NCBI GenBank assembly: GCA_023248635.1
Contig: JAHFED010000040.1
Span: forward strand, 1 to 59,234
DNA from: Myxococcales bacterium
GTDB taxonomy: Bacteria; Myxococcota; UBA727; VGSZ01
Reading direction: 5' to 3'
DNA length: 59,234 nucleotides
Shown here: piece by piece, positions 1 through 59,234 of the stretch
Position numbering within the stretch: the first letter of the stretch is position 1
How the letters are laid out: every line of letters starts with the position of its first letter
Notes under the pieces: model-generated
The model's database searches: none
What the model saw: the letters and a program-made list of their open reading frames with translations, nothing else
Told to the model about the DNA's origin: nothing
Made by a program: the position numbers and the translations under genes

Positions 1-108
1 CGTTTCACGACGACAGCCCGTGGCCTCTTCGATCCGGCGAAGGGTCCACCTCAGCCGGCCAAGCGCGATGATTCGATCCTGTTCACTTCTGCTCATGACG
101 TTGCTCAT
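1..108 (-). CDS. istA: IS21-family transposase IstA, N-terminal part
   Basis: Partial gene, cut by the window edge, reading MSNVMSRSEQDRIIALGRLR and then TLRRIEEATGCRRET. The second part is the N-terminal helix-turn-helix typical of IstA, which binds the terminal repeats and carries the DDE integrase domain further downstream (outside the window). Two in-frame ATG codons, at 108 and 96, could start the protein. The usual partner ATPase IstB would lie to the left and is not visible. About 36 codons are available, so activity cannot be judged. Confidence 0.65.
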   Translation of the reverse strand, partial: MSNVMSRSEQDRIIALGRLRWTLRRIEEATGCRRET

Positions 109-208
109 GCGCCGGCGGACAGAGTCCCCGCGGTCGCGTCAACGTCCCGGCCTCAGCTATGGCCGCTTTTCAGGTGTCCCTCATTGGCCGGATTGGGGTG
201 TCCCCTCA
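1..208 (-). mobile_element. IS21-family insertion sequence, left end (partial)
   Basis: The element runs off the left edge of the window. Its outer end is at 208, where the minus strand begins TGAGGGGACACC. A second copy of this motif (TGAGGGACACC) lies about 25 bases further in, near 174-184. Spaced terminal repeats and TG...CA ends are features of IS21-type elements. The transposase start lies about 100 bases inside. The end falls inside an older transposase gene, so the insertion is nested. The family call rests on the end structure plus the N-terminal protein motif only. Confidence 0.7.
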
Positions 209-649
209 GGCTACCGCGACCTTGGGATCCGCGAGCTTTTCCTTCACGGCAACCTTCACGACGTACTCGTTGATGCGCCGGACGCCCGCCTCGCCCATCA
301 GCTTTTCGAAGTCGTGCAGCGTGTTGTGGTCTGGGCTCCAATCCGTGTCGGTCAGGCCGCACAGGTAGCGAGCCGGCGCATAGTGCCGAATCAGGTCCTC
401 GGCCTCGCGAAGGGTGATGTCCCTCGTCGCCTTCAACAAGATCGCGCCCACCAACGCGCGCAGCTGCGGCGGCCGACCTGCGTTGCTCTTGAGCTTCGAC
501 GCTCTGATCTCCTCGACGACGTCGAGAATCTCGTCCCAGTCGAGGCTGTCCGTCAGCAGCACGAGCCTGTGCGTGGGCTCGATGAGCATCGCGGATCGTT
601 GCGAACTGCCGAACAGCTCCCGCTGCCGGCCCCGTCGTCGTGTCGCCAT
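206..649 (-). pseudogene. DUF772-type (IS5/IS1182-like) transposase, truncated by IS21
   Basis: An N-terminal transposase fragment of 147 codons. It contains the DUF772-like block RPPQLRALVGAILLKATRDI, followed by YLCGLTDTDWSPDHNTLHDF. It ends at LADPKVAVA, where related transposases continue with an Asp-Thr-Thr segment that opens the catalytic DDE domain. The TGA that closes the frame is the first three bases of the IS21 end, so the insertion itself ended the gene. The catalytic domain is missing, so this is a dead copy. The assignment to DUF772 is by sequence resemblance only. Confidence 0.75.
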
Positions 650-956
650 GGTGCACTCCCGTCGTCACAGGACGACGAGATCACGATCCGAATTCGGTGT
701 CGATCCCCGGTGACGTCGACATGGACCCATATTTTCCGGACAAGCTGTAACTAGCGACAACGCCAGAAGGGCGAATTAGGTTCGGTACTGTTACACATTA
801 TCGTTGCAGGGAAAATTTCGTCATGCAAGCGCTCGGTGTGCTGGCCGGTGCGCAGGCTCGCTTCGAAAGACTCGACTCTGTGCCGGAGAACTCCTCGTAA
901 TTCTTGGCTTCGCTTTGCTATGAGTACCGCCGGCCAGTGCCGCGGAGAACGGGTCT
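650..956. other. Intergenic region without a recognised gene
   Basis: This stretch lies between the start of the broken transposase and a small lipoprotein gene. It is less GC-rich around 730-830 than the surroundings. It presumably holds the outer right end of the older insertion sequence and the promoter of the lipoprotein gene. I could not identify a terminal inverted repeat or a convincing promoter. Confidence 0.4.
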
Positions 957-1253
957 ATGACGAGAGTTCTCTCAGCTGCTTTCCTCCTTGGCCTCACAGG
1001 TTGTGGCGCGATCTGCGGCGAGGTCGCCGGTCGAACCGAGGCGACTTGGTGGCGGACGGACACGGGCTGCAGGGCCGTCTGGGCGCGTTGGGAGGAGAGC
1101 TATGAGATGCAGTGCGAAGGCGAGACGTGCGTCTGTCGTTCGGTGGGGCAGAACGAGGCGTCGTTCGCGCGCGCCCGAAGTCCCGACGTGTGCACTACAG
1201 AGGCACCATGGGACGTCTGCCAACGCGCGCGTGATGGTTATTTGCGTAAGTGA
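957..1253 (+). CDS. Small putative lipoprotein, function unknown
   Basis: A 98-aa protein starting MTRVLSAAFLLGLTGCGAIC. The short hydrophobic N-terminus ends in LTGC, a good lipobox, so the mature protein would be lipid-anchored at Cys16. The mature part is short and has several further Cys residues (CRAV, MQCEGETCVC, DVC, DVC), suggesting disulfide bonds in the periplasm or on the surface. GGAGAA about 9 bases before the ATG is a plausible ribosome binding site. No family is recognised. It sits alone between mobile-element debris and a palindrome-rich gap. The lipobox plus spaced cysteines make a real gene more likely than chance. Confidence 0.55.
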   Translation: MTRVLSAAFLLGLTGCGAICGEVAGRTEATWWRTDTGCRAVWARWEESYEMQCEGETCVCRSVGQNEASFARARSPDVCTTEAPWDVCQRARDGYLRK

Positions 1254-1273
1254 GTGGCGAAATCCACGTGATA

Positions 1274-1377
1274 AACGTTGGCTGGAAGCAGAGAAATATA
1301 AGGTATCGTTATCGATCTTTACCCGTCGGCATCGGCACCTTTCATGTGTCTCATCATCTCTTCTTCCAGCCAACGTT
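1274..1377. repeat. 15-bp perfect inverted repeat with 74-bp AT-richer loop
   Basis: AACGTTGGCTGGAAG at 1274-1288 is exactly complementary to CTTCCAGCCAACGTT at 1363-1377. The enclosed 74 bases are clearly more AT-rich than the surroundings. It could be the two ends of a small non-autonomous element or an RNA stem. The arms do not match the attC R'/R'' pattern well and no target-site duplication was recognised. Confidence 0.6.
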
Positions 1378-1461
1378 AGAATGTGCGACACCGTAGGCGC
1401 TCGCAGCAGGGAATGCAGGCGAGGTACGAGCCTGCGTTCACTGCGAGAACGCCGCAGGTGT

Positions 1462-1483
1462 CTTTTTTGCCTAGGCAAAAAAG
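1462..1483. repeat. 22-bp perfect palindrome with flanking A/T tracts
   Basis: Positions 1462-1483 read the same on both strands: a CTTTTTTGCC arm, then TAGGCAAAAAAG. A six-base T run and a six-base A run flank a GC core. This is the shape of a bidirectional terminator, although the central loop is very small. It may end transcripts from both sides of this gene-poor gap, or be a protein binding site. Confidence 0.5.
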
Positions 1484-2124
1484 CTAGCGCACATGCCCGT
1501 GTTGGCTGGTCGGGTTGGGATCGGGCCGCATGTTTCTCTCCGCTCGTGAGTACTCCCGCACTGCCACTCCTTCGCTCGAGGGGACTTCCGTGACGACGTC
1601 GTTTTCAGGCTCGGCGGCAGGCTGTAACGCTTTTGGTTTGTTTGCCCGGCGATGCAGACAGGCGACGGCGAAATGGCAGGGTGTCGCCGGTGGCCGAAGG
1701 GCCTTGCTGTCTCGGCTTTGCCACTCCATCGGTCATGCATACGGTGCATGCGCGGCCTATTGGCCCCTTCGGGTACCTGGCTAAGGAGGAACGCAAGGCG
1801 TGACGTCGACTGGGCGAGCGTTGTCATGACATGAGCCAGCCAAGGCCCTCGGTCCTCGCGGGGTTGGATCGAGGCCGCGACGCGGATCCAAGGACGTAGC
1901 CACGTTTTCGTCGCTACCGCATGGCCCAGGTGGGTCGCGGCAACGCCTGCTGCGCTCTTCTCTGCGTCAAGCGCAGCGCCACGAACGCCTTCGGCTCGAC
2001 CGGTCGTCGTCGTCACAGCGCTTGTCCTGCTCATCACTGCGCGAAGGCGCCGCTCGCTCTCGGCGTCTCGGCCCCCTCACAGGTGAAGGGACAGCCGAAA
2101 CGGACCCACCCAGGAGGCCACGCC

Positions 2125-2587
2125 ATGACGACGACGACCAGCCGACCAAGCCCTCGAATCTCCCGACCTTTGAGCTCTTCAGCGTCGACCAGCGGGCCGC
2201 CGACCGCGCGGCGGCTGCCAAGCAGGGCAAGGTCCTTCCCGACGCCGCCATGGAACGCATCTGGACCAAGGACGGCGTCGCCCTGGCCACCAAGTCGGGA
2301 TCGGGCTCCCTGACGATTCTGATCGGGCCCCGCGGCGACCCCAAGCAGAAGCGCTACCTGCTCTGCGCAACCACCGACCTCGACGGGCCGATCGACTTCA
2401 AGCACAAGGCGGGTGTCGCTTTCCTCTGCTCCGACGGCTCGTACAACCTCGTGATCGGTGACCGCGGTGACCTCGAGCAGCCGCGCCTCAACATGTGGCG
2501 CCCGAAGCCGGTCCCCACGCAGACGCAGCAGAAGCAACCCGCAGTCGCGGCGCCGAGTCGGCCATCCGCCGCTCAGCCGCGGCCTGA
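2125..2587 (+). CDS. Hypothetical protein; reading frame disrupted near both ends
   Basis: A protein-like segment of about 140 residues runs through LPTFELFSVDQRAADRAA, the middle VLPDAAMERIWTKDG and on to GDLEQPRLNMWRPKP. An AGGAGG site precedes the ATG at 2125 by 7 bases, but that ATG is in a different frame from the segment; a shift near 2138 would join them. The nearest sensible stop, TGA at 2585, is in the third frame, just before a terminator hairpin. The reading frame itself stays open from 2022 to 2954. Either the gene has decayed or the assembly has two indels here. No family is recognised. Confidence 0.45.
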
Positions 2588-2594
2588 ATTTCAC

Positions 2595-2618
2595 GACGGC
2601 CGCTCGAGTGCGGCCGTC
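2595..2618 (+). terminator. Intrinsic terminator-like hairpin
   Basis: GACGGCCGC (2595-2603) pairs perfectly with GCGGCCGTC (2610-2618) across a 6-base loop and is followed by TTCGTTC. Its position a few bases after the TGA at 2585-2587 supports a gene ending there. The T tract is weak. Confidence 0.5.
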
Positions 2619-3291
2619 TTCGTTCCCGACAACAAGCTTGGAGCACCGAATGACGATGCAAACGCGCATCGATCATTGACCTCAACTGCAGCCGCAAGGC
2701 CACGCACCGCCGCCCGAACTCCAGCGCCGCATCAAACGCGCAGGTCATCGACCGCCGTGTCGCTGGGACCAATTCGCGTCGAAGCCGGGGTCGAACCGGT
2801 GCCCACGCCACTTTTGATGCGCCCCGACTTCGAAGTCGGCGAGGCGTCGCGCCTCCCCCGTTGCCGAAACTGCACTGGCCTGCGAGCTCCGCGAGGAACG
2901 ATGCGCGGCCTGCGTCGGCACCTTCCGCGGAGTTCAAGTTCAAACCGCACTTGAGTCGATCACCCTGGTGTTGCGCGCACGCACTGCCACCGCACGCGGA
3001 TCTTGCCGGAATGCGGTGCCTCCAGCTCCACGACGCTGGTGGTCGACGGTACAAGATCGGCGGGAAGCCGAAGCCCCAAGGCGGCCGCGCTCGATGACGC
3101 GCTCGAGGGCCGGACGATTCGCCCGCCTCACAAGATGTAGGCCTCCGTCTCCGCCCTCAGCACGAAGCGGCGCCGTCCTCAAGACGGAGCGGCTGTTGCG
3201 CCCTCGATTGCTCCGTCGTCGTGCGAACTGCACTGTCTGCCAGGAGGGTCAGAGCGTTGATGACAACAGGGGCCGCGCCTATGCTGCCGCC
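2619..3291. other. Intergenic region containing a tRNA-Sec-like segment
   Basis: No convincing protein gene lies in this stretch. On the minus strand at about 2859-2784 there is a block resembling selenocysteine tRNA. It has a D-arm-like GAGGC/GCCTC hairpin, an anticodon-arm-like CCGAC/GTCGG hairpin with loop TTCGAA, a long variable region, and a T-arm-like CCGG-TTCGACC-CCGG hairpin. No acceptor stem can be formed and the loop lacks the UCA anticodon, so it is at most a remnant. The rest probably holds the promoter of the HIT-like gene. Confidence 0.3.
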
Positions 3292-3948
3292 ATGCGCATC
3301 GGACCACCGCAAAACGCCAACTTGGCCCCGCGCGTGTTGTTGGCGAAGCGGCCCGACCTGCTGGGCGATTGGCAACGGGCAGTACTCGGCAGCAACCTCG
3401 CTGCCGTCGCCGACGAAGCTGCCGACGAGCTGCTCGACGAGGAGCCACCCGCCCCGGGCACTTGGGTCGCCGGCGCCGACGCGCGCATCGAGCAAAGCGT
3501 TCGCGCCCATCGCGCTCGGGTCGAGGGTCTGCCCGATCCTTTCCTGCCACTGGCGCTCGGTGATCGCCAGGCGCGGGCCAAAGAGCGAGTCATTTGGGAG
3601 AACGCGCGCGTGATGGTGATCGAGGACGTCTTCGTTTCACGCCCCAAGGTGCTGGTGGTCCCGAAGACGCCAGCGAGCTTTCCGACCGATCTCGGCCGCG
3701 CCGCCCTCGACGAAATCGCTCAGGTGTGCGCGGAGGCGGCCGATGTCCTCGCCAAGATCTACAGCTCGCCACCGTTTTCGGTCTGGATCAACCCGCCGAA
3801 CTTTCTCAGCGTCAAGCAGCTGCACGTGCACATCGCTGCGCCGCGCGGGTTTGCCTGGTCGCAGGACAAAGCCCAGCGCGAGCGACAAACGAACCGGGTG
3901 TTCGGCCTGCTCGGCGGTGAGCTCGCCCTCAGACTCGCGCCTTTGTAA
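3292..3948 (+). CDS. HIT-like nucleotide-binding protein
   Basis: A 218-aa protein. The C-terminal half carries SVKQLHVHIAAP near residues 175-186. This resembles the HIT signature H-x-H-x-H with the first His replaced by Gln and the central and third-position His kept. Upstream segments VMVIEDVFVSRPKVLVVPKT and VWINPPNF fit the HIT beta-sheet. HIT enzymes hydrolyse or transfer nucleoside monophosphates. The N-terminal 90 residues are not recognised. The frame is open further upstream, but the ATG at 3292 begins the plausible protein. Gene and fold are fairly sure, the substrate is unknown. A strong terminator follows. Confidence 0.7.
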   Translation: MRIGPPQNANLAPRVLLAKRPDLLGDWQRAVLGSNLAAVADEAADELLDEEPPAPGTWVAGADARIEQSVRAHRARVEGLPDPFLPLALGDRQARAKERVIWENARVMVIEDVFVSRPKVLVVPKTPASFPTDLGRAALDEIAQVCAEAADVLAKIYSSPPFSVWINPPNFLSVKQLHVHIAAPRGFAWSQDKAQRERQTNRVFGLLGGELALRLAPL

Positions 3949-3988
3949 GGGAGAGCGCTCGGCGCCCTCCAACATTCGCCCGGAAGCG

Positions 3989-4019
3989 ACGCAGAGAGCC
4001 CCACTGGGGCTCTCTGCGT
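3989..4019. terminator. Bidirectional terminator between convergent genes
   Basis: ACGCAGAGAGCCCC (3989-4002) pairs with GGGGCTCTCTGCGT (4006-4019): a perfect 14-bp stem with a 3-base loop. It lies between the HIT-like gene (plus, ending 3948) and the vWA gene (minus, ending 4056), so it can serve both. There is no long T tract on either side. Confidence 0.75.
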
Positions 4020-4055
4020 GTCGCTGGACGCCGCTGGGGCGGTGCGCACCGGCTC

Positions 4056-5237
4056 TCACCAACTGAGCCCGGCCTTCTCGCCCTCAGCGTGCATGGCGGT
4101 GTTCACCTCGGCGTCGAAGGAGTCGCGAGCAGGCGTGGGGGCGGCGGCGGCAGCGGCGGCGAGGTGTTGGTCGCGCTTCTTGCTGAGCTCGGCGATCTTG
4201 CTTTGGATGGCCTTGCGCTTCACCAGATTGGTCTCGACGATCTTGGTCTGCTCTTCCTTGCTTTTGCCAATGAGCGCCTCAGGCAGGTTGTCTTTGGCGA
4301 CCTTATCGAGGGCGACGCTGGCGCCGCCCGATGTCTCGGCCAAAGTGATGAGGTCTTCGTCGGCGCGCATGCCCGAACCGAGCGAAGACTTGGCCACTGC
4401 GCGCTCCGCCGCCGCCGACGCCGGCGCTGCCGCTGCGTATTCCCCGGCCTTGGCCCGGGTGGCCACCTTGGCCTTGCGATCGCTCTCCCGGCCATAGGTG
4501 AAGTTCGTCGCGTCGAGCTCGGTGGCGAGCTTGACCAACTCGCCGTCGAAGGGCGTGACGGCGGCCACGCGCACACCGCCATCTTGGGGGATGGCCGCAT
4601 AGCGACCCTCGGCCGCGTGGGCGATCTGCTTCCACACCGCGGTGGTTTCACCGTCGAGGCCACACTGCACGGTGTTGATGTAGATGTTCTTGCGGATGGC
4701 CTCCTGCGCCGTCTGCTGCCACTTCTGCTGCTGGCCGTAGTCCATGTGCGGCGGGGCGTCGCCGACGAGGAAGATCATCTTCAGGGTCCCCTTCTTCTCG
4801 GACCAGGCCATCTTGTGCACGGCATCGGTGAGGGCGGCGTTGACGTCTTCGGGGCTGTCGCCACCGCCGTCGGCGCGCAAGGCCATCAAGGTCTCGTAGA
4901 CGGCGTCGAGGTTGTCGGTGAGCGCCGTCGTCTGCGTCACGTAGGCGTCGCCGCGGTCGCGGAAGGCCACCAGACCGATCTTGACCTCGGGTTGTTGCTG
5001 CGCCCGCGCGACTTCGTTGGCGATGGCCCAGATCTTCTTCTTGGCGCCGTCGATCAAGCCGCCCATCGAACCCGTGGTGTCGATGGCGAAGACGATCTCG
5101 ACCTGGGGCTTGATGGTGGGGACCAGGCCCGAAACCTCCACCGCCGCCGCCTTCGGAGTCGTGGTGGGAGCGGGTACGCCACCGGCGGCCGCGGGGAGGG
5201 CGAGGGCGAGGGCGAGGGCAAAGGCAAGACGGCGCAT
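4056..5237 (-). CDS. Secreted von Willebrand factor A domain protein
   Basis: A 393-aa protein. It starts MRRLAFALALALALPAAAGG, a signal peptide, after an AGGAGA site 7 bases upstream. The vWA domain spans about residues 46-235. It carries the metal-ion-dependent adhesion site DTTGSM at 53-58, and GLVAFRDRGDAYV and IFLVGDAPPHMDY further on. The last 150 residues are Ala- and Lys-rich and probably helical (SKIAELSKKRDQHLAAAAA). A role in surface adhesion or complex assembly with metal-dependent ligand binding is inferred. It shares a terminator with the HIT-like gene and is separate from the sigma-factor operon upstream. Confidence 0.8.
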   Translation of the reverse strand: MRRLAFALALALALPAAAGGVPAPTTTPKAAAVEVSGLVPTIKPQVEIVFAIDTTGSMGGLIDGAKKKIWAIANEVARAQQQPEVKIGLVAFRDRGDAYVTQTTALTDNLDAVYETLMALRADGGGDSPEDVNAALTDAVHKMAWSEKKGTLKMIFLVGDAPPHMDYGQQQKWQQTAQEAIRKNIYINTVQCGLDGETTAVWKQIAHAAEGRYAAIPQDGGVRVAAVTPFDGELVKLATELDATNFTYGRESDRKAKVATRAKAGEYAAAAPASAAAERAVAKSSLGSGMRADEDLITLAETSGGASVALDKVAKDNLPEALIGKSKEEQTKIVETNLVKRKAIQSKIAELSKKRDQHLAAAAAAAPTPARDSFDAEVNTAMHAEGEKAGLSW

Positions 5238-5422
5238 GCGAGGTCTCCTGTGGGCGGTGGGTTCGAGCGGGTGCAGGTCTCTAACGCTCGATCCTGCCCT
5301 GGGATCTCCGCGGACTTCGTCAAGGCTGTGCAAAGTCTGACCGCCGCTCGGCATCGTTGGTGCGGGCACGGCGCCGTGGTTTGAGCCCTTTGGCAGGCGC
5401 ACGGTGCGTCCTCTTGGCGTGA

Positions 5423-6169
5423 TCAGCGACGCGTCGCGCTGCTGACGTTGTGGCGAAAGAGGCTGCGTGGATAACGCTCCAGGAAGGCCTGCGCCGCCGC
5501 CTCCGCCGCCGTCGCGTTGCCCGTTCCTGCCAGGGCCTGGACCATGAGCGCGTCCCGCTCCTCGGCGAGCTTGCCCGCCGGCCAGGTGCGCGCGTGCTCT
5601 CCCAAGGTCGCCAAACACGCCGGGTGATCACCAGCCCGGAAAGACGCGTGGGCCTGCCGCAAGAGTTGCCGCTCCGCCCCTTCATCGGGCGTCGTCGTGG
5701 GGGGCGCCTGCTCTGCCGGGGCTTGGGGCGAGGAGGCGCGACGCGGTGCGGTGTCTCGGGGCTTAGTGACCAGCGCAGCAGGAGCTGGAGCCGCCACCGC
5801 GGCGCCGACAACGGCCTCGACGACCGGGGCAGGTACCTGAACGGGAGCAGGAGCTGGCAGCACGACGGGGGCTGCTGGATGCTGCGCGGGAGCGGCGGGG
5901 GGACGGACCCAAACGACCAGGGCGCCGGCGCCGAACAAGAGCAGCGCGAGCGGCTTGATTGCTGCCGCCAAGAGCTTGCCACCACTGGCCGCGCTTGCCC
6001 CTGGCCCACCGCCGCCGGCCCCGCCGCTCGGTCCGCTGGGGTCGGGAGGCAAGCCCAGCGTCGACTCGAGGCGCGCGAGGATCGCGTCCTCATGACCGGC
6101 GGGGGGCGCCGGCAAGTCGCGGGCAGCAGCCAGGAGGGCGTCGATGTCGTCGGGGATTTGGGTGCTCAT
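5423..6169 (-). CDS. Putative anti-sigma factor with TPR-like C-terminus
   Basis: A 248-aa protein. The N-terminal 40 residues are acidic and helical (DDIDALLAAARDLP). A Gly/Pro/Ser linker follows, then one transmembrane helix at about 70-88 (IKPLALLLFGAGALVVWV), a Pro/Ala/Val-rich spacer and a TPR-like tail (LRQAHASFRAGDHPACLATL, then AAQAFLERYPRS). It starts one base after the ECF sigma stop. This cytoplasm-helix-periplasm layout next to an ECF sigma gene is typical of one-helix anti-sigma regulators. No HxxxCxxC zinc motif is present. The role is inferred from position and topology. Confidence 0.65.
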   Translation of the reverse strand: MSTQIPDDIDALLAAARDLPAPPAGHEDAILARLESTLGLPPDPSGPSGGAGGGGPGASAASGGKLLAAAIKPLALLLFGAGALVVWVRPPAAPAQHPAAPVVLPAPAPVQVPAPVVEAVVGAAVAAPAPAALVTKPRDTAPRRASSPQAPAEQAPPTTTPDEGAERQLLRQAHASFRAGDHPACLATLGEHARTWPAGKLAEERDALMVQALAGTGNATAAEAAAQAFLERYPRSLFRHNVSSATRR

Positions 6170-6170
6170 G

Positions 6171-6728
6171 TCATCCCCCCCGACTTCGACGAATGGCGGC
6201 GGCGAAGGCTTCGCGCGCGAGCCGCAGGCGTGAGTACACGGTGGCCAGCGGGACCTCGAGGACGGCGGCGATGGCCGGGATGGTGTGCCCCTCGAGGTCG
6301 TGCAACACGATCAGTGCGCGTCGTTCGAGGTCGAGGGCGGCCAGCCCCTGCTGCACCAGCGCGCGGGCCTCGAGATGCTCGACGGCGTCCTCACCCACCG
6401 GAGAGGCGTCGACGGCGACGGCGTCGTCGAGCACCTCGTGGAAGACGCGCCCGCGCCGCTTTTCATCGAGGGCCACCCGAAAAGCGATGCCAAAGAGCCA
6501 GGGGCGCAGCGGCCTGCTCCGATCAAAGTCCCCCAGCTTGCGAAAGACGACGACGAAGACATCGTGCACCACGTCCGGCAGGTCCTTTTCGAAGATGCCG
6601 AGGCGTCGCAGCGTGTGCCACACGTACCCGAATTCGGCCCGATACATCGCGCGAAACTCCGCAGCGCCCCCGCGCTGGTGCGGACGGGTGTCCGCCCCCA
6701 TGGGTTTGGGGTCGCCGCCTTGATCCAT
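6171..6728 (-). CDS. ECF-type RNA polymerase sigma factor
   Basis: A 185-aa protein with region 2 at about 25-90 (YVWHTLRRLGIFEKDLPDVV, then FRKLGDFDRSRPLRPWLFGI) and region 4 at about 120-178 (LIVLHDLEGHTIPAIAAVLE, then VPLATVYSRLRLAREAF). Regions 1 and 3 are absent, as in group 4 sigma factors. The ATG at 6728 shares one base with the TGA of the upstream outer-membrane-like gene, giving translational coupling. A longer frame upstream lies inside that gene and is rejected as the start. It probably directs transcription of an envelope regulon under control of the one-helix protein downstream. Confidence 0.9.
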   Translation of the reverse strand: MDQGGDPKPMGADTRPHQRGGAAEFRAMYRAEFGYVWHTLRRLGIFEKDLPDVVHDVFVVVFRKLGDFDRSRPLRPWLFGIAFRVALDEKRRGRVFHEVLDDAVAVDASPVGEDAVEHLEARALVQQGLAALDLERRALIVLHDLEGHTIPAIAAVLEVPLATVYSRLRLAREAFAAAIRRSRGG

Positions 6729-7690
6729 CACCAAAGCTCCGCCGCGAGGCCCAAAGAGAGGCCGGCGGCCATCCTGGGCGTGGTCCACAGCGCAGCGCCA
6801 GCGATGTCCGTGAGCGTCACGCGGGTGACCGGCACGCTGCCCTCGACGGCGCCGACGACGTGAAACCCGCTCCCGACCGGCACCTCGAGCCCGATGCGGG
6901 CGCCGACGGCGCCGTGGGGACTCAACGGAACCGCGCGGGGATCTTCAAAGCCGCTCCCGTTCGCCGCAAACACGCCGCCGCTGCCGACGCCGCAGCCCAC
7001 GACCCACCAAGAGCGCAAACAGGCCGTCGCCGACAGCAGCACCAGGGTCGTGTCGACGGCGGCGCCTCCCGCGAGTTTCTGGTTCGAGGGCCAGTCGCCC
7101 CGCGCTTCCAGGCCGAGCACCAAAGAGCGGAGTCGGAGGCGAGCCCCCAGCGTGAGCCCAGCGGCGGGCACCCCGACGGCCGTCCCGATGGCGCCGTTGA
7201 GGGCGACGAGGGCCGAGAGCCCGAGCTGCAGAGGCGCCGTCGTCGTCGTCGTCGGCTCATCGGGAACCACCGCGATGATCGGCGGGACGACCTGCACGGG
7301 GACGGGCGGCGGGAGGGGCAGCACGATGGGGCCGGGGTCGGCGAAGGGATCGATCGAGAGAACGATGTCGAGGGCGGCGTGCTCGGCCAGGGCGCGGCAG
7401 TCCTGGTCGAAGAGCTCTTTGGTGCCGACGTCGCCGTCGCCGTGGACGAGGACGATGCGGGCGCGCAGCCTGAGCTGGTCGAGGCCGAGACGCACGCGCA
7501 GGAGATCCTCGGCGCCGTCGTCAAAGGGGGAATAGCCGAGGGCGCCGACGACGGCGCTGCGCATCTCCTCTTCGGAGGGGCAGGCCTCTGCCCCAGGTCC
7601 ACGCTCGTACACCAGGCGCACCTGCGGCTCCGCCCGCGCGGCGCAGGCGACGAGGACGAGGCAGATCGAGCTGGCGCGCCAGGGCGTCAT
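6728..7690 (-). CDS. Exported protein, first gene of the ECF sigma operon
   Basis: A 320-aa protein with N-terminus MTPWRASSICLVLVACAARA, a signal peptide. Residues 21-130 contain ACPSEEEMRSAVVGALGYSP, reminiscent of small periplasmic domains. A Pro/Val/Thr spacer follows. The C-terminal 150 residues alternate Gly and hydrophobic residues (GLTLGARLRLRSLVLGLEAR, GAVGARIGLEVPVGSGFHVV), suggesting beta strands of an outer-membrane domain. The stop overlaps the start of the sigma gene. Its place as first gene suggests it senses or forms part of the envelope process controlled by the sigma factor (inference). Confidence 0.65.
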   Translation of the reverse strand: MTPWRASSICLVLVACAARAEPQVRLVYERGPGAEACPSEEEMRSAVVGALGYSPFDDGAEDLLRVRLGLDQLRLRARIVLVHGDGDVGTKELFDQDCRALAEHAALDIVLSIDPFADPGPIVLPLPPPVPVQVVPPIIAVVPDEPTTTTTAPLQLGLSALVALNGAIGTAVGVPAAGLTLGARLRLRSLVLGLEARGDWPSNQKLAGGAAVDTTLVLLSATACLRSWWVVGCGVGSGGVFAANGSGFEDPRAVPLSPHGAVGARIGLEVPVGSGFHVVGAVEGSVPVTRVTLTDIAGAALWTTPRMAAGLSLGLAAELW

Positions 7691-7848
7691 GTCGACCACG
7701 CTGTCACCGCGCGCGCCCCAACGGCAACGACAGGGCGCCCTGTGCTTGGGGCCAGGGCAGCGCTCGGCAGAAGCACATCTGCGCTTTCCGAGTCCGCGCG
7801 TGATGGATCTGCATCCGCCGCCCAAACACAACGAGCTGGAGGTGAACG

Positions 7849-8271
7849 ATGGTCCAGGGAACAGGATGCTCCGAGCTCGCAGTCTTGGGCGAAGCGCGCC
7901 AACGGGGGATGGCCGCCGTCTCCGAACGGGAGCGCGCGGCCTTCGTGGCCAAGGTGGCCGAGGCCGTTCCCACCATCCCTCTCGAGAGCGTGCGAACCAT
8001 CCTCAATGCCGAATGGGCCTGCCTCGCCGAGCGCGGTCGCCGTCCACCGACCCATGCCTGGGCGTGCACGAGCCCCAGATGCGAAGGAGCGCACGAGCTG
8101 CACATCAAATTTGCTGCGGAGTTCGCTCTGCGAGAAGGCGTGCCCAGCGCGACCATCGATCTCTGGGTGACCTTGCAGCGCGGCAAAGCCCGGGCACCTG
8201 ACGCCGTCTACGAAGGCGTCTACGCCGCCGAAAGCCCGCGCGAGCTCTGGGAGCAGTTCGCCGACGACTGA
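7849..8271 (+). CDS. Conserved-looking hypothetical cytoplasmic protein
   Basis: A 140-aa protein with no signal peptide or membrane helix. GGAGG lies 8 bases before the ATG at 7849. It contains WACTSPRCEGAHELHIKFAA, with two Cys and a His that could bind a metal, and an acidic C-terminus (ESPRELWEQFADD). No family is recognised. It is transcribed away from the ECF sigma operon, with 158 bases between the divergent starts, so the two could share a control region. Start and frame look sound; function is unknown. Confidence 0.6.
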   Translation: MVQGTGCSELAVLGEARQRGMAAVSERERAAFVAKVAEAVPTIPLESVRTILNAEWACLAERGRRPPTHAWACTSPRCEGAHELHIKFAAEFALREGVPSATIDLWVTLQRGKARAPDAVYEGVYAAESPRELWEQFADD

Positions 8272-8476
8272 GATTGGCGCGCAGGCCGGAGGAGCTTGGG
8301 GGCCGAAGGCCGGGGCGCCAAGAGGATTGGGGTCCACTGACCCAACGACGTCGAACGACTCTGCAGACGTCGTGACCGTTGCTCGCGGCGGAGGCCGTGA
8401 TGGATCCGGTCCGCGGCACCAAACACCAAGGGCGCCAACGAGTGGCTCAGCTCGCGACGGTCTCCCGGAGGTTTCC

Positions 8477-11400
8477 ATGCACAGAGTTACCGCTCTTACG
8501 GTCTTCGTCGTGGTCGCCATCGTGGTCGCGGCCTGCGGGGCCGACGATCCCTTGCGCAGTGCCTTTCCCGACGTGGCCCAGCGCGCGCTCGCCGACGGGG
8601 GGGTGGCCTTTGTCCGCCGAGCACAGGGCTTCGTCGAGCCGGCGCCCGGCGACCCCGTCGTGGCTGCCCACGCTGCGCTGGAGCGGGTCGCGGCGATCTT
8701 GCCGATCGAAGGCGAGGACTCCTTCACCCTCGGGCTCGTCGGCGGATTCAGCGTGCAGGTGCGCGAACGCGGCCTCTTTGGCCCAGGCGAAGCAGGCGGC
8801 GGTCACGTCCGCTACGCCCGCGGCGACGGCGTTGTGTACTGGAGCCGCAGCGGCGACGGCCTCGAAGAGTGGCTGCATGTGGTGACACCGCACGCCGGAG
8901 TGCTCGCGACCTGGGAGATGGTCGGCGCGCGCTTTGAGCCCCGCGCCGACGCCGTCGCCGTCGTCGACGAAGGCGGCCGCGACCGCATCCGCGTCACCGC
9001 TCCGGAGGCCTGGGGAGCCTCGGGGGCCCGCCTGGCCGTCCGCCTCGAGGTGCGCGACGACATCCTCGCCCTCGTCGTTGGCGACGCCGCCGCCGAAGAA
9101 GAAGAGATCCTCGTTGATCCCCTTTGGAGCCCGGTGGGATCGATGGCGACGGCACGGGAGCGCTTCACCGCCACGGCGCTGCCCAATGGCAAGGTGCTGG
9201 TCGCCGGCGGCGTCAACAGCGGCGGCTACGTCGCGCTGTGCGAACTCTACGATCCCGGCAGTGGCCTGTGGTCCCCCGCGCAGGCCATGGGATCGCCGCG
9301 CGGTCAGCACGCCGCGGTGCTGCTGCAAAACGGCAACGTCCTGGTCAGCGGTGGTCGCAACAGCAACGGCGTCCTCGCCACCACGGAGTGGTATCTGCCC
9401 GCCACCGACACTTGGGTCAATCTGCAGCCGATGCCCCACGCCCACAGCGGGCACACCGCGACCCTCTTGGCCTCCGGCAAAGTCCTCGTCGTCGGCGGCC
9501 TGAGCTCTGCTGCTGAGCTCTTCAATCCCACCACGCGCGTGTGGACCGCCACCGGCTCGCCCAGCACGCTGCGCAACGACTTCACGGCGACGCGCATCCC
9601 AGGAGCAAAGGTCCTCGTCGTCGGCGGCTTCAGCGCCGGCACTTACCTGGCGACAGCCGAGATCTACTCCGAGGCGAGCGGCCAGTGGGCGACGACGACG
9701 TCGATGCCCGGCGGCCGCGCCAACCACAGCGCGACCCTCTTGCGCAGCGGCGAGGTGCTCGTCGTCGGTGGCCGCAATGCGGCCTCCTACTTGAACAGCG
9801 CCTCCCGCTTCAATCCCGCGACCCAGCAGTGGACACCGACAAGCTCCTTGGCCGAGGCGCGGGTCTTTCACACCGCGACGCTGCTCCCCAACGACCGCGT
9901 GCTCGTCGTCGGCGGCTACAACGTCGGCGGCGAAGCGGCCAGCGACGAGAGCTTCAACCCGAGCACCGGCGCCTGGAGCGCAACGCCGTCGCCCTCGCCG
10001 CGCCACAACCACATCGCCGTGCTCCTCGAGAGCGGGCGGGTGCTCATCGCCGGCGGCAACAACGGCAACACCATCGCCAGCGCGTATGTCGTCGACCCCG
10101 CCTTCGGCCACGACTCGTGGAGCGGCTTCGTCGACCTGCCGAGCAATTTCCTGGGCAGCGTGACCCTGTTGAGCGACGGCACCGTGCTACTCGTCGGCCG
10201 CTGGCGACCGGCGGGCCAACCCCTCGATCCCGGCACTCTCGGCGCCAAACGCTTCTATCCCGCCACCGGGATGACGGTGTCGACGGGGCCGCGCGCCTTC
10301 GAGACCGACAGCCACACCGCCAGTTTGCTCAGCGACGGCCGCGTGCTGGTTGCGGGAGGGACGGGAGGCGACGGCGAAACCAATGCCTGCGACCTCTACG
10401 ATCCCGCGACGAACACCTGGTCGCCGACCGCGGCGTTGCACCATGCGCGCGCCGGAGCGACGTCGACGCTCTTGCCCTCGGGCCAGGTCCTCGTGATCGG
10501 CGGCATGGCCTTCGGCGCGCCCTGGGATTTTCTCGCCTTTTGGTTGCCTCCGCCCGAGCTCTACGACCCGGTCGCCCAAAGCTGGACCGAGGGGCCGGTT
10601 GGCTTCGAGCGCCGGCACCACACAGCCACGCTGCTTCCCGACGGCAACGTCCTCGTGGTCGGCGGCGTAAACACGGTGAGCCCCGGTGCGCCAGCCGTGA
10701 ACAGCGCGCCAGTGATCAATTCGACGACGTTGCAGGTCCAGAGTTGGACGTTGATGCAAAACGCTCGCTGCGACCACACCACCACGGCACTGCCCGACGG
10801 TCGGCTCGTCGTCGCCGGCGGCCACACTTTCGGCTGCGGCACCCTCAGCGACGGCTTTTCCTCCCTCGCACCCCTCGAGGTGTTTTCACCCTCGAGCGGG
10901 AGCTGGGCGACAGCGGGCGACATGGCGATGTCGCGCATCCAGCACACGGCCACGCTCTTGCCGAACGGGCTGGTGATGTTCACGGGGGGCTATCACTGGG
11001 GCGCCCCTGGCTCGGGGTACGCGTTGGAGACGGAGCTTTTTGATCCCGCGACAGGCCAGTCCACAACCGTCGGCCTCAAGCATCCCAGCCACCGGCGGCC
11101 CACGCTGCTCCTGCCCAACAACAAGGTGGCCCAAATGGGCTGGTGCTGGCCCCAACCACTTTCGGACTGCGACCCGCAGCAGATCTGGCTCTACGACGAA
11201 GGCCGGCTGGCGACGACGACGCCGACCCTCTCCTTCGCCCCGGCATCGGCGTCGGCCGGAAGCAGCTTCACCTTGAACGGGAGCGGCTTCATCGTCGACG
11301 CCGAGGGCACGCAGGGAGCGGCCACCCACCTCGCGGTGGTGCAGATGGATCGTTTCGAGAGCGAGACCCGGGTGATGGCTCCGATTCGCTCGGTGACGTC

Positions 11401-11509
11401 GACGTCGGCGACGGCGGTGTTGCCCTCGACGGCTCAACCCGGGTGGTACCAGGTGCGCATCGTCGTCGACGGCATCCCGAGCATCGCCAAGATCGTCCGG
11501 GTGGACTGA
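8477..11509 (+). CDS. Large Kelch-repeat lipoprotein
   Basis: A 1010-aa protein. It starts MHRVTALTVFVVVAIVVAAC after a CGGAGG site; VAAC is a lipobox, so it is lipid-anchored. Residues 25-215 form an unrecognised N-terminal domain. From about 215 to 900 there is a long series of Kelch-type repeats, each with a core like TATLLPNGKVLVVGG, enough for more than one beta-propeller. The last 95 residues (TPTLSFAPASASAGSSFTLN onward) resemble the E-set domain that follows the propeller in galactose-oxidase-like proteins. No copper-site residues could be assigned. A surface binding or enzymatic role is possible; Kelch identity is firm. Confidence 0.85.
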   Translation: MHRVTALTVFVVVAIVVAACGADDPLRSAFPDVAQRALADGGVAFVRRAQGFVEPAPGDPVVAAHAALERVAAILPIEGEDSFTLGLVGGFSVQVRERGLFGPGEAGGGHVRYARGDGVVYWSRSGDGLEEWLHVVTPHAGVLATWEMVGARFEPRADAVAVVDEGGRDRIRVTAPEAWGASGARLAVRLEVRDDILALVVGDAAAEEEEILVDPLWSPVGSMATARERFTATALPNGKVLVAGGVNSGGYVALCELYDPGSGLWSPAQAMGSPRGQHAAVLLQNGNVLVSGGRNSNGVLATTEWYLPATDTWVNLQPMPHAHSGHTATLLASGKVLVVGGLSSAAELFNPTTRVWTATGSPSTLRNDFTATRIPGAKVLVVGGFSAGTYLATAEIYSEASGQWATTTSMPGGRANHSATLLRSGEVLVVGGRNAASYLNSASRFNPATQQWTPTSSLAEARVFHTATLLPNDRVLVVGGYNVGGEAASDESFNPSTGAWSATPSPSPRHNHIAVLLESGRVLIAGGNNGNTIASAYVVDPAFGHDSWSGFVDLPSNFLGSVTLLSDGTVLLVGRWRPAGQPLDPGTLGAKRFYPATGMTVSTGPRAFETDSHTASLLSDGRVLVAGGTGGDGETNACDLYDPATNTWSPTAALHHARAGATSTLLPSGQVLVIGGMAFGAPWDFLAFWLPPPELYDPVAQSWTEGPVGFERRHHTATLLPDGNVLVVGGVNTVSPGAPAVNSAPVINSTTLQVQSWTLMQNARCDHTTTALPDGRLVVAGGHTFGCGTLSDGFSSLAPLEVFSPSSGSWATAGDMAMSRIQHTATLLPNGLVMFTGGYHWGAPGSGYALETELFDPATGQSTTVGLKHPSHRRPTLLLPNNKVAQMGWCWPQPLSDCDPQQIWLYDEGRLATTTPTLSFAPASASAGSSFTLNGSGFIVDAEGTQGAATHLAVVQMDRFESETRVMAPIRSVTSTSATAVLPSTAQPGWYQVRIVVDGIPSIAKIVRVD

Positions 11510-11572
11510 GGTCTCGTTGTCGTGGGGCAACGAGAAGGTGCGGACTCGTTCAAGAGCGGCGAGGATGGTCGG

Positions 11573-11884
11573 ATGCGCCTCTTCATCCTCGTCGTCCTTT
11601 TCGTCGCGTTCACTGCCTACACGCTCTTTGTCATGGCCGGCCACGGCATCCTCGGCTTCGTCGAGCTCGCACTGCGCGAGCCGTGGGGGCTGCAGTTGTT
11701 CCTGGACCTGCTGCTGATGCTCGCCCTTTTCTCGACGTGGATCTGGGGCGACGCCAAGAGCCGGAACCTCCCGTCGTGGCCCTACATGATCCTCAGCCTG
11801 CTCATGGGCTCGATGGGCGCGCTGGTCTACCTCCTTCACCGCGAGATCGCGGCGCGGCGGAACGCGGCCGGCGGCAAGGGTTGA
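11573..11884 (+). CDS. DUF2834-like small membrane protein
   Basis: A 103-aa protein with three probable transmembrane helices (residues about 2-22, 38-58 and 68-90). The segment LQLFLDLLLMLALFSTWIWG followed by DAKSRN and then MGSMGALVYLLHRE is typical of DUF2834 family proteins. Function of the family is unknown. An in-frame ATG at 11573 gives the usual family length; upstream in-frame codons would add an unlikely polar extension. It lies 63 bases after the Kelch lipoprotein gene and may be transcribed with it. Confidence 0.7.
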   Translation: MRLFILVVLFVAFTAYTLFVMAGHGILGFVELALREPWGLQLFLDLLLMLALFSTWIWGDAKSRNLPSWPYMILSLLMGSMGALVYLLHREIAARRNAAGGKG

Positions 11885-11894
11885 TCAGCCCGAG

Positions 11895-12267
11895 TCAGCG
11901 TCGGACGTCGACGTCGATCCAGTAGTGACACGTGTCCCGCTTCACGATGTCGACGAAGGCGATGTGGCGAAGCAACCCGCCGTTTGCATCGATGGTCCTG
12001 CGTGACGCCGCATTGGAGGGAGCGCAGGTCACGAGGATCCGCCCCACGGTTCGCGCGCTCGGTGACCAGCAGGAGCCCCAGCATCGCCGTCGCGACGCCG
12101 TGCCGGCGACAAGACCGGCCACCTCGTAGCCGACGTGGGGAACCGGCTGGGCCCGATCGTCTCGCCCAGGGCGCGCATCTCTTCGATGAAGTCGAACAGG
12201 ACGGGACGAGGTCAAGCGACGGACGAACGAGGGTCAGCCGGGCGATGAGATCTGGGTTCGCGGGCAT
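11895..12267 (-). pseudogene. GNAT acetyltransferase, multiply frameshifted relic
   Basis: Pieces of a GNAT protein lie in order on the minus strand but in three frames: LTLVRPSLDLVPS, then FDFIEEMRALGETIGPSR, then PHVGYEVA, then CRRHGVATAMLGLLLVTERA (the acetyl-CoA binding motif A), then RILVTCAPSNAASRRTIDAN and the C-terminal end KRDTCHYWIDVDVRR. At least four shifts are needed and part of the middle appears deleted. The 3' end abuts the DUF2834-like gene. The gene is clearly dead unless the assembly is very poor here; neighbouring genes are clean. Confidence 0.75.
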
Positions 12268-12426
12268 CCCCGACCGAACCATGCGAATCGCAAATCCTCA
12301 AGGCGATCGTGATGAAGAGACGTCGAAGATCTCGCAGTCGACGTCGCCGCAGGCCAAGGACGTCGGCTCCAGCCAACGATGAGCATTCCCCTGCGCTCCG
12401 TTGGCGCGCGGAGAGTGGCAACGCGA

Positions 12427-12987
12427 TCAGAAGCCGCTCACGCTCAACGTCACGGTGGACTGGCCGTCGGCCAGCGTCGAAATCTGCAAGCTCGCGGACC
12501 TGCCGCGTCCGTCGTCGGACAAGAGGAGCGTGGTCTGATCACCGCTGCTGCTCGCGTCGCTGCGCTGGACGTTTTGGAGCCCGAGCTTCTTGAGCTCCGC
12601 CTCGTAGAAGGTGACGACGTCGGCGTGGCGCTTCCTGCCTGTCGCCATCACGAGCTGTGTTTTCTGGCCCTGCGGGTCCGACGACGACGAAGACGTCATC
12701 ACCTCGAGCCCACTGATCACCGCGATCGGGAAGCCGTCAGGAACCTTGGCGCCCGCGCCGAAGGTCATGCTGCCGGTGGAGCCATCTTTGTCCTTACCGG
12801 AGAAAGTGAGACCGTTTTCCGCTGCCCGGATGTGCGAGGTCGAGCCGTCGTCGCTCTCGATGTCGACATGCCGGCCCTTAGTCTCTGCGGTGTCGTGCTC
12901 TTGGGCCGCGCGGGCGGCCTCCCCGGGCTTCCGGCAGCCCGTGACGATGACAAAGCAGGCCGCGACGGTGGCAATGAACGTGCGCAT
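12427..12987 (-). CDS. Putative lipoprotein, function unknown
   Basis: A 186-aa protein. It starts MRTFIATVAACFVIVTGCRK with lipobox VTGC, and GGAGG lies 6 bases before the ATG at 12987; an upstream in-frame start is less likely. The mature part has a charged, Asp/Ser-rich segment (ESDDGSTSHIRAAENGLTFS) and then a globular domain (VVTFYEAELKKLGLQNVQRS) resembling small domains that follow lipoprotein linkers in this type of genome. It is an intact island between a dead GNAT gene and insertion-sequence debris. No family was recognised. Confidence 0.65.
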   Translation of the reverse strand: MRTFIATVAACFVIVTGCRKPGEAARAAQEHDTAETKGRHVDIESDDGSTSHIRAAENGLTFSGKDKDGSTGSMTFGAGAKVPDGFPIAVISGLEVMTSSSSSDPQGQKTQLVMATGRKRHADVVTFYEAELKKLGLQNVQRSDASSSGDQTTLLLSDDGRGRSASLQISTLADGQSTVTLSVSGF

Positions 12988-13245
12988 GGGGACCTCCACG
13001 TGCCGCAGTGCTGCAGGAATCGCGCTCGCGCTCGCCAAGGAGCGTGCGGGCAGCCTTCACAACGAGCTGCTGTTGGGCACGCTGGAGGACATCGACGGGG
13101 AGCTCGAGCGAGCCGGGAGCGACGACGTCGCCGCACGAACCGTCTGCCGTGTCAGCCACGGTTGGCTGCCTTCGTCGGCGCGTGGGCGGCGGTCCGCCAC
13201 GGCACGAGTCAAGTCCGCGGCTGTGCTCGTGAGGGATGACTCGGC

Positions 13246-13539
13246 CCGCGCCCACAACAGCGCCTCCCACGTGAGGTGCACCGACAGCACCGGGATGATC
13301 TCCAGCGTGAGAAACGCCGACGTCAGCAACCCGCCCACCATCGGCGCGGCGATGCGCTTCATGACGTCGGCGCCGGAGCCCGAGGCCCACAACAAAGGCA
13401 CCAGCCCCACCAACATCGTCGAAACGGTCATCAGCTTGGGGCGCACGCGTTGGACCGTGCCTTCCATGTGAGCGGCCACGACGTCGTCGAAGGTTTGCAA
13501 CAGCCCCTCGCTTTGGCGAGCGTCGACGGCCACCGTCAC
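13246..13539 (-). pseudogene. CusA-type heavy-metal RND efflux pump, C-terminal fragment
   Basis: The segment RVRPKLMTVSTMLVGLVPLL, then WASGSGADVMKRIAAPMVGG and LLTSAFLTLEIIPVL is the characteristic late transmembrane part of HME-RND pumps of the CusA/CzcA type. These export Cu/Ag or Co/Zn/Cd across both membranes with a periplasmic adaptor and an outer-membrane channel. Only about 95 residues of a protein normally over 1000 remain. The frame is joined upstream to the start of an IS3 OrfB and runs downstream into unrelated sequence. This is a deletion remnant. Confidence 0.8.
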
Positions 13540-13790
13540 CGTCGCCTTCTCCGCCTCGATGAACGCGAACTTCACGCGTTCTCCTTGGCGAAGAAGGCCG
13601 CCGCTTTTCTAAGATGTCACGCTCCACCTTCAGGACGCGGACCTCCTTGCGCAGCGCCGAGAGCTCCGCCTTCTCGTCCGTCGTGAGCGCCGCGGCCGAG
13701 CCCCCGCCAGCGTCGACCGCCGCCTGGCGCACCCAGTTGTAAACAGAGGCGGGATGAACCCCGAGGTCATGCGCCAGGTCTGCGTCAGCT
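13540..13790 (-). pseudogene. IS3-family transposase remnant (orfA end and orfB start)
   Basis: On the minus strand, ADADLAHDLGVHPASVYNWV then RQAAVDA is an OrfA helix-turn-helix, and EVRVLKVERDILEK is the leucine-zipper region. The expected AAAFFAKENA end follows only after a one-base shift at an A run near 13608 (one A appears lost). The next GTG (13575) opens an OrfB-like MKFAFIEAEKAT that stops matching at about 13540, where the RND fragment begins. The orfA N-terminus is replaced by the 86-bp repeat. Both ends are therefore broken. Confidence 0.75.
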
Positions 13791-13874
13791 GCATCAGACC
13801 TCCAGAAGAGTATCCCCGACGGAGCGGAACGAGACCGCTCCGCGGTCGAAGTTCAGCGAGATCGGGGATCAGTC
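13789..13874 (-). repeat. 86-bp structured repeat, copy 1
   Basis: Read on the minus strand, the first 48 bases are identical to 58918-58965 and the rest is about 85% similar. It contains two nested stems: outer ATCCCCGA/TCGGGGAT and inner GACCGC/GCGGTC. It then has GGAGGTCTG before an ATG. The repeat begins with the last codon and stop (GAC TGA) of the upstream beta-helix gene. It could be the left end of an insertion sequence, or an independent palindromic element. Confidence 0.8.
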
Positions 13875-14813
13875 GCAGCCGTCTTCGAGGAGCGTAGGTC
13901 GGGCGACGACGACGGCGAAGCCTGCTGGCGCGCAAATGTCGGTGGCGCCCTCGACACAACTGGGACTCGCGGCGCTCGACGGGGGCGCGTGGTCCCAGGC
14001 GTTGTCGGACATCGACAGGGTCCCCGTGAAGCCGGTGATGAGCACGTCGAAGTAGGCGTTGCAGGAGAACACGTTGCCCCCGGCGCTCCGGCCGCCACCG
14101 AGATCGGCGAAGCCGTCACCGCCGAGGCGCATGCCGAAGCCGTTGTCGACGATGACGTTGCCCTCCAAGAGGCTGGTGCCTTCGAGCGCCACGCCGCCGG
14201 CAGTCTGCTCAATCCGATTGCCGAGCAGCGACACGTCCGCCGACGCCTGCGTCAGCCGGACCCCCAGGGCGCAGGGCGTCGGCGATCCATCGCACTCCGA
14301 TCCCACACCGCGCACCGTCGAATTGCGCAGAGTGGGCCCAGCAGCGGCCAACAGGACGACGGAGGCCTGGGTGGTGACGGCGGCGCTCATCAGCGTGAGC
14401 CCCCCAACGACTGCATCGTCAGCGAGCTGGACCGTGACGGCGGCGGCGTCGGCGACGGGGGCGAGCTGGGAGACGATCGTCGACGCACCCAGCGTCTCCT
14501 CGTCGCCGAGCAAGGTCACGCCAGCGGGAACCGCGAGGGGGAAAAACTCGCCGGTCGATTCGTCGTAGCTGCCCGGCGCGATCCAGATGAGGCCACAGCC
14601 GGAGGTCCCTAGAGCCTCGGTGATGGTGGTGAATCCCCCGCACGTCGCCGTCGGCGAAACGATGGCGCAGGGGTCGATCCCCGGTGGTGGCGCCGCACAA
14701 ACCGGAGCCTCGGGGGACTCGACGACGACGTCACCAACGGGGATGTTGCCGAGGGGAAAGCTCGCGTCGCAGGCGACGCCCGCACAGAGCAGAGGGAAAA
14801 GGAGAGGGCGCAC
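13869..14813 (-). CDS. Right-handed beta-helix (DUF1565/pectate-lyase-fold) lipoprotein
   Basis: A 314-aa protein with a GTG start, no better start in frame, and a weak ribosome site. The N-terminus MRPLLFPLLCAGVACDASFP has lipobox AGVAC. The fold is suggested by CGGFTTITEALGTSGCGLIW, then IAPGSYDES and repeated GGLTLMSAAV, GNRIEQTAGG, GNVIVDNGFG and GNVFSC rungs, as in DUF1565 and parallel beta-helix proteins. Several Cys residues are spaced through it. A surface or periplasmic polysaccharide-binding role is possible; no catalytic residues were assigned. Its last codon and stop belong to the 86-bp repeat, so the C-terminus may have been trimmed. Confidence 0.7.
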   Translation of the reverse strand: MRPLLFPLLCAGVACDASFPLGNIPVGDVVVESPEAPVCAAPPPGIDPCAIVSPTATCGGFTTITEALGTSGCGLIWIAPGSYDESTGEFFPLAVPAGVTLLGDEETLGASTIVSQLAPVADAAAVTVQLADDAVVGGLTLMSAAVTTQASVVLLAAAGPTLRNSTVRGVGSECDGSPTPCALGVRLTQASADVSLLGNRIEQTAGGVALEGTSLLEGNVIVDNGFGMRLGGDGFADLGGGRSAGGNVFSCNAYFDVLITGFTGTLSMSDNAWDHAPPSSAASPSCVEGATDICAPAGFAVVVARPTLLEDGCD

Positions 14814-14969
14814 CTCAGCAGTATGGCCGGACCCGACGTCCCTTGGTGGCCTGTCTCGAACTGCCGATGTTGGGCCGCCGGTGCGACGGTTGAGCCCTTG
14901 GTGCGAGCCGTCGCTTTGGCGCCGGTCCCCGATGGCCGACGTCGTCGCTCCATCGTGCCGGCGAGCAGC

Positions 14970-15320
14970 TCAAGACGCCGGGGTGTCTTGAATGTCGACG
15001 GTGAGCAGCGTGTGCAGCCGCCGGAGCGACGTGATCGTCTTGCGCTGCCAGGCGATGGACTCCGCCCCCAGAATTCGCAGGGGAAGATCGAGCTTGCGCG
15101 CCGCCAGCACCAAGCGGGACAGGGCCGTGATCCCGGAGCTGTTCATGAAGTTCAACCCGCGGATGTCGACGACGTAGGTCGTCTTGCAGGCGATCATGGC
15201 GTCGTGGATGGGATTGAAGATGCGCTCATAGGCGCCGGGCGTGGCCAGGCGAAGTACCCCGGTCATCGTACAGCCGGCGGCGGTGTTTTCGATGCGGTGG
15301 TCGGCGTCCTCCATGTTCAT
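14970..15320 (-). CDS. STAS-domain anti-sigma-factor-antagonist-like protein (slr1659-type)
   Basis: A 116-aa single STAS domain. The conserved loop YVVDIRGLNFMNSSGITALS carries the Ser (in NSSG) that is phosphorylated in SpoIIAA/RsbV-type antagonists. The ATG at 15320 overlaps the stop of the HATPase gene (ATGA), so they are translationally coupled. In partner switching the unphosphorylated STAS protein binds a target and the HATPase kinase inactivates it. Here it is the last gene of the six-gene operon. The target is unknown. The pair resembles the Slr1658/Slr1659 pair of cyanobacteria (recalled, not searched). Confidence 0.85.
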   Translation of the reverse strand: MNMEDADHRIENTAAGCTMTGVLRLATPGAYERIFNPIHDAMIACKTTYVVDIRGLNFMNSSGITALSRLVLAARKLDLPLRILGAESIAWQRKTITSLRRLHTLLTVDIQDTPAS

Positions 15321-15880
15321 GACTGATCGACCTCGTTGGCGTTCAGGGTCACGCGGACCCGGACCTCGTGGGCATCCCCGACCTCGAGCGGGCGGATGCT
15401 GACCGCCAGATTCGAGTTGTGATCCTTCACCATGGTGATCAGGCCGAGCCCGGATTCACTCCGGTTGGTGGCCGCGTTCTGCTCGATCTGGGCGATGAAC
15501 AGGTCTTCGATGTCTTCACTGCCGAGGCGCTGCAGAAAGCTGTCGAAGCGTTGGGTGATGGCGCCGGAGCAGGTGTTGCAGGTCTCGATGCGGATGGTGT
15601 CCCCGAAGTGGTCGAAGGAGAGGACCACCGGCTCGCGCTTGTTGGCGCTGAACTTCACCGCGTTCTCCAACAGCTCGTTGATCACCGTCGAAAGCGTGTT
15701 CAGCGCTGCCTTGGGGTTCTCGAAGGCGTAGGCGATGAAGTAGGCGAGAAAGTCGGCGGTCATCCCGCAGCGCTTCCAATGGGCGATCAGATCGAGGGGC
15801 GTGAACTTCACCTCGAACTTCGACAGTGGCGGCTCGACTGCAGCGCCGTCGAAGACGCCGTGGATGCGGGAGATGCTCAA
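15317..15880 (-). CDS. HATPase_c regulatory kinase-like protein (slr1658-type)
   Basis: A 187-aa protein. The N-box is STVINELLENAVKFSANKRE and the G-box is ESGLGLITMVKDHNSNLAVS, with a polar N-terminal domain of about 60 residues. This is a GHKL ATP-binding fold of the RsbW/SpoIIAB class, expected to phosphorylate the STAS protein encoded next. The likely start is a TTG at 15880 that overlaps the TGA of the GNAT gene (TTGA); no ATG fits. A longer frame upstream lies inside the GNAT gene. The use of TTG plus coupling suggests low, tied expression. Confidence 0.8.
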   Translation of the reverse strand: MSISRIHGVFDGAAVEPPLSKFEVKFTPLDLIAHWKRCGMTADFLAYFIAYAFENPKAALNTLSTVINELLENAVKFSANKREPVVLSFDHFGDTIRIETCNTCSGAITQRFDSFLQRLGSEDIEDLFIAQIEQNAATNRSESGLGLITMVKDHNSNLAVSIRPLEVGDAHEVRVRVTLNANEVDQS

Positions 15881-16524
15881 CGTTCCTCCAGCGTCAGCGC
15901 GCACGGCAACGGTTTGTTCCAAATGGCCGGTGGGATGTCGACGGTCGGGATGATCAAGCGGCTGTCCATCGGGTTGTCTGCGGAGCGATAGCGTTCGTGC
16001 ACGGGGTAGTCGGGAAATTTTCGCAGCGGCCTGGCTCGGATGCCCGATGCCTCGTGCATCGCGGCAAAGATCGATCGAGTGGCGCAGCATAAGATCAGCG
16101 GCGGTTTTTCGTCACCGCGCATGACGAAGGCCGCGCTGTGGGCGGCCTGAAACAGCCACCGACCCAGGCCTCGGCCGTTGTAGTCGCTGCGGATGACCAG
16201 CTTGGTGACCTCGACGGTGCGGCGCACGTCGTAGCGAGCCTCGAGCCCTTCGCTCGCCAGCTGCTGCTGCAGGTCATCCTTGGTGACCTCGCCGTAGCGC
16301 TCGCAGTAGGTGTCGCGGGTGTACAACCCGCAGGCGGCGACGACCTCGCTGCCGACGGTGCCCAACAGGTAGCTCTGCGGGTAGGGTTCGATGCCGGAGT
16401 TCAGATCGACGATGTCGTTGGAGAAGAGGATCCCGTAGTTCTGGTGGTACATGTCGACGATGAGGTACTGCGCCCTCATCACGTCGCCGTTGCGCACGGC
16501 CACCCGCAGCTCGACACTCTTCAT
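15877..16524 (-). CDS. GNAT-superfamily acyltransferase in signalling operon
   Basis: A 215-aa protein with motif A VTKLVIRSDYNGRGLGRWLF at about residues 105-124, where RxxGxG binds the acyl-CoA pyrophosphate. The N-terminus (MRAQYLIVDMYHQNYGILFS) and length resemble the acyl-homoserine-lactone-synthase/FeeM-like part of the superfamily more than small acetyltransferases. The acceptor is unknown. The ATG at 16524 overlaps the ThiF-like gene stop (ATGA) and the 3' end overlaps the kinase start. It could modify a protein or small molecule as the output or input of the circuit. Confidence 0.75.
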   Translation of the reverse strand: MKSVELRVAVRNGDVMRAQYLIVDMYHQNYGILFSNDIVDLNSGIEPYPQSYLLGTVGSEVVAACGLYTRDTYCERYGEVTKDDLQQQLASEGLEARYDVRRTVEVTKLVIRSDYNGRGLGRWLFQAAHSAAFVMRGDEKPPLILCCATRSIFAAMHEASGIRARPLRKFPDYPVHERYRSADNPMDSRLIIPTVDIPPAIWNKPLPCALTLEER

Positions 16525-17618
16525 GGCGCTCCGTTGGCGACAAGTTTGTCGAGGTCGATGCGAAAACGACCACTGCGGGTCAGCCGGCCCAGCAGCACCT
16601 CCCGCGTCGCGTGCGCGACCAGGGCCGCCCCCAGGTGCACGTCACTTGAGAGTTGGGGATAGGAGCAGAGCTCGGAGTTGATCTTCGCGATCGACGCCCG
16701 CAACGGCCCCGAGACCTCATCGGCACCGCCCAGAAAACGATAGAAGACATTCAGGCGCTCCGACGGGGGCAGGGCAGCGGCTCCGGCGGCGTCGAGGTCT
16801 CCCATCAGGCCGTGGAGCAGCGGACGATCGGGTTCCAAGTCGAAGCGTTCGACGTCCAGGGTACCGCGGTCGTTGGTGTCCATCACGACGGGGATCCGCC
16901 GCTTCCGACACAGCTCCCGGATGCGGAGCTTCATCGGCAAGGTGTCGCACTCCTCGACCACGAGATCGAGGCCGTCGACGAAGGCGCCGGCGTTGGCTTC
17001 GGTGATGCCTTCGGGAAAGGTCAGCACGCGAACGTAGGGATCGATCTCGGCGACCTCTCTGCGCGTCACGTCCACTTTGGTGGCCCCGAGGTGGAGCACC
17101 GTCGTTCGCAACCGGTTGAGGTTCGAGAGCTCGATGGTGTCGAAATCCGCCACGCGCAGCTCGGCGCACAGACCCTCTTGCGCGAGCACCAGCGCTGAGG
17201 CGTGTCCCACCGACAACCCGACGACGCCGATGCGGCGGGTCAGCAGGGAGCGCTGCTCGGCCACGGTGATCTTGTCGCGGTTCCGGTTCGTTCGAACCTC
17301 GCGGAAGGCGTCGCGCGGCAGGACGTGAGCCAACGCCCGTCGCCAGGGAAAGAACACCCAGCTGCCATGAGCAAAGGAGCCGTGTCCTCCCAGCGCCGCA
17401 GCAATCGCCGCCCGGTGCTCGCTGCCACCACGCTCGGTGGATGGCTGCCGCACCCGGGCCCACTCCAGCAGCTGCGCATCGATGGTGTCCACAACCTTGA
17501 GCCGCGCGGTCTCAACGAGGGCCTCGAGCTCGGCGCGGTCGGCGTCGGCAAGTTGCAAGCAGAGGTGCTGGTCATCGCCAGACGCCAGCGCTTCTCGCAG
17601 CACGCTCAGGACGCTCAT
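16521..17618 (-). CDS. E1/ThiF-like adenylyltransferase in signalling operon
   Basis: A 365-aa protein. Residues 1-115 are an unrecognised N-terminal domain. The Rossmann ATP site follows (IGVVGLSVGHASALVLAQEG), then ADFDTIELSNLNR, LGATKVDVTRREVAEIDPYV and LVVEECDTLPMKLRIRELC. These are the ordered motifs of the ThiF/MoeB/E1 adenylation domain, with GLSVGH in place of GxGGxG. No CxxC zinc pairs are seen. A C-terminal catalytic Cys is not obvious, although ELCRKRR and ELCSYPQ contain Cys. Such domains adenylate a protein C-terminus or a carboxylate. It overlaps both neighbours by ATGA. It resembles the ThiF half of Rv1355c-like proteins (recalled). Confidence 0.8.
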   Translation of the reverse strand: MSVLSVLREALASGDDQHLCLQLADADRAELEALVETARLKVVDTIDAQLLEWARVRQPSTERGGSEHRAAIAAALGGHGSFAHGSWVFFPWRRALAHVLPRDAFREVRTNRNRDKITVAEQRSLLTRRIGVVGLSVGHASALVLAQEGLCAELRVADFDTIELSNLNRLRTTVLHLGATKVDVTRREVAEIDPYVRVLTFPEGITEANAGAFVDGLDLVVEECDTLPMKLRIRELCRKRRIPVVMDTNDRGTLDVERFDLEPDRPLLHGLMGDLDAAGAAALPPSERLNVFYRFLGGADEVSGPLRASIAKINSELCSYPQLSSDVHLGAALVAHATREVLLGRLTRSGRFRIDLDKLVANGAP

Positions 17619-18991
17619 GCCGTGGCCCGCACCAGCAAGAAGGTCACGTCGTCGTGGTAGACGCCGCCCGTGAAGGTCTGGAGGTCTTCGACCAGCCTCT
17701 CCTTGATGCGCGCTACGGGTTCGCTCGCATGCGCTTTCAAGAACTCCACCACCCGCCCCTCCTCGAACATCCCCTTCTTGTAGTCGCCGCCGGCTGCGGC
17801 TTCGGTGATGCCATCAGTGCTCAGCAGCAGCAGATCCCCGTCGCCCAAGTTTAGCATCTCTTCGCCGAAGTCCTTGAGGTCGAACTCGTTCAGCAGCCCC
17901 AGGCCATGAGGGACTTGCTCGACGTGCACGATGTCCACGTGTTTGGTCGCTGCCCGGTACACGTAGATGTCGTCGTGCATTCCTGAGAAGCGGAACTGAC
18001 GCGAGTTGCCCTGTCGGCACAGCGCGATGATGGTCATCGTTCGGTCGTCGCACAGGCGCTGCAGGTTCTCGTGCAGGATGGCGTTGGCGAGGTGATTCAG
18101 CTCGCCCGGCGTGATGTCGGCGCGGGTGTGGAGGATCGAGGTGATGATGCTCTGGGCCATCAGCATCACCAGCCCGCTCGACAAGCCGTGGCCGGTGACG
18201 TCGCCGAGCAGGATCCAGCTGTAGTCCCCGATCTCGTAGACGTCGTAGTAATCGCCGCCGACTTCGTCTGCGGGCTTCATGTATGCCGCCAGCTCAAGGC
18301 CGCTGAGCTTGGGATTCGAGGGCAGGATCTTCGTTTGGATGCGATGGGCCACCGACATCTCGGCCTGGAAGCGCGTCTGCTTCTCGGTGACGATCTCCAG
18401 CACCACCGCCGGCGCGAAGACCGAGAGCCCAAAGACGATGAGGATGGCGATGGTGAAGCCGATGGGGGCAAACCACTCCACCATGCGCAAGAAGGGGAAG
18501 TCGGCGGTGTGCACGACGAAGAACACGCTGCTCACCAAGAGCCCACGCATTGAAAACGACATGCTCGACAGCGGGATGCTCTGGAGCACTCTGGTCACGA
18601 CGAGAATCAGCGGGAAGCAGCCGCCGAAGGCCACCGGGATGGCGGCGACGGCGAAGCCCGCACCGGTGGTGTGCAGCACGGCAGCCAGCCCCAGGCTGAC
18701 GACGAAGACGGCTGCCATCGGCTTCCATTCGAAGCGCAGACCGAGCACGCGCGCCATGAGCTCCGCGAGTGCGCCGTTGATCAGCACGACGAAGGCGAAG
18801 CCCATCAGGATCTGGCCTTCGCCGGTGCGCAGCGCACCCTGGGCCATCAGCGCGATGAAGGTGCCAACCCAGAGGGCGGTCAGGCTTCGGTGCAGGCTGC
18901 TGCGCTGAATCCACCACTGGATGCCCGACAGCGCTGCGTTCACGAGCACGATGCCCGTGTACAAGACCAGAAGGTTCTCGAGTGTCCCCAC
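17615..18991 (-). CDS. Membrane-anchored SpoIIE-family PP2C phosphatase
   Basis: A 458-aa protein. The N-terminal 205 residues form about seven hydrophobic helices (VLYTGIVLVNAALSGIQWWI first), followed by a short coiled linker (VLEIVTEKQTRFQAEMSVAH). The PP2C domain then has DEVGGDYYDV, LLGDVTGHGLSSGLVM, LLLLSTDGITEA and HDDVTFLLV, all metal-binding aspartates in place. A GTG at 18991 with GGGAG upstream is chosen; the frame runs further up but into the cyclase gene. It is predicted to dephosphorylate the STAS protein in response to a membrane signal. It overlaps the ThiF-like gene by ATGA. Confidence 0.9.
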   Translation of the reverse strand: MGTLENLLVLYTGIVLVNAALSGIQWWIQRSSLHRSLTALWVGTFIALMAQGALRTGEGQILMGFAFVVLINGALAELMARVLGLRFEWKPMAAVFVVSLGLAAVLHTTGAGFAVAAIPVAFGGCFPLILVVTRVLQSIPLSSMSFSMRGLLVSSVFFVVHTADFPFLRMVEWFAPIGFTIAILIVFGLSVFAPAVVLEIVTEKQTRFQAEMSVAHRIQTKILPSNPKLSGLELAAYMKPADEVGGDYYDVYEIGDYSWILLGDVTGHGLSSGLVMLMAQSIITSILHTRADITPGELNHLANAILHENLQRLCDDRTMTIIALCRQGNSRQFRFSGMHDDIYVYRAATKHVDIVHVEQVPHGLGLLNEFDLKDFGEEMLNLGDGDLLLLSTDGITEAAAGGDYKKGMFEEGRVVEFLKAHASEPVARIKERLVEDLQTFTGGVYHDDVTFLLVRATA

Positions 18992-19038
18992 CAGCAGCTC
19001 CCGCCCGCCCCTGCAGATGCAGGCAAGGCGCCCGCACC

Positions 19039-20223
19039 CTACGAGATCGTCCGCGCACCCGCCAATTTCGTCGTCGTCGCTCGCTTGAACTCCGAGAGCC
19101 ACCGTGCGGCTGCCGGCGGCAGGGAGGTGAAGTGGACGCGGAAGGTGTCAGCCTCTGCGCTCACGACCTTGCCGTACCCCTCTCCCAGGCCGGCGTCGTC
19201 GAAGGTGAGCTTGAGGTTGGATCGCACAGCTGGCGGTTGGTCGAAACGAAACAGAGCCTCCTTGTCTCCCAGCGCGAGCAGCATCGCCGCCACGACCTCT
19301 CCGCCAGCATCTTTTCCATCGATCAGCGACATCCCGACCAGGGGTCCTTCCACGATTGGGGTGAGCTCTTCGTCGACGGTGGGCAGCATGCGACTGCCCA
19401 GGCCGGCGACGTCGTAGATGGTGACGGCATGCCTGACGCCCTTCGGATTCACTTTGAAGGTGCTGCGGGCGTGCAACTGCTCATCGAGATCGCCTGCAGT
19501 GCTCTCGCTGATCAGCACCTGCCCGCCGATGGTGTACGACTCGATGCGGCTGGTGAGGTTCACGGCCGAACCAACGAGACCGAACTTCGCCCGCCGCTCG
19601 GAGCCGACGTTGCCGACGACGACTTCGCCGGTGTGCAGACCGATGCCCATCTGGACCTGGGGCAAGCCCTCGGCCGCCAGCTGCTCGTTGACGCGCGTCA
19701 TGGCGAGCTGCATTTCCAAGGCGCACTGCACTGCGTGGGCAGCTGCGCGCGGGGCGACCAAGGGCGCGCCAAACACCGCGAGGATGGCGTCGCCGATGAA
19801 CTCGTTGATCCAGCCGCCGTGGCGCGCGATCACCTCGGCCATCTCGCCCAGATAGACGTTGAGGGTGCGCACGGTCTGCTCCGGCGTCAGCCGCTCGCAC
19901 ATCGGAGTGAACCCGCGGAGATCGCTCATCATGATGGTTACGCGTCGGCGCTCGCCCCCCAGAGCGAAGTTCTCGGGGCTGTCGATGAGCACGGCGGCGA
20001 CCTCATCGGTCATGTAGCGACCGAACACCTTTCGGAGCAGCCGGTTGCGCACGTCGAGGTCCCGCGCGAGCTCGGCGATCTCTGCGAGCTTCTGTTCGAG
20101 CGCGGCTTCGATGTCGTTGCTGTGCTCGAGGGTGATCTCGTGGATGGTCGTCAGGTCGGCGTAGTCTTGCTGGAGCGCTGTCAATTGACTGCTGAGGTCG
20201 GACGGATCGGTCGGGGTGCTCAC
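19039..20223 (-). CDS. Class III adenylate/guanylate cyclase, first gene of signalling operon
   Basis: A 394-aa soluble protein with a GTG start. Residues 1-70 are a coiled coil. The catalytic domain spans about 85-275, with metal aspartates in MSDLRGFT and FIGDAILAVFG and the transition-state pair in VGSAVNLTSRIESYT. The Lys in RRAKFGLVG suits a purine-specifying position; ATP or GTP cannot be decided. The last 100 residues (FRFDQPPAVRSNLKLTFDDA onward) look like a PilZ-like or other small sensor domain. The gene ends 47 bases before the phosphatase. All catalytic residues appear present. Confidence 0.9.
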   Translation of the reverse strand: MSTPTDPSDLSSQLTALQQDYADLTTIHEITLEHSNDIEAALEQKLAEIAELARDLDVRNRLLRKVFGRYMTDEVAAVLIDSPENFALGGERRRVTIMMSDLRGFTPMCERLTPEQTVRTLNVYLGEMAEVIARHGGWINEFIGDAILAVFGAPLVAPRAAAHAVQCALEMQLAMTRVNEQLAAEGLPQVQMGIGLHTGEVVVGNVGSERRAKFGLVGSAVNLTSRIESYTIGGQVLISESTAGDLDEQLHARSTFKVNPKGVRHAVTIYDVAGLGSRMLPTVDEELTPIVEGPLVGMSLIDGKDAGGEVVAAMLLALGDKEALFRFDQPPAVRSNLKLTFDDAGLGEGYGKVVSAEADTFRVHFTSLPPAAARWLSEFKRATTTKLAGARTIS

Positions 20224-20306
20224 GGCGCCAGTCTATGCTCGGCTCGGCCACGGCGTCACCGCTGCGGGACCGTCAGGCCCTCCGCGCGGCATCCTCACCT
20301 GGGTGA

Positions 20307-20945
20307 TCACCCATCATCAGGACGCAGAACCGCGAGCTGGGCGCGCAGTCGTCTGCCAAGGTCCAGGGGCAACGCGGGGTCGTCGACGACGGCGAAGCAG
20401 CTCCACCTCAGGGCCTTTTCTTTGGCCGAGCTCCCGATGGTGGCGCGCCGACGGGCGAGTCGGGCAGCGGCGCTTTCCTCGAAGGAGCGCAGCTCGGCGG
20501 GAGAAAAGCTCGCGCCAGCGAGGGCGGCAGCGGCTTCGGCGTCGAGCGCGGGAAGCTCCAGCCATGCGCCGTCGTCGTGGACGTGGAGGTGGACTGCACC
20601 GCGCACACCCCGACGCGCCAGCAAGGTCTCGACGGCGACGACCAAGACCTCCCCTTGCGCGCCGAGCAACGCCGCGCTGGGCAAGAGCCGCAAACGGGTG
20701 GTCGGCGTCGGCGACGTCGACGTGGACGGTGAGCTCTCGCCTGGCTTTCGCAGCGAGGCCACCAGCCGATCGCGGGTGGAGCGTGGTCCCTCGGCCACTC
20801 GCGAGGAACCGCAACGGCTGCCCGGGGCGGCGGCGACGATCCAGGGAATTTCTGCGCGCTCGTCGACGAAGATGGGCGCCTTGTTTTCGGGCTGCCCTTG
20901 CAGCAAGGAGAGCAGGCCCACCAACGATCCGAAGAGCTCGATCAT
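20307..20945 (-). CDS. Hypothetical protein coupled to an M16-like gene
   Basis: A 212-aa protein with no recognised domain. The N-terminus MIELFGSLVGLLSLLQGQPE is hydrophobic and could be a signal peptide or anchor. A basic/Thr/Ser stretch in the middle (STSTSPTPTTRLRLLPSAAL) is followed by an Ala/Leu-rich helical part (LDAEAAAALAGASFSPAELR). The ATG overlaps the stop of the M16-like gene (ATGA), so they are co-translated and may form a complex. It is the last gene before an 83-base gap that may hold the promoter of the cyclase operon. Confidence 0.6.
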   Translation of the reverse strand: MIELFGSLVGLLSLLQGQPENKAPIFVDERAEIPWIVAAAPGSRCGSSRVAEGPRSTRDRLVASLRKPGESSPSTSTSPTPTTRLRLLPSAALLGAQGEVLVVAVETLLARRGVRGAVHLHVHDDGAWLELPALDAEAAAALAGASFSPAELRSFEESAAARLARRRATIGSSAKEKALRWSCFAVVDDPALPLDLGRRLRAQLAVLRPDDG

Positions 20946-22141
20946 GGCGACGCACTCGAGGTCGGCTCGGGTCCCGGTGTGCGGACGATGATGACCGCGG
21001 CGGCAGCGAGGGCGGCGGCGGCGAGACTGACCTTGGTCGGCGTCAACGCTTGGAGCGAGGCAATTTCGTCTTCGACCCGGGTCGGGCGTCCGTCGAGCAC
21101 CGCCTGGCCGAGGGCATGGGCGACGCGCGCGGGATCGTTCAGCGATGACAAGCGGGCGGCCAACACCTGCTCGCGCGCGGCGTCGACGACCTCGGGTGGC
21201 GGCGGGGCGGCGGCGACGCGCCGAACTTGATCGACGGCGTCGTTTTCTGCCTCCACCAAGGCCCGCCGATCGGCGGCGGTGACGTCGACGACGATGCCAA
21301 CGGCGCCGCTGCTGCGCACCAGATGTCCACCGAGGAGCGCCGCCAGCACCAGCAGCTCCGCGGCGTCGTGTCGGGGCGGGATCAGCAAGGTCAACGACGA
21401 CGATGAGCTGGGTCCTTCTTGCTCGGAGATCGTCACGCTCGCCTTGCGCCTGGTTGGCTGGGCCGTCACCAGCGTTGGTCGGATGGGGGCCGTCAGAAAA
21501 TGGTTGACCTGCGCCAGGAGCGCCTCGCCGCTCCCGGGACCAACGACGACGATGGCCAAGCGCGGCAGGGTGCCCGTGTCGTCGGATTTGGTGTTGAGGA
21601 CGTCGCCCAGGCTCCGCGCCGTCGTTGCGTCCAGCACGCCCCCCTCGGTGCTCAACGCCAGGGCCTCTCCGGGAAAAAGGGCCCGAGCGGTGGCGGCGTC
21701 GACGACGTCGTCCACCACGGACAGGGGGGCGGGTGGCCGGGGGGGCGGGCTGCCAGGCCGGTTGCTGCGGGCCCGCAACACCGAATCGATGGCAGCGATG
21801 GCGTCGACGACGTGAGCGGCCTCGACGCCGAAGGACAGCACCAGGCTCTCGGGCGTCAAGCGCTGCTCGATGGTGCCGTTTGGCCCGATCGATGCCCGGC
21901 CGACTTCGGCGAGCTGAGCGGCCCAGGCACTGGTCGCGCTGCGCGTTTTCGGCGTGATCTCGCTGGCATCCAGGCGCAGATGCAGCTGGGCCACGGCCCA
22001 GGGACTGTCGGGAGCGGCGACGACGACGACGGCGACGCCGCTCTTGGTGGTCCCGCGGGTCACCGGGAGCAGCGGCGCAGGGCCCGGGGCTGCCTCGGGC
22101 AACGATCCCAGGAGGGCGAGCAGGGCGGCGGCGGGGATCAT
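20942..22141 (-). CDS. Inactive M16-peptidase-like exported protein
   Basis: A 399-aa protein with a signal-peptide-like start (MIPAAALLALLGSLPEAAPG). The segment TTKSGVAVVVVAAPDSPWAV and the overall two-half layout (second half from SLTLLIPPRHDAAELLVLAA) resemble M16-family processing-protease domains. The HxxEH zinc motif is absent, as in non-catalytic M16 subunits. A hydrophobic C-terminal segment (VSLAAAALAAAAVIIVRT) may anchor it. It is coupled by ATGA to the following hypothetical gene and lies 16 bases after the phosphatase gene. Family assignment is tentative. Confidence 0.5.
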   Translation of the reverse strand: MIPAAALLALLGSLPEAAPGPAPLLPVTRGTTKSGVAVVVVAAPDSPWAVAQLHLRLDASEITPKTRSATSAWAAQLAEVGRASIGPNGTIEQRLTPESLVLSFGVEAAHVVDAIAAIDSVLRARSNRPGSPPPRPPAPLSVVDDVVDAATARALFPGEALALSTEGGVLDATTARSLGDVLNTKSDDTGTLPRLAIVVVGPGSGEALLAQVNHFLTAPIRPTLVTAQPTRRKASVTISEQEGPSSSSSLTLLIPPRHDAAELLVLAALLGGHLVRSSGAVGIVVDVTAADRRALVEAENDAVDQVRRVAAAPPPPEVVDAAREQVLAARLSSLNDPARVAHALGQAVLDGRPTRVEDEIASLQALTPTKVSLAAAALAAAAVIIVRTPGPEPTSSASP

Positions 22142-22157
22142 CCTGGCGCTGCCTGCA

Positions 22158-23774
22158 TCAGTGTTCGCCGACGGCGGCCACCGGGCGGCCCTGGCAGGAG
22201 TCGGGCGGCGAGACGCCGAGCAAAAAGGCCAGCGTGGGGGCGATATCGCGGGTGTCGACTGGGGTTGCGTAGCGGCCGCGTCGAACGCCCGGGCCTCGCA
22301 CGAAGAAGGGCACGCGGCGATCGTAGACGTAGGGCGTTCCGTGATCGGTGCCGACGACCTGTCCGCGCTCTTCGAGGAGCACCACGCGCGGGTCGGTGCG
22401 CACGAACAGGGGGGCCGAGCGCCCTGGATTGTAGGACCCGCGCATGAAGACGCCGTAGCCGTCTTCGTCGGAGCCTCCGGGCAGGGTCATTTGGTACACC
22501 TGCGCCACCCCGGGCACCGCCTCGACCGCTTTTTCGATGGCGTCGCGGAACTTCTGCTTGGTGGCAGCATCGAGGTCGTCTTCGTCGAGGAAGAGCTGGG
22601 GCGGAAAAAAACCGCGCACGCGTTTCTTTCCGGTCGCAGCCTCCCCCGCCTTGGTCGCGGCGTCGACGACGTCGTCGTAGACCAGGGCTGGGACTGCGAT
22701 CCCGCTGGCGGCGATGGTCTGGGGCAGCTCGGGGGCGCCATGATCGGAGGCGACGGCAACGACGAAGTTGTTTCGTCCGACGCGGGTCTCGAGGGCTCTG
22801 AGGAAGCGACGCAATTCGACGTCGGCGCGGCGCAGGGTGTCGAGCTGTTCGAGGCTGTCGCCACCGTAATTGTGGCCGACGACGTCGGTGGTGGAGACGC
22901 TGACCACCAGCAAATCGGGTTCGTCGTCTTGGCCGAGTTTTTCTTCGTCGACGGCGCGCAGGGCCAGCGTGAACAGGTCGCTGATCGATTGGGGCACGAG
23001 CCGGTAGCCGGCTTTCTGCAGGGCCGGGTCGACGCTCTTGATGTCGTGGGGGAAGGTCCGATCGTAGCCCTTGAGCGCCCCCTCACCGGGTCGGTCGTCG
23101 GCGGGGGCCAGCCACTCGAGGCCCTTGGGGATGGGCAGCGGGCTCCAGGTGCCGTCTTTGAGCGTCGCCGTCGGCAGCGCGAGCCCCGCTTCCTCGAGCC
23201 AGGGGGGCAGCTTCTCGGCGTAGGCCGTCGACGTCGTGAAGCGTCCTTGGGCGTTGTCGTACCAGATGGCCAGATCGGCAGCGTGTCCGGCGGTAAGGAT
23301 GGCCGCGCGATCTTTGTGGCTGAGGGTGACGACGTGGGCGTGTCCGCCGCTCTCGGTCTTCATCGCGTCGCCCAGGGTGTTGGCCAAGAGGTTGGCCGGG
23401 CTGCGCCCGGATTCACTGTGGGCCCCCCCCGCCATCAGCGTCGGAAAGCGGGGGTCGTCGACGGCGTAGAGTTTCTTGCCGTCGTGAAACCAGCTGTTGG
23501 TGGCGATGCCGTGGACAGCGGGCAGTGCGCAGGTCGAGAGCGTGGCGTGTCCGGGCGCCGTCTCGGTGCCGGCGTAGGCATAGAAGGCGTCGAAGCGGGC
23601 GCCGTCGGCGTCGAAGCCGCCGAAGCCATCGGGGAAAAAGGGTGCGTAGCGCTCGAGCAGCCAGGCCGGCATCTGGTCAAAGACGACCAGCACCCCGAGC
23701 CGTGGGCGCGCCCGCGCCGTCGTCGACAGCAAGAGCACCAGGGAGCACAAGGCGAGGCAGCGACGCTTGAACAT
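22158..23774 (-). CDS. PafA-like alkaline phosphatase family protein
   Basis: A 538-aa secreted protein with signal peptide FKRRCLALCSLVLLLSTTAR. The core RLGVLVVFDQMPAWLLERYA and GTETAPGHATLSTCALPAVH has the nucleophilic Thr of PafA-type enzymes. SVSTTDVVGHNYGGDS, VAVASDHGAPELP and VVGTDHGTPY supply zinc ligands. Family members hydrolyse phosphomonoesters in the periplasm and are usually about 540 aa, matching this length. Start chosen at 23774 (AGGA upstream); an ATG at 23795 is also in frame. It is followed after 16 bases by the M16-like gene. Confidence 0.85.
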   Translation of the reverse strand: MFKRRCLALCSLVLLLSTTARARPRLGVLVVFDQMPAWLLERYAPFFPDGFGGFDADGARFDAFYAYAGTETAPGHATLSTCALPAVHGIATNSWFHDGKKLYAVDDPRFPTLMAGGAHSESGRSPANLLANTLGDAMKTESGGHAHVVTLSHKDRAAILTAGHAADLAIWYDNAQGRFTTSTAYAEKLPPWLEEAGLALPTATLKDGTWSPLPIPKGLEWLAPADDRPGEGALKGYDRTFPHDIKSVDPALQKAGYRLVPQSISDLFTLALRAVDEEKLGQDDEPDLLVVSVSTTDVVGHNYGGDSLEQLDTLRRADVELRRFLRALETRVGRNNFVVAVASDHGAPELPQTIAASGIAVPALVYDDVVDAATKAGEAATGKKRVRGFFPPQLFLDEDDLDAATKQKFRDAIEKAVEAVPGVAQVYQMTLPGGSDEDGYGVFMRGSYNPGRSAPLFVRTDPRVVLLEERGQVVGTDHGTPYVYDRRVPFFVRGPGVRRGRYATPVDTRDIAPTLAFLLGVSPPDSCQGRPVAAVGEH

Positions 23775-23819
23775 CGGCGCGCATCCTACTCGCATCCGGC
23801 TCGGGGGGTGCGCCGAGAC

Positions 23820-24476
23820 TCATTCGTGTCGGTCGGATGGCAGGGCTCCGCGTTCGATGAGGATGGTCCGCGCTGCCTCGACGCCTCGGCAAACGACGGC
23901 GTCGACCCCAAAGGAGGCGGCGGCGGCGACGTTGTCGTCGTCGTCGTCGAGGTAGAGCACACCCTGGGGATCGAGCCCGCGCAGGGCCAGCGCGAAGAAC
24001 GCCGGATCGGGTTTCAAGAGCCCCAGGCGAAAAGACACCGCTGCTTCGATGGCAACGCGGTCGTCGGGAACGGCGACGCCGCCGGGGAGCATCGCCGCGG
24101 GGCAAAATAGCTCGGCGAGGTGGTGCTCGGGTTCGTCGAAGGCGCCGAGGCCGAGAATCGCCCAATGCAAGGGATCGACGTTGGACCAAAAGCGCACCGA
24201 CGCCGTGTCCGCGACGTCCACCCAGAGGTCGAACCCGCCCGAGGCCCAGTGCACGACGTCGCACCAAGCCCGCCGCGCAACATCGGGCGTGCAGTCCAAG
24301 ACGGCGGCGGCGGCCTCGATGTAGTCGCTGGCGCTGAGCCGTCCTGTGGCCAGCGCCCGGTGGCGCGGTCCGAAGAAGGCGTCGTAGGCGCGGTCTCCCC
24401 AGCGTTCGAACAGAGGGCTCTTGTCGACCTTGACGAGCACGCCGCCGAGGTCGAAGGCGATGACGCGGGGGATCAT
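23820..24476 (-). CDS. HAD-family hydrolase
   Basis: A 218-aa protein starting MIPRVIAFDLGGVLVKVDKS, HAD motif I with the nucleophilic Asp. Later segments RLGLLKPDPAFFALALRGLD (motif III Lys) and GVLYLDDDDDNVAAAASFGV (motif IV acidic residues) complete the active site. An insert of about 100 residues after motif I forms the helical C1 cap. It acts on small phosphorylated metabolites; the substrate is unknown. The start overlaps the stop of the preceding gene (ATGA), and 45 bases separate it from the phosphatase gene. Confidence 0.85.
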   Translation of the reverse strand: MIPRVIAFDLGGVLVKVDKSPLFERWGDRAYDAFFGPRHRALATGRLSASDYIEAAAAVLDCTPDVARRAWCDVVHWASGGFDLWVDVADTASVRFWSNVDPLHWAILGLGAFDEPEHHLAELFCPAAMLPGGVAVPDDRVAIEAAVSFRLGLLKPDPAFFALALRGLDPQGVLYLDDDDDNVAAAASFGVDAVVCRGVEAARTILIERGALPSDRHE

Positions 24477-25069
24477 TCGATGGTGATGGTGCCGACTTTG
24501 ACGCGGTGGTCTGCGTCGGCGGCTTTCTGGCTCTGGGCGCTGGTCCCAGTCGAGGTCACGTGGAGGCGATCGTCGCCCCGGTAGAGGCCGGTCCAGACGT
24601 CGTAGACGCCGGCGGGTGCGTCGAGGGGCACGGTGCCTTCCCAGGTGTCGACGAGATACTCGCCCGGCTGCCACAGGCCGCTCTTGTACTGACCGCGCAG
24701 AGGCCAATGGTCACCATGGATGCGAAAGCCGCCATCTTGGGCATCGATGTGCAGAAAGAGCTGCCAGTCCCCGTCGACGGCGCTGACGACGCCCAGGTGC
24801 AGCTTCACGGGCAATCGTGCGCCGCGCGACAGGGCCGCGGCGGGGAGATCGGCCCCGCGGATGACGACGGCGCCGCCCAGGGTGAGCTCAAGAGGGAGGC
24901 CCGGCGTCGTCGGCGTCGTCGACAACGCGCTGCCGAGCGTCGAACGGTCAAAGGCCCGCTGCTCGGCCACCACGCCGCTGGGTCGGGGCAGGGCACCGAT
25001 GCCGATCCCGTAGGCCAGCACCGGCACGGCGACGACGACGATCCAGCGCCGGGCTTGGGACTCCGCCAT
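24473..25069 (-). CDS. Hypothetical membrane-anchored protein
   Basis: A 198-aa protein with one N-terminal membrane helix (WIVVVAVPVLAYGIGIGALP). The remainder is predicted to be a periplasmic beta-rich domain. WQLFLHIDAQDGGFRIHGDH and GEYLVDTWEGTVPLDAPAGV recall domains attached to membrane glycosyltransferase-like proteins in related genomes (by recollection). It lies between holB (one base upstream) and the HAD gene (ATGA overlap), so it is probably part of the same transcript. Function unknown. Confidence 0.6.
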   Translation of the reverse strand: MAESQARRWIVVVAVPVLAYGIGIGALPRPSGVVAEQRAFDRSTLGSALSTTPTTPGLPLELTLGGAVVIRGADLPAAALSRGARLPVKLHLGVVSAVDGDWQLFLHIDAQDGGFRIHGDHWPLRGQYKSGLWQPGEYLVDTWEGTVPLDAPAGVYDVWTGLYRGDDRLHVTSTGTSAQSQKAADADHRVKVGTITIE

Positions 25070-25070
25070 G

Positions 25071-26048
25071 TCAGCGGCGCTCGAGGAGGGAGGGCGACGC
25101 CCCCAGCAGCAGCCGTTCGATCACCAGCTGCACAGCACCGTTCATCGCGAGGTCGTGGCGGGCGTGAAAGAGGCCTTCGAGAGCCGCGAGCTCGTCGAGG
25201 TCGGAATGCGCGAGCCCCTCGAGGTGGCGGGCGCGCAGGTCGGCAGCCAGCTGGCGCTCGGCCAGCGCCAAGAGGGCGTCGACTTCGGCGCGATCGCGGC
25301 CCAGGGCGGCGGCGGTCTCGAGGCGTTCCCCCAGTCCTTGGGCGCGTTGGTGCAGCAGCAGGGCAGACACGAGGCGCCCGACCCCGTCGACGACGCCGGC
25401 GTCTGGGGCGGGGACTGCTTTGCCGGGGCGGCGGTTCTGGATGGTCTGCCGGTCTTGCTGCGAGAGCGGAGCAAAGCCCAGGCGCAAGCAGCGCGAGGCG
25501 ATGGTGGGCAACACCGCGCGGACGTTGGGCACCAGCAGAATCAAGATGGTCTCGGGCCCGGGCTCTTCCAACCCTTTGAGGAGGGCATTTTGCGCCGGGG
25601 TGTTCATCTTGTGGGCGTCGACGACGACGGCGACGCGGTTGCGGCCTTGGTAGGGACGCTTTTGCAGGGTCTGGGCGAGGGCGCGGATCGCGTCGATCTT
25701 GATGTCCACCGAGGGCCGGCCTTTGCCTTCGGGCTCTGCGAGGCCCCGGCCCACCGCTTCGGCTTCGCTCATGATGATGGTCACGTCGGGATGGGCGCCC
25801 GCGTCGACGCGGCGGCAGGCCCGGCAAGCTGCGCAGCCAAAGGGGACGACGGCGGCGTCGGTGCCGCGCAGCTCGCACAAGAGCCCGCGCGCCAGGGCCC
25901 GGGCACAGGTCTCGCGCCCGCTCCCGCTCGGGCCGGCAAACAGCAGCCCGTGCGCCAACCGATTCGACGACAGCGCCGCCCGCAGCGCCGCCACGGCACG
26001 GTCCTGGCCGATGACGACGTCGTTGGCTGGAGGGGGTGGTGGGCGCAC
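25071..26048 (-). CDS. holB: DNA polymerase III subunit delta prime
   Basis: A 325-aa clamp-loader AAA+ subunit with a GTG start. The Walker A-like loop is LLFAGPSGSGRETCARALAR (about 34-53). The zinc Cys module is FGCAACRACRRVDAGAHPDV. KMNTPAQNALLKGLEEPGPE carries the region around the SRC motif, followed by VLPTIASRCLRL with the SRC itself. The C-terminal 110 residues are the collar domain. It works with DnaX and HolA to load the sliding clamp. It heads a minus-strand group that continues into envelope genes. Length fits the family. Confidence 0.9.
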   Translation of the reverse strand: MRPPPPPANDVVIGQDRAVAALRAALSSNRLAHGLLFAGPSGSGRETCARALARGLLCELRGTDAAVVPFGCAACRACRRVDAGAHPDVTIIMSEAEAVGRGLAEPEGKGRPSVDIKIDAIRALAQTLQKRPYQGRNRVAVVVDAHKMNTPAQNALLKGLEEPGPETILILLVPNVRAVLPTIASRCLRLGFAPLSQQDRQTIQNRRPGKAVPAPDAGVVDGVGRLVSALLLHQRAQGLGERLETAAALGRDRAEVDALLALAERQLAADLRARHLEGLAHSDLDELAALEGLFHARHDLAMNGAVQLVIERLLLGASPSLLERR

Positions 26049-26264
26049 CCCGCTGCCTTAGGCCAATGGCGAGCCGTCGGGAAGGCGCGTCTTGCCGTCC
26101 CGGTGGGGGAGGTTGTCGGCCGGCGCTCGGGCCGACGCTGCGCTGGGTTCCGCGATCGCGGGGCGGGAGCTTCGACGACGTCACCTTCCGTCGCCAGGCG
26201 GCGCGCGACGCGCCCCGAGGGAAGAACAACCGTGCCACGCCGTCACGACGGTCGAAAAACGACA

Positions 26265-26337
26265 GTCGGGGACATAGTTGCGTAAATACTTGACCGATGG
26301 TCGACCAAGTTTCGCAATTTCGCAACTATGTCCCGAC
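26265..26337. repeat. MITE-like inverted repeat element
   Basis: GTCGGGGACATAGTTGCG (26265-26282) is complementary to CGCAACTATGTCCCGAC (26321-26337), apart from one extra G in the left arm. The 38-base interior is AT-richer and holds a smaller near-palindrome (TTGACCGATGGTCGACCAA). It has the size and shape of a miniature inverted-repeat element or a recombination site. No coding potential and no target duplication recognised. Confidence 0.65.
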
Positions 26338-26768
26338 AAATATCGAGGCCGCACCAGGCCGTGTATCCAGCTCCGATGTCCCGCGAACTCTGATCGACAA
26401 CCCTGTGGAAAACTTGGGGAAATTGATCGGTGTCGACGACGAAATTCGCGACGGCGCCGACGCTGCGATGGTGGCCCGGCTCGATAGGGAATCCGCCACG
26501 AGCCGCCGCGTCGACGACGCTCGACGACGAAGCAGGTTCACAGCACCATTGCTTCGTCGGTTGCGGTGGTGCGCGTCGTCGAGAGATCGAGACCGCCCAC
26601 CTCGGAAGGACGGCCAAGCGCCGCTGGAATGCGTTCCAGGGGCGCCAAGGCGTGGCACCCGGTTGATCTGCTGATCGACCGACGTGCTGATGGTTTGCGG
26701 CGTTCACGCGGCGCAGACCTGGTCTGGATGGGTCCCGCGATGTCGACGGGCGCTCTGCCCCAACGTCT

Positions 26769-26783
26769 CTGATCCCGGATCAG
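26769..26783. promoter_or_regulatory. 15-bp palindrome upstream of the H1-like gene, possible operator
   Basis: CTGATCCCGGATCAG is a perfect odd-length palindrome (7-bp arms around a central C). It lies 70 bases before the start of the H1-like gene, a distance suited to a regulator binding site. No regulator gene is nearby and no promoter hexamers were clear. Confidence 0.25.
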
Positions 26784-26852
26784 CGTCGTCGGGATGGAAG
26801 CTCTGTTTCAACAACCCCCGGGCGAGAGCCTGGACTGCAGGAGACGAATCCC

Positions 26853-27242
26853 ATGGCGAATGCCGAAAAGGTTGCGAAGGCTGGCGTTACTCGTGAGGGC
26901 GGCTGGCTCTATTACATCGACAAGAGCGGCAACATCGCTCGCTCGCGCATGGTGCGCGGCGGACAGAAGAAGAAGCCCGGCGACAAGCCCGAGGTCATCG
27001 CCAAGACCGGCGTGACCCGCGACAACAACTACATCTACTTCATGGATGACGCCGGCGACGTCGCACGCGTTCCGCGCAGCAAGGGCGGCACCGCCCGCTC
27101 GAAGAAGAAGTCGACCAAGAAGCCCGCCAAGAAGGCCCCCGCGAAGAAGGCGGCCAAAAAGGCTCCGGCGAAGAAGGCGGCCAAGAAGGCTCCCGCGAAG
27201 AAGGCGGCCAAGAAGGCCCCGGCCAAGAAGAAGAAGAAGTGA
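26853..27242 (+). CDS. Histone H1-like DNA-binding protein with duplicated N-terminal domain
   Basis: A 129-aa protein preceded by GGAGA. Residues 8-45 and 50-85 are two copies of one motif: AKAGVTREGGWLYYIDKSGN and AKTGVTRDNNYIYFMDDAGD. Both continue into a VAR/IAR end. From about residue 88 the tail is almost only Lys, Ala and Pro in tandem KKAPAKKAA-like units (four to five copies), as in bacterial H1-like proteins that compact DNA. The N-terminal repeat may bind a partner or DNA ends. It stands alone with its own terminator, and coding bias suggests strong expression. Confidence 0.8.
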   Translation: MANAEKVAKAGVTREGGWLYYIDKSGNIARSRMVRGGQKKKPGDKPEVIAKTGVTRDNNYIYFMDDAGDVARVPRSKGGTARSKKKSTKKPAKKAPAKKAAKKAPAKKAAKKAPAKKAAKKAPAKKKKK

Positions 27243-27276
27243 TCAGGTGTCGTCGTCGATTCTGACGATGAACAAG

Positions 27277-27304
27277 AAACGGGGGCCCAGGCCCCCGTTT
27301 TTTG
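27277..27304 (+). terminator. Intrinsic terminator of the H1-like gene
   Basis: AAACGGGGGC (27277-27286) pairs with GCCCCCGTTT (27291-27300), followed by a run of Ts to 27303. It is a textbook rho-independent terminator. The A run on the other side means it can also act on the convergent enoyl-CoA hydratase transcript. Confidence 0.9.
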
Positions 27305-27323
27305 TGTGGGCTGCAGGTCGCGA

Positions 27324-28121
27324 TCACTTGCCGGCGAAGTTGGCGGTGCGGCGCTCGAGGAAGCTCGTCATCCCTTCGGCGGCATCCTCGCTGCCGACCA
27401 GACGCGTCAGGGTGGCGTCGAGGTCGCGCGCTGCCGCCAAGGGACCAAAGTCTCTCGCTTGTTTTGCCGACGCCAGGGTCGCGCGCACGGCCAGGGGCGC
27501 TTGTTGGGCGATGCTGGTCGCGATCGCCACCGCGCGCTCCTTTTGCTGACCCGCTGCAACGACCTCTTGCACCAAGCCGATGCGCAAGGCTTCGACGACG
27601 TCGAATTCGTCTCCGCTGAGGATCCAGCGCATGGCGTTTCCCCATCCGCAGCGCTGGTGGAAACGCAAAGTGGCCCCGCCGAAGGGAAAGATCCCGCGCT
27701 TGACCTCGATCTGGGCAAAGCGGGCGTCGGCGGCGGCAACGGCGACGTCGGTGGCGAGGATGAGCTCGATGCCGAGGGTCAAGCACAGGCCTTGGACGGC
27801 GACGACGACGGGTTTGGTGCGCGGTCGGCCCCCGAGGTCCCAGGGGTGCACGGAGGCGGGCGGCATCGGCATCTCGCCGGCGGCAAACACCGGGGCCATG
27901 GCCATGAGATCGAGGCCGGCGGTGAAATGCGGTCCTTCGGCGAAAACGACGCCGACGCGGGCCTCGGCTGTGTCTTCGAGCAGGTCGAAAGCAGCGACCA
28001 GGGAGCGCAGCATTTCGGGGCCGAAGGCATTGCGCTTGAGAGGCCGGTCGATGCCCATCATCAGCAGATGACCTCGCTGTTCGACGGTCACGCGTCCTTC
28101 GACTGGGGTTGGTTCCGCCAT
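27324..28121 (-). CDS. Enoyl-CoA hydratase/isomerase family protein
   Basis: A 265-aa crotonase-fold protein starting MAEPTPVEGRVTVEQRGHLL, with AAGGGAG 7 bases upstream of the ATG. Family marks are IDRPLKRNAFGPEMLRSLVA, the oxyanion-hole region GPHFTAGLDLMAMAP, and FAQIEVKRGIFPFGGATLRF, which keeps the first catalytic Glu. The usual second Glu is not certain, so hydratase or isomerase activity cannot be separated. It acts on acyl-CoA thioesters in the cytoplasm. Transcribed alone and divergently from gnd. Confidence 0.85.
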   Translation of the reverse strand: MAEPTPVEGRVTVEQRGHLLMMGIDRPLKRNAFGPEMLRSLVAAFDLLEDTAEARVGVVFAEGPHFTAGLDLMAMAPVFAAGEMPMPPASVHPWDLGGRPRTKPVVVAVQGLCLTLGIELILATDVAVAAADARFAQIEVKRGIFPFGGATLRFHQRCGWGNAMRWILSGDEFDVVEALRIGLVQEVVAAGQQKERAVAIATSIAQQAPLAVRATLASAKQARDFGPLAAARDLDATLTRLVGSEDAAEGMTSFLERRTANFAGK

Positions 28122-28213
28122 GCAGTGCTCCCTTGGGTTGGAGCTCGAGCGCCTACCAGAACCCCCGCGGGCTGGCGGCCAATTCATCGCCGCCAGGCGA
28201 TGAACCTGTAGAC

Positions 28214-28247
28214 AATTCACCGACACGCGAAGCGCTGTCGGTGAATT
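28214..28247. promoter_or_regulatory. 12-bp inverted repeat in the divergent region before gnd
   Basis: AATTCACCGACA (28214-28225) and TGTCGGTGAATT (28236-28247) are exact complements separated by 10 bases. The repeat sits between the divergent enoyl-CoA hydratase and gnd genes. No T run follows, so an operator or processing stem is as likely as a terminator. Confidence 0.45.
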
Positions 28248-28388
28248 CTGCTGGCTGCCGGTCTGCATCGAGTGTCTCGGTGGGCAACAGCGACGTCAGA
28301 GCGCATCAGGACGGCCGCACTGTTGACCCGATCTGTGCGCCCGCGGTACCCAGCCCCCGTCTGATCACCAGCCACCCCGGAGTCCCGC

Positions 28389-29942
28389 ATGGCGTTTCCG
28401 AAGCCCACCCCGAATTCTGCCGACGTCGGCCTCGTAGGCCTGGCCGTCATGGGCCAGAACCTCGTTCTCAACATGGCCGACCACGGGTTCCAGGTCGCCG
28501 TTTACAACCGCACCACGGCGACGACCCAGAAGTTCGTCGACGACAACCCGCCCAAGGTCTTCGGCGACACCGGCGGCGGCCTCGTGCCCGGCGCCGAGCT
28601 CGCGGACTTCATCGCTTCGATCAAGAAGCCCCGCCGCATCGTCATCCTGGTCAAGGCCGGCAAGCCCACCGACGCCGTCATCGACTCTCTGGTTCCCTTG
28701 CTCGACAAGGGCGACGTCATCGTCGACGGCGGCAACGCGCTGTACACCGACACCATCCGCCGCGAGAAGGCGCTGACCGACAAGGGCTTGCTCTTCGTCG
28801 GCTCCGGCGTGTCCGGCGGCGAAGAAGGTGCGCGCTTTGGACCGTCCCTCATGCCCGGTGGCAAGCCCGAGTCGTGGGAGATCTTGAAGCCCGTGTGGAT
28901 GGCCTGTGCGGCCAAGGTCGACGCCACCACCGGCAAGCCCCTCGAAGGCGCTGCCCCCGGCAAGCCCGTCAAGGGCGGCGTTCCCTGCACGACCTACATC
29001 GGCCCCGACGGCGCCGGCCACTACGTGAAGATGGTGCACAACGGCGTCGAGTACGGCGACATGCAGCTCATCTGCGAGGCCTACTCGATCCTCCGCCACT
29101 CGCTGGGCAAGACCCCCGAAGAGTGCAGCAAGATCCTCAAGGAGTGGAACCAGGGCGACCTGAACTCCTTCCTGATTGAGATCAGCGCCGACGTGTTGCA
29201 GCAGAAGGACCCGGTGACGGGCAAGCCCTTCGTCGACGTCGTCTTGGACACTGCCGGCCAAAAGGGCACGGGCAAGTGGACGTCGGTCAACGCGCTCGAC
29301 CTCGGCATCCCCGCCGCCACCGTCGCCGAAGCCGTCTTTGCCCGCTGCATCTCGGCCCTCAAGGACGAGCGCGTCGCGGCATCGAAGGTGCTCAAAGGCA
29401 GCGTGGGTCTCGGCAAGGCCGTCGAGATCTCGGTCGACTCCGTGCGCGACGCGCTCTACTGCTCGAAGCTGTGCTGCTACGCGCAGGGCTTCGCGCTCTA
29501 CGCGGCGGCGTCGCAGGAGTACAAGTGGAACCTCAACCTCGGTGAGATCGCCCAGATCTTCCGCGGCGGCTGCATCATCCGCGCGGGCTTCCTGCAGAAG
29601 ATCACCGACGCGTTCACCAAGAACCCCAAGCTCCAAAACCTCCTCCTCGACCCCTATTTCGGCGAGAAGGTGCAAAAGGGGCAGGACAACTGGCGCAAGG
29701 TCGTGGCCCGCGCTGCCCTCGACGGCACCGCGGCACCGCTCTTTGGCTCGGCCCTCTCGTACTACGACAGCTACCGCAGCGAGACCCTGCCGGCGAATCT
29801 GCTGCAGGCGCAGCGCGACTTCTTCGGCGCGCACACCTACGAGCGCGTCGATCAGCCCCGCGGCGAGTTCTTCCACATCGACTGGCCGGATGCGAAGCGT
29901 CCCCAGCTCAAGCTCTCTGAGCTGGGCATGAACCGCAGCTGA
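28389..29942 (+). CDS. gnd: 6-phosphogluconate dehydrogenase, decarboxylating
   Basis: A 517-aa enzyme of the pentose phosphate pathway: 6-phosphogluconate plus NADP+ gives ribulose 5-phosphate, CO2 and NADPH. The N-terminal nucleotide site is [20 protein letters not shown]. The catalytic segment [20 protein letters not shown] carries Lys, His and Asn, and [20 protein letters not shown] is diagnostic of the family. It is longer than the usual 470 aa because of an insert near residues 175-200 ([20 protein letters not shown]). The ATG at 28389 begins the conserved protein. A terminator follows at 29970. Confidence 0.95.
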
Positions 29943-29969
29943 CCTCTGCACGCTAGCGACACAACGACG

Positions 29970-29995
29970 ACGGCGGCCTGCGGGTCGCCGTTTTC
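29970..29995 (+). terminator. Terminator after gnd
   Basis: ACGGCG (29970-29975) pairs with CGCCGT (29986-29991) across a 10-base loop and is followed by TTTTCGTTTTT. A good rho-independent shape 30 bases after the gnd stop. Confidence 0.7.
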
Positions 29996-30046
29996 GTTTT
30001 TACGGCAGGGCTTTTCGACGTCGACGCCGCGGGCCACAGGGGTGGC

Positions 30047-30733
30047 GTGGAACGAGCCAAGGCCCCAGCGGTGATGGAGCGCGAGGTCGTCGTCGACGAC
30101 GCTGTTGCCTTTTTGCAGGGGCGATCTCTCGAGGGCTGCTCGATCGTGAGCTCCATCCCCGATGTGACAGAGACTGGGATGGCGATGGCGGCCTGGCTGC
30201 AGTGGTTCAGCGACGTCGCCCGCTTGATGGTCGAGAAGCTCCCCGACGACGGCTTCTTGGTCTTGACCCAGACCGACATTCGCAAAAGCGGGCGCTGGAT
30301 CGACAAGAGCTTCCTCGTGCAGAGCGCCGCGCTCTCGGCCGGGGCGGTGCTCTTGTCGCGCAAGATCATCTGCCGCAAGCCAGCGGGGTCGACTTCGACG
30401 TCGCGGGCGGCCTTCACCCATCTCTTGGTGTTTTCGCGTGGCGCCCTGCTGCTCGATCCCCTGCGGCCCGAGGTGGTGCCTGACGTGCTTGCCGATGGCG
30501 GGGCCATTACCTGGACCCGCGGATTGGGGGAGCGAGCAGCCCTGGCCTGCGTCGACGTCGTCGTCCGCTACGCCTCCAGTCACACCATCGTCGATCCTTT
30601 TTGTGGCGAAGGCATGGTGCTCGCGGCCGCGAACCACCGCCGCCGCCGCGCCTTGGGCTGTGAGCGCAACGGAAAGCGGGCCGAAAAAGCCCGCCACCTC
30701 GTGATCAAGAAGGCCCGCCCCGACGGCGCCTGA
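30047..30733 (+). CDS. DNA-methylase-like SAM-dependent methyltransferase
   Basis: A 228-aa protein. The C-terminal VDPFCGEGMVLAAANHRRRR then ALGCERN is a SAM-binding motif I of the amino-methyltransferase type. LVLTQTDIRKSGRWIDKSFL and VFSRGALLL are internal strands. The order, with the SAM motif near the C-terminus, resembles permuted DNA methylase-like proteins of unknown substrate. No clear DPPY/NPPY motif was seen. The GTG at 30047 has AGGGGTGG upstream; an ATG at 30074 is an alternative. It is followed by an IS66 relic. Confidence 0.75.
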   Translation: MERAKAPAVMEREVVVDDAVAFLQGRSLEGCSIVSSIPDVTETGMAMAAWLQWFSDVARLMVEKLPDDGFLVLTQTDIRKSGRWIDKSFLVQSAALSAGAVLLSRKIICRKPAGSTSTSRAAFTHLLVFSRGALLLDPLRPEVVPDVLADGGAITWTRGLGERAALACVDVVVRYASSHTIVDPFCGEGMVLAAANHRRRRALGCERNGKRAEKARHLVIKKARPDGA

Positions 30734-30734
30734 T

Positions 30735-31071
30735 CAGCGACCGCGAGCTGCTTCTGTCGGTCGTCGACGTGCTCGCTCTTCTGGCCTGCCCGTCGAAGCC
30801 CGCGACGACGCGGACGCAGCGGCCGCCGCGCAACACCAGCTCCAACGGCCTCGTCGGCTCGGGCGCTGCTTCGATGGAGACAAAAAGGAGACCGCCAACG
30901 ACGTCGACGCCGGCCCCTCTGCGGCCAGGCGCCGGCGCCAGTATTAGAAGGCAGACACGACGACGCCGTGGCGCTCGCAGAAGGCCCTGATGCTCTGCTC
31001 ACTGGTGGCGGTTGGCGGATGAGCTCCCGCCAGTCTTCAGGCGAAGGCGCTGTCGTCGATGTCATCCCCAA
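30735..31071 (-). pseudogene. IS66-family accessory protein TnpA, degraded
   Basis: On the minus strand, three pieces in different frames follow the order of IS66 TnpA: PSPEDWRELIRQ, then SIRAFCERHGVVSAF with an in-frame stop and YWRRRLAAEG, then LELVLRGGRCVRVVAGFDG. At least one stop and two frameshifts interrupt it. It is the remainder of an insertion; the IS66 TnpB and transposase genes are not present nearby. Function is lost. Confidence 0.65.
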
Positions 31072-31378
31072 GCCCTACGCGGTTGGGGTCACCCTCGTCT
31101 CGACGGCGTTCACCGGGCGAATACGAAGGTGCCAGCGGCGAGGTAGGCCGAAGGCGTTGCCGTCTGGTTGCCGAGAGACCGGGGAACAGGACGGATCCCC
31201 CGGATCTTCGTTGGCGCGCCCCTCATCGCAAGCAGGCGCAGAACGTGTGCCGCAGGGTGATGAGCTGATGCTCATTTTGCACAGCGGGTCTTTCCCCGCG
31301 GCTCCCGGGCGCCCCGTGTTGGCGGCACTGCAGCTGCATCGTCGGGCGACGATCCACGGCACCCAACGAAGGACTGTC
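31072..31378. other. Intergenic region before the GE-repeat lipoprotein
   Basis: About 300 bases between the IS66 relic and the next lipoprotein gene. The plus-strand frame of the lipoprotein is open through it but shows no protein-like sequence. Presumably the promoter of the lipoprotein gene lies in the last 100 bases; no hexamers stand out. Confidence 0.35.
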
Positions 31379-32767
31379 ATGAGCAAGCTGCGCATCATCT
31401 CGATCACCATTGCCCTCGTCGTCAGCGCCTGCGGCGGTGACCCGCTCCACCCGATCGAGATCGCTGGCAAGACCAAAGAAGCAGCCCCGGGCGCGGGTGA
31501 ATCAGGGGGCGTGGCCGGCGGTGGTGGAGGCGAAGGCCAGCGGGAGGAGGCGGAGGGCGAAAGCGAAAGCGAAAGCGAAGGAGAGGGCGAAGGAGAGGGC
31601 GAAGGAGAGGGCGAAGGAGAGGGCGAAGGAGAGGGCGAAGGAGAGGGCGAAGGAGAGGGCGAAGGAGAGGGCGAAGGAGAGGGCGAAGGCGAAAGCGAAG
31701 GAGAGGGCGAAGGAGAGGGCGAAGGGGAGGGCGACGACGCCATCGGCGAAGGCTACGAAGCCGTCGAAGTGAGCGATTGGGGCTACCGCGACGGCGCGTT
31801 CGGCGGTGCCCTCACCTCGCTGGACGATGACGATCCCCGCTGTGTGGGCCTCGCGCCGCCCACGGTGCTCGTCTCGAGCATCTCCGCCGCGGCAGGCCTG
31901 ATCGTCGATGGCGACGCGGTGATCTCGATGACCGGCGTGGGGCTCGAGCGCTTCGACCTGAGCGCCCAGACGATCACGCTGCTGGACTCTGGCTGGGGCT
32001 TCGACACCGTCCTCGCTGGCGGCTTCGTCTATTTCGCCGACGTCGATCTCAGCCTGAAGCGGGCCGCCGCGCGAGGAGGGCGCGTCGAGCGCGTGGTGCG
32101 TGAAACAGGGGTGAGCGGTGTCGTGGTGGCCGCCGACGTCGACGACGTCTACTGGACCAACCAGATCAACGACGCCGTCACCCGCCACGTGATTGGTACG
32201 CACGGCGTCTCGGTGGTGGCCGAGACACCGGGTCCGTTCGCGATGATGATCGACGACGAGAACATCTACTGGGTCGCCGATTGGGACACGGGCATGAAGA
32301 TGCCCCGCGATGGCAGCTCCGAGCCCACGGTGCTCTTTGAGGTCGGCGCGTTCTACGCCCTCGCTGCGGGCGCTGAGATCGTCGGCGGCTCGGTGGGAGC
32401 GCTGGTCCACGACGACGACGACGTCTTCATTGGGGCGCACGGCTTCGTGGGTGCGATCGGCAAGAATGGCGACCATCCCCGGCTGTTGGCAGTGGCGAAC
32501 AACCCCTGGGCGGTGGGGGGCATCGCCGTCGACGACAACTACGTCTACTACACCGACTACGCCGACGATGCGCCGTCGGGCTCGCGCCCTGCCCTCTCGC
32601 GCATCGAGCGGGTGCGAAAAGCCGGCGGCGCGGCCGAGACCGTCGCATGCAACCTCGTGGGTCCCACCGAGCTCGTTGTCACCGACGGTGCCCTCACGTT
32701 CTTGGACCTCAGCGACGATCTGAGCGACGCCTGGATCAAGCGCGTCCCGGTCGCGCCCCCGCGCTGA
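31379..32767 (+). CDS. Lipoprotein with long Gly-Glu repeat linker and propeller-like domain
   Basis: A 462-aa protein. It starts MSKLRIISITIALVVSACGG with lipobox VSAC and AAGGA upstream. After a Gly-rich spacer, residues about 56-118 are nearly pure Gly-Glu/Ser-Glu dipeptides. The remaining 340 residues have repeating units such as ADVDDVYWTNQINDAVTRHV, DDENIYWVADWD and VDDNYVYYTDYAD, as in small beta-propellers. The acidic linker would hold the propeller away from the membrane. Such lipoproteins are seen in Myxococcota-like genomes (recalled). The C-terminus overlaps the convergent methyltransferase gene by 32 bases. Confidence 0.8.
   Translation: MSKLRIISITIALVVSACGGDPLHPIEIAGKTKEAAPGAGESGGVAGGGGGEGQREEAEGESESESEGEGEGEGEGEGEGEGEGEGEGEGEGEGEGEGEGEGEGESEGEGEGEGEGEGDDAIGEGYEAVEVSDWGYRDGAFGGALTSLDDDDPRCVGLAPPTVLVSSISAAAGLIVDGDAVISMTGVGLERFDLSAQTITLLDSGWGFDTVLAGGFVYFADVDLSLKRAAARGGRVERVVRETGVSGVVVAADVDDVYWTNQINDAVTRHVIGTHGVSVVAETPGPFAMMIDDENIYWVADWDTGMKMPRDGSSEPTVLFEVGAFYALAAGAEIVGGSVGALVHDDDDVFIGAHGFVGAIGKNGDHPRLLAVANNPWAVGGIAVDDNYVYYTDYADDAPSGSRPALSRIERVRKAGGAAETVACNLVGPTELVVTDGALTFLDLSDDLSDAWIKRVPVAPPR
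31585..31735. repeat. 12-bp tandem repeat encoding Gly-Glu
   Basis: The unit GGAGAGGGCGAA is repeated about nine times in a row, then after GGCGAAAGCGAA two to three more times, the last with variants. It encodes Gly-Glu-Gly-Glu and lies within the lipoprotein gene. Such arrays change copy number by slippage, always in frame here because 12 is a multiple of 3. Confidence 0.9.
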
Positions 32768-33476
32768 GCGGCCGATCGGCAGCGCGCGCGCGGCTGATGA
32801 CGACGTCGGCCCAGCCCCAGGAAAACGCGGCGCGCGATCGCTCGATCACCTCGAAGGCGTCGTCCTCCAGTCCCCAGACGACGGCGACGACGACGCTGCC
32901 CGGTCTGAGCTGACGCAGGTGCTGGCTGATCGAGGAGCGCACCTCCGCGTCCCAGGTGGCCCACGAGAGCCAGACATGGGTGGCGCCGTCGACGTCGGCG
33001 TCGCGGGCGTCCTTGATTTCGACGTCGACGCCGGCGAGGCCCAGGGCCTCGCCGACCACCGCGAGGTGATCGGGGAGCAGCTCGATTCCCCGGGCCTGGG
33101 CGCCGAGCAAGCGCGCGGCCACAAGCACATTGCCCCGACCGCAGCCGAGGTCGACGACGACGCTGTCAGAGCCCACGCCGTGCCGCCGCAGGATGCCCCG
33201 GGCGACGCTGACGAAGGCCTCGCCATAGGTGAACGCGCCGGCGGAGAGCCCGCGCTCGCGGGCCAGCAGGGTGCGGTCGAAGGAGGCGCCGTAGGGGGAG
33301 GGACCGCGCCAGCCGCGCAGGTAGGCGGCGCGCAGCGTGCCTCGTTTCGCGCCGGCCAAGATCACGATGTCGACGGCGCGAAAAACAAAGCGGACGAGGA
33401 GCACGACCAAGGCCGCGCGCACCGTCCGCAGAGAATCGCCAGCAGTCACCGCGACCCGACCGTTGGGAGCTCGCAC
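32736..33476 (-). CDS. Class I SAM-dependent methyltransferase
   Basis: A 246-aa protein. DSVVVDLGCGRGNVLVAARL is motif I and GIELLPDHLAVVGEALGLAG is motif II. THVWLSWATWDAEVRSSISQ and PGSVVVAVVWGLEDDAFEVI follow; the order and THVWLS resemble lysine-methyltransferase (DOT1/KMT-like) bacterial homologues. A hydrophobic segment near the N-terminus (ALVVLLVRFVFRAVDIVILA) may anchor it. GTG at 33476 is the first in-frame start; others lie just downstream and the true start is uncertain. Its 3' end overlaps the GE-repeat lipoprotein gene. Confidence 0.7.
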   Translation of the reverse strand: MRAPNGRVAVTAGDSLRTVRAALVVLLVRFVFRAVDIVILAGAKRGTLRAAYLRGWRGPSPYGASFDRTLLARERGLSAGAFTYGEAFVSVARGILRRHGVGSDSVVVDLGCGRGNVLVAARLLGAQARGIELLPDHLAVVGEALGLAGVDVEIKDARDADVDGATHVWLSWATWDAEVRSSISQHLRQLRPGSVVVAVVWGLEDDAFEVIERSRAAFSWGWADVVISRARAADRPLSAGARPGRA

Positions 33477-33506
33477 TCACAGACGAGCGACCCGCGCGCG
33501 TCTCGC

Positions 33507-33899
33507 TCAGTCGGCCGACGTCGTCGACGCATTGAGCGAGACTTCGTTGCCCACGAGCTCGATGATCGAGATGGGAGCATTGTCGCCCTTGCGAATGCGC
33601 GACTTGGTGACCCGCGTGTAGCCACCCGGGCGGGCCTTGAAGCGGACGGCGATGTCACCAAAGAGCTTGGCGAGGATCTCCTGGTCGCGGATGTCGGCAT
33701 AAGCCTGCCGACGCGCGTGCAGATCACCGCGCTTGGCCAGGGTGATCAACTGCTCGGCAAAGCGGCGCAGCTCCTTGGCCTTGCAATCGGTGGTTTCGAT
33801 CCGCTCGTGGCGAAACAACGACGTCGCCATGTTGCGGAACAGCGCAGTGCGGTGGGCGGATGTGCGGCCGAGTTTCCGGCCTTGGTTCATGTGGCGCAT
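33507..33899 (-). CDS. rplQ: 50S ribosomal protein L17
   Basis: A 130-aa protein starting [20 protein letters not shown], the highly conserved L17 N-terminus, with AGGAG upstream of the ATG. It binds 23S rRNA near the peptide exit tunnel. It is the last gene of the ribosomal protein/rpoA block, as in most bacteria, and is separated from rpoA by 93 bases that hold a hairpin. Length is as expected. Confidence 0.98.
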
Positions 33900-33955
33900 G
33901 GCATCTCCTGCAAATCAGGGCGTCTCCCGACGCCAGAACGAGTCGCAAACAAAGG

Positions 33956-33983
33956 GCGACGGTCCCCAACGAGGAACCGTCGC
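33956..33983 (-). terminator. Hairpin between rpoA and rplQ
   Basis: On the minus strand GCGACGGT (33983-33976) pairs with ACCGTCGC (33963-33956) across a 12-base loop, followed by CCTTTGTTTG. It may terminate part of the rpoA transcripts before rplQ and so set their ratio, or be a processing site. Confidence 0.5.
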
Positions 33984-33992
33984 AAGAAGGGC

Positions 33993-35078
<1,086 letters not shown>

Positions 35079-35206
35079 CGTTTTCTATCCTCTTTTTCGA
35101 GCCCCCTCGAGACACCGCGTCAGGATTGACGCCGAGCCCCACGGGAACAAGCAACAAAAAATCAGTCTCTTCGTTCACCCGGGACAACGCCCCGGGGATT
35201 CAAGGT

Positions 35207-35326
35207 GAAACGCGTCCAAGCGTCGTCTGGCTAGGAGGCTGCGAGCACCGCGCGGAGCGTACTTCCTGTACGTGACCGCGCGGAGCGGAGCGGCCGACAA
35301 CGCCAGGCGGCGTTTGGGCGCGTTTC
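35207..35326 (-). ncRNA. Large structured RNA element between rpsK and rpoA
   Basis: The arms 35207-35231 and 35302-35326 form a 25-bp stem in which every deviation from Watson-Crick pairing is a G-U pair, so pairing seems to be kept by selection. Inside is a second imperfect stem around CGTAC-TTCCT-GTACG flanked by CGCGCGG/CCGCGCG. On the rpsK-rpoA transcript it begins 2 bases after the rpsK stop. It could be an attenuator, a ribosomal-protein binding site or a processing element. It occupies the usual rpsD position. A mobile palindromic repeat is the alternative. Confidence 0.55.
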
Positions 35327-35328
35327 AG

Positions 35329-35712
35329 TTACACCCGGCGGCGCTTGGGGGGTCGGCAGCCATTGTGTGGCACCGGCGTCACGTCGCGGATCAGGGTGAC
35401 GCGCAGGCCGCTCATGGCGATGGCGCGCAGCGCGGACTCACGGCCGCTGCCCGGACCCTTCACGCGCACTTCGAGAGCCTTCATGCCGTTGTCCTGCGCC
35501 TTGCGGCAGGCGTCTTCGGCGGCGACCTGGGCGGCGAAGGGGGTCGACTTGCGCGAACCCTTGAACTGGCGAGCGCCGCACGACGACCACGACACGGCGT
35601 TGCCCTGGGTGTCGGTGATGGTGATGACGGTGTTGTTGAACGAGGCGAAGACGTGAGCGATGCCGATGGCAACGTTCTTCTTGACCTTCTTCTTGCCCTT
35701 GGGAGAAGCCAT
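35329..35712 (-). CDS. rpsK: 30S ribosomal protein S11
   Basis: A 127-aa protein with the conserved core [20 protein letters not shown] and the C-terminal [20 protein letters not shown]. It binds 16S rRNA in the platform near the E site and mRNA. Order rpmJ-rpsM-rpsK is conserved. The spacing to rpsM (107 bases) and to rpoA (250 bases) is much larger than usual for this operon. Confidence 0.98.
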
Positions 35713-35819
35713 TTGCGGTGTCCTGTCTTGCGCCTGATCGGCGCCCGAAAACTGAAAGAGAAAGGGAAGCGGAAGCGATCAACAGCAGAAGAAGACGACG
35801 CTCCTTGTTGCTGTTTTTC

Positions 35820-36200
35820 TCACTTGGGCGCGGCGGCGGGCTTGCGGGCCACGGCCTTGCGCGGACCCTTGCGGGTGCGGGCGTTGGTGTGGGTGCGCTG
35901 GCCGTGCACGGGCAGACCCTTGCGGTGGCGCAGACCGCGGTAGCAGCCGAGGTCCATCAGGCGCTTGATGTTGAGGGCGACGTCGCGGCGCAGGTCGCCT
36001 TCGACCTTGACCGAGGTTTCGAGCACGTCACGGATGCGGGCGATTTCGTCTTCGCCGACGTCGTCGGAGCGCTTTTCCGGATCGACGTTGGCCTTGGTCA
36101 ACACGCGCAGCGAGGTCACGGGGCCGATCCCGTAGACGTAGGTCAGCGCAATACCCATCTTCTTGTTGCGCGGAAGATCGACACCAGAAATACGAGCCAC
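35820..36200 (-). CDS. rpsM: 30S ribosomal protein S13
   Basis: A 126-aa protein starting with GTG after a GGAGG site. [20 protein letters not shown] and [20 protein letters not shown] then [13 protein letters not shown] are diagnostic. S13 lies in the 30S head and contacts tRNA and the 50S subunit. It is preceded by rpmJ after 221 bases, another unusually long spacer. Confidence 0.98.
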
Positions 36201-36421
36201 GTTTGCCTCCAGAAAACAGCTGGTCGCCGCGTTTCAACGCGACAACAATCAAGAAAAAGCTGCATGGAGACATGATGCCGATGTCGACGACGTCGACGGC
36301 TTCATGGCGGGGAGCGCTCTTTCGCCTTCAAGGGCGACGCTGCTCTGGCGCTCCACCGGCACCCGTGGGTGTCGATCTCCATGCGCGAAGGACTCCGCCT
36401 TTGACAGGCGGGAGCGCGGGC

Positions 36422-36535
36422 TCAGCCCTGGCGCTGCTTGTGGGTGGGTTCGGTGCAGATCACGCGCACGACGCCTTTGCGACGCACGACTTTGCACTTG
36501 CCACACATTCCTTTGACCGATGCACGAACCTTCAT
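36422..36535 (-). CDS. rpmJ: 50S ribosomal protein L36
   Basis: A 37-aa protein, [20 protein letters not shown] then [17 protein letters not shown]. Cys11, Cys14, Cys27 and His32 form the zinc site, so this is the zinc-binding form. It is exactly the usual length and lies upstream of rpsM as expected. No secY, adk or infA is seen further upstream; a different gene (N-formylglutamate amidohydrolase-like) lies there in the opposite direction, so the ribosomal cluster starts here. Confidence 0.97.
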
Positions 36536-36779
36536 CACTCACTCCACACGTCAAGACACGTCAGCGTCTTGAACATTCACCGGCGTCGCCTCACGGCGGC
36601 GCTGATCTCCCCCTGGGGATCGAGGGCAGCAGCTACCAGCCGTTCTCCGGCTTGACAAGGCGTGATCACGGGGAGGCCCGAGTCCGGTCTGGCCGTGCCG
36701 AGTGAGGCAGAAGCTCTCCGTCGCTGGGTCTGTCGAAAACGATCGAAACCACTTCGGCGCTGCACTACATTCCGAGCTG

Positions 36780-37625
36780 GTGACGACGTCGTCGAAAACC
36801 CTGCTGCTGGTGCCGGGCTCCGCTGAGGTGGCCCAAAGCCCCGTGGTGTTGAGCGTTCCCCACGCGGGGATCCTGGTGCCCGACATTGATGCGCCACTCC
36901 TGGCGCTGTCGGGCCGGGGGCTGCTCAAAGACGCCGACCTGCACGTGGACCGGCTGGCGCAACGCGTTCCCGCGCTCGGCGTTCCCGTCGTCGTCGCCCA
37001 GATCAGCCGCTACGTGCTCGACGTGAACCGCGCCCCCGACGACGTCGACCGCGAGGTCTGCCCCGAGATCGAGCGCCCGGCGCGTCCCTCGGCCCGCGGC
37101 TTGTGCTGGCGCACCACCACCGACGGCGCCCCCGTGCTGGTGCGACCCCTCACCCTGCTCGAGCTGCGCTCGCGCCTGCAACGCATCCACGAGCCCTACC
37201 ACCAGACCCTGGCCGAGCTGCTCGCCGAGCGGCGCCAACGCTTCGGCTACGCCGTGCTCCTCGACGTGCATTCCATGCCTTCGCTGGGACGTCCCGGGCA
37301 CACAGACCCCGGAGCCCGCCGCGCCGACGTCGTCCCTGGCGACCTGCGGGGCACTTCGTGCTCGCCCTTGTTGTCCAAGCTCGTCGCCGACCACTTTGCA
37401 GCTGCGGGACTCAGCGTGCGCGCCAACGATCCCTACATGGGCGGCTATGTCACCCGCCAACACGGTCGCCCCGCGCGCGGCGTGCACGCGCTGCAAATCG
37501 AGCTCAACCGCGACCTGTACATGGATGAGAACTCCTTTGCCCTCGTCGACGACAAAGCCGCCGCCGTCACCGCTTTGCTCACGGGCCTGGTCGAGAAGGT
37601 GAAAGGCCTGCAGCTTCCCTCTTGA
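36780..37625 (+). CDS. N-formylglutamate amidohydrolase family protein
   Basis: A 281-aa protein. VVLSVPHAGILVPDIDAPLL is the N-terminal motif of the family. DADLHVDRL, QISRYVLDVNRAPDD, YAVLLDVHSMPSLGRPGHTD and the C-terminal RGVHALQIELNRDLYM are likely metal and substrate residues of the zinc-dependent fold. Members hydrolyse N-formylglutamate in histidine degradation, but many act elsewhere; no hut gene is near. GTG at 36780 is preferred; the frame also has an upstream GTG at 36702. Divergent from rpmJ. Confidence 0.8.
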   Translation: MTTSSKTLLLVPGSAEVAQSPVVLSVPHAGILVPDIDAPLLALSGRGLLKDADLHVDRLAQRVPALGVPVVVAQISRYVLDVNRAPDDVDREVCPEIERPARPSARGLCWRTTTDGAPVLVRPLTLLELRSRLQRIHEPYHQTLAELLAERRQRFGYAVLLDVHSMPSLGRPGHTDPGARRADVVPGDLRGTSCSPLLSKLVADHFAAAGLSVRANDPYMGGYVTRQHGRPARGVHALQIELNRDLYMDENSFALVDDKAAAVTALLTGLVEKVKGLQLPS

Positions 37626-37649
37626 GCCCCGTTCACGGCAGTGTGCGCC

Positions 37650-38207
37650 ATGTTGCGATTGCTGCTGCCTCTCTTGTTGTCGACCACGCCGGCCTTTGCG
37701 GTGGCTGCCGAGCCCCCGAGCGCCGGACCCGCCGCCACCGTGACAGCACCGCCCGAGGTCGACGTCGACGACGACGACGAGCCCGAAAATGGCGTGAGCG
37801 CCCGCTTGCTGCTGGGGAGCTCCCTCTTGCCAGATGAAGGCACCCTGCCCCTGGTGGGCGCCGGCGTCGCCTACAAGCGCGAGCTCTATGGACTGGTCGG
37901 CGTCGAAGTGGCCCTCGAAGGGGTCGCAAGCCCCGTGGGCCAGGCTTATCTGATCGAGATGTTGGCCGAGAAACCCATCGAGGTGAACGACGTCGTCGGC
38001 CTCTACTTCGGCGGCGGCCCGACGGTGGCCCTGCAGGTCGAAGACGGCAAGCTTGTGCCCGGTGCTGGCGGCCTGGCCATGGGCGGCGTCGAGTTCTTCG
38101 TGAGCAGCGGCATCGAGGTCTTCGTCGAGCTCGACGCGGCCGTCTTGTTGTTCGAACGGCCAGAGCTCGAGACCGACCTCGGGACGGGCGTGCTCTACCG
38201 CTTCTGA
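37650..38207 (+). CDS. Exported beta-barrel-like protein
   Basis: A 185-aa protein with signal peptide MLRLLLPLLLSTTPAFAVAA. An acidic run (DVDVDDDDEPENG) is followed by alternating strands (SARLLLGSSLLPDEG, GLYFGGGPTVALQVEDGKLV, GVEFFVSSGIEVFVELDAAV) ending in GVLYRF, a terminal aromatic typical of outer-membrane barrels. About eight strands could fit. A GTG at 37641 is also in frame. It lies 24 bases after the amidohydrolase-like gene and may be co-transcribed. Function unknown. Confidence 0.65.
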   Translation: MLRLLLPLLLSTTPAFAVAAEPPSAGPAATVTAPPEVDVDDDDEPENGVSARLLLGSSLLPDEGTLPLVGAGVAYKRELYGLVGVEVALEGVASPVGQAYLIEMLAEKPIEVNDVVGLYFGGGPTVALQVEDGKLVPGAGGLAMGGVEFFVSSGIEVFVELDAAVLLFERPELETDLGTGVLYRF

Positions 38208-38258
38208 GCCGGGCCGAGTTCGTTGACGGGGTGTAGGTCGGTTGGTAGCCGAGCCTCG

Positions 38259-39062
38259 ATGTCGACGACGCCGAACACCGCCCGCAGCACCGTTGCCGAT
38301 TTCTCCGAGCAGTGGACGAAGTACTACGACAACAGCGGCTACTTCGGCTCCGAAGACCTGCTCGCCGACGTGCTCAAACCCCTGCTCACGCTCGAGGATT
38401 TGCGCGGGGGCGCGGTGGCCGAGATCGGCTGCGGCAATGGACGTTTCTTGAAGACCATGGGCCGCTACGCCCAGCGCGTGTACGGCCTCGAGCCCGGCGA
38501 CGGCGTCGACAACGCCCGCCGCTGGAACGCCGACGTCGACAACGTCGAAGTGATGCGCGCCGACGTCTACGCCTTGCCCGCGCTGCCTCCTTTGGATCAC
38601 GTGTTTTCGATCGGGGTCGTGCACCACCTGCCCGACCCGCTGCTGGCGCTGCAGAACATGCGCAAGCTGCTCAAGCCCGGCGGCCGCTGCACCATCTGGG
38701 TCTACGGCAAAGAAGGAAACGAGCTCTATCTCGCGACCTTCGGGACCTTGCGCCGCTTGACCACGCGCTTGCCCCATCCCGCGCTGCACGGTTTGTCGAC
38801 GGCGCTGGTGCCGGCGTTGCGCGGCTACATTGCGGCCTGTCAGGTGGCTCCGTTGCCGATGCGAAAGTACATGCGCGAGGTGCTGCATCCTCTCGACAAC
38901 TTTGCGCTGCGGCTGAACATCTACGATCAGCTCAACCCCACCATCGCCGAATATTGGACCCACGACGAAGTCCAAAAGCTGATGACCCGGGCCGGCTTCA
39001 GCGACGTGCGTTTGCACCACCGCCACGGCTACTCGTGGACCGCGACGGGGATCGCTCCATGA
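38259..39062 (+). CDS. SAM-dependent methyltransferase of the polysaccharide region
   Basis: A 267-aa protein with SAM motif I GAVAEIGCGNGRFLKTMGRY, VYGLEPGDGVDNARRWN as motif II and DHVFSIGVVHHLPDPLLALQ as the post-I region. The C-terminal half (VAPLPMRKYMREVLHPLDNF, YWTHDEVQKLMTRAGFSDVR) is typical of methyltransferases found with glycosyltransferases. It could methylate a sugar or lipid intermediate. Its TGA overlaps the ATG of the next glycosyltransferase gene, so the two are coupled. Confidence 0.8.
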   Translation: MSTTPNTARSTVADFSEQWTKYYDNSGYFGSEDLLADVLKPLLTLEDLRGGAVAEIGCGNGRFLKTMGRYAQRVYGLEPGDGVDNARRWNADVDNVEVMRADVYALPALPPLDHVFSIGVVHHLPDPLLALQNMRKLLKPGGRCTIWVYGKEGNELYLATFGTLRRLTTRLPHPALHGLSTALVPALRGYIAACQVAPLPMRKYMREVLHPLDNFALRLNIYDQLNPTIAEYWTHDEVQKLMTRAGFSDVRLHHRHGYSWTATGIAP

Positions 39063-40018
39063 GCGTCGCGACGCTGCTCTCTGGACCCAACCCGGTCAGC
39101 GGTGCGCAGCAGCCCGGCGCCGATCTCACCGTGCTCATCCCCGCCTTCAACGAAGAAGAAGGGCTGCCGCCGACGCTTCAATCCCTGCTCAAAGAGCCTC
39201 GCCTCGCGGGAGCCCGCGTCATCGTCATCGACGACGGATCCACCGACAAGACCGCCGAAGTCGCCCGCCGCTTCGAACGCGTCGAGGTGCTGCGCCACAA
39301 GAACAACCAAGGCTACGGCGCCGGCATCAAGAGCGGCACCCGGCACGCAACGACCCGCTACGTCGCCTGGTTCGACGCCGACGGCCAACACCGCACGGAA
39401 GATCTGGTCTCTCTGTACGAGACCGCCGTCCGCGAGCACTACGACGCCGTCTTTGGCAAACGCACCGCCGACTCCGCCTTCGTGCGCAGCCGCGTGCTCG
39501 GCAAGAAAGTGCTCTCGATCGTCGCCAACTCCGTCGCCGAGCAAAAAATCCCCGATCTCAATTGCGGTCTGCGGGTCTTTCGCCGCGAGCTCTTGGCTGG
39601 CTATCTGCCGCTGCTGCCCGAAGGTTTCTCGGCGTCGACGACGACGACGCTGCTCTTCATCAAGCGCAACCGCCACTTCAGCTTCGAGCCCATCACGGTG
39701 TCGCCGCGCGTGGGCACCAGCACCGTGAAGCAGGTGCGCGATGGGTTGCGGACCCTGCACTTGATGATGCGCATTTTGTTCTTGTTTCAGGCGTTCAAGA
39801 CCTTCTCCATCGTCGCCGGCCTCTTCTTCGTCACCGGCCTCGCCTATGGCAGCACCATCGCCATCTTGCGGGGCCAGGGCTTTCCGGTGCTGGCCGAGCT
39901 CTTGTGCATCGTCGGCGTCATCGTGTTTTGCTTCGGCATCGTCAGCGATCAAATCAGCGCCCTGCGCATCGATCTGCTCGAGCGCAACGACGCCCACAGC
40001 CGGGTGCGCGACCCCTAA
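39059..40018 (+). CDS. Family 2 glycosyltransferase with C-terminal membrane helices
   Basis: A 319-aa protein. The GT-A fold shows LTVLIPAFNEEEGLPPTLQS, VIVIDDGSTDKTAEVARRFE and WFDADGQHRTEDLV (the metal-binding acidic motif). CGLRVFRREL lies further on. Two C-terminal helices (FKTFSIVAGLFFVTGLAYGS and LAELLCIVGVIVFCFGIVSD) resemble those of polyprenyl-phosphate glycosyltransferases. It probably transfers a sugar to a lipid carrier. ATGA overlap upstream; TAATG overlap with the AsnB gene downstream. Confidence 0.85.
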   Translation: MSVATLLSGPNPVSGAQQPGADLTVLIPAFNEEEGLPPTLQSLLKEPRLAGARVIVIDDGSTDKTAEVARRFERVEVLRHKNNQGYGAGIKSGTRHATTRYVAWFDADGQHRTEDLVSLYETAVREHYDAVFGKRTADSAFVRSRVLGKKVLSIVANSVAEQKIPDLNCGLRVFRRELLAGYLPLLPEGFSASTTTTLLFIKRNRHFSFEPITVSPRVGTSTVKQVRDGLRTLHLMMRILFLFQAFKTFSIVAGLFFVTGLAYGSTIAILRGQGFPVLAELLCIVGVIVFCFGIVSDQISALRIDLLERNDAHSRVRDP

Positions 40019-41904
40019 TGTGCGGCATCGTCGGCGTCGTCGACCTGCGGGGGGACCGACGCCTGCCCGATCCTGCTTGCTTCGATCGCATGGTCGACAG
40101 CCTGGCCCGCCGCGGGCCCGATGGACGCGGCGTGTGGCGCGCCGACGACGTCCTTTTGGGACACCGCCGTCTCGCCATCCTCGATCCCTCAGCCGCCGCC
40201 GACCAACCCATGCACAGGGACGGCGCCGTCGTCGTCTTCAACGGCGAGATCTACAATTTTCGAGCGCTGCGGTCGGAGCTCGAGCGCCTGGGCCACACCT
40301 TTTCGACCAGCGGCGACACCGAAGTGCTCCTGGCTGCCTGGAAAAGCTGGGGCGAGCGCTGCGTCGAACGCCTGAACGGGATCTTTGCCTTCGTCGTCGT
40401 TGACGGCCCGCGGGTTTTTCTCGCCCGCGACCACATCGGCATCAAGCCTCTCTTTTATCGGCTGCACGAGGGCCTGCTCTGGTTCGGCTCCGAGCTCAAG
40501 AGCATCCTCGCCGACCCGCGCGTGCCCCGCCGGCCCTCGCCGGAGGCCATCGACTGCTTTCTCACCCAAGCCTGGGTGCCCTCGCCGCTCACGCCCTTTG
40601 AAGGCATCGAGCAGTTGCCCCCAGCATCGACCCTGTCGCTGACCCTGGAGTCGTCGTCGTTGTCGCGGTCCAAGATCTATTGGCGACCGGCCACGGGCGA
40701 GCGCCGCATCTCGCTCAAAGACGCCGTCGTCGAATTGGGAGCCCGGCTCGACGACGCCGTCACCGCGCAGATGGTCAGCGATGTGCCGCTGGGGGCCTTT
40801 CTCTCTGGAGGCCTGGATTCCGCCAGCGTCGTCGCCGCCATGCGCAAGCGCGGTCCGGTGCGCAGCTTCTCGATGGGTTTTGCCCAAGGGAGCTTCGACG
40901 AATCCAGCGACGCCGCCCACACCGCGCACATCTTGGGCAGCGACCACCACAAAGACGTGGTCGATCTCGAGCTCGAGCGCTGCATCCTCAACGTCGCCGA
41001 CACCAACGACGACCTCCTTGCTGACGCCTCGCTGCTCGCTGTCGACCGCCTCTGCGCCTTGACCCGTCGACACGTCACCGTGGCCCTCTCTGGCGACGGC
41101 GCCGACGAAATTCTGGCGGGTTATCCGACCTACGCGGCGACCCATGTGGCCCAGGCTTGGCGACAGGTGCCTTCGCCGCTGCGCGCCCTCGTCAACGCGG
41201 GTGCGGCCCACCTGCCAGTCTCTGTCGAGCGCTACAACTTGCGCGACTTCGCTTTGCGCTTCTTGAGCGGGGCCGAGCGCGGACCGGGGAACGATTTTGC
41301 ATCGTGGCGCATCTACTTCGACGACGACGTCCGCCGCCGTTTGCTGCGTCCCGCTTTCGCCGCCGAGGGTCGGGCGATCGCTCGCTACGCGGCCGCGGTG
41401 AACGACGCGCCGGCGGAGACGCTGTTGAAGAAGCTGCTGGTCGCCGACCTCACGCACTATTTGCCTGGCGATATGTTGGTGAAGGTGGATCGCGCGAGCA
41501 TGCGCCACGGCCTCGAGGTGCGCGTTCCTTTCCTCGACCCGCGCTTCGTCGACTTCGCTCTGTCCTTGCCCTCGCACTTGCTGCTCTCGCCCACGGGCAC
41601 CACCAAGCGCGTGCTGCGCGCCCATGTGGAACAGCAGGTCTCGCGCCGCATCGGTCGCGGCAAGAAGCGCGGCTTCAATGTGCCAGTGTCTGCGGCCCTG
41701 CGCGGTCCCCTGGTGCCCCTCTTTCTCGACGCCATCACCGCCGAACCCTTCCGCAGCGAAGGCCCCATCGACGTCGACGTGCTCTTGCTCTTGCTCGAAG
41801 AGCACCGCAGCGGTCGCCACGATTGGGGCTACCCGCTCTATGCGGCTTTGGTCTTGGCTTTGTGGTGGCAGCGCTTCGTCGCCAACGTGCCCCTGGTGGG
41901 CTGA
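40018..41904 (+). CDS. asnB: Asparagine synthase (glutamine-hydrolysing) family protein
   Basis: A 628-aa protein. Cys2 (MCGIVGVVD) is the amidotransferase nucleophile; ARRGPDGRGVWRADDVLLGH and VFNGEIYNFR complete the glutaminase domain (to about 220). The synthetase domain has the PP-loop FLSGGLDSASVVAAMRKRG near 262 and later LTHYLPGDMLVKVDRASMRH and EVRVPFLDPRFV. In polysaccharide loci such enzymes amidate uronic acids; free-asparagine synthesis is the alternative. The ATG shares one base with the upstream stop. Its end abuts a convergent gene. Confidence 0.9.
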   Translation: MCGIVGVVDLRGDRRLPDPACFDRMVDSLARRGPDGRGVWRADDVLLGHRRLAILDPSAAADQPMHRDGAVVVFNGEIYNFRALRSELERLGHTFSTSGDTEVLLAAWKSWGERCVERLNGIFAFVVVDGPRVFLARDHIGIKPLFYRLHEGLLWFGSELKSILADPRVPRRPSPEAIDCFLTQAWVPSPLTPFEGIEQLPPASTLSLTLESSSLSRSKIYWRPATGERRISLKDAVVELGARLDDAVTAQMVSDVPLGAFLSGGLDSASVVAAMRKRGPVRSFSMGFAQGSFDESSDAAHTAHILGSDHHKDVVDLELERCILNVADTNDDLLADASLLAVDRLCALTRRHVTVALSGDGADEILAGYPTYAATHVAQAWRQVPSPLRALVNAGAAHLPVSVERYNLRDFALRFLSGAERGPGNDFASWRIYFDDDVRRRLLRPAFAAEGRAIARYAAAVNDAPAETLLKKLLVADLTHYLPGDMLVKVDRASMRHGLEVRVPFLDPRFVDFALSLPSHLLLSPTGTTKRVLRAHVEQQVSRRIGRGKKRGFNVPVSAALRGPLVPLFLDAITAEPFRSEGPIDVDVLLLLLEEHRSGRHDWGYPLYAALVLALWWQRFVANVPLVG

Positions 41905-44900
41905 CTACTTCGGGGGAAGAGGGGCGCAGACCTTGGCGCCACCTCGAGAAACGCAGCTGAGCCCCAAAGAGCATTCGTCGTCGGCGACGCAGGCGCGCAA
42001 GCACACCTCGGTGGCCCAGCTGGGTTCGAGCACGCACCGCGCGTCGTCGTCGCAGGCATGGTCGGGATCGCAGGCCGACGTACACAGAGCGTTGCCCGGC
42101 GCAAAGCCCTGGCAGGTCAGCGTCGGCGCGCACTCCTCGTCGTGCACGCAACTGAGGCCGGCGCCGGTCACGTGGGGAGGTGTCGGCGTCGAACAACGGC
42201 GGTGGACATCGAGGGGCAAGGTCGGCGGGTGCAACATCGTGGCCCCAAAGCGGGATACCGACAGGTCGTAGGCGGCGGCTTCGTGGCTGGCGTCGCTCAA
42301 GACCAAGCGACGTCGGTCGCCCTGGTGCTGCAAGGCCACGGGCACATGGGCGACGTCGACGACGCGGGCTTTTTTTCCCGGCACGCGCGCGAGGCCGACG
42401 TAGGCGATGGTCGAGGCCCGCTGCTCGAGCTCGTCTTCGAAGGTGATCCAATTGCCGCGGTTCCAGATGAGCGGGACCTCGCGCTGGTCTTTGGTCGTGT
42501 ATTTCTCCCAGGTCTGCAGATGGTGCGGATGGTAGCTGGCGACGACGGTGGCGCCGGCTTCGGCCGCGTCTGTGGCCAGGCTGCGCAAGCGCTCATCGGG
42601 AAGCACGCGACGCTCGATGCCCCCCGAAGGCAGAAAGACGATGGCGTCGACGGCGGCGTCGTTGGCCAGCCTGCGCACCTCGCTGAGGACTTCGTCGCGT
42701 TGGGTCGTGCAGTTGAGCACGCCTTCTTGTTCGTCGGGCTTCTTGTTGTTGAGCCACTCGGTGCAGGCGAGCCAGGCGACGTTCAGGCCCTTCACCTGGG
42801 TCACGACCGACCAGGGGTCTTTGGGCGTGCGACGGGTGCCGGTGTGGGGCAAGCCGGCGGCCTCGAGGACGTCGAGGGTGCGGACCACGCCCCGGGGTCC
42901 GCGGTCGAGAGCGTGGTTGTTCGCGGTCCCGGTGACGTCGATGCCCAGCTTCTTGAGCTCCGTCGCCAGATCGGGGTGCATGTTGAGCCCCCCCTTCTTG
43001 CCCGAGGTGTAGACGGCGTCGTCGAAGGTGCGGCCGGGATCGGGACGGGTCTGGCCGTCGGCGTCATCGCAACAGCCGAGGGTGCCCTCGACGTTCACCC
43101 AGGTCGCATCGGCGGCGGCGAGCATCGGCTTCACTTGCCCCCACAAAGAGTCGTAGCCGTCGGCGAAGGCTTGCTCTTGCAGGGGCTGGTGCAGCGTGAC
43201 GTCGTTCATCAAGGCGATGGTGGCTGTGGGTGCTGTGGTGCAGGCGTCGGCGAAGACGAGGTCGCTGCCTCGATCACGAGCGCTGCGCGGCGCGGCACTT
43301 CTGAGCGGCTCGATCTGAAAAGCAGGGTCCTTCTTCGCCTTCGTCGCCTTCGCCGCTTTGGCGCGATCGACGGGAATCTCGCGCACGATCCTGTTGGTGA
43401 GCGTGACCATCCTTTGGCCGTCGTAGAAGACCTCGCGCAGGCGAATGCGCACGGCGGTGATGGGCTGACCGGTCCAGCGGGGCCCGACGTCGGCCTGGGC
43501 CCGCGGCTGGTGGTGCATGTGGGCGGGTGGCGAGGGGATCCACCACAGCGGCGCGCGACCGCCATACTTGTTCAACGTCGCCGCACTCGCCTGCAGCATG
43601 CGGTCGAGTCGCCGGGCCTTGGTCTCGTCGAGCCCGCTCTTGCGGCCCGCCTGCATGCGTTGCACGGCCTTGGGGTCGGCGGCCTGCAATCTTTTCCACG
43701 TCGCGTACGACGACGCCGAACCGAAGGTGCCCGTCAGCGTCGGCGCGTCGGCGGCATAAGCGATGCGCGCTTGGATGAAGGGCAGATCGAAGGGCGCGAG
43801 ATCGTGGGGCGAGAGCTGCTTCACGCTGCCGTCTTTGACGACGACTTCGAGGTCGTAGACGCGTGAGAAGCGCGTGTCCCACCAGCCCAGGGTCTGGGGC
43901 TCGAGGGTCCAATGGGACAAGGCGACAGCGACGACGCCGGCAGCCCTCAACCACCGCGGCCACTGCGCGAAGACCTCGGCTCCGTGGCGCCAGAAGAAGG
44001 CGGCGAAGGCTGTGTCTACGACCATCCATTTCCAAAAGAGGATGCCGCTCGAGAGGAAAATGCCGACGTGCATCCCCACAAAGAGCAAGAGGAGCAGCGG
44101 CGTGAGCCGACGGTGCACCACGAGCAACGCGCCGCTGAATTCGATCGCCAAGGTTGCGACCGCGAGGATGGCCGACAGCGAGCCCAGCGTCCGGGCCACC
44201 CCGACGGCGGTGGGCTCGGACATGCCGTTGTGAAAGCCCGTGGCCCAGCACGACATGAAGAGATTGCCGAGGTCGTTTTCGCGCAGCCAGCTGGTGAGCT
44301 CAGGACCTATCTGGAGCTTGTTGACGCCGGGCCAGACGTAGGCACCGCCGACGATGGCCAAGCAGAGAAAGAGCAAAGCGTGGGTCTTGGCAGCGGTCAG
44401 CCGCCGCACCAGCAGAAAGCCGGCGAACGCGATCTGCACGTCGAGGAACACACGTCGCTCGGTCCAGTTAAAACCCTCGATGGGCGTGTCTTCCTGGGCT
44501 GCGAAGAGCAAGCCCACGGCCGTGAGCAGAGGGAGAAAGGCCGGCCGCCCCAAGGCCAACGCAGCCAACACCAGCGCCAGGGTGCGGTCGGCGCCGTAGC
44601 TGTGGTCGGTCACCAGATTGTAGGGCGCACCAACCACCAGCCAGGCTTGGGCGACGACGACAGCGCCGAGGACCCAACGCAGCGGACGACCGAGCTCGAG
44701 ATCGCTCCAACGCCAGCGAAAGCATGCGATCGCCAAGGCGGCGAGGGCGGCGAAGGTAAGGACGATGTGACGCTGGTGGAGGGCTTCGAAGAGAATGAAG
44801 CTGCCGTTGAAGGTGTGCGGGGGCACGCGCGTGATGGCGCCCCAGACCTCCCGGCGCGGCAGCATGAAGGCCGCATAGACCAGCAACACCTGCAAGGCCG

Positions 44901-44940
44901 GCAACGCGAGCAGCGCCCGCACCCGCTCTTTCACGTTCAC
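41905..44940 (-). CDS. Fusion of polytopic membrane domain, CapA-family domain and Cys-rich tail
   Basis: A 1011-aa protein with a GTG start. Residues 1-330 hold about eight to ten membrane helices (LQVLLVYAAFMLPRREVWGA onward), perhaps HTTM-like. A soluble segment follows. Residues about 570-870 are a CapA/PGA_cap metallophosphoesterase-type domain: ATWVNVEGTLG, GTANNHALDRGPRGVVRTLD, VVASYHPHHLQTWEKY. The usual GD of the first motif is ND here. Residues 920-1011 contain over ten Cys (CVHDEECAPTLTCQGFAPGN onward). It overlaps the upstream GT-C-like gene by GTGA. Role in capsule or polymer assembly is inferred. Confidence 0.75.
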   Translation of the reverse strand: MNVKERVRALLALPALQVLLVYAAFMLPRREVWGAITRVPPHTFNGSFILFEALHQRHIVLTFAALAALAIACFRWRWSDLELGRPLRWVLGAVVVAQAWLVVGAPYNLVTDHSYGADRTLALVLAALALGRPAFLPLLTAVGLLFAAQEDTPIEGFNWTERRVFLDVQIAFAGFLLVRRLTAAKTHALLFLCLAIVGGAYVWPGVNKLQIGPELTSWLRENDLGNLFMSCWATGFHNGMSEPTAVGVARTLGSLSAILAVATLAIEFSGALLVVHRRLTPLLLLLFVGMHVGIFLSSGILFWKWMVVDTAFAAFFWRHGAEVFAQWPRWLRAAGVVAVALSHWTLEPQTLGWWDTRFSRVYDLEVVVKDGSVKQLSPHDLAPFDLPFIQARIAYAADAPTLTGTFGSASSYATWKRLQAADPKAVQRMQAGRKSGLDETKARRLDRMLQASAATLNKYGGRAPLWWIPSPPAHMHHQPRAQADVGPRWTGQPITAVRIRLREVFYDGQRMVTLTNRIVREIPVDRAKAAKATKAKKDPAFQIEPLRSAAPRSARDRGSDLVFADACTTAPTATIALMNDVTLHQPLQEQAFADGYDSLWGQVKPMLAAADATWVNVEGTLGCCDDADGQTRPDPGRTFDDAVYTSGKKGGLNMHPDLATELKKLGIDVTGTANNHALDRGPRGVVRTLDVLEAAGLPHTGTRRTPKDPWSVVTQVKGLNVAWLACTEWLNNKKPDEQEGVLNCTTQRDEVLSEVRRLANDAAVDAIVFLPSGGIERRVLPDERLRSLATDAAEAGATVVASYHPHHLQTWEKYTTKDQREVPLIWNRGNWITFEDELEQRASTIAYVGLARVPGKKARVVDVAHVPVALQHQGDRRRLVLSDASHEAAAYDLSVSRFGATMLHPPTLPLDVHRRCSTPTPPHVTGAGLSCVHDEECAPTLTCQGFAPGNALCTSACDPDHACDDDARCVLEPSWATEVCLRACVADDECSLGLSCVSRGGAKVCAPLPPK

Positions 44941-46919
44941 AGCTCGCTCTCGCGTTCATCACCCGCAGGCGGACCCGAAGGAGCTCCGTCGTCGTCGTCG
45001 TCGGCGGCGCCTTCTGACGGTGCAGGAGATGCGGGCAGCTGCGCGGGTGCGACAGCGGCCTCGCGCAGGGCCTCTTCGAGCTTGGCCACGCTGAGCACGC
45101 GGGTTCCGCGCGAGGTGAACACCACAGCTCGCGCTGGCGGCGATGCGAGAGCAAAGCCCTTGGCCTTGTTCTTCTTGAACAGGGGAGCGAGGTCGTTTTT
45201 CACCGGCTGAAACAAGCGGCTGTCGAGGGCGTCGAAGGTCTGCTTGCGCACGATGAAATAATCGACGTGCTCGGCGTGGGCGAAGTCGACGACGGCTTGC
45301 AGATTGTCGCTGTACAGGGCCTCGTACATGCGGCGAATGCGGCGCTCGCACTCATCATAGTAGCCGCGTCGGAAGGGGTGCGAGAGGTTCTTGGTCACGT
45401 AGGACTGGTGCCAAGCAAAGAGCGGGGTCTTGTCAGTGTAGCCAAACTCGCCGGCGAAGATCTTGTCGACCGGTTGTTTCTGCACCCAGCGGTAGAGCTT
45501 GGCGTTGGACGCATAGGGGCTGTAGTTGGCCGGTCCCGCTTCGTTGCCGTCGCCAAAAAAGAGCACAGTGGGAACGACCGCGACGACGACGGCGACCAGG
45601 GTGGCGATGGCCGTCGAGCGGATGAGGTTGCGCGCCAGGCACCAGGTCAGCAGCGGGACGCCGGCGTAGAAGCAGTAGGCCCACACGTGCTGGAGCGGCC
45701 GATAGGGCAGGTAGAGCTTGAACGCGAGCGCGCGGGCCAGAAAGTAGGCCGCCAGCGCGCCGACAAAGAGAGCGGGGATCTGCCAGGGGAAGGCGTCGAC
45801 GAAGCTCTGTCCGCGTCGTCGGGCCCGCCACGACAACACCGGCACGGCTGCGGTGCCGAGCAAGATGCCACCGAAGACGAGGGCGTAGTTCTGCTTCTCG
45901 AGGGCTTGTCCCGCGCTGGGCAGGGGTACCTTGCCGACCCGGCGGAAGGCGCGTTCGACGTTGCGTTCGATCTCGAGGGCGGCGGGCTTCAGCGGGGCTT
46001 CGGAGACGCGTCCACCGGCCTGCCACGCCGGCATCTGCATCGCTTCTTCCAGGGTCACGATGTCGCCCCACCAGGCGGGAGCGCGGATCTCCTGGAACTT
46101 GCCGAAAGCGATGATGAGCAGTCCGGCGGCGAACATGCCGGCCATGCGGCGCAGGCGCGGTGTCATGGGTCCAGCGACGACGGTGTAGACGCCGTAGGCG
46201 AAGCCGCAGGGGATGACCACCGAGGGGTAGAGGGCCGACTGGACGACGAGAATCACCAGTACGAGGCGGTGGGCGCCGGCCATGAACGCCCCCAGAAAGG
46301 CGAGGGTCAAGATGGGCCCGAAGGAGCGCGCGTACCCCCCAGCGATGATGGCCGAGAAGTCGACGTTGCGCAGCAGCAGGAAGGCCGCCGCGAGCCCGAT
46401 GAAGGCGTTGGATCGACGGGCCACTGCAGCCCAGATCACGATGTGGGTGCCGACGTAGGCGACGAGGTTGAGGAATTTTGCGGCGATCAGCGGCGACATC
46501 AACGTCGACAGCGAGGCCATCATCACCCACCAACCGGGGGGCGCGTGCATGACGAAGGCGTAGTCGGTGTGCAGCTGGCCCGGCGGAAAGGCGCCGGTCT
46601 TGTTGTAGCGCCAGTAGTGCCACACGGCTTGGGGCTGGTCGCCGTCGGCGGAGAATTCCGAGAACATCCCGCCGTAGCGCAGGGAGATGAGGTGGACGAG
46701 ATAGGCCACGAAGGCGAGGACGCCGACGACGAAAAGCACGCGCGCGAGCCGGCCGTCGGGCCAGAAACGAGAGCGCAGCGAGGGCTCGGGTTGGGCGGCC
46801 AGCATCGACGGCATGTGCTGCACCGGCGGCGCTGTGGGTTCCGGGGGGACTGCGCTCGGCGCCAGCTCCGACGAGGGCCCGGTCTCGTCGGGAAGGGGGG
46901 CGCTCGTCGACGACGACAT
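44937..46919 (-). CDS. GT-C-like polytopic membrane protein, paralogue A
   Basis: A 660-aa protein. A 45-residue Pro-rich N-terminus is followed by about ten helices, then a soluble C-terminal domain and an acidic tail. Shared with the gene at 57202: WRYNKTGAFPPGQLHTDY, GGYARSFGPILTLAFLGAF, FLARALAFKLYLPYRPLQHV and HPFRRGYYDECE. The architecture suits lipid-linked sugar transferases (GT-C fold) or polymer ligases. Catalytic residues were not assigned. It is coupled to the CapA fusion gene by GTGA. Divergent from the GT-C-like gene at 47028. Confidence 0.75.
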   Translation of the reverse strand: MSSSTSAPLPDETGPSSELAPSAVPPEPTAPPVQHMPSMLAAQPEPSLRSRFWPDGRLARVLFVVGVLAFVAYLVHLISLRYGGMFSEFSADGDQPQAVWHYWRYNKTGAFPPGQLHTDYAFVMHAPPGWWVMMASLSTLMSPLIAAKFLNLVAYVGTHIVIWAAVARRSNAFIGLAAAFLLLRNVDFSAIIAGGYARSFGPILTLAFLGAFMAGAHRLVLVILVVQSALYPSVVIPCGFAYGVYTVVAGPMTPRLRRMAGMFAAGLLIIAFGKFQEIRAPAWWGDIVTLEEAMQMPAWQAGGRVSEAPLKPAALEIERNVERAFRRVGKVPLPSAGQALEKQNYALVFGGILLGTAAVPVLSWRARRRGQSFVDAFPWQIPALFVGALAAYFLARALAFKLYLPYRPLQHVWAYCFYAGVPLLTWCLARNLIRSTAIATLVAVVVAVVPTVLFFGDGNEAGPANYSPYASNAKLYRWVQKQPVDKIFAGEFGYTDKTPLFAWHQSYVTKNLSHPFRRGYYDECERRIRRMYEALYSDNLQAVVDFAHAEHVDYFIVRKQTFDALDSRLFQPVKNDLAPLFKKNKAKGFALASPPARAVVFTSRGTRVLSVAKLEEALREAAVAPAQLPASPAPSEGAADDDDDGAPSGPPAGDERESEL

Positions 46920-47027
46920 GGGGCCGGGTAACAGCCGTCCAATCCAGCGTCAACGTGGCGGTGCCGACTCTGAGATCAGGCTGCAAGGCACCTGACCGGC
47001 GCACCAACATCGGCTAGACGTCGCCGG

Positions 47028-48743
47028 GTGAGCAACGAGGACCCAGGCGCTGCTGACCCTGCCGGGCCGCCGGAGCCCACCGCGTCGACGTCGTGGGTGT
47101 TGGTCGGCGCGGCTGCCGTCGCCATCGCTGCCTTCGTTGCCTATTTCGCCCTGTGCATCTGCAAGTTGGGTTGGACGGGCGACTTCCGCGTCTATGTCGC
47201 CGGCGTGCGGGAGCTCTACGAACATCCCTTTGCCCCCCGGCACGAGACCCTCGCGCTGCCGGCGTCGACGTCCTTCGCTTACACGCCCTACCTCTATCTG
47301 GCCGCGGGGCTCGGGGCGCTGCTGAGGCTGGGTCCCTATGGCGCGATGCAGGCCGCAGCCCTGGTGAACCTCGGCCTGTACACCAGCGGTTTGTTGGCGC
47401 TCTTTTCCAGGCGGTGGTGGGGCGGCGGACGCAACTTCGTCGTCGTCACCGCCGCCTTTCTGCTGGCCACGCTCTTTGTGCGCAACATCACCTACTTCCT
47501 CTCGTCCGAGGTCAGCGCCGACAGCTGGGGCTATGTCGTCGCCTATCCCTCGGCCTTTGCCTGGGGACTTTTCCTGTGGACGCTGGTGGCCCTCGAACGC
47601 GTGCTCGAACTGTCTGAGCGGGGCACGTCGGCCAGGTTGCGCTGGCTGCTCTTGGTGGCCTTGGGCGTGTGGACGACGCTCGTCGTTCACCCACTGACGG
47701 GGTCTTGGCTCTTTGGCATCGCCGGCCTGCGGGCGCTCTTGGTCATCGCCGCCCCCGCGTTCGTGCGGACGCCAGCCACGAGGGCCCAACGCCGCAGCGC
47801 CGTCGTCGTCGTCGTCGTCGTCGTCATGGCAGCGGCCCTCACGCCTCTGTGGCCCTGGCTGTCCTTCTTGCAGAAGGGCATCGTGACCGCGCGCGAGGGG
47901 ACGGCGCTGACCGAGGCCCCCTTTGCGACCTTCGCGGCTCTCTATGTGCTCGCGGGTCTGGCCTTGGTGCGCCGCACCGTCGCCGGCGATGGGCGTGTTG
48001 CTTGGCTGCTGTTGGGATGGGGAGCCAGCGGCGTCGTCTACGTCGTGCTGGGCTTCGCCGACATCGACTACCGCGCGCGCTACATTTTTTTCATGGGCTT
48101 CTTCGCCCAGGTGCTGGTGGCGTGGCAGCTCAGCACCGACCTCGGTGTGCTCGCCGCCTTGGGCCGCCGAGAGGGTCGCAGGCTGGCCGGGGCCGGGGCC
48201 CTCGTCGGGGTCGTCGCCGTCGCTGTCGCTGTCGGCCTGCAACTCCCCGTCGTCGAAGGACGGCTGGCCTCGCCGCAGCTCCTGTGGTCCAAAAGCGACG
48301 CCGCCGCCGCCTACGCCGCCGACCTCGAGCCGCTGCAGCCCTATCTCGACTCCAAGAGCATCGTGCTCTTTGCCGACCCCCGCTCAGCGATGCGCCTCAC
48401 GGCAGCAACGGGGGCGCGATCGGTGTTCGTCACTTTTGCGGCTCACCTCGAGGACAACGCCCAACGGCGCGCGGATGTGCCCCGCTTCTTTGGCCGCTCG
48501 ACGTCGAAGGCGAGTCGGGCCCAGATCATCGACCGCTGGCAAGCGACGCACGCGTTGATCGCGCGGCCCACCGACGAGAAAGTCCAAGACCTCGCCGCGG
48601 TGCTGGGGCCGCCCCTCTTTCGCAACCGCAACCTCGCCCTCTTCTCGACGGAGCGGCTGGCCAAGAAGAAGCCCGAGCAAGCCAAAGGCAAAAAGAAGCG
48701 CAGCAACCCCATCGAGGTGCAGCTGCGCTCAGGCTCGAAGTAG
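47028..48743 (+). CDS. GT-C-like polytopic membrane protein, divergent member
   Basis: A 571-aa protein with a GTG start. About ten helices begin with WVLVGAAAVAIAAFVAYFAL. DFRVYVAGVRELYEHP after helix 1 is an acidic loop common in GT-C enzymes. A soluble C-terminal domain (SIVLFADPRSAMRLTAATGA, then FFGRSTSKASRAQIIDRWQA) ends in a basic tail. It has the same general plan as the two paralogues at 44937 and 57202 but much weaker similarity. The start is 108 bases from the divergent paralogue. Its 3' end overlaps the acetyltransferase gene by 15 bases. Confidence 0.65.
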   Translation: MSNEDPGAADPAGPPEPTASTSWVLVGAAAVAIAAFVAYFALCICKLGWTGDFRVYVAGVRELYEHPFAPRHETLALPASTSFAYTPYLYLAAGLGALLRLGPYGAMQAAALVNLGLYTSGLLALFSRRWWGGGRNFVVVTAAFLLATLFVRNITYFLSSEVSADSWGYVVAYPSAFAWGLFLWTLVALERVLELSERGTSARLRWLLLVALGVWTTLVVHPLTGSWLFGIAGLRALLVIAAPAFVRTPATRAQRRSAVVVVVVVVMAAALTPLWPWLSFLQKGIVTAREGTALTEAPFATFAALYVLAGLALVRRTVAGDGRVAWLLLGWGASGVVYVVLGFADIDYRARYIFFMGFFAQVLVAWQLSTDLGVLAALGRREGRRLAGAGALVGVVAVAVAVGLQLPVVEGRLASPQLLWSKSDAAAAYAADLEPLQPYLDSKSIVLFADPRSAMRLTAATGARSVFVTFAAHLEDNAQRRADVPRFFGRSTSKASRAQIIDRWQATHALIARPTDEKVQDLAAVLGPPLFRNRNLALFSTERLAKKKPEQAKGKKKRSNPIEVQLRSGSK

Positions 48744-49235
48744 CAAGCGCGCGGGGACGCCAGCGACGACGGCGCCGGCTTCGACGTCTTTGGTGACCAC
48801 AGCTCCCGCGCCGATGAGCGCGCCGGCACCGATGCTGAGTCCGCACAAGATCACCGCTCCCGAGCCGATGCTGGCCCCTCGGCCCACGCGGGTGGGCTCG
48901 CAGCTCCAATCGCTCTTGCCCTGCAGGGATCCGTCTACGTTGGTCGCCCGCGGTCTCTTGTCGTTGGTGAACATCACGCCGTGGCCGACGAAGACCTCGT
49001 CGTCGATGTCGACCCCCTCACAAATGAAGGTATGGCTCGAGACCTTGCAGCGCCGCCCGATGCGCGCGCCCCGTTGGATCTCGACGAAGGCGCCGATCGT
49101 GCTCTCGTCGCCGATCTCGCAGCCGTAGAGGTTCACGAAGGAGAAAATGCGCACGCCCTGGCCCAGCTTCACGTCGTCGGCGATGCGACAGAAGTTCTCG
49201 CGGTCGACGGCGGCATCGCGCAGGACATGGCTCAT
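48729..49235 (-). CDS. WbpD/WlbB-like UDP-amino-sugar N-acetyltransferase
   Basis: A 168-aa left-handed beta-helix protein with hexapeptide repeats (IGRRCKVSSHTFICEGVDID, IGSGAVILCGLSIGAGALIG). The loop GHGVMFTNDKRPRATN is characteristic of WbpD/WlbB, which acetylate the 3-amino group of UDP-2-acetamido-3-amino-glucuronic acid. The ATG overlaps the DegT stop (ATGA). With the Gfo/Idh and DegT genes in the same operon it completes the WbpB/E/D set. Substrate assignment is an inference from family and context. Confidence 0.8.
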   Translation of the reverse strand: MSHVLRDAAVDRENFCRIADDVKLGQGVRIFSFVNLYGCEIGDESTIGAFVEIQRGARIGRRCKVSSHTFICEGVDIDDEVFVGHGVMFTNDKRPRATNVDGSLQGKSDWSCEPTRVGRGASIGSGAVILCGLSIGAGALIGAGAVVTKDVEAGAVVAGVPARLLLRA

Positions 49236-50416
49236 CGGCTGCTCTTTTCTTCTTCATGCAGAGCCGCGCAGACGGCTGTGACGCGGGACTGCTCGCTGCC
49301 GGACATGCCGTGAAAGAGGGGCAGCAAAACGACGTCGTCGCGCAGGTGCTCGCTCACCGGCAAGGCACCAAAGCGCGCGCGTTGGCCATCGCGGTAGGCG
49401 GGCTCTTGGTGCGAGTTCGAGACTCCGCGTTTGGTCGCGATGCCCGCCGCCAAGAAGAGCTGCATGATCTCGCGCTGACTCAGCTTGACGCCGGGACGAA
49501 TCTTCACCGGATAGGACTGCCAATTCGAGCGCGCACTTGGGGGATCGGCAGGCGCCACGAAGACGGCGTTGTCGACGAGGGCGTCGGCGTAGATCTGAGC
49601 GAGCCGTCGCCGTTCGCTGATGGTGGCATCGAGTCTGGCGAGCTGGCTGCGACCGATGGCGGCCTGCAAATCGGTCATGCGGTGGTTGAAGGCCGGCTCG
49701 AGATATTCCTCGAACACGATCTCGTCGGAGCTGTGGCGTTTGACATCAGAGATCGACATCGCGTGTTGGCGCAGCAGGCGAAAGCGCGCGTCGAGAACCG
49801 GGTCTCTCGTCGTCAACAGCCCGCCGTCGCCGGTGGTGAGCACCTTGCGCGGGTGAAAAGAGAAGCAGGCGATGTGGCCCCGCGGGCGTCCGATTTTTTC
49901 CCAGCGGCCTTCGACACAGATCTCGCTGCCGATGGCACAGGCTGCATCTTCGACGACGGCGAGGCCGAAGCGATTGGCGACGTCGACGATGGCGAGGATG
50001 TCGCAAGGCAGCCCGAGCTGGTGCACGACCAAGATGGCCTTGGTGCGGCTGGTGATCGCCGGCTCGATGAGCAGGGGATCGAGGCCCCAGGTGGCAGCGA
50101 CGACGTCGACGAAGACCGGTTTGGCAGAGACGGCGACGATGGCGTTGGCCGTGGCCACGAAGCTGTGGCTGGCGGTGATGACCTCGTCACCCGGTCCGAC
50201 GCCCAGGGTGCGCAGCGCGAGCTCGAGGGCGACGGTGCAGTTGGCGACGGCGGCGGCGTGGGGGGTGTCGAGCCAGGTGGCCAGCTCGCGCTCGAAGGCC
50301 AAGACCTCGGGACCCTGGGTGACCCAGCCCGATCGAATCACGCGGGCGGCGTTGTCGACTTCGGCCTCACCGAGGGCGGGACGAACGAGGGGCACGAGAG
50401 GGGGTTTGCTGTTCAT
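49232..50416 (-). CDS. DegT/DnrJ/EryC1-family sugar aminotransferase (1)
   Basis: A 394-aa PLP enzyme. IRSGWVTQGPEVLAFERELA opens the fold. VITASHSFVATANAIV, VVEDAACAIGSEI (Asp for the PLP pyridine) and CFSFHPRKVLTTGDGG (Lys forming the Schiff base) are the active site. It transfers an amino group to a keto-sugar nucleotide; in this operon a WbpE-like role on a 3-keto sugar is plausible. The ATG at 50416 is family-like and the frame extends upstream only in the neighbouring gene. Two bases separate it from the epimerase stop. Confidence 0.9.
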   Translation of the reverse strand: MNSKPPLVPLVRPALGEAEVDNAARVIRSGWVTQGPEVLAFERELATWLDTPHAAAVANCTVALELALRTLGVGPGDEVITASHSFVATANAIVAVSAKPVFVDVVAATWGLDPLLIEPAITSRTKAILVVHQLGLPCDILAIVDVANRFGLAVVEDAACAIGSEICVEGRWEKIGRPRGHIACFSFHPRKVLTTGDGGLLTTRDPVLDARFRLLRQHAMSISDVKRHSSDEIVFEEYLEPAFNHRMTDLQAAIGRSQLARLDATISERRRLAQIYADALVDNAVFVAPADPPSARSNWQSYPVKIRPGVKLSQREIMQLFLAAGIATKRGVSNSHQEPAYRDGQRARFGALPVSEHLRDDVVLLPLFHGMSGSEQSRVTAVCAALHEEEKSSR

Positions 50417-50418
50417 GC

Positions 50419-51459
50419 TCAGGCCCAATTGCGGATGACGATGCCGGCGTCGAGCGCGCGCAGGCGATCGGCACCCAGGCTGCGCAAGCGCTGGGCGAGA
50501 TCGGCGAGTCCGGCGGACAAGGAGACCACCGGATGGTGATCGAGCAGGCGCTGGGCTTTGCCGCTGTCGGCGAACAAGCGCAGCACGTCGCCGGGCCGGG
50601 CCTCGATGTGCTCGGGGACCAAGGCGCTCTGGCCGGTGACGTCGAGGACGGTGCGTGCGAGATCGCGCACCAGCACTTCGGCGCCGTAGCCGACGTTGAG
50701 AGTTTCGCCTGTGACGCCGTCTTTGACTGCGGCTTTGGCGAGGGCCGCGGCGGTGTCGTAGACGTGGGTGAAATCGCGGGTCTGGTTGCCGTCGCCAAAG
50801 ACGATGGGGCTCTTGCCGCACAGGGCGCGCACCAAGAAGCGGGGGATGACTTCGCCGGAGTCGCCTTCGCTGTGGCTGCGGGGTCCGTAAGCGTTGAAGG
50901 GCCGCACGACGACGACGGGGAAGCCGTAACAGCGAAAAAACGCGCGGGCGCTGCATTCGCCGTCGAGCTTGGAGGCGCCGTAGACGGTGTGGGGATCGGT
51001 GAGGTGCTCTTCGCTCATCGGCACGACTTTGGCGGTGCCATAGACCTCCGAAGTCGACGTGTGCACGAAGCGCTTGACGCCGGCGGCCTGGGCTTCGACC
51101 AGCAGGTGCACAGTCCCGCGGGCGTTGACGTCGAGGTTTTCGATGGGCGAGTGGATCGAGTGGCGCACGCCGAGGCAGGCGAGGTGAAAGACGAAGTCGA
51201 CGCCGGGTAAGACCCGGGCGAGCTTTTCGCGATCGCGAATGTCGCCGTGCACGAAGCGGGGAGCGCGCCCCACCTCGGCAGCGCAGCTCTCGAGGTTGTC
51301 GGCGTGGCCGGTGGCGAGGTTGTCGAAGGCGATGACCTCTTTCACCCCGCTCTTGAGCAACACGCGGGTGAGGGTGCTGCCGATGAAGCCCGCGGCTCCG
51401 GTGACCAAGCAGCGCGCGCCGTCGACGCCGTCGATGCGGGGGATGTGCAGTTCGCTCAT
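50419..51459 (-). CDS. NAD-dependent sugar nucleotide epimerase/dehydratase
   Basis: A 346-aa short-chain dehydrogenase-type protein. CLVTGAAGFIGSTLTRVLLK is the NAD site, STSEVYGTAK holds the Ser/Thr position and HTVYGASKLDGE the YxxxK catalytic pair. RPFNAYGPRSHSEGDSGEVI and NQTRDFTHVYDTA are typical of UDP-sugar 4-epimerases and 4,6-dehydratases. The exact reaction is open. It lies between two DegT aminotransferases with gaps of 2 bases, so one transcript is certain enough. Confidence 0.9.
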   Translation of the reverse strand: MSELHIPRIDGVDGARCLVTGAAGFIGSTLTRVLLKSGVKEVIAFDNLATGHADNLESCAAEVGRAPRFVHGDIRDREKLARVLPGVDFVFHLACLGVRHSIHSPIENLDVNARGTVHLLVEAQAAGVKRFVHTSTSEVYGTAKVVPMSEEHLTDPHTVYGASKLDGECSARAFFRCYGFPVVVVRPFNAYGPRSHSEGDSGEVIPRFLVRALCGKSPIVFGDGNQTRDFTHVYDTAAALAKAAVKDGVTGETLNVGYGAEVLVRDLARTVLDVTGQSALVPEHIEARPGDVLRLFADSGKAQRLLDHHPVVSLSAGLADLAQRLRSLGADRLRALDAGIVIRNWA

Positions 51460-51461
51460 GG

Positions 51462-52571
51462 TCAAGCCAACGCGCGGCAGGCCGCGTTGACGGCGGCGAT
51501 GGTCGTGTCGACCTGTGCGTCGCTGAGCTCGGCAAACATGGGCAGGCTGACTTCCGTCGACGCCAAACGCTCGCTCACCGGCAGCGCGCCCTTCTTGAGA
51601 CCGAGGTGGGCGTAGGCGGGCTGCAGGTGCACGGGCGTCGGATAGTGCACGCCGCTTTGCACCCCGCGCTTCTCGAGCTCGGCCCTCAAGGCATCGCGCT
51701 GGGGATGAAAGACCGGAAACACATGCCAGTTGCAGGTCGCCCAGGGTTGCTCGCGGCCGACGACGAGACCGGGTCCGTCGATGCCGGCGAGGTACTTCTT
51801 GGCGATCTCTCGACGACGCGCGTTCCAGGCATCGAGGTGCTTGAGCTTGATCGAGAGCACCGCGCCCTGCAGCCCATCGAGGCGCCAGTTGTAGCCAAGC
51901 TCTGCGTGCACGTGACGGCTCACCTGCGCATGGTCTCGCAGCAGGCGGATGCGAGCAGCGATGGCGTCGTCGTCGGTCATGACCGCGCCGCCTTCGCCGA
52001 AAGCCCCCAGGTTCTTCGAGGGATAAAAGCTCGTTGCGTTGACGCGCCCGAAGGATCCGGTCTGCTGGCCCTTGTAGAGCGAGCCCACGGACTGGGCGGT
52101 GTCTTCGATGACCGGGATGCCGTGGCGCTGGGCGACGTCGAGGATGGCGTCGAGGTCGACGGGGTGACCGTGCAGATGCACCGGCAAAATGGCCTTGGTC
52201 TTTTTGGTGATGGCCTTTTCGAGCAAGGACGGATCGAGGCCGAAGGTCTTTTCGTCGACGTCGCAAAAGACCGGGCGCGCGCCGGCGTAAGAGATGGCCC
52301 AGGCCGTGGAAATCCAGGTGTGGGCCACGCTGACGACGTCGTCGCCCGGTCCGACGCCAACCGCGATCAAGGCCGCGTGCAAGGCCGTGGTGCCGGTGTT
52401 GACGGCGATGACATGCTTGACGCCGAGATAGCGGGCCAGCTCGTCCTCGAACTTCTTGACCGGGGGACCGTTGGCGAAGCCCTGGGTGTCTACGACGTCG
52501 GTGAGGGCGGCCAAGAATTCAGCGCGCAGCCCGCGCACCTGCTCGGACAAGGAGAAGAAAGGCACGGTCAT
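51462..52571 (-). CDS. DegT/DnrJ/EryC1-family sugar aminotransferase (2)
   Basis: A 369-aa PLP enzyme, distinct from the other DegT protein. VVDTQGFANGPPVKKFEDEL, AVNTGTTALHAALIA, VIEDTAQSVGSLYKGQQTG (pyridine Asp) and TSFYPSKNLGAFGEGG (Schiff-base Lys) are the active site. Two aminotransferases in one operon suggest a diamino sugar or two sugars. ATGA overlap with the GT2 gene upstream. The ATG at 52571 gives the usual family length. Confidence 0.9.
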   Translation of the reverse strand: MTVPFFSLSEQVRGLRAEFLAALTDVVDTQGFANGPPVKKFEDELARYLGVKHVIAVNTGTTALHAALIAVGVGPGDDVVSVAHTWISTAWAISYAGARPVFCDVDEKTFGLDPSLLEKAITKKTKAILPVHLHGHPVDLDAILDVAQRHGIPVIEDTAQSVGSLYKGQQTGSFGRVNATSFYPSKNLGAFGEGGAVMTDDDAIAARIRLLRDHAQVSRHVHAELGYNWRLDGLQGAVLSIKLKHLDAWNARRREIAKKYLAGIDGPGLVVGREQPWATCNWHVFPVFHPQRDALRAELEKRGVQSGVHYPTPVHLQPAYAHLGLKKGALPVSERLASTEVSLPMFAELSDAQVDTTIAAVNAACRALA

Positions 52572-53599
52572 GAGGCAACCCCGGCAGAGCGATCAGACGA
52601 CGACGACGACGACGCTGCGCGGGCTTTGGTAGCCGCGACGATGCCGTCGAAGGCCAGGTTCACTTCGTCTTCGGCGACGAAGCGCGGACGGCCCCGGACT
52701 TCTTCGAGAGCGCGCCACAAGTATTCGCCGACGACGCCGAGCATCACCATCAAGGTGCCCGAGCACACCAGCATGGTGACCATGAGGGAGTTCCAGCCGA
52801 CGATGGGAGTGGCACCAAAGAGCAGTCCATCGAGCACGCGGTTGGCGACGAGCAAGAGGGCATAGACGAAGCCGGCGCCGCCAAAGACAAAACCCAACGA
52901 CGTCGTCATCCGCAGGGGCAGGGTGGAAAATCCGATCAAAGAATCGAGAGCGAGGCGCACCTTCTTGCGAAAGGTCCATTTGCTGCGGCCCGAGAGGCGG
53001 GCTTCTTTGATGTAGGGCAGCGAGGTTTGCTTGAAGCCGAGCCAGGTGATGAGCGCGAGCAGCGAGGTGTTGCGCTCGGGGATCTCGACCAGGGCCCGCA
53101 CCACGCGCCGGTCGAGGAGCAGGAAGTCCGCCCCCGAAGGCGGCAGCTGCACCGACGACCAGCGGTTCATGGTCGCGTAGTAAAGGCGTGAGAAGAGCTG
53201 GGTCAGCAGGGTCTCGCCCTCGCGCGCGCTGCGCACGGCCCAGACGACCTGGTGTCCTTCATCGCGCGCCTTCAAGAGCTCGGGCGTGAACTCCGGCGGA
53301 TCTTGGCCATCGGAAGCCAGGACGACGACGGCGTCACCGGTGCACATCGACAGCCCGCACAACACCGCCATGTGGCTGCCGGAATTGCGCGCCAGCCGCA
53401 CGGCCTTGATGCGAGGGTCGCGCTGGCCCCATTCACGCAGCACCTCGAAAGTGCGGTCGCGGCTGTGGTCGTCAACAACGATGACCTCGAGCTCTTCGCA
53501 GTGGGCGGCCTGGGCCAGCACCCGCGGCAACACTTGAGGCAGGTTCTCGGCCTCGCCAAACGCGGGCATCACGAAGCTGAGACGGCGAATCGAGGCCAC
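52568..53599 (-). CDS. Family 2 glycosyltransferase, GtrB/DPM1-like
   Basis: A 343-aa protein. LSFVMPAFGEAENLPQVLPR, VIVVDDHSRDRTFEVLREW and VVVLASDGQDPPEFTPEL are the GT-A motifs. LDRRVVRALVEIPERNTSLL follows, and the C-terminus has two helices (TSLGFVFGGAGFVYALLLVA, LMVTMLVCSGTLMVMLGVVG). The plan matches polyprenyl-phosphate glucosyl/mannosyl-type transferases. A GTG at 53599 is chosen, with a TTG at 53632 the alternative. Its stop overlaps the DegT start (ATGA). It probably loads the sugar onto a lipid carrier. Confidence 0.85.
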   Translation of the reverse strand: MASIRRLSFVMPAFGEAENLPQVLPRVLAQAAHCEELEVIVVDDHSRDRTFEVLREWGQRDPRIKAVRLARNSGSHMAVLCGLSMCTGDAVVVLASDGQDPPEFTPELLKARDEGHQVVWAVRSAREGETLLTQLFSRLYYATMNRWSSVQLPPSGADFLLLDRRVVRALVEIPERNTSLLALITWLGFKQTSLPYIKEARLSGRSKWTFRKKVRLALDSLIGFSTLPLRMTTSLGFVFGGAGFVYALLLVANRVLDGLLFGATPIVGWNSLMVTMLVCSGTLMVMLGVVGEYLWRALEEVRGRPRFVAEDEVNLAFDGIVAATKARAASSSSSSDRSAGVAS

Positions 53600-53698
53600 G
53601 CACCGGCGTACCACGACCCGTTGGCGGCGCAATCGACGACGTCGAGTCAGGTGGGTTGCTCCGGTGTTGCTCAGACTCCTGGCGGCCGGGGCGACGTG

Positions 53699-54394
53699 TC
53701 ACCGCGCCGGGACGCCGCGCACCGCCGCTCCCGCAGCGACGTCGTTGACGACGACCGCACCCATGCCGATCAGCGCGCGTGCGCCAATGCTCGTGCGCTC
53801 GCGCACTGCCGTTCCCATGCCGAGGTAGCAGCCAGCACCGACGTGCACGTGGCCCGCGAGCAAGACCCCAGCACACAAGATCGCGCCTTCGTCGACGACG
53901 ACGTCGTGGTGCACCACGCAGCCGGGATAGAGCAACACCTGATCGGCGACGACGGCGTCGACGTGCACCTGTGCGCCCGGGTAGGCGATGACGCCGGCGC
54001 CGATGCGCGCGCGCGCAGAGAGACTGGCCCGCGGATGGGCAAAGGACGCCCAGGCGGATCGGGGGAGCGCGAGGCGCTGGGGCAGGTCGATGCGCGTGCC
54101 CAAGCAACGGCGGCCGTCGTCGTCGACGGCGGTGCTGCCCGCGATCCCCGAAAGCACGCGGTAGCCGCGGGCGACGTAGTCCCCCACCTTGGCCAGGCCG
54201 CCGACGATGGGGAGGCCCAAGAGCTGTCCGCCGCCGTCGGGAAAGCGATCGTCGAGCACCACCAGCGCTGCGGGCTTGGCGACGGCGTCGAGCAGGTCGA
54301 TGAGCTCCGCCGATCCCCGACCCGCGCCCAACACCACCAGCCCTGCGCCGAAGTCGTTGGGGATCACGGCATCAGCTCCGACGTCGACGCTCAC
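53699..54394 (-). CDS. NeuD/PglD-family acyltransferase
   Basis: A 231-aa protein with a GTG start overlapping the Gfo/Idh stop (GTGA). The N-terminal Rossmann-like part has GLVVLGAGRGSAELIDLLDA. The C-terminal hexapeptide helix has IGAGVIAYPGAQVHVDAVVA, HHDVVVDEGAILCAGVLLAG and IGARALIGMGAVVVNDVAAG. The NeuD/PglD group acetylates 4-amino sugar nucleotides or related sugars. With the WbpD-like enzyme in the same operon, two N-acyl groups on the product are possible. Confidence 0.8.
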   Translation of the reverse strand: MSVDVGADAVIPNDFGAGLVVLGAGRGSAELIDLLDAVAKPAALVVLDDRFPDGGGQLLGLPIVGGLAKVGDYVARGYRVLSGIAGSTAVDDDGRRCLGTRIDLPQRLALPRSAWASFAHPRASLSARARIGAGVIAYPGAQVHVDAVVADQVLLYPGCVVHHDVVVDEGAILCAGVLLAGHVHVGAGCYLGMGTAVRERTSIGARALIGMGAVVVNDVAAGAAVRGVPAR

Positions 54395-55491
54395 GCTTCT
54401 TCCACTTCGATCTTCGAGCCGCCGGCGCTAGCCGAACGACTGGCAGCCTCGAGCACGCGCACGATGGCGAAACCGTCGGCTCCCGAGGCCACCGCCGTTG
54501 GTCCACCGCGCAACTCGGAGGCGATGTCGGCGAGCTCGGTGCTAATTGCTTCGGCCAAGGAGATGTTGGGCGCGCGCATGTCGCCCTTGCGATAGCTGAC
54601 CAAGAGGCGGCGGCGGGCTTCGTCGTCATCGGGGATCTGGAAGGACACGCCGTGGTCGTAGATCTTGATCTTCTCCGCGGGCTCGAGATCGTCGTAGATG
54701 ATCGACTGCTTCTCGCCGGCGACGATCATGCGCCGCACCTTGACCGGGCTCAGCCACGACAAGTGCAAGTGCGCGGTGACGTCGTCGCCGTAGTCCAGGT
54801 GCAGGTAGGCGACGTCGGCCATCGCTGCGTCGGTGCCGGCTTTGGGCGTGTGGCAGCTGCCCATGGTGCGCACCGACTTGGGACCGCGGCCCATGAGGTG
54901 GTGCAAGATGGCCAGATCGTGGGGCGCGAGATCCCAGACGACGTCGACGTCGGGTTGAAAGAGCCCCAGGTTGATGCGCACGCTGTCGATGTAGAGCAAC
55001 TTGCCCAAGGCCCCGCTGTCGAGGTGGCGCTTCAGCTCGCGCACGGCTCCGGTGTAGAGGAAGGTGTGGTCGACGAAGACCTTGCGCTTCACCTTCACGC
55101 TCAGTTCCAAGAGAGCGCGCGCCTCCGCCGTCGTCTTCGCCAGCGGCTTTTCGACGAGGACGTTGGCCCCCGCGTTCAGCGCGATTTCGGCGAGGGACGC
55201 GTGCGACGACACCGGCGTCGCCACGCACACCAGATCGATGGGCCGGTCCTTGAGCGCCTCGGCCAAAGAAGAGAAGCGACCCGCCGCCGGATACAGGCTG
55301 CCCACCTTGTCCCGGCGGCGTTCGTCGATGTCGACGAGGGCCGTCAGATCGAAGTCGTCGGAGGCCGAGAGGTTGCGAGCGAGATTGGGACCCCAATAGC
55401 CAAGGCCCACGACGGCGGCGGAGTACTTTCGGCGCGCCAGCGTCGGAAGCAATGAACTCTTCGCCTTGCTGGCAGCGGGTGAATTGCGCAT
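54391..55491 (-). CDS. Gfo/Idh/MocA-family sugar nucleotide oxidoreductase (WlbA/WbpB-like)
   Basis: A 366-aa NAD(P)-dependent enzyme. YSAAVVGLGYWGPNLARNLS is the nucleotide site, NVLVEKPLAKTTAEARALLE the EKP motif and VVWDLAPHDLAILHHLMG the catalytic His region. This subgroup includes WlbA/WbpB, which oxidises C3 of UDP-GlcNAc-uronic acid before transamination. It is the first gene of the operon and lies 55 bases from the divergent CapA gene, so both promoters must overlap in this gap. The ATG at 55491 is chosen. Confidence 0.85.
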   Translation of the reverse strand: MRNSPAASKAKSSLLPTLARRKYSAAVVGLGYWGPNLARNLSASDDFDLTALVDIDERRRDKVGSLYPAAGRFSSLAEALKDRPIDLVCVATPVSSHASLAEIALNAGANVLVEKPLAKTTAEARALLELSVKVKRKVFVDHTFLYTGAVRELKRHLDSGALGKLLYIDSVRINLGLFQPDVDVVWDLAPHDLAILHHLMGRGPKSVRTMGSCHTPKAGTDAAMADVAYLHLDYGDDVTAHLHLSWLSPVKVRRMIVAGEKQSIIYDDLEPAEKIKIYDHGVSFQIPDDDEARRRLLVSYRKGDMRAPNISLAEAISTELADIASELRGGPTAVASGADGFAIVRVLEAASRSASAGGSKIEVEEA

Positions 55492-55546
55492 GGGGCCGGC
55501 TAGCAGGCTCTTCCTGGCTTGGGCAGAACCTGTTCTGGTCGTCGTC

Positions 55547-57205
55547 ATGTCTCGCTTTCTTGTTGCCTGCGGGCTCTTGGTGCTGGTGGGGTGCCGGGTG
55601 CCCGCCGAGCCCACGGGGCCTGCCGCGGTGTTGGCCGCCGGCAAGAGCGAGGTCTCGTTGCTCTTTGTCGGCGACACGTCGGTGGCTCGCGGCATCGGCA
55701 CCGTCATCGACGACGCCAACGATCCCGCGCGGCCCTTTGCCCGCATGCGCGAGACCCTCGACGCCCACGACCTGGTCTTTGCCAATCTCGAGTGCGTGCT
55801 CTCGGACTCGAGCAGCGAAGAAGCGAATAAGACCTATCGCATCCGCGCCCCCGAAAAAAACGGCAGCGCCTTGCACGACGTCGGCATCGACGTCGTCAGC
55901 GTGGCCAACAACCACGCCATGGACTTCGGTCTCCAGGGTCTGACCCACACCCTCGCGGCCCTGGAGAAAGAGGGCGTCGTGGCGGTCGGTGCCCAGCGCG
56001 AGCGCGGTTGGGCACAGCCAGTGACCATCATGCAGGTCGGCGTCTTCTCGGTGGGCTTCCTCGCCTACAACGCCCATGGCGACGAGTACGAGCACGAATC
56101 TTATCGGCCCACAGCGGCGCGCTACGACATCGACGACGTCATCGACGACATCCGCCGGGCCCGTCCCCGGGTCGATTTTCTCGTCGTCAGCGTGCATGGC
56201 GGCGTCGAGCTCTCGCACGAGCTGGCTCCGTGGCAAGAGCGCGACGCCAAGGCTGCCATCGACGCCGGCGCCGACTTGTGGATCGGGCACCACCCCCATG
56301 TGGTGCAACCCTGGACCGTCTACCGGGGCAAGGTCATCGCCTGGTCGCTCGGGGACTTCGTCTTCGACAAAGAGCCCCAATGGCTCATCGCCCGCAACAG
56401 CCCGCGCTTCTTTCTGCAACTGAACCTGCGCAAAGACGCCGAAGGCAAAATCGTCGCCGACCCCACCTTGCTCGGCGGCGCGCAAGACGGCTCGACCTGG
56501 CAACCGATGCTGGCGCCGGGCTCCTTCGACGTCGACAGCTTTGAACAGCGGTCGCCTCCGCCGACTTTGAGAGATCTGCTGCCCGCGGCCCGGGTCGAGC
56601 GTGTGCGTGGCGACATCGTGACGTTGTGCGATCGCTGGGAAACACGACGCATTCCTCTGGGCGTGCATGCCTTTCGCTGGCTCGCGCCGCGCTTCGCCTG
56701 CGCCGACGCCGACGCCGAGAAACTGCGGCCCTGGGAGACGGTCGCCAAGAGCGCGGAGCTCTTTGAGGGCGCGTTAAAATATGGAATTTGGGCGCACCCA
56801 AATTCCAATGGAGTACTGCGTCTTCGTTTTACAAATGTCGAACTGGGATCGCGATTGGAGGGCTTCGCCGGCTTCCCCGATTGGCAGATCGCCCTGCGCG
56901 ACAAGGCAAGAAAACGGCACAAGGACGAGCCATCGGCGGCGACCGTGCGGGTGCTGGTTGCGCAAGAGCGGGGAGCGGGGCTGAAGCTGAGCACGTGGAT
57001 CCACGGGCCTTCCATCGCTGACGTGCCACAGGTCGTCGGCGGTCTCGATGGGGTGACCACCGTCCCCTGCAAGCCCGGCACCACGCCCCTGCGGCTCGAC
57101 ACCAGCGATCTCCAGGGAACGCGCCACGACGTTGTCGTCGAGATCTCCGGCGGCAGCGGCGACGTCGAAGGCCGCTTTCTCTTCGATCTGGCGGTGGTGC
57201 CATGA
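55547..57205 (+). CDS. CapA-family lipoprotein
   Basis: A 552-aa protein starting MSRFLVACGLLVLVGCRVPA with lipobox LVGC. Residues about 40-340 are the CapA/PGA_cap domain: LLFVGDTSVARGIGT, FANLECVLS, VVSVANNHAMDFGLQG, VVSVHGGVE, WIGHHPHVVQPW and WSLGDFVFD. All expected metal-site residues are in place. The C-terminal 200 residues form a beta-rich domain ending GRFLFDLAVVP. CapA proteins act in polyglutamate or polysaccharide capsule formation. The stop overlaps the start of a GT-C-like gene (ATGA). A hairpin lies within the gene at 56782. Confidence 0.85.
   Translation: MSRFLVACGLLVLVGCRVPAEPTGPAAVLAAGKSEVSLLFVGDTSVARGIGTVIDDANDPARPFARMRETLDAHDLVFANLECVLSDSSSEEANKTYRIRAPEKNGSALHDVGIDVVSVANNHAMDFGLQGLTHTLAALEKEGVVAVGAQRERGWAQPVTIMQVGVFSVGFLAYNAHGDEYEHESYRPTAARYDIDDVIDDIRRARPRVDFLVVSVHGGVELSHELAPWQERDAKAAIDAGADLWIGHHPHVVQPWTVYRGKVIAWSLGDFVFDKEPQWLIARNSPRFFLQLNLRKDAEGKIVADPTLLGGAQDGSTWQPMLAPGSFDVDSFEQRSPPPTLRDLLPAARVERVRGDIVTLCDRWETRRIPLGVHAFRWLAPRFACADADAEKLRPWETVAKSAELFEGALKYGIWAHPNSNGVLRLRFTNVELGSRLEGFAGFPDWQIALRDKARKRHKDEPSAATVRVLVAQERGAGLKLSTWIHGPSIADVPQVVGGLDGVTTVPCKPGTTPLRLDTSDLQGTRHDVVVEISGGSGDVEGRFLFDLAVVP
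56782..56807. repeat. Hairpin inside the CapA-family gene
   Basis: TGGAATTTGGG (56782-56792) and CCCAAATTCCA (56797-56807) form an exact 11-bp stem with loop CGCA. The 60 bases around it are markedly AT-richer than the gene. It encodes part of KYGIWAHPNSNG, so the frame is intact. It may affect translation or mark a recombination patch. Confidence 0.7.
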
Positions 57206-58923
57206 GTGGCTTGGTCGGGCAGACTCTGAAAGACGAAATTCATGAACTTCCGGTGTGGCAGAAGTCATTCGCTCTAGCCTTGGTCAGCTACATCGTGAGC
57301 GTATCGGTGCAACGCTTTGCTTTCTGCCTCACACCCTGGGTGGCGGAGACCGACTGGAAGCAATGGATCTGGCAGTACTGGCGCTACCACGTCGACGGCG
57401 CCTTCCCGCCCGGCAACGTGATTACCGACTACACCTTCAACGCCCAGCCGCCGCTCTACCACCTGGCGATGTCGACGCTCTCGCGCGTGTTCCGACCGGT
57501 CATCGCCGCCGACATCGTCAGCTGGAGTGCCTGGGTGCTGGCGCTGTGGGCCTGCGTGGTCGCCGTTCGTCGACGCAGCACCGTCGTCGTTGGCCTCATG
57601 GTCGCCCTGCTCTTTGTGCGTGACGATCTGCTGCACCGCTTCTCCATGGGTGGCTACCCGCGCAGCTTCGGTCCGACCTTGACCCTGCTCTTTTTGGCGG
57701 CGTGGTTGAATGGACGGCACCGGCTGGTGCTGTTGGTGCTGGTGGCGGCGTCGGCGGTGTACCCGAGCGTCTGCGTGCCCTGCGGTCTGGCCTACGGCTT
57801 GTGGACAGCGGCGACGGCACCGCGCACCTCGATCAAAGCCTGGCTGCGCAAAAACGTCGAAGTCGTCGTCGCGGGCGTCGCCGTCGGCGTCTTGGCCCAA
57901 CTGCAGAGCCTGACGGCACCCGCGTGGTGGGGACCGGTGGTGTGGGCCAGCGAGGTGGGGCCCGAGCTCACGGCCGCCGGTCGCTCGGCGTGGATGCCGC
58001 TCGGACCTTTTTGGCCCAAGGTCGGCAGCTACTTCTTCGAGCCCTGGAATTTCACCGGCGCTTTTTGGAGCGACAAGCAGATCCCCTGGCCCCAGGAAGT
58101 CGCCCACGGCGCCGGGCTGCTCGCCGCCCTCGTCGCCGCCGTCGTCACCGTCGTCAAAGGCAAGCGCGCGCCGGTGCCCTGGCAGTTGCTGCTGCTGCTG
58201 CTGTGCGCGGTGTTCAGCTTCTTTCTCGCGCGCGTGTTGGCCTTCAAGCTCTACCTGCCCCACCGCATGGTGCAGCACACCTTGCCGCCCATCCTCTTCG
58301 TGACGCTGGGTCTCTTGTTCTTCACGACGGGGATGACGCTCTTTCGCGACAAGACCCGAGCCATGCTCTTCGTCTTCGCCGGCGTGGTCGTGCCGCAGTT
58401 TGTGCTCTCGGGGGATGGCCTAGGGTCCACGCGCATGCGCTCCTACGCGGAACGGGCCGATCTTTACACCTGGATACAGAACAACACCAAAATCACCGAT
58501 CAATTCGGCGGTTATTACAGCGTCCTCGACGAAATTCCCTTCTTCGCCATCCGGCCGGTCTATGTGAACTGGAAGATGGCTCACCCCTTCCGCAAGGGCT
58601 ATTTCGCCGAGATCGAAAGCCGCACCATCGAGATGTACTCGGCGTTTTACTGCACCGACCTGAAAGAACTGCGGGCGTTCAGCAAGAAGAATGACGTCGC
58701 CTGGTTCGTCGTCAACGATACGATGTTTGATCGATTGGAGCAGGGCGATAGCCAGCTCTTCGAGCCTACGCGCAGCACCATCCTCAAGACGGTGTTCGAG
58801 CCCCGGCGGGCGACGGGATTCGCTCTGCGCGATCCGCCGGCGGAAATCGTGGCTTTCCGATTGGGCAACATTCGCGTCTTGTCGATGGCCCAGCTCGACA
58901 CGTTGCTCGGTCCGGCGGACTGA
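57202..58923 (+). CDS. GT-C-like polytopic membrane protein, paralogue B
   Basis: A 573-aa protein with about ten helices and a soluble C-terminal domain. It shares with the protein at 44937 the segments WRYHVDGAFPPGNVITDY, GGYPRSFGPTLTLLFLAAW, FLARVLAFKLYLPHRMVQHT and HPFRKGYFAEIE, plus a similar C-terminus (FALRDPPAEIVAF). A lipid-linked transferase or polymer ligase role is inferred. It is coupled to the CapA gene by ATGA. Its final codon and stop (GAC TGA) coincide with the start of the 86-bp repeat. Confidence 0.75.
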   Translation: MSGLVGQTLKDEIHELPVWQKSFALALVSYIVSVSVQRFAFCLTPWVAETDWKQWIWQYWRYHVDGAFPPGNVITDYTFNAQPPLYHLAMSTLSRVFRPVIAADIVSWSAWVLALWACVVAVRRRSTVVVGLMVALLFVRDDLLHRFSMGGYPRSFGPTLTLLFLAAWLNGRHRLVLLVLVAASAVYPSVCVPCGLAYGLWTAATAPRTSIKAWLRKNVEVVVAGVAVGVLAQLQSLTAPAWWGPVVWASEVGPELTAAGRSAWMPLGPFWPKVGSYFFEPWNFTGAFWSDKQIPWPQEVAHGAGLLAALVAAVVTVVKGKRAPVPWQLLLLLLCAVFSFFLARVLAFKLYLPHRMVQHTLPPILFVTLGLLFFTTGMTLFRDKTRAMLFVFAGVVVPQFVLSGDGLGSTRMRSYAERADLYTWIQNNTKITDQFGGYYSVLDEIPFFAIRPVYVNWKMAHPFRKGYFAEIESRTIEMYSAFYCTDLKELRAFSKKNDVAWFVVNDTMFDRLEQGDSQLFEPTRSTILKTVFEPRRATGFALRDPPAEIVAFRLGNIRVLSMAQLDTLLGPAD

Positions 58924-59004
58924 TCCCCGATCTCGCTGAACTTCGACCGCGGAGCGGTCTCGTTCATCTCCCTCGGGGATGCTCTTTTGGGAGGTCTGGT
59001 GCAG
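58918..59004 (+). repeat. 86-bp structured repeat, copy 2
   Basis: Same repeat as at 13789-13874, here on the plus strand and 87 bases long. The first 48 bases are identical. Outer stem ATCCCCGA (58923-58930)/TCGGGGAT (58973-58980), inner stem GACCGC (58945-58950)/GCGGTC (58954-58959), then GGGAGGTCTG before a GTG. The following GGTCTG/CAGACC can also pair. Confidence 0.8.
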
Positions 59005-59019
59005 ACCCTCCCCCCGCGC

Positions 59020-59047
59020 CCCCGCGCCGGCAGAGCCGGACGCGGGG
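59020..59047 (+). terminator. Strong hairpin directly upstream of the group II intron
   Basis: A 12-bp GC stem with one bulged A and loop AGA (59020-59031 with 59035-59047). No T tract follows. Bacterial class C introns insert just after terminator-like hairpins, and the intron start at 59052 is four bases further on. Confidence 0.65.
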
Positions 59048-59051
59048 CCCC

Positions 59052-59234
59052 GTGCGCCCGGCATGGGTGCTGACTTGGAGGTGAAAGTCCTCTCGTGAGT
59101 TGGTCACAGCGAGCGAAGCAGACCGCAGAGCGTCGAGCCCCAAGGTCGGCGTGAAGGAAGCGGCGAGCGAAACCACGGGTCGATGAACAAGAAGCGCGTA
59201 CAGGCGTCGACGGGCAGGGCGAGCGGCCGGAGCA
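59052..59234 (+). mobile_element. Group II intron, 5' end (runs off the window)
   Basis: It starts GTGCGCCCGGCATGGGTGC, the 5' splice-site signature GUGYG and first stem of bacterial group II introns. TTGGAGGTGAAAGTCCTCTC and later GGCGTGAAGGAAGCGGCGAG resemble domain I sequence of that class. The reverse transcriptase/maturase gene would lie to the right, outside the window. It sits next to the 86-bp repeat and a hairpin. Confidence 0.75.

Follow-up and report, generated by a model that had tools for sequence, protein, structure and literature searches.

The operon lies on the minus strand of the window (the whole stretch of DNA analyzed, 59,234 nucleotides), where it runs from position 20223 to position 14970. 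It consists of six genes, all of which were found at the coordinates given in the preliminary description. The first gene encodes a class III nucleotide cyclase (19039..20223, 394 aa; Guanylate_cyc, 1e-30), followed by genes for a membrane SpoIIE/PPM phosphatase (17615..18991, about 458 aa with a GTG start at 18991; SpoIIE, 1.8e-32), a ThiF-fold protein (16521..17618, 365 aa; ThiF, 5.6e-21), a GNAT-fold acyltransferase (15877..16524, 215 aa; weak match to the GNAT family), a GHKL serine kinase belonging to the slr1658 superfamily (15317..15880, TTG start at 15880; HATPase/DUF6272), and an slr1659-like STAS protein (14970..15320; weak match to the STAS family), all on the minus strand. As originally described, the cyclase and phosphatase genes are separated by 47 bases, and the ThiF, GNAT, kinase, and STAS genes each overlap the preceding gene by exactly four bases. 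High GC3 was observed in all six reading frames, and homologues of five of the six genes adjoin one another in other genomes, indicating that the open reading frames are not a chance set. A scan for sigma-70 promoters found none and was uninformative.

Judged from their sequences, the phosphatase, the kinase, and the STAS protein form a partner switch of the Bgr type (slr1658/slr1659), a term referring here to how the switch is built and not to strict membership of the slr1659 STAS family. The SpoIIE protein, which corresponds to the role of BgrU or SiaA and is encoded within the switch operon, combines a hydrophobic N-terminal half with an intact phosphatase domain, whose metal-binding Asp residues were invariant in the alignment. 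Its GTG start lined up with the SpoIIE starts of Anaeromyxobacter, and the TTG start of the kinase was backed by the aligned Anaeromyxobacter N termini. The kinase (BgrW role) matched the slr1658 superfamily with 141 bits, above the cut-off of 100, with a conserved N box (E69 and N73) and GLG motif. For the STAS protein (BgrV role), a score of 79.7 bits against the slr1659 superfamily was obtained, which is below the cut-off of 100, as is likewise the score of its Anaeromyxobacter counterpart (84.2 bits). Within its NSS(G) and WQ motifs, NSS and WQ were invariant, and the phospho-acceptor serine is expected to lie in N60-S61-S62-G. The catalytic motifs previously reported for these three proteins were thus confirmed, and the proposed partner switch, in an operon devoid of sigma factor genes, was upheld.

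A similar arrangement is known from BgrRSTUWV of Sinorhizobium meliloti, involved in the control of mixed-linkage beta-glucan, in which SpoIIE, an slr1658-type kinase, and an slr1659-type STAS protein are likewise encoded in one operon, with a cyclase gene in first place, the STAS gene in last place, and no sigma factor. Identities to the rhizobial loci compared, which were taken as Bgr loci as inferred from their gene content, amounted to 34–35% for the SpoIIE domain, 30–34% for the kinase, and 29–31% for the STAS protein. In contrast to BgrRSTUWV, the operon features a class III cyclase in place of the GGDEF-EAL protein, has neither a second kinase-like gene nor a STAS-methyltransferase, and contains ThiF and GNAT genes between phosphatase and kinase. 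SiaABCD of Pseudomonas aeruginosa also includes a membrane PPM phosphatase, a GHKL kinase, and a STAS-like protein, the target being an enzyme of its own operon; however, it relies on SiaB- and DUF1987-type proteins and a diguanylate cyclase, whereas slr1658/slr1659-type proteins and other enzymes are found here.

STAS proteins of similar kind have been described to act on an enzyme of their own operon, namely BgrV on BgrR and SiaC on SiaD. Sigma factors, on the other hand, are the classical target of kinase/STAS/SpoIIE trios, and loss of Slr1658 alters transcription in Synechocystis (PMC7555055), which would fit a conventional switch whose STAS protein releases a sigma factor or another transcription regulator encoded outside the operon, the enzymes being mere targets or neighbours. 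This explanation appears unlikely, considering that the operon itself lacks a sigma factor gene, that the related Bgr switch, having a defined target, acts on an enzyme, that the enzyme genes sit inside the module, and that rhizobia have a fusion of a STAS-like domain with a methyltransferase.

The ThiF-fold protein was assigned, from its sequence, to the Rv1355c (TrzS) family, of which it represents the ATP-dependent cyclase half. It matched this family with 408.8 bits (4e-122; profile positions 20–340 of 722), a value falling under the family cut-off of 476 bits, whereas all other ThiF families scored at most 76 bits. Members of the Rv1355c/TrzS family cyclise N-acyl tryptophan with ATP (PMC12856293) and make acyl-oxazolones in mycobacteria, including fatty-acyl amino-acid rings of Mycobacterium tuberculosis. 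The residues needed for adenylation are preserved: in the alignment, D225, R169, and K181 correspond to D130, R73, and K86 of MoeB; the catalytic D225 was invariant in 12 homologues and is inferred to be equivalent to D217 of TrzS. The protein stops after the cyclase half, and the operon has no counterpart of the flavin oxidase half of TrzS, so that synthesis may end at a saturated oxazolone or at another compound. A separate oxidase of 357 aa, matching Rv1355c positions 373–717, was identified on another contig of the same genome; because it forms a long branch in the FDO tree, its identification with the absent half of TrzS is tentative. The operon's ThiF protein is also a long branch in the tree of its family and is not sister to Anaeromyxobacter, suggesting that it may have joined the operon separately.

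ThiF and GNAT folds serve protein modification in other systems, and accordingly the ThiF protein might be imagined to adenylate a protein or to serve as the E1 of a ubiquitin-like protein encoded elsewhere, with the GNAT acylating a protein and the pair modifying a component of the switch. Such a function is highly improbable. Cysteines occur only at positions 20, 151, 224, 237, and 318 of the ThiF protein, which is therefore devoid of a zinc CxxC motif, the operon encodes no ubiquitin-like partner or JAB protein, and Rv1355c/TrzS is by far the closest ThiF family; ubiquitin-like conjugation in particular was rejected on these grounds.

For the GNAT-fold acyltransferase, a structure was predicted with a pLDDT of 85.5 and a pTM of 0.81, and LasI, BjaI, MesI, EsaI, and FeeM were among the top Foldseek hits of the model. 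Between 166 and 174 residues could be aligned to FeeM, RpaI, and BjaI (Z 12.7–13.1), compared to approximately 138 residues for generic GNATs, which nevertheless reached equal Z. By aligned length, the predicted fold is thus closest to FeeM, which makes N-acyl amino acids, and to the AHL synthases, at an aligned identity of 8–15%. TyzA, the acyltransferase of oxazolone synthesis, has likewise been reported to be closest to FeeM and BjaI (PMC10404671). At the sequence level, no match was obtained to the Pfam family FeeM (PF21926) using hmmscan or to PDB sequences using hmmsearch; a true FeeM, present in the TrzS cluster of genome G193, scored 117 bits against PF21926.

The neighbourhood of the two genes is reminiscent of the acyl-oxazolone pathways TrzAS, TyzACB, and OxzAB, in which a GNAT-fold acyltransferase likewise adjoins a ThiF-type cyclase, the ThiF protein here being of the Rv1355c (TrzS) family. 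Unlike these pathways, the operon contains no flavin oxidase, its GNAT cannot be recognised as FeeM-type from the sequence, and the enzymes are set within a phosphorylation switch. The E1-type adenylation initially suggested was recast as probable ATP-dependent cyclisation of an N-acyl amino acid by an Rv1355c/TrzS-type enzyme, and the acyl transfer as that of a GNAT resembling N-acyl-amino-acid or AHL synthases, there being no zinc motif or ubiquitin-like protein.

The co-occurrence of ThiF and GNAT genes with the switch was checked in other genomes and proved to hold in part. The gene order SpoIIE, GNAT, kinase, and STAS was found again in four Anaeromyxobacter genomes, the GNAT gene being kept between SpoIIE and kinase; the ThiF function was only close by, in the form of a full-length TrzS-like ThiF-oxidase (835–924 bits) about 1.2 kb from the switch. 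In a third Myxococcota lineage, a full TrzS occurred together with a differently arranged switch. Across 195 Myxococcota genomes, six out of eight Rv1355c-type genes were located within 6 kb of an slr1658-type switch kinase, representing three of the five lineages (probability if the genes were placed at random, about 2e-7). Neither of the two sister genomes of the genus, both of which were examined, contained the GNAT, the kinase, or an Rv1355c-type ThiF. Further loci with the GNAT were restricted to Anaeromyxobacter among the named genomes, and no homologue was matched in plasmids; a profile search recovered one more distant GNAT in genome G063, located behind glutamate synthase genes and without a switch. 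On a Streptomyces plasmid, a GNAT is fused to an Rv1355c-type ThiF. The GNAT next to a lone ThiF in Streptomyces NBC_01471 turned out to be an ordinary Acetyltransf_3 protein not belonging to the family of the operon's GNAT.

The catalytic domain of the cyclase was matched from end to end by the structure of Cya2 from Synechocystis (2w01, 220 bits), its nearest solved relative. The metal-binding Asp residues reported earlier are present, as is the catalytic VN..R motif, with the refinement that the purine-specifying residues are not the adenylyl pair and are of the guanylyl type: Glu (NEFIGD) and Gly (KFGLVG) are identical to those at the base-recognition sites of the guanylyl cyclase Cya2, for which a role of E488 in base recognition has been described (PMC5995499). 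GTP as substrate and cGMP as product are thus probable from these residues. In contrast to Cya2, the operon's cyclase is encoded in a partner-switch operon, lacks CHASE2 and a membrane part, and carries an additional C-terminal region of approximately 100 aa of unassigned family; a PilZ domain considered for this region had no Pfam match.

The cyclase gene comes first and STAS last, an order shared with the rhizobial operons, which begin with GGDEF-EAL and end with STAS. This raises the possibility that the STAS protein gates cGMP synthesis, with GNAT and ThiF being co-expressed passengers or makers of a ligand of the phosphatase. STAS-type control of cyclases has been reported for BgrV–BgrR, SiaC–SiaD, and HsbA–HsbD, and GGDEF genes were found near four other Myxococcota switches, as was a class III cyclase near one. 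However, no cyclase was present at the Anaeromyxobacter and G179 loci, which carry a switch with GNAT and/or TrzS, and the 47-base gap sets the gene apart from the other five, which overlap. Control of the cyclase is considered doubtful. Since it is missing in relatives, the cyclase lies outside the conserved core. The cyclic nucleotide assumed as signal in the preliminary description is more likely cGMP.

Taken from gene order, protein families, catalytic residues, and recurrence, the operon probably represents a partner switch that has an enzyme as its output and is tied to a pathway of the N-acyl-amino-acid/oxazolone type; from these data, we infer the STAS target, substrates, product, direction of control, and role of cGMP as follows. 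The membrane SpoIIE phosphatase would sense an envelope or small-molecule signal and dephosphorylate the STAS protein, which the slr1658-type kinase would rephosphorylate. In its unphosphorylated state, STAS would then bind one of the operon's enzymes and activate (or release) it. The GNAT is the likeliest target, as it alone among the enzymes stays within the switch in relatives. It would transfer an acyl group, supplied by CoA or ACP, onto an amino acid, and the ThiF-type enzyme would spend ATP on ring closure, giving an oxazolone. If the pathway ends with a flavin oxidase step, that oxidase would have to be encoded at another place in the genome. cGMP made by the Cya2-like cyclase would serve as a second output or parallel signal. 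A more specific proposal is put forward tentatively as one possibility: STAS binds the GNAT and so gates, directly at the protein level, a small-molecule synthase akin to autoinducer and oxazolone enzymes. The pace of N-acyl-amino-acid/oxazolone output would then follow a signal sensed at the membrane, while cGMP would be made in parallel.

Acyl-oxazolones, small molecules that are poorly understood in function and regulation, were discovered recently in mycobacteria, rhodococci, and proteobacteria. The association of the Rv1355c/TrzS family with a phosphorylation switch in three Myxococcota lineages places these enzymes in a regulated context with named partners, and the operon suggests a way in which bacteria could turn acyl-oxazolone synthesis on and off. 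No description of a link between partner switches and oxazolone enzymes was found in the literature searched, subscription journals being mostly outside its scope. If the STAS protein indeed gates the GNAT, partner switches would gain a new class of output, and oxazolones a first dedicated control circuit. A wider rule is also hinted at, according to which slr1658/slr1659-type switches often carry their own enzyme gene (methyltransferase, acyltransferase, or cyclase), which would extend the enzymatic outputs past c-di-GMP synthesis. Weighing against a coupling to oxazolone-type synthesis, generic switches of this kind in Myxococcota were mostly accompanied by a methyltransferase, not by GNAT or ThiF.

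The six genes lying between positions 20223 and 14970, all transcribed in one direction from the minus strand, encode a cyclase, a SpoIIE phosphatase, a ThiF protein, a GNAT, an slr1658-type kinase, and an slr1659-like STAS protein. Considering the observed family assignments and recurrence, we regard this gene set as a partner switch of the Bgr type that is probably tied to biosynthesis of the acyl-oxazolone type. The gene order and positions reported in the preliminary description were reproduced, including the 47-base gap between cyclase and SpoIIE and the four-base overlaps at the remaining four junctions; the N termini of aligned homologues agree with SpoIIE starting at GTG 18991 and the kinase at TTG 15880. 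As deduced from this spacing, the six genes are probably co-transcribed. No sigma-70-like promoter was found for the operon in a sequence scan.

The ThiF protein matched the 722-residue Rv1355c family (positions 20-340, 4e-122), while other E1 families, including MoeB and ThiF, reached at most 76 bits. It retains D225, R169, and K181, aligning with the adenylation residues D130, R73, and K86 of MoeB; a CxxC motif is absent from its sequence. Rv1355c corresponds to TrzS, which combines a ThiF-type cyclase and a flavin oxidase in one polypeptide and converts N-acyl tryptophan to tryptazolone; the N-acyl amino acid is first supplied by the acyltransferase TrzA (PMC12856293). The protein encoded in the window stops after the cyclase half. 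A free-standing TrzS-type flavin oxidase of 357 residues, corresponding to Rv1355c positions 373-717 (199.7 bits), is encoded on another contig of the same genome, C55 (L065 251-1321 / L071), and represents a candidate partner by sequence; approximately 5 kb near this gene are masked as N, leaving its operon partners unreadable.

Membership of the GNAT in its superfamily was weak in sequence searches. An AlphaFold2 model built from four orthologues (pLDDT 85.5, pTM 0.81) retrieved LasI as the top Foldseek match, with BjaI, MesI, EsaI, and FeeM within the first nine rows. VIA-align yielded Z 13.1 over 166 residues for FeeM, 13.1 over 172 for RpaI, and 12.7 over 174 for BjaI, whereas the best generic GNATs achieved equal Z values over ~138 residues. 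FeeM and BjaI were likewise reported as closest to TyzA, which serves as acyltransferase in a proven oxazolone pathway (PMC10404671). These model-based similarities support, but do not prove, an N-acyl-amino-acid-synthase-like role.

Regarding the switch, the kinase was assigned to the slr1658 superfamily with 141 bits (cut-off 100). The STAS protein, an slr1659 relative, stayed below the cut-off (79.7 bits versus 100); its NSS motif is invariant among aligned homologues. The phosphatase is membrane-anchored, and its SpoIIE metal-binding residues are intact. Among experimentally studied systems, BgrUWV of Sinorhizobium meliloti comes nearest: the phosphorylation state of its STAS protein BgrV depends on phosphatase BgrU and kinase BgrW, and in turn governs how active the diguanylate cyclase BgrR is (PMC7647112; PMC8457831). 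Rhizobial plasmid loci found using the kinase of the window show matching gene order (GGDEF-EAL, small kinase-like protein, STAS-methyltransferase, SpoIIE, slr1658 kinase, slr1659 STAS) and, judging by gene content, are probably Bgr loci. On two rhizobial plasmids (L057 3362-4552 and L056 3386-4558), the gene immediately upstream of SpoIIE encodes a STAS-like domain joined to a class I methyltransferase, NSS being replaced by NNT and NMT, respectively.

The best natural solved relative of the cyclase is the Synechocystis guanylyl cyclase Cya2 (2w01, 220 bits), and at its base-recognition sites it has, as in Cya2, the Glu of NEFIGD and the Gly of KFGLVG; cGMP is therefore the likelier product. 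The exchange E488K turns Cya2 into an adenylyl cyclase (PMC5995499).

To evaluate recurrence, 195 Myxococcota genomes were searched. The GNAT was present in five, namely that of the window (a 6.5 Mb assembly) and four of one genus of the same phylum, Anaeromyxobacter. In all four of the latter, it is kept between SpoIIE and kinase (SpoIIE-GNAT-kinase-STAS), with identities to the window of 41-44% for GNAT, 38-40% for full-length SpoIIE copies, and 33-37% for the kinase. A full TrzS-like ThiF-oxidase (835 to 924 bits) starts ~1.2 kb past the STAS gene in each of them; closer reading of two of these loci showed that this interval holds an HTH gene and a response-regulator-like gene on the opposite strand. 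On the ThiF tree, the protein of the window forms a long branch and does not pair with Anaeromyxobacter, so that the two lineages may have brought ThiF to the switch independently, which would make the coupling recurrent instead of inherited.

A third lineage, G179, carries an independent arrangement of flavoprotein, KAS III-like protein, STAS, kinase, STAS, SpoIIE, PilZ protein, and full TrzS (L059 3147-13351). No counterpart of the cyclase was found in either the Anaeromyxobacter loci or that of G179. Overall, an slr1658-like kinase lies within 6 kb of the Rv1355c-type gene in six of the eight genomes having that gene, against a background of 23 such kinases in 19 genomes. Counting Anaeromyxobacter once, this applies to three out of five lineages (chance ~2e-7, assuming random placement). 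The other two are G193, with a FeeM-MMPL-TrzS cluster, and G018, in which the neighbour of TrzS is a relative of the PilZ protein from G179. Such a relative adjoins TrzS in L060, and the PilZ proteins by TrzS in L059 and L060 hint at c-di-GMP control of oxazolone enzymes. On a Streptomyces sp. NBC_01431 plasmid (L052 7083-8999), a GNAT is fused straight to an Rv1355c-type ThiF without the oxidase, linking a GNAT and a ThiF of this type to a single pathway; an overlapping KAS III gene follows, and together they may represent an undescribed acyl-amino-acid cyclase cluster. Two Rhodococcus plasmids (L054 and L068) have a GGDEF gene a short distance upstream of their Rv1355c-type gene, another case of a cyclic-nucleotide enzyme in the vicinity of this family.

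The association is weaker in the converse direction: no GNAT, ThiF, or TrzS oxidase was found at 15 other Myxococcota switch loci. In at least 11 of these, a methyltransferase gene adjoins STAS; four have GGDEF genes in their vicinity, and one has a class III cyclase. L018 and L079-L092 contain a recurring kinase-STAS-methyltransferase-SpoIIE module, with an uncharacterised methyltransferase protein of ~480 aa and a GGDEF gene near some copies. The enzyme gene of these modules seems to be a variable slot, filled here by the GNAT. Since GNAT, slr1658 kinase, and Rv1355c-type ThiF had no match in either of two sister genomes of the window's genus, the operon is accessory.

In the most likely mechanism, the phosphatase would integrate a membrane signal and the kinase would counteract it, with STAS, when unphosphorylated, binding an enzyme of the operon. 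As its target we favour the GNAT, since no other gene outside the switch itself is retained within the module in relatives; the cyclase comes next, in analogy to BgrV-BgrR. An N-acyl amino acid would then be formed and cyclised by GNAT and ThiF, where we infer both substrates and direction of control. The earlier proposal that the switch acts on the operon's own enzymes is plausible, with BgrUWV-BgrR as precedent, but its E1-type adenylation is to be corrected to the cyclase half of Rv1355c/TrzS.

Elsewhere in the window, ribosomal genes resembling rpsM, rpsK, rpoA, and rplQ were located at 33507-36200, the rpsK-rpoA gap of ~250 bases being too small for rpsD, the usual gene there. Just 3' of the operon, on the same strand, a DUF1565 protein with a signal-peptide-like N terminus is encoded at 13869-14813.

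Follow-up and report, generated by a model that had tools for sequence, protein, structure and literature searches.

The window, by which we mean the whole 59,234-nucleotide stretch of DNA that was analysed, carries on its reverse strand one reading frame in which a polytopic membrane module is followed by a soluble region, a linker, a CapA/PGA_cap region and a cysteine-rich tail (Table 1). The original prediction of a three-part fusion in a single 1011-residue frame was borne out by the open reading frame (41905-44940), the PGA_cap match and the tail. Its counts of 8 to 10 helices ahead of CapA and of more than ten cysteines in the tail also agree with ours, as hydropathy confines the hydrophobic segments to residues 6 to 303, with about 9 to 11 helices, and 13 cysteines lie between residues 916 and 1005. 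The start of the gene shares the four bases GTGA with the end of the upstream gene (44937-46919).

Table 1. Features of the fusion gene and its neighbours, in window positions
Feature	Position	Strand	Evidence or remark
Whole fusion gene, 1011 aa, GTG start	41905..44940	-	Single ORF, uniform GC3
Polytopic membrane module, remote HTTM relative, residues 1-347	43900..44940	-	Hydropathy, profile comparison
Lys208 of the YxxxGxxK motif	44317..44319	-	Invariant in 5/5 members, aligned with the HTTM lysine
Soluble region of the standalone family, residues 348-524	43369..43899	-	Alignments with relatives
Linker, residues 525-565, Lys/Ala-rich at its start	43246..43368	-	Position relative to standalone relatives
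CapA/PGA_cap region, residues 566-916 (Pfam part 575-832 = 42445-43218)	42193..43245	-	
N579-D580, first metal motif, Gly to Asn with Asp kept	43201..43206	-	Comparison cores
Ser772 replacing the metal-binding His (MslH His259 by alignment)	42625..42627	-	Codon TCG
Cys-rich tail, residues 917-1011, three C-x5-C-x5-C-x(8-10)-C repeats	41905..42192	-	
Upstream 660-aa polytopic protein, 4-bp overlap with fusion start	44937..46919	-	No Pfam family above cut-off
Convergent asparagine synthase-like gene (ORF 39562-41904; start from MCGIVG)	40018..41904	+	Pfam
Second PGA_cap protein of the locus, metal His intact	55466..57205	+	Alignment

The locus contains a GT2 gene, the asparagine synthase gene, a hexapeptide transferase, two DegT aminotransferases and a Gfo/Idh oxidoreductase, and it is from these neighbours that any link of the fusion to surface-glycan synthesis is drawn. 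Upstream of the glycan genes (36702-37625) lies a gene for an N-formylglutamate amidohydrolase family protein (E 1.2e-68). The second CapA gene shares 4 bp with a gene for a 573-residue protein that has weak DUF6798 and Dpy19 matches, the pair spanning positions 55466-58923. Farther away, at 15317-20223 on the reverse strand, HATPase-like/DUF6272, GNAT-like, ThiF, SpoIIE phosphatase and guanylate cyclase genes perhaps form a signalling operon.

Residues 1 to 527 correspond to a protein that stands alone elsewhere, in two Bacteroidota genomes and three viral contigs, and these relatives terminate near residue 524 to 527 of the fusion. A genome scan returned a 549-residue Bacteroidota relative (L027; 28% over 443 columns, residues 88 to 524, E 5e-52), and a two-row profile returned a second (L061, E 5.5e-57), with matches in 2 of 395 genomes including the source of L027. 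Viral contigs L064, L065 and L066 each carry a further relative, those of L064 and L065 being nearly identical. In the window's phylum the membrane part was found in 1 of 195 genomes, the window's own. A five-row profile gave matches in 4 of 189 genomes of that phylum, three of them partial, and in 2 of 345 genomes of a second Bacteroidota draw, one being a short match at E 1e-3. The membrane part matched no Pfam or NCBIfam model, its family profile matched none of the solved structures searched, and tblastn against plasmid and phage records gave no match. A structure model of the membrane part built from two sequences had a pLDDT of 40 and was discarded.

The gene context of the family varies. 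The L064 relative (region L064:5464-7463) comes straight after an asparagine synthase-like gene and has an overlap with a DCC1-like one (E 7.3e-14), and that of L066 precedes genes for a polytopic protein and a glycosyltransferase. The L027 relative is followed by a Cupin_8 protein gene, and the relative on L061/L062 has an acyl-CoA dehydrogenase and an ornithine cyclodeaminase-like protein as neighbours. Of these contexts, only those of the window, L064 and L066 are surface-glycan gene sets. In L066 the polytopic neighbour also has a weak DUF6798 match. The upstream protein of the window (44937-46919) was compared with this L066 neighbour by BLASTP and hhalign; the scores were no better than those of controls, and we therefore claim no synteny.

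Profile comparison relates the membrane part remotely to HTTM, the family to which the membrane domain of vitamin K gamma-carboxylase (GGCX) belongs, as a divergent branch that has no Pfam model. A profile of five family members aligned to 50 HTTM proteins of the window's phylum with a probability of 95.7 and a score of 75, and these values held (95.5 and 74) when the closest HTTM protein was left out and 49 remained. The window protein alone scored 53 to 56 against HTTM, and the top score among 38 polytopic control proteins was 24 to 30. These controls were ORFs taken from 40 stretches, each 250 residues or longer and with a minimum of five predicted helices. The family model also directly retrieved two HTTM proteins that Pfam recognises (G034:C430, genome G034, E 1.6e-8; G024:C52, genome G024, E 2.5e-6), which make up two of the three partial matches of the five-row profile in the window's phylum. 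Against 35 canonical HTTM proteins alone the match was weak (probability 10.6, score 34), which counts against the HTTM reading, and none of the 5 family members matched the Pfam HTTM model (PF05090) with the E limit raised to 10. The similarity spans about 110 to 180 columns around the Lys and His motifs and does not fully cover the domain; within it, the Y-x3-G-x2-K motif and the next helix, which bears the His, align between the family and HTTM.

The fusion resembles HTTM/GGCX proteins in this remote similarity, which takes in the helix with YxxxGxxK and the His motif after it, and in having a soluble part after the helices. It differs from them in having no Pfam match and in being joined to CapA and a cysteine-rich tail. 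HTTM genes often adjoin DCC1, and the DCC1-like neighbour of the L064 relative is a further likeness at the level of the family. To our knowledge, the function of most bacterial HTTM proteins is not known. An HTTM gene occurs in a linaridin cluster, where its role is called unclear (PMC9927463); this line was the one relevant item that paper searches on bacterial HTTM function or HTTM/CapA fusions returned, which does not prove absence from print. In human GGCX, Lys218 is described as the base that takes a proton from vitamin K hydroquinone (PMC12589487). We infer that Lys208, which is aligned with the HTTM lysine, may be the counterpart of Lys218; the alignment does not reliably reach the Glu-binding residues of GGCX (N158, N159, H160 and Y395). 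The remote HTTM kinship lends some support to the original suggestion of lipid-side chemistry.

The CapA domain is recognised by Pfam PGA_cap (PF09587) at residues 575 to 832 (E 3.7e-43; 148.3 bits, cut-off 27), but its metal-site residues are incomplete. We compared it with 54 distinct PGA_cap cores (56 rows minus two repeats, forming 17 clusters below 60% identity), which are the best-scoring loci plus the second CapA protein of the window and are thereby biased towards canonical sequences. The Gly that precedes the first metal Asp, present in 54/54 cores, is Asn579 in the fusion, so that the reading of ND instead of GD was correct, with the ligand Asp itself retained. The altered CapA motif of the original proposal is real, and a second change that it did not include is the bigger one: the His at the position of Ser772 is likewise invariant in 54/54 cores. 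Residue 773 is Gly in the fusion and Trp in 49 of the 54. Kept are D580, N616, E618, N674, N675, H676, D679 and H806.

Among solved structures, the best match by sequence was the lasso peptide Trp epimerase MslH (PDB 8gq9 and 8itg; E 1.7e-7). Foldseek with a model of the CapA domain, built from four sequences (pLDDT 53, pTM 0.62), also placed MslH first (E 4.2e-12), ahead of 5'-nucleotidases. The fusion shares with MslH the Asp, Glu, Asn, His/Asp dyad and last His, but it has Ser772 where MslH has His259, and it is membrane-bound. Its score with the NCBIfam MslH model (NF038314) was 40.5 bits against an equivalog score of 700, and no lasso peptide cluster was seen among the annotated neighbours of the gene. 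In MslH, Glu44, Asn87, His259 and His261 bind calcium, and mutants of Glu44 and Asn87 were dead, whereas those of His259 and His261 were diminished (PMC10406935). The nearest CapA relative of the fusion is L003, from genome G019 of the same phylum, with 36% identity over residues 559 to 917 and shared cysteines; unlike the fusion, it is a standalone protein of 425 residues with a lipoprotein-like N-terminus (judged by eye) and an intact metal site. A viral contig (L190:1794-4018) carries tandem CapA genes, the first of which is joined to a CHAP domain (PGA_cap E 1.6e-41, CHAP E 1.3e-10).

The 13 cysteines at the C-terminus are spaced by 14, 5, 5, 9, 3, 5, 5, 10, 3, 5, 5 and 8 and make up 12% of the tail, compared with 0.9% of the remaining protein. 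The tail is taken to be of the disulfide type. The Dickkopf_N model (PF04706) scored 15.9 bits in the tail, below its cut-off of 25, and a search of the genome itself for copies of the tail gave two weak matches alone (E 0.03 to 0.05).

The combination of an HTTM-like part with CapA was seen once, in a single genome among 195 from the phylum. A congener (G002) encodes an 875-residue HTTM-CotH protein (L183:3588-6215, forward strand, G002:C1; HTTM at 11 to 246, E 1e-8, and CotH at 412 to 680, E 6e-30). Here too an HTTM module is followed by a further domain in one chain, but a CotH kinase fold stands in the place of CapA and the HTTM part is recognisable by Pfam. Extra domains behind HTTM are therefore not unique to the fusion gene, and exported domains in this position recur in the genus of the window.

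We weighed several explanations of these features. It is very improbable that two separate genes were joined by an assembly or sequencing error, even though each of the five relatives of the membrane part is a protein of its own, the fusion was seen in a single one of the 195 genomes of its phylum and the sequence comes from a draft assembly in 135 contigs. Homologues that are always split had been named as grounds for such a join, and for these five relatives this is literally what we found. However, one frame and one codon signature run from end to end: GC3 is 0.78 to 0.93 and the highest of the codon positions in 17 of 17 segments of at most 60 codons, both junctions included. An erroneous merger of two complete genes should have left a signal peptide, but no signal peptide or lipobox was seen in the linker (residues 525 to 565), and there is no hydrophobic segment past residue 303. 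The high GC3 along the whole frame and the signal-free linker make a join unlikely, and the junction is internal to a 59-kb contig. These sequence features argue for a genuine single gene that is lineage specific, and its product appears to be a real, if rare, protein. It is also unlikely, though less so than a join, that the CapA domain still works as a metal enzyme, either a hydrolase or an MslH-like epimerase, with a remodelled site in which Asn579 or Ser772 provides a new ligand or specificity. The kept residues D580, N616, E618, N675, H676, D679 and H806 are consistent with such an enzyme, and Ser772 may not kill activity, since the H259A mutant of MslH is described as retaining reduced activity (PMC10406935). 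Against this, two positions invariant in 54/54 cores have been altered together and the common Trp at 773 has been lost as well. The altered metal-site residues, together with an epimerase as the closest solved relative, make a working phosphoesterase doubtful and weaken the periplasmic phosphoesterase-like step of the original prediction.

The HTTM-like part may instead be a mere anchor or export device that replaces the lipid anchor of CapA proteins, with the function carried by CapA or the tail. This is quite possible, and we consider it nearly as likely as an enzymatic role of the membrane part. In its favour, the nearest CapA relative, L003, is standalone with a lipoprotein-like N-terminus, the cysteine-rich tail suggests surface placement, and the HTTM-CotH protein is laid out likewise, with an exported domain unrelated to CapA. 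In contrast, Lys208 and the His/Phe/Trp motif are invariant in the 4/4 family members beside the window, none of which has a CapA domain, suggesting that a function of the membrane part itself has been kept. We tentatively favour, as a reading that is itself open to doubt, an HTTM-like membrane enzyme with a periplasmic, metal-altered CapA domain that binds substrate in a surface-glycan locus. The soluble parts of the fusion are probably periplasmic, as no helix follows residue 347 and they are rich in cysteine. For the mechanism of this membrane enzyme, we infer that the CapA part would bind a surface glycan or peptide intermediate, no longer hydrolysing phosphoesters, and would hold the bound substrate over the membrane domain. 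The membrane domain would bind quinol and use Lys208 as the base, as GGCX does with Lys218, so that it may run a quinol-linked base reaction on the substrate presented by CapA, and the cysteine-rich tail would be a stable surface or binding module. A bolder form is a long shot: a quinol-driven modification enzyme built on GGCX lines, with the retired CapA domain as an exosite from which a surface polymer, glutamyl- or glycan-linked, would reach the active site in the membrane, as the cell-surface counterpart of vitamin K carboxylation.

What is new here is the HTTM kinship of the family represented by residues 1 to 527, the loss of Gly and His from the CapA metal site, and the rarity of the fusion. 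If the anchor reading alone were true, the fusion would amount to a minor oddity in the shuffling of domains. That CapA has lost a metal His while the remaining ligands stay would allow a clear distinction between an enzyme and a binding domain. For the family, the comparisons describe a divergent HTTM branch without a Pfam model that occurs in surface-glycan gene sets, in the window and in viral contigs, and is here wired to a CapA fold; its presence in such sets and in a single chain with that fold points to action on the extracytoplasmic side.
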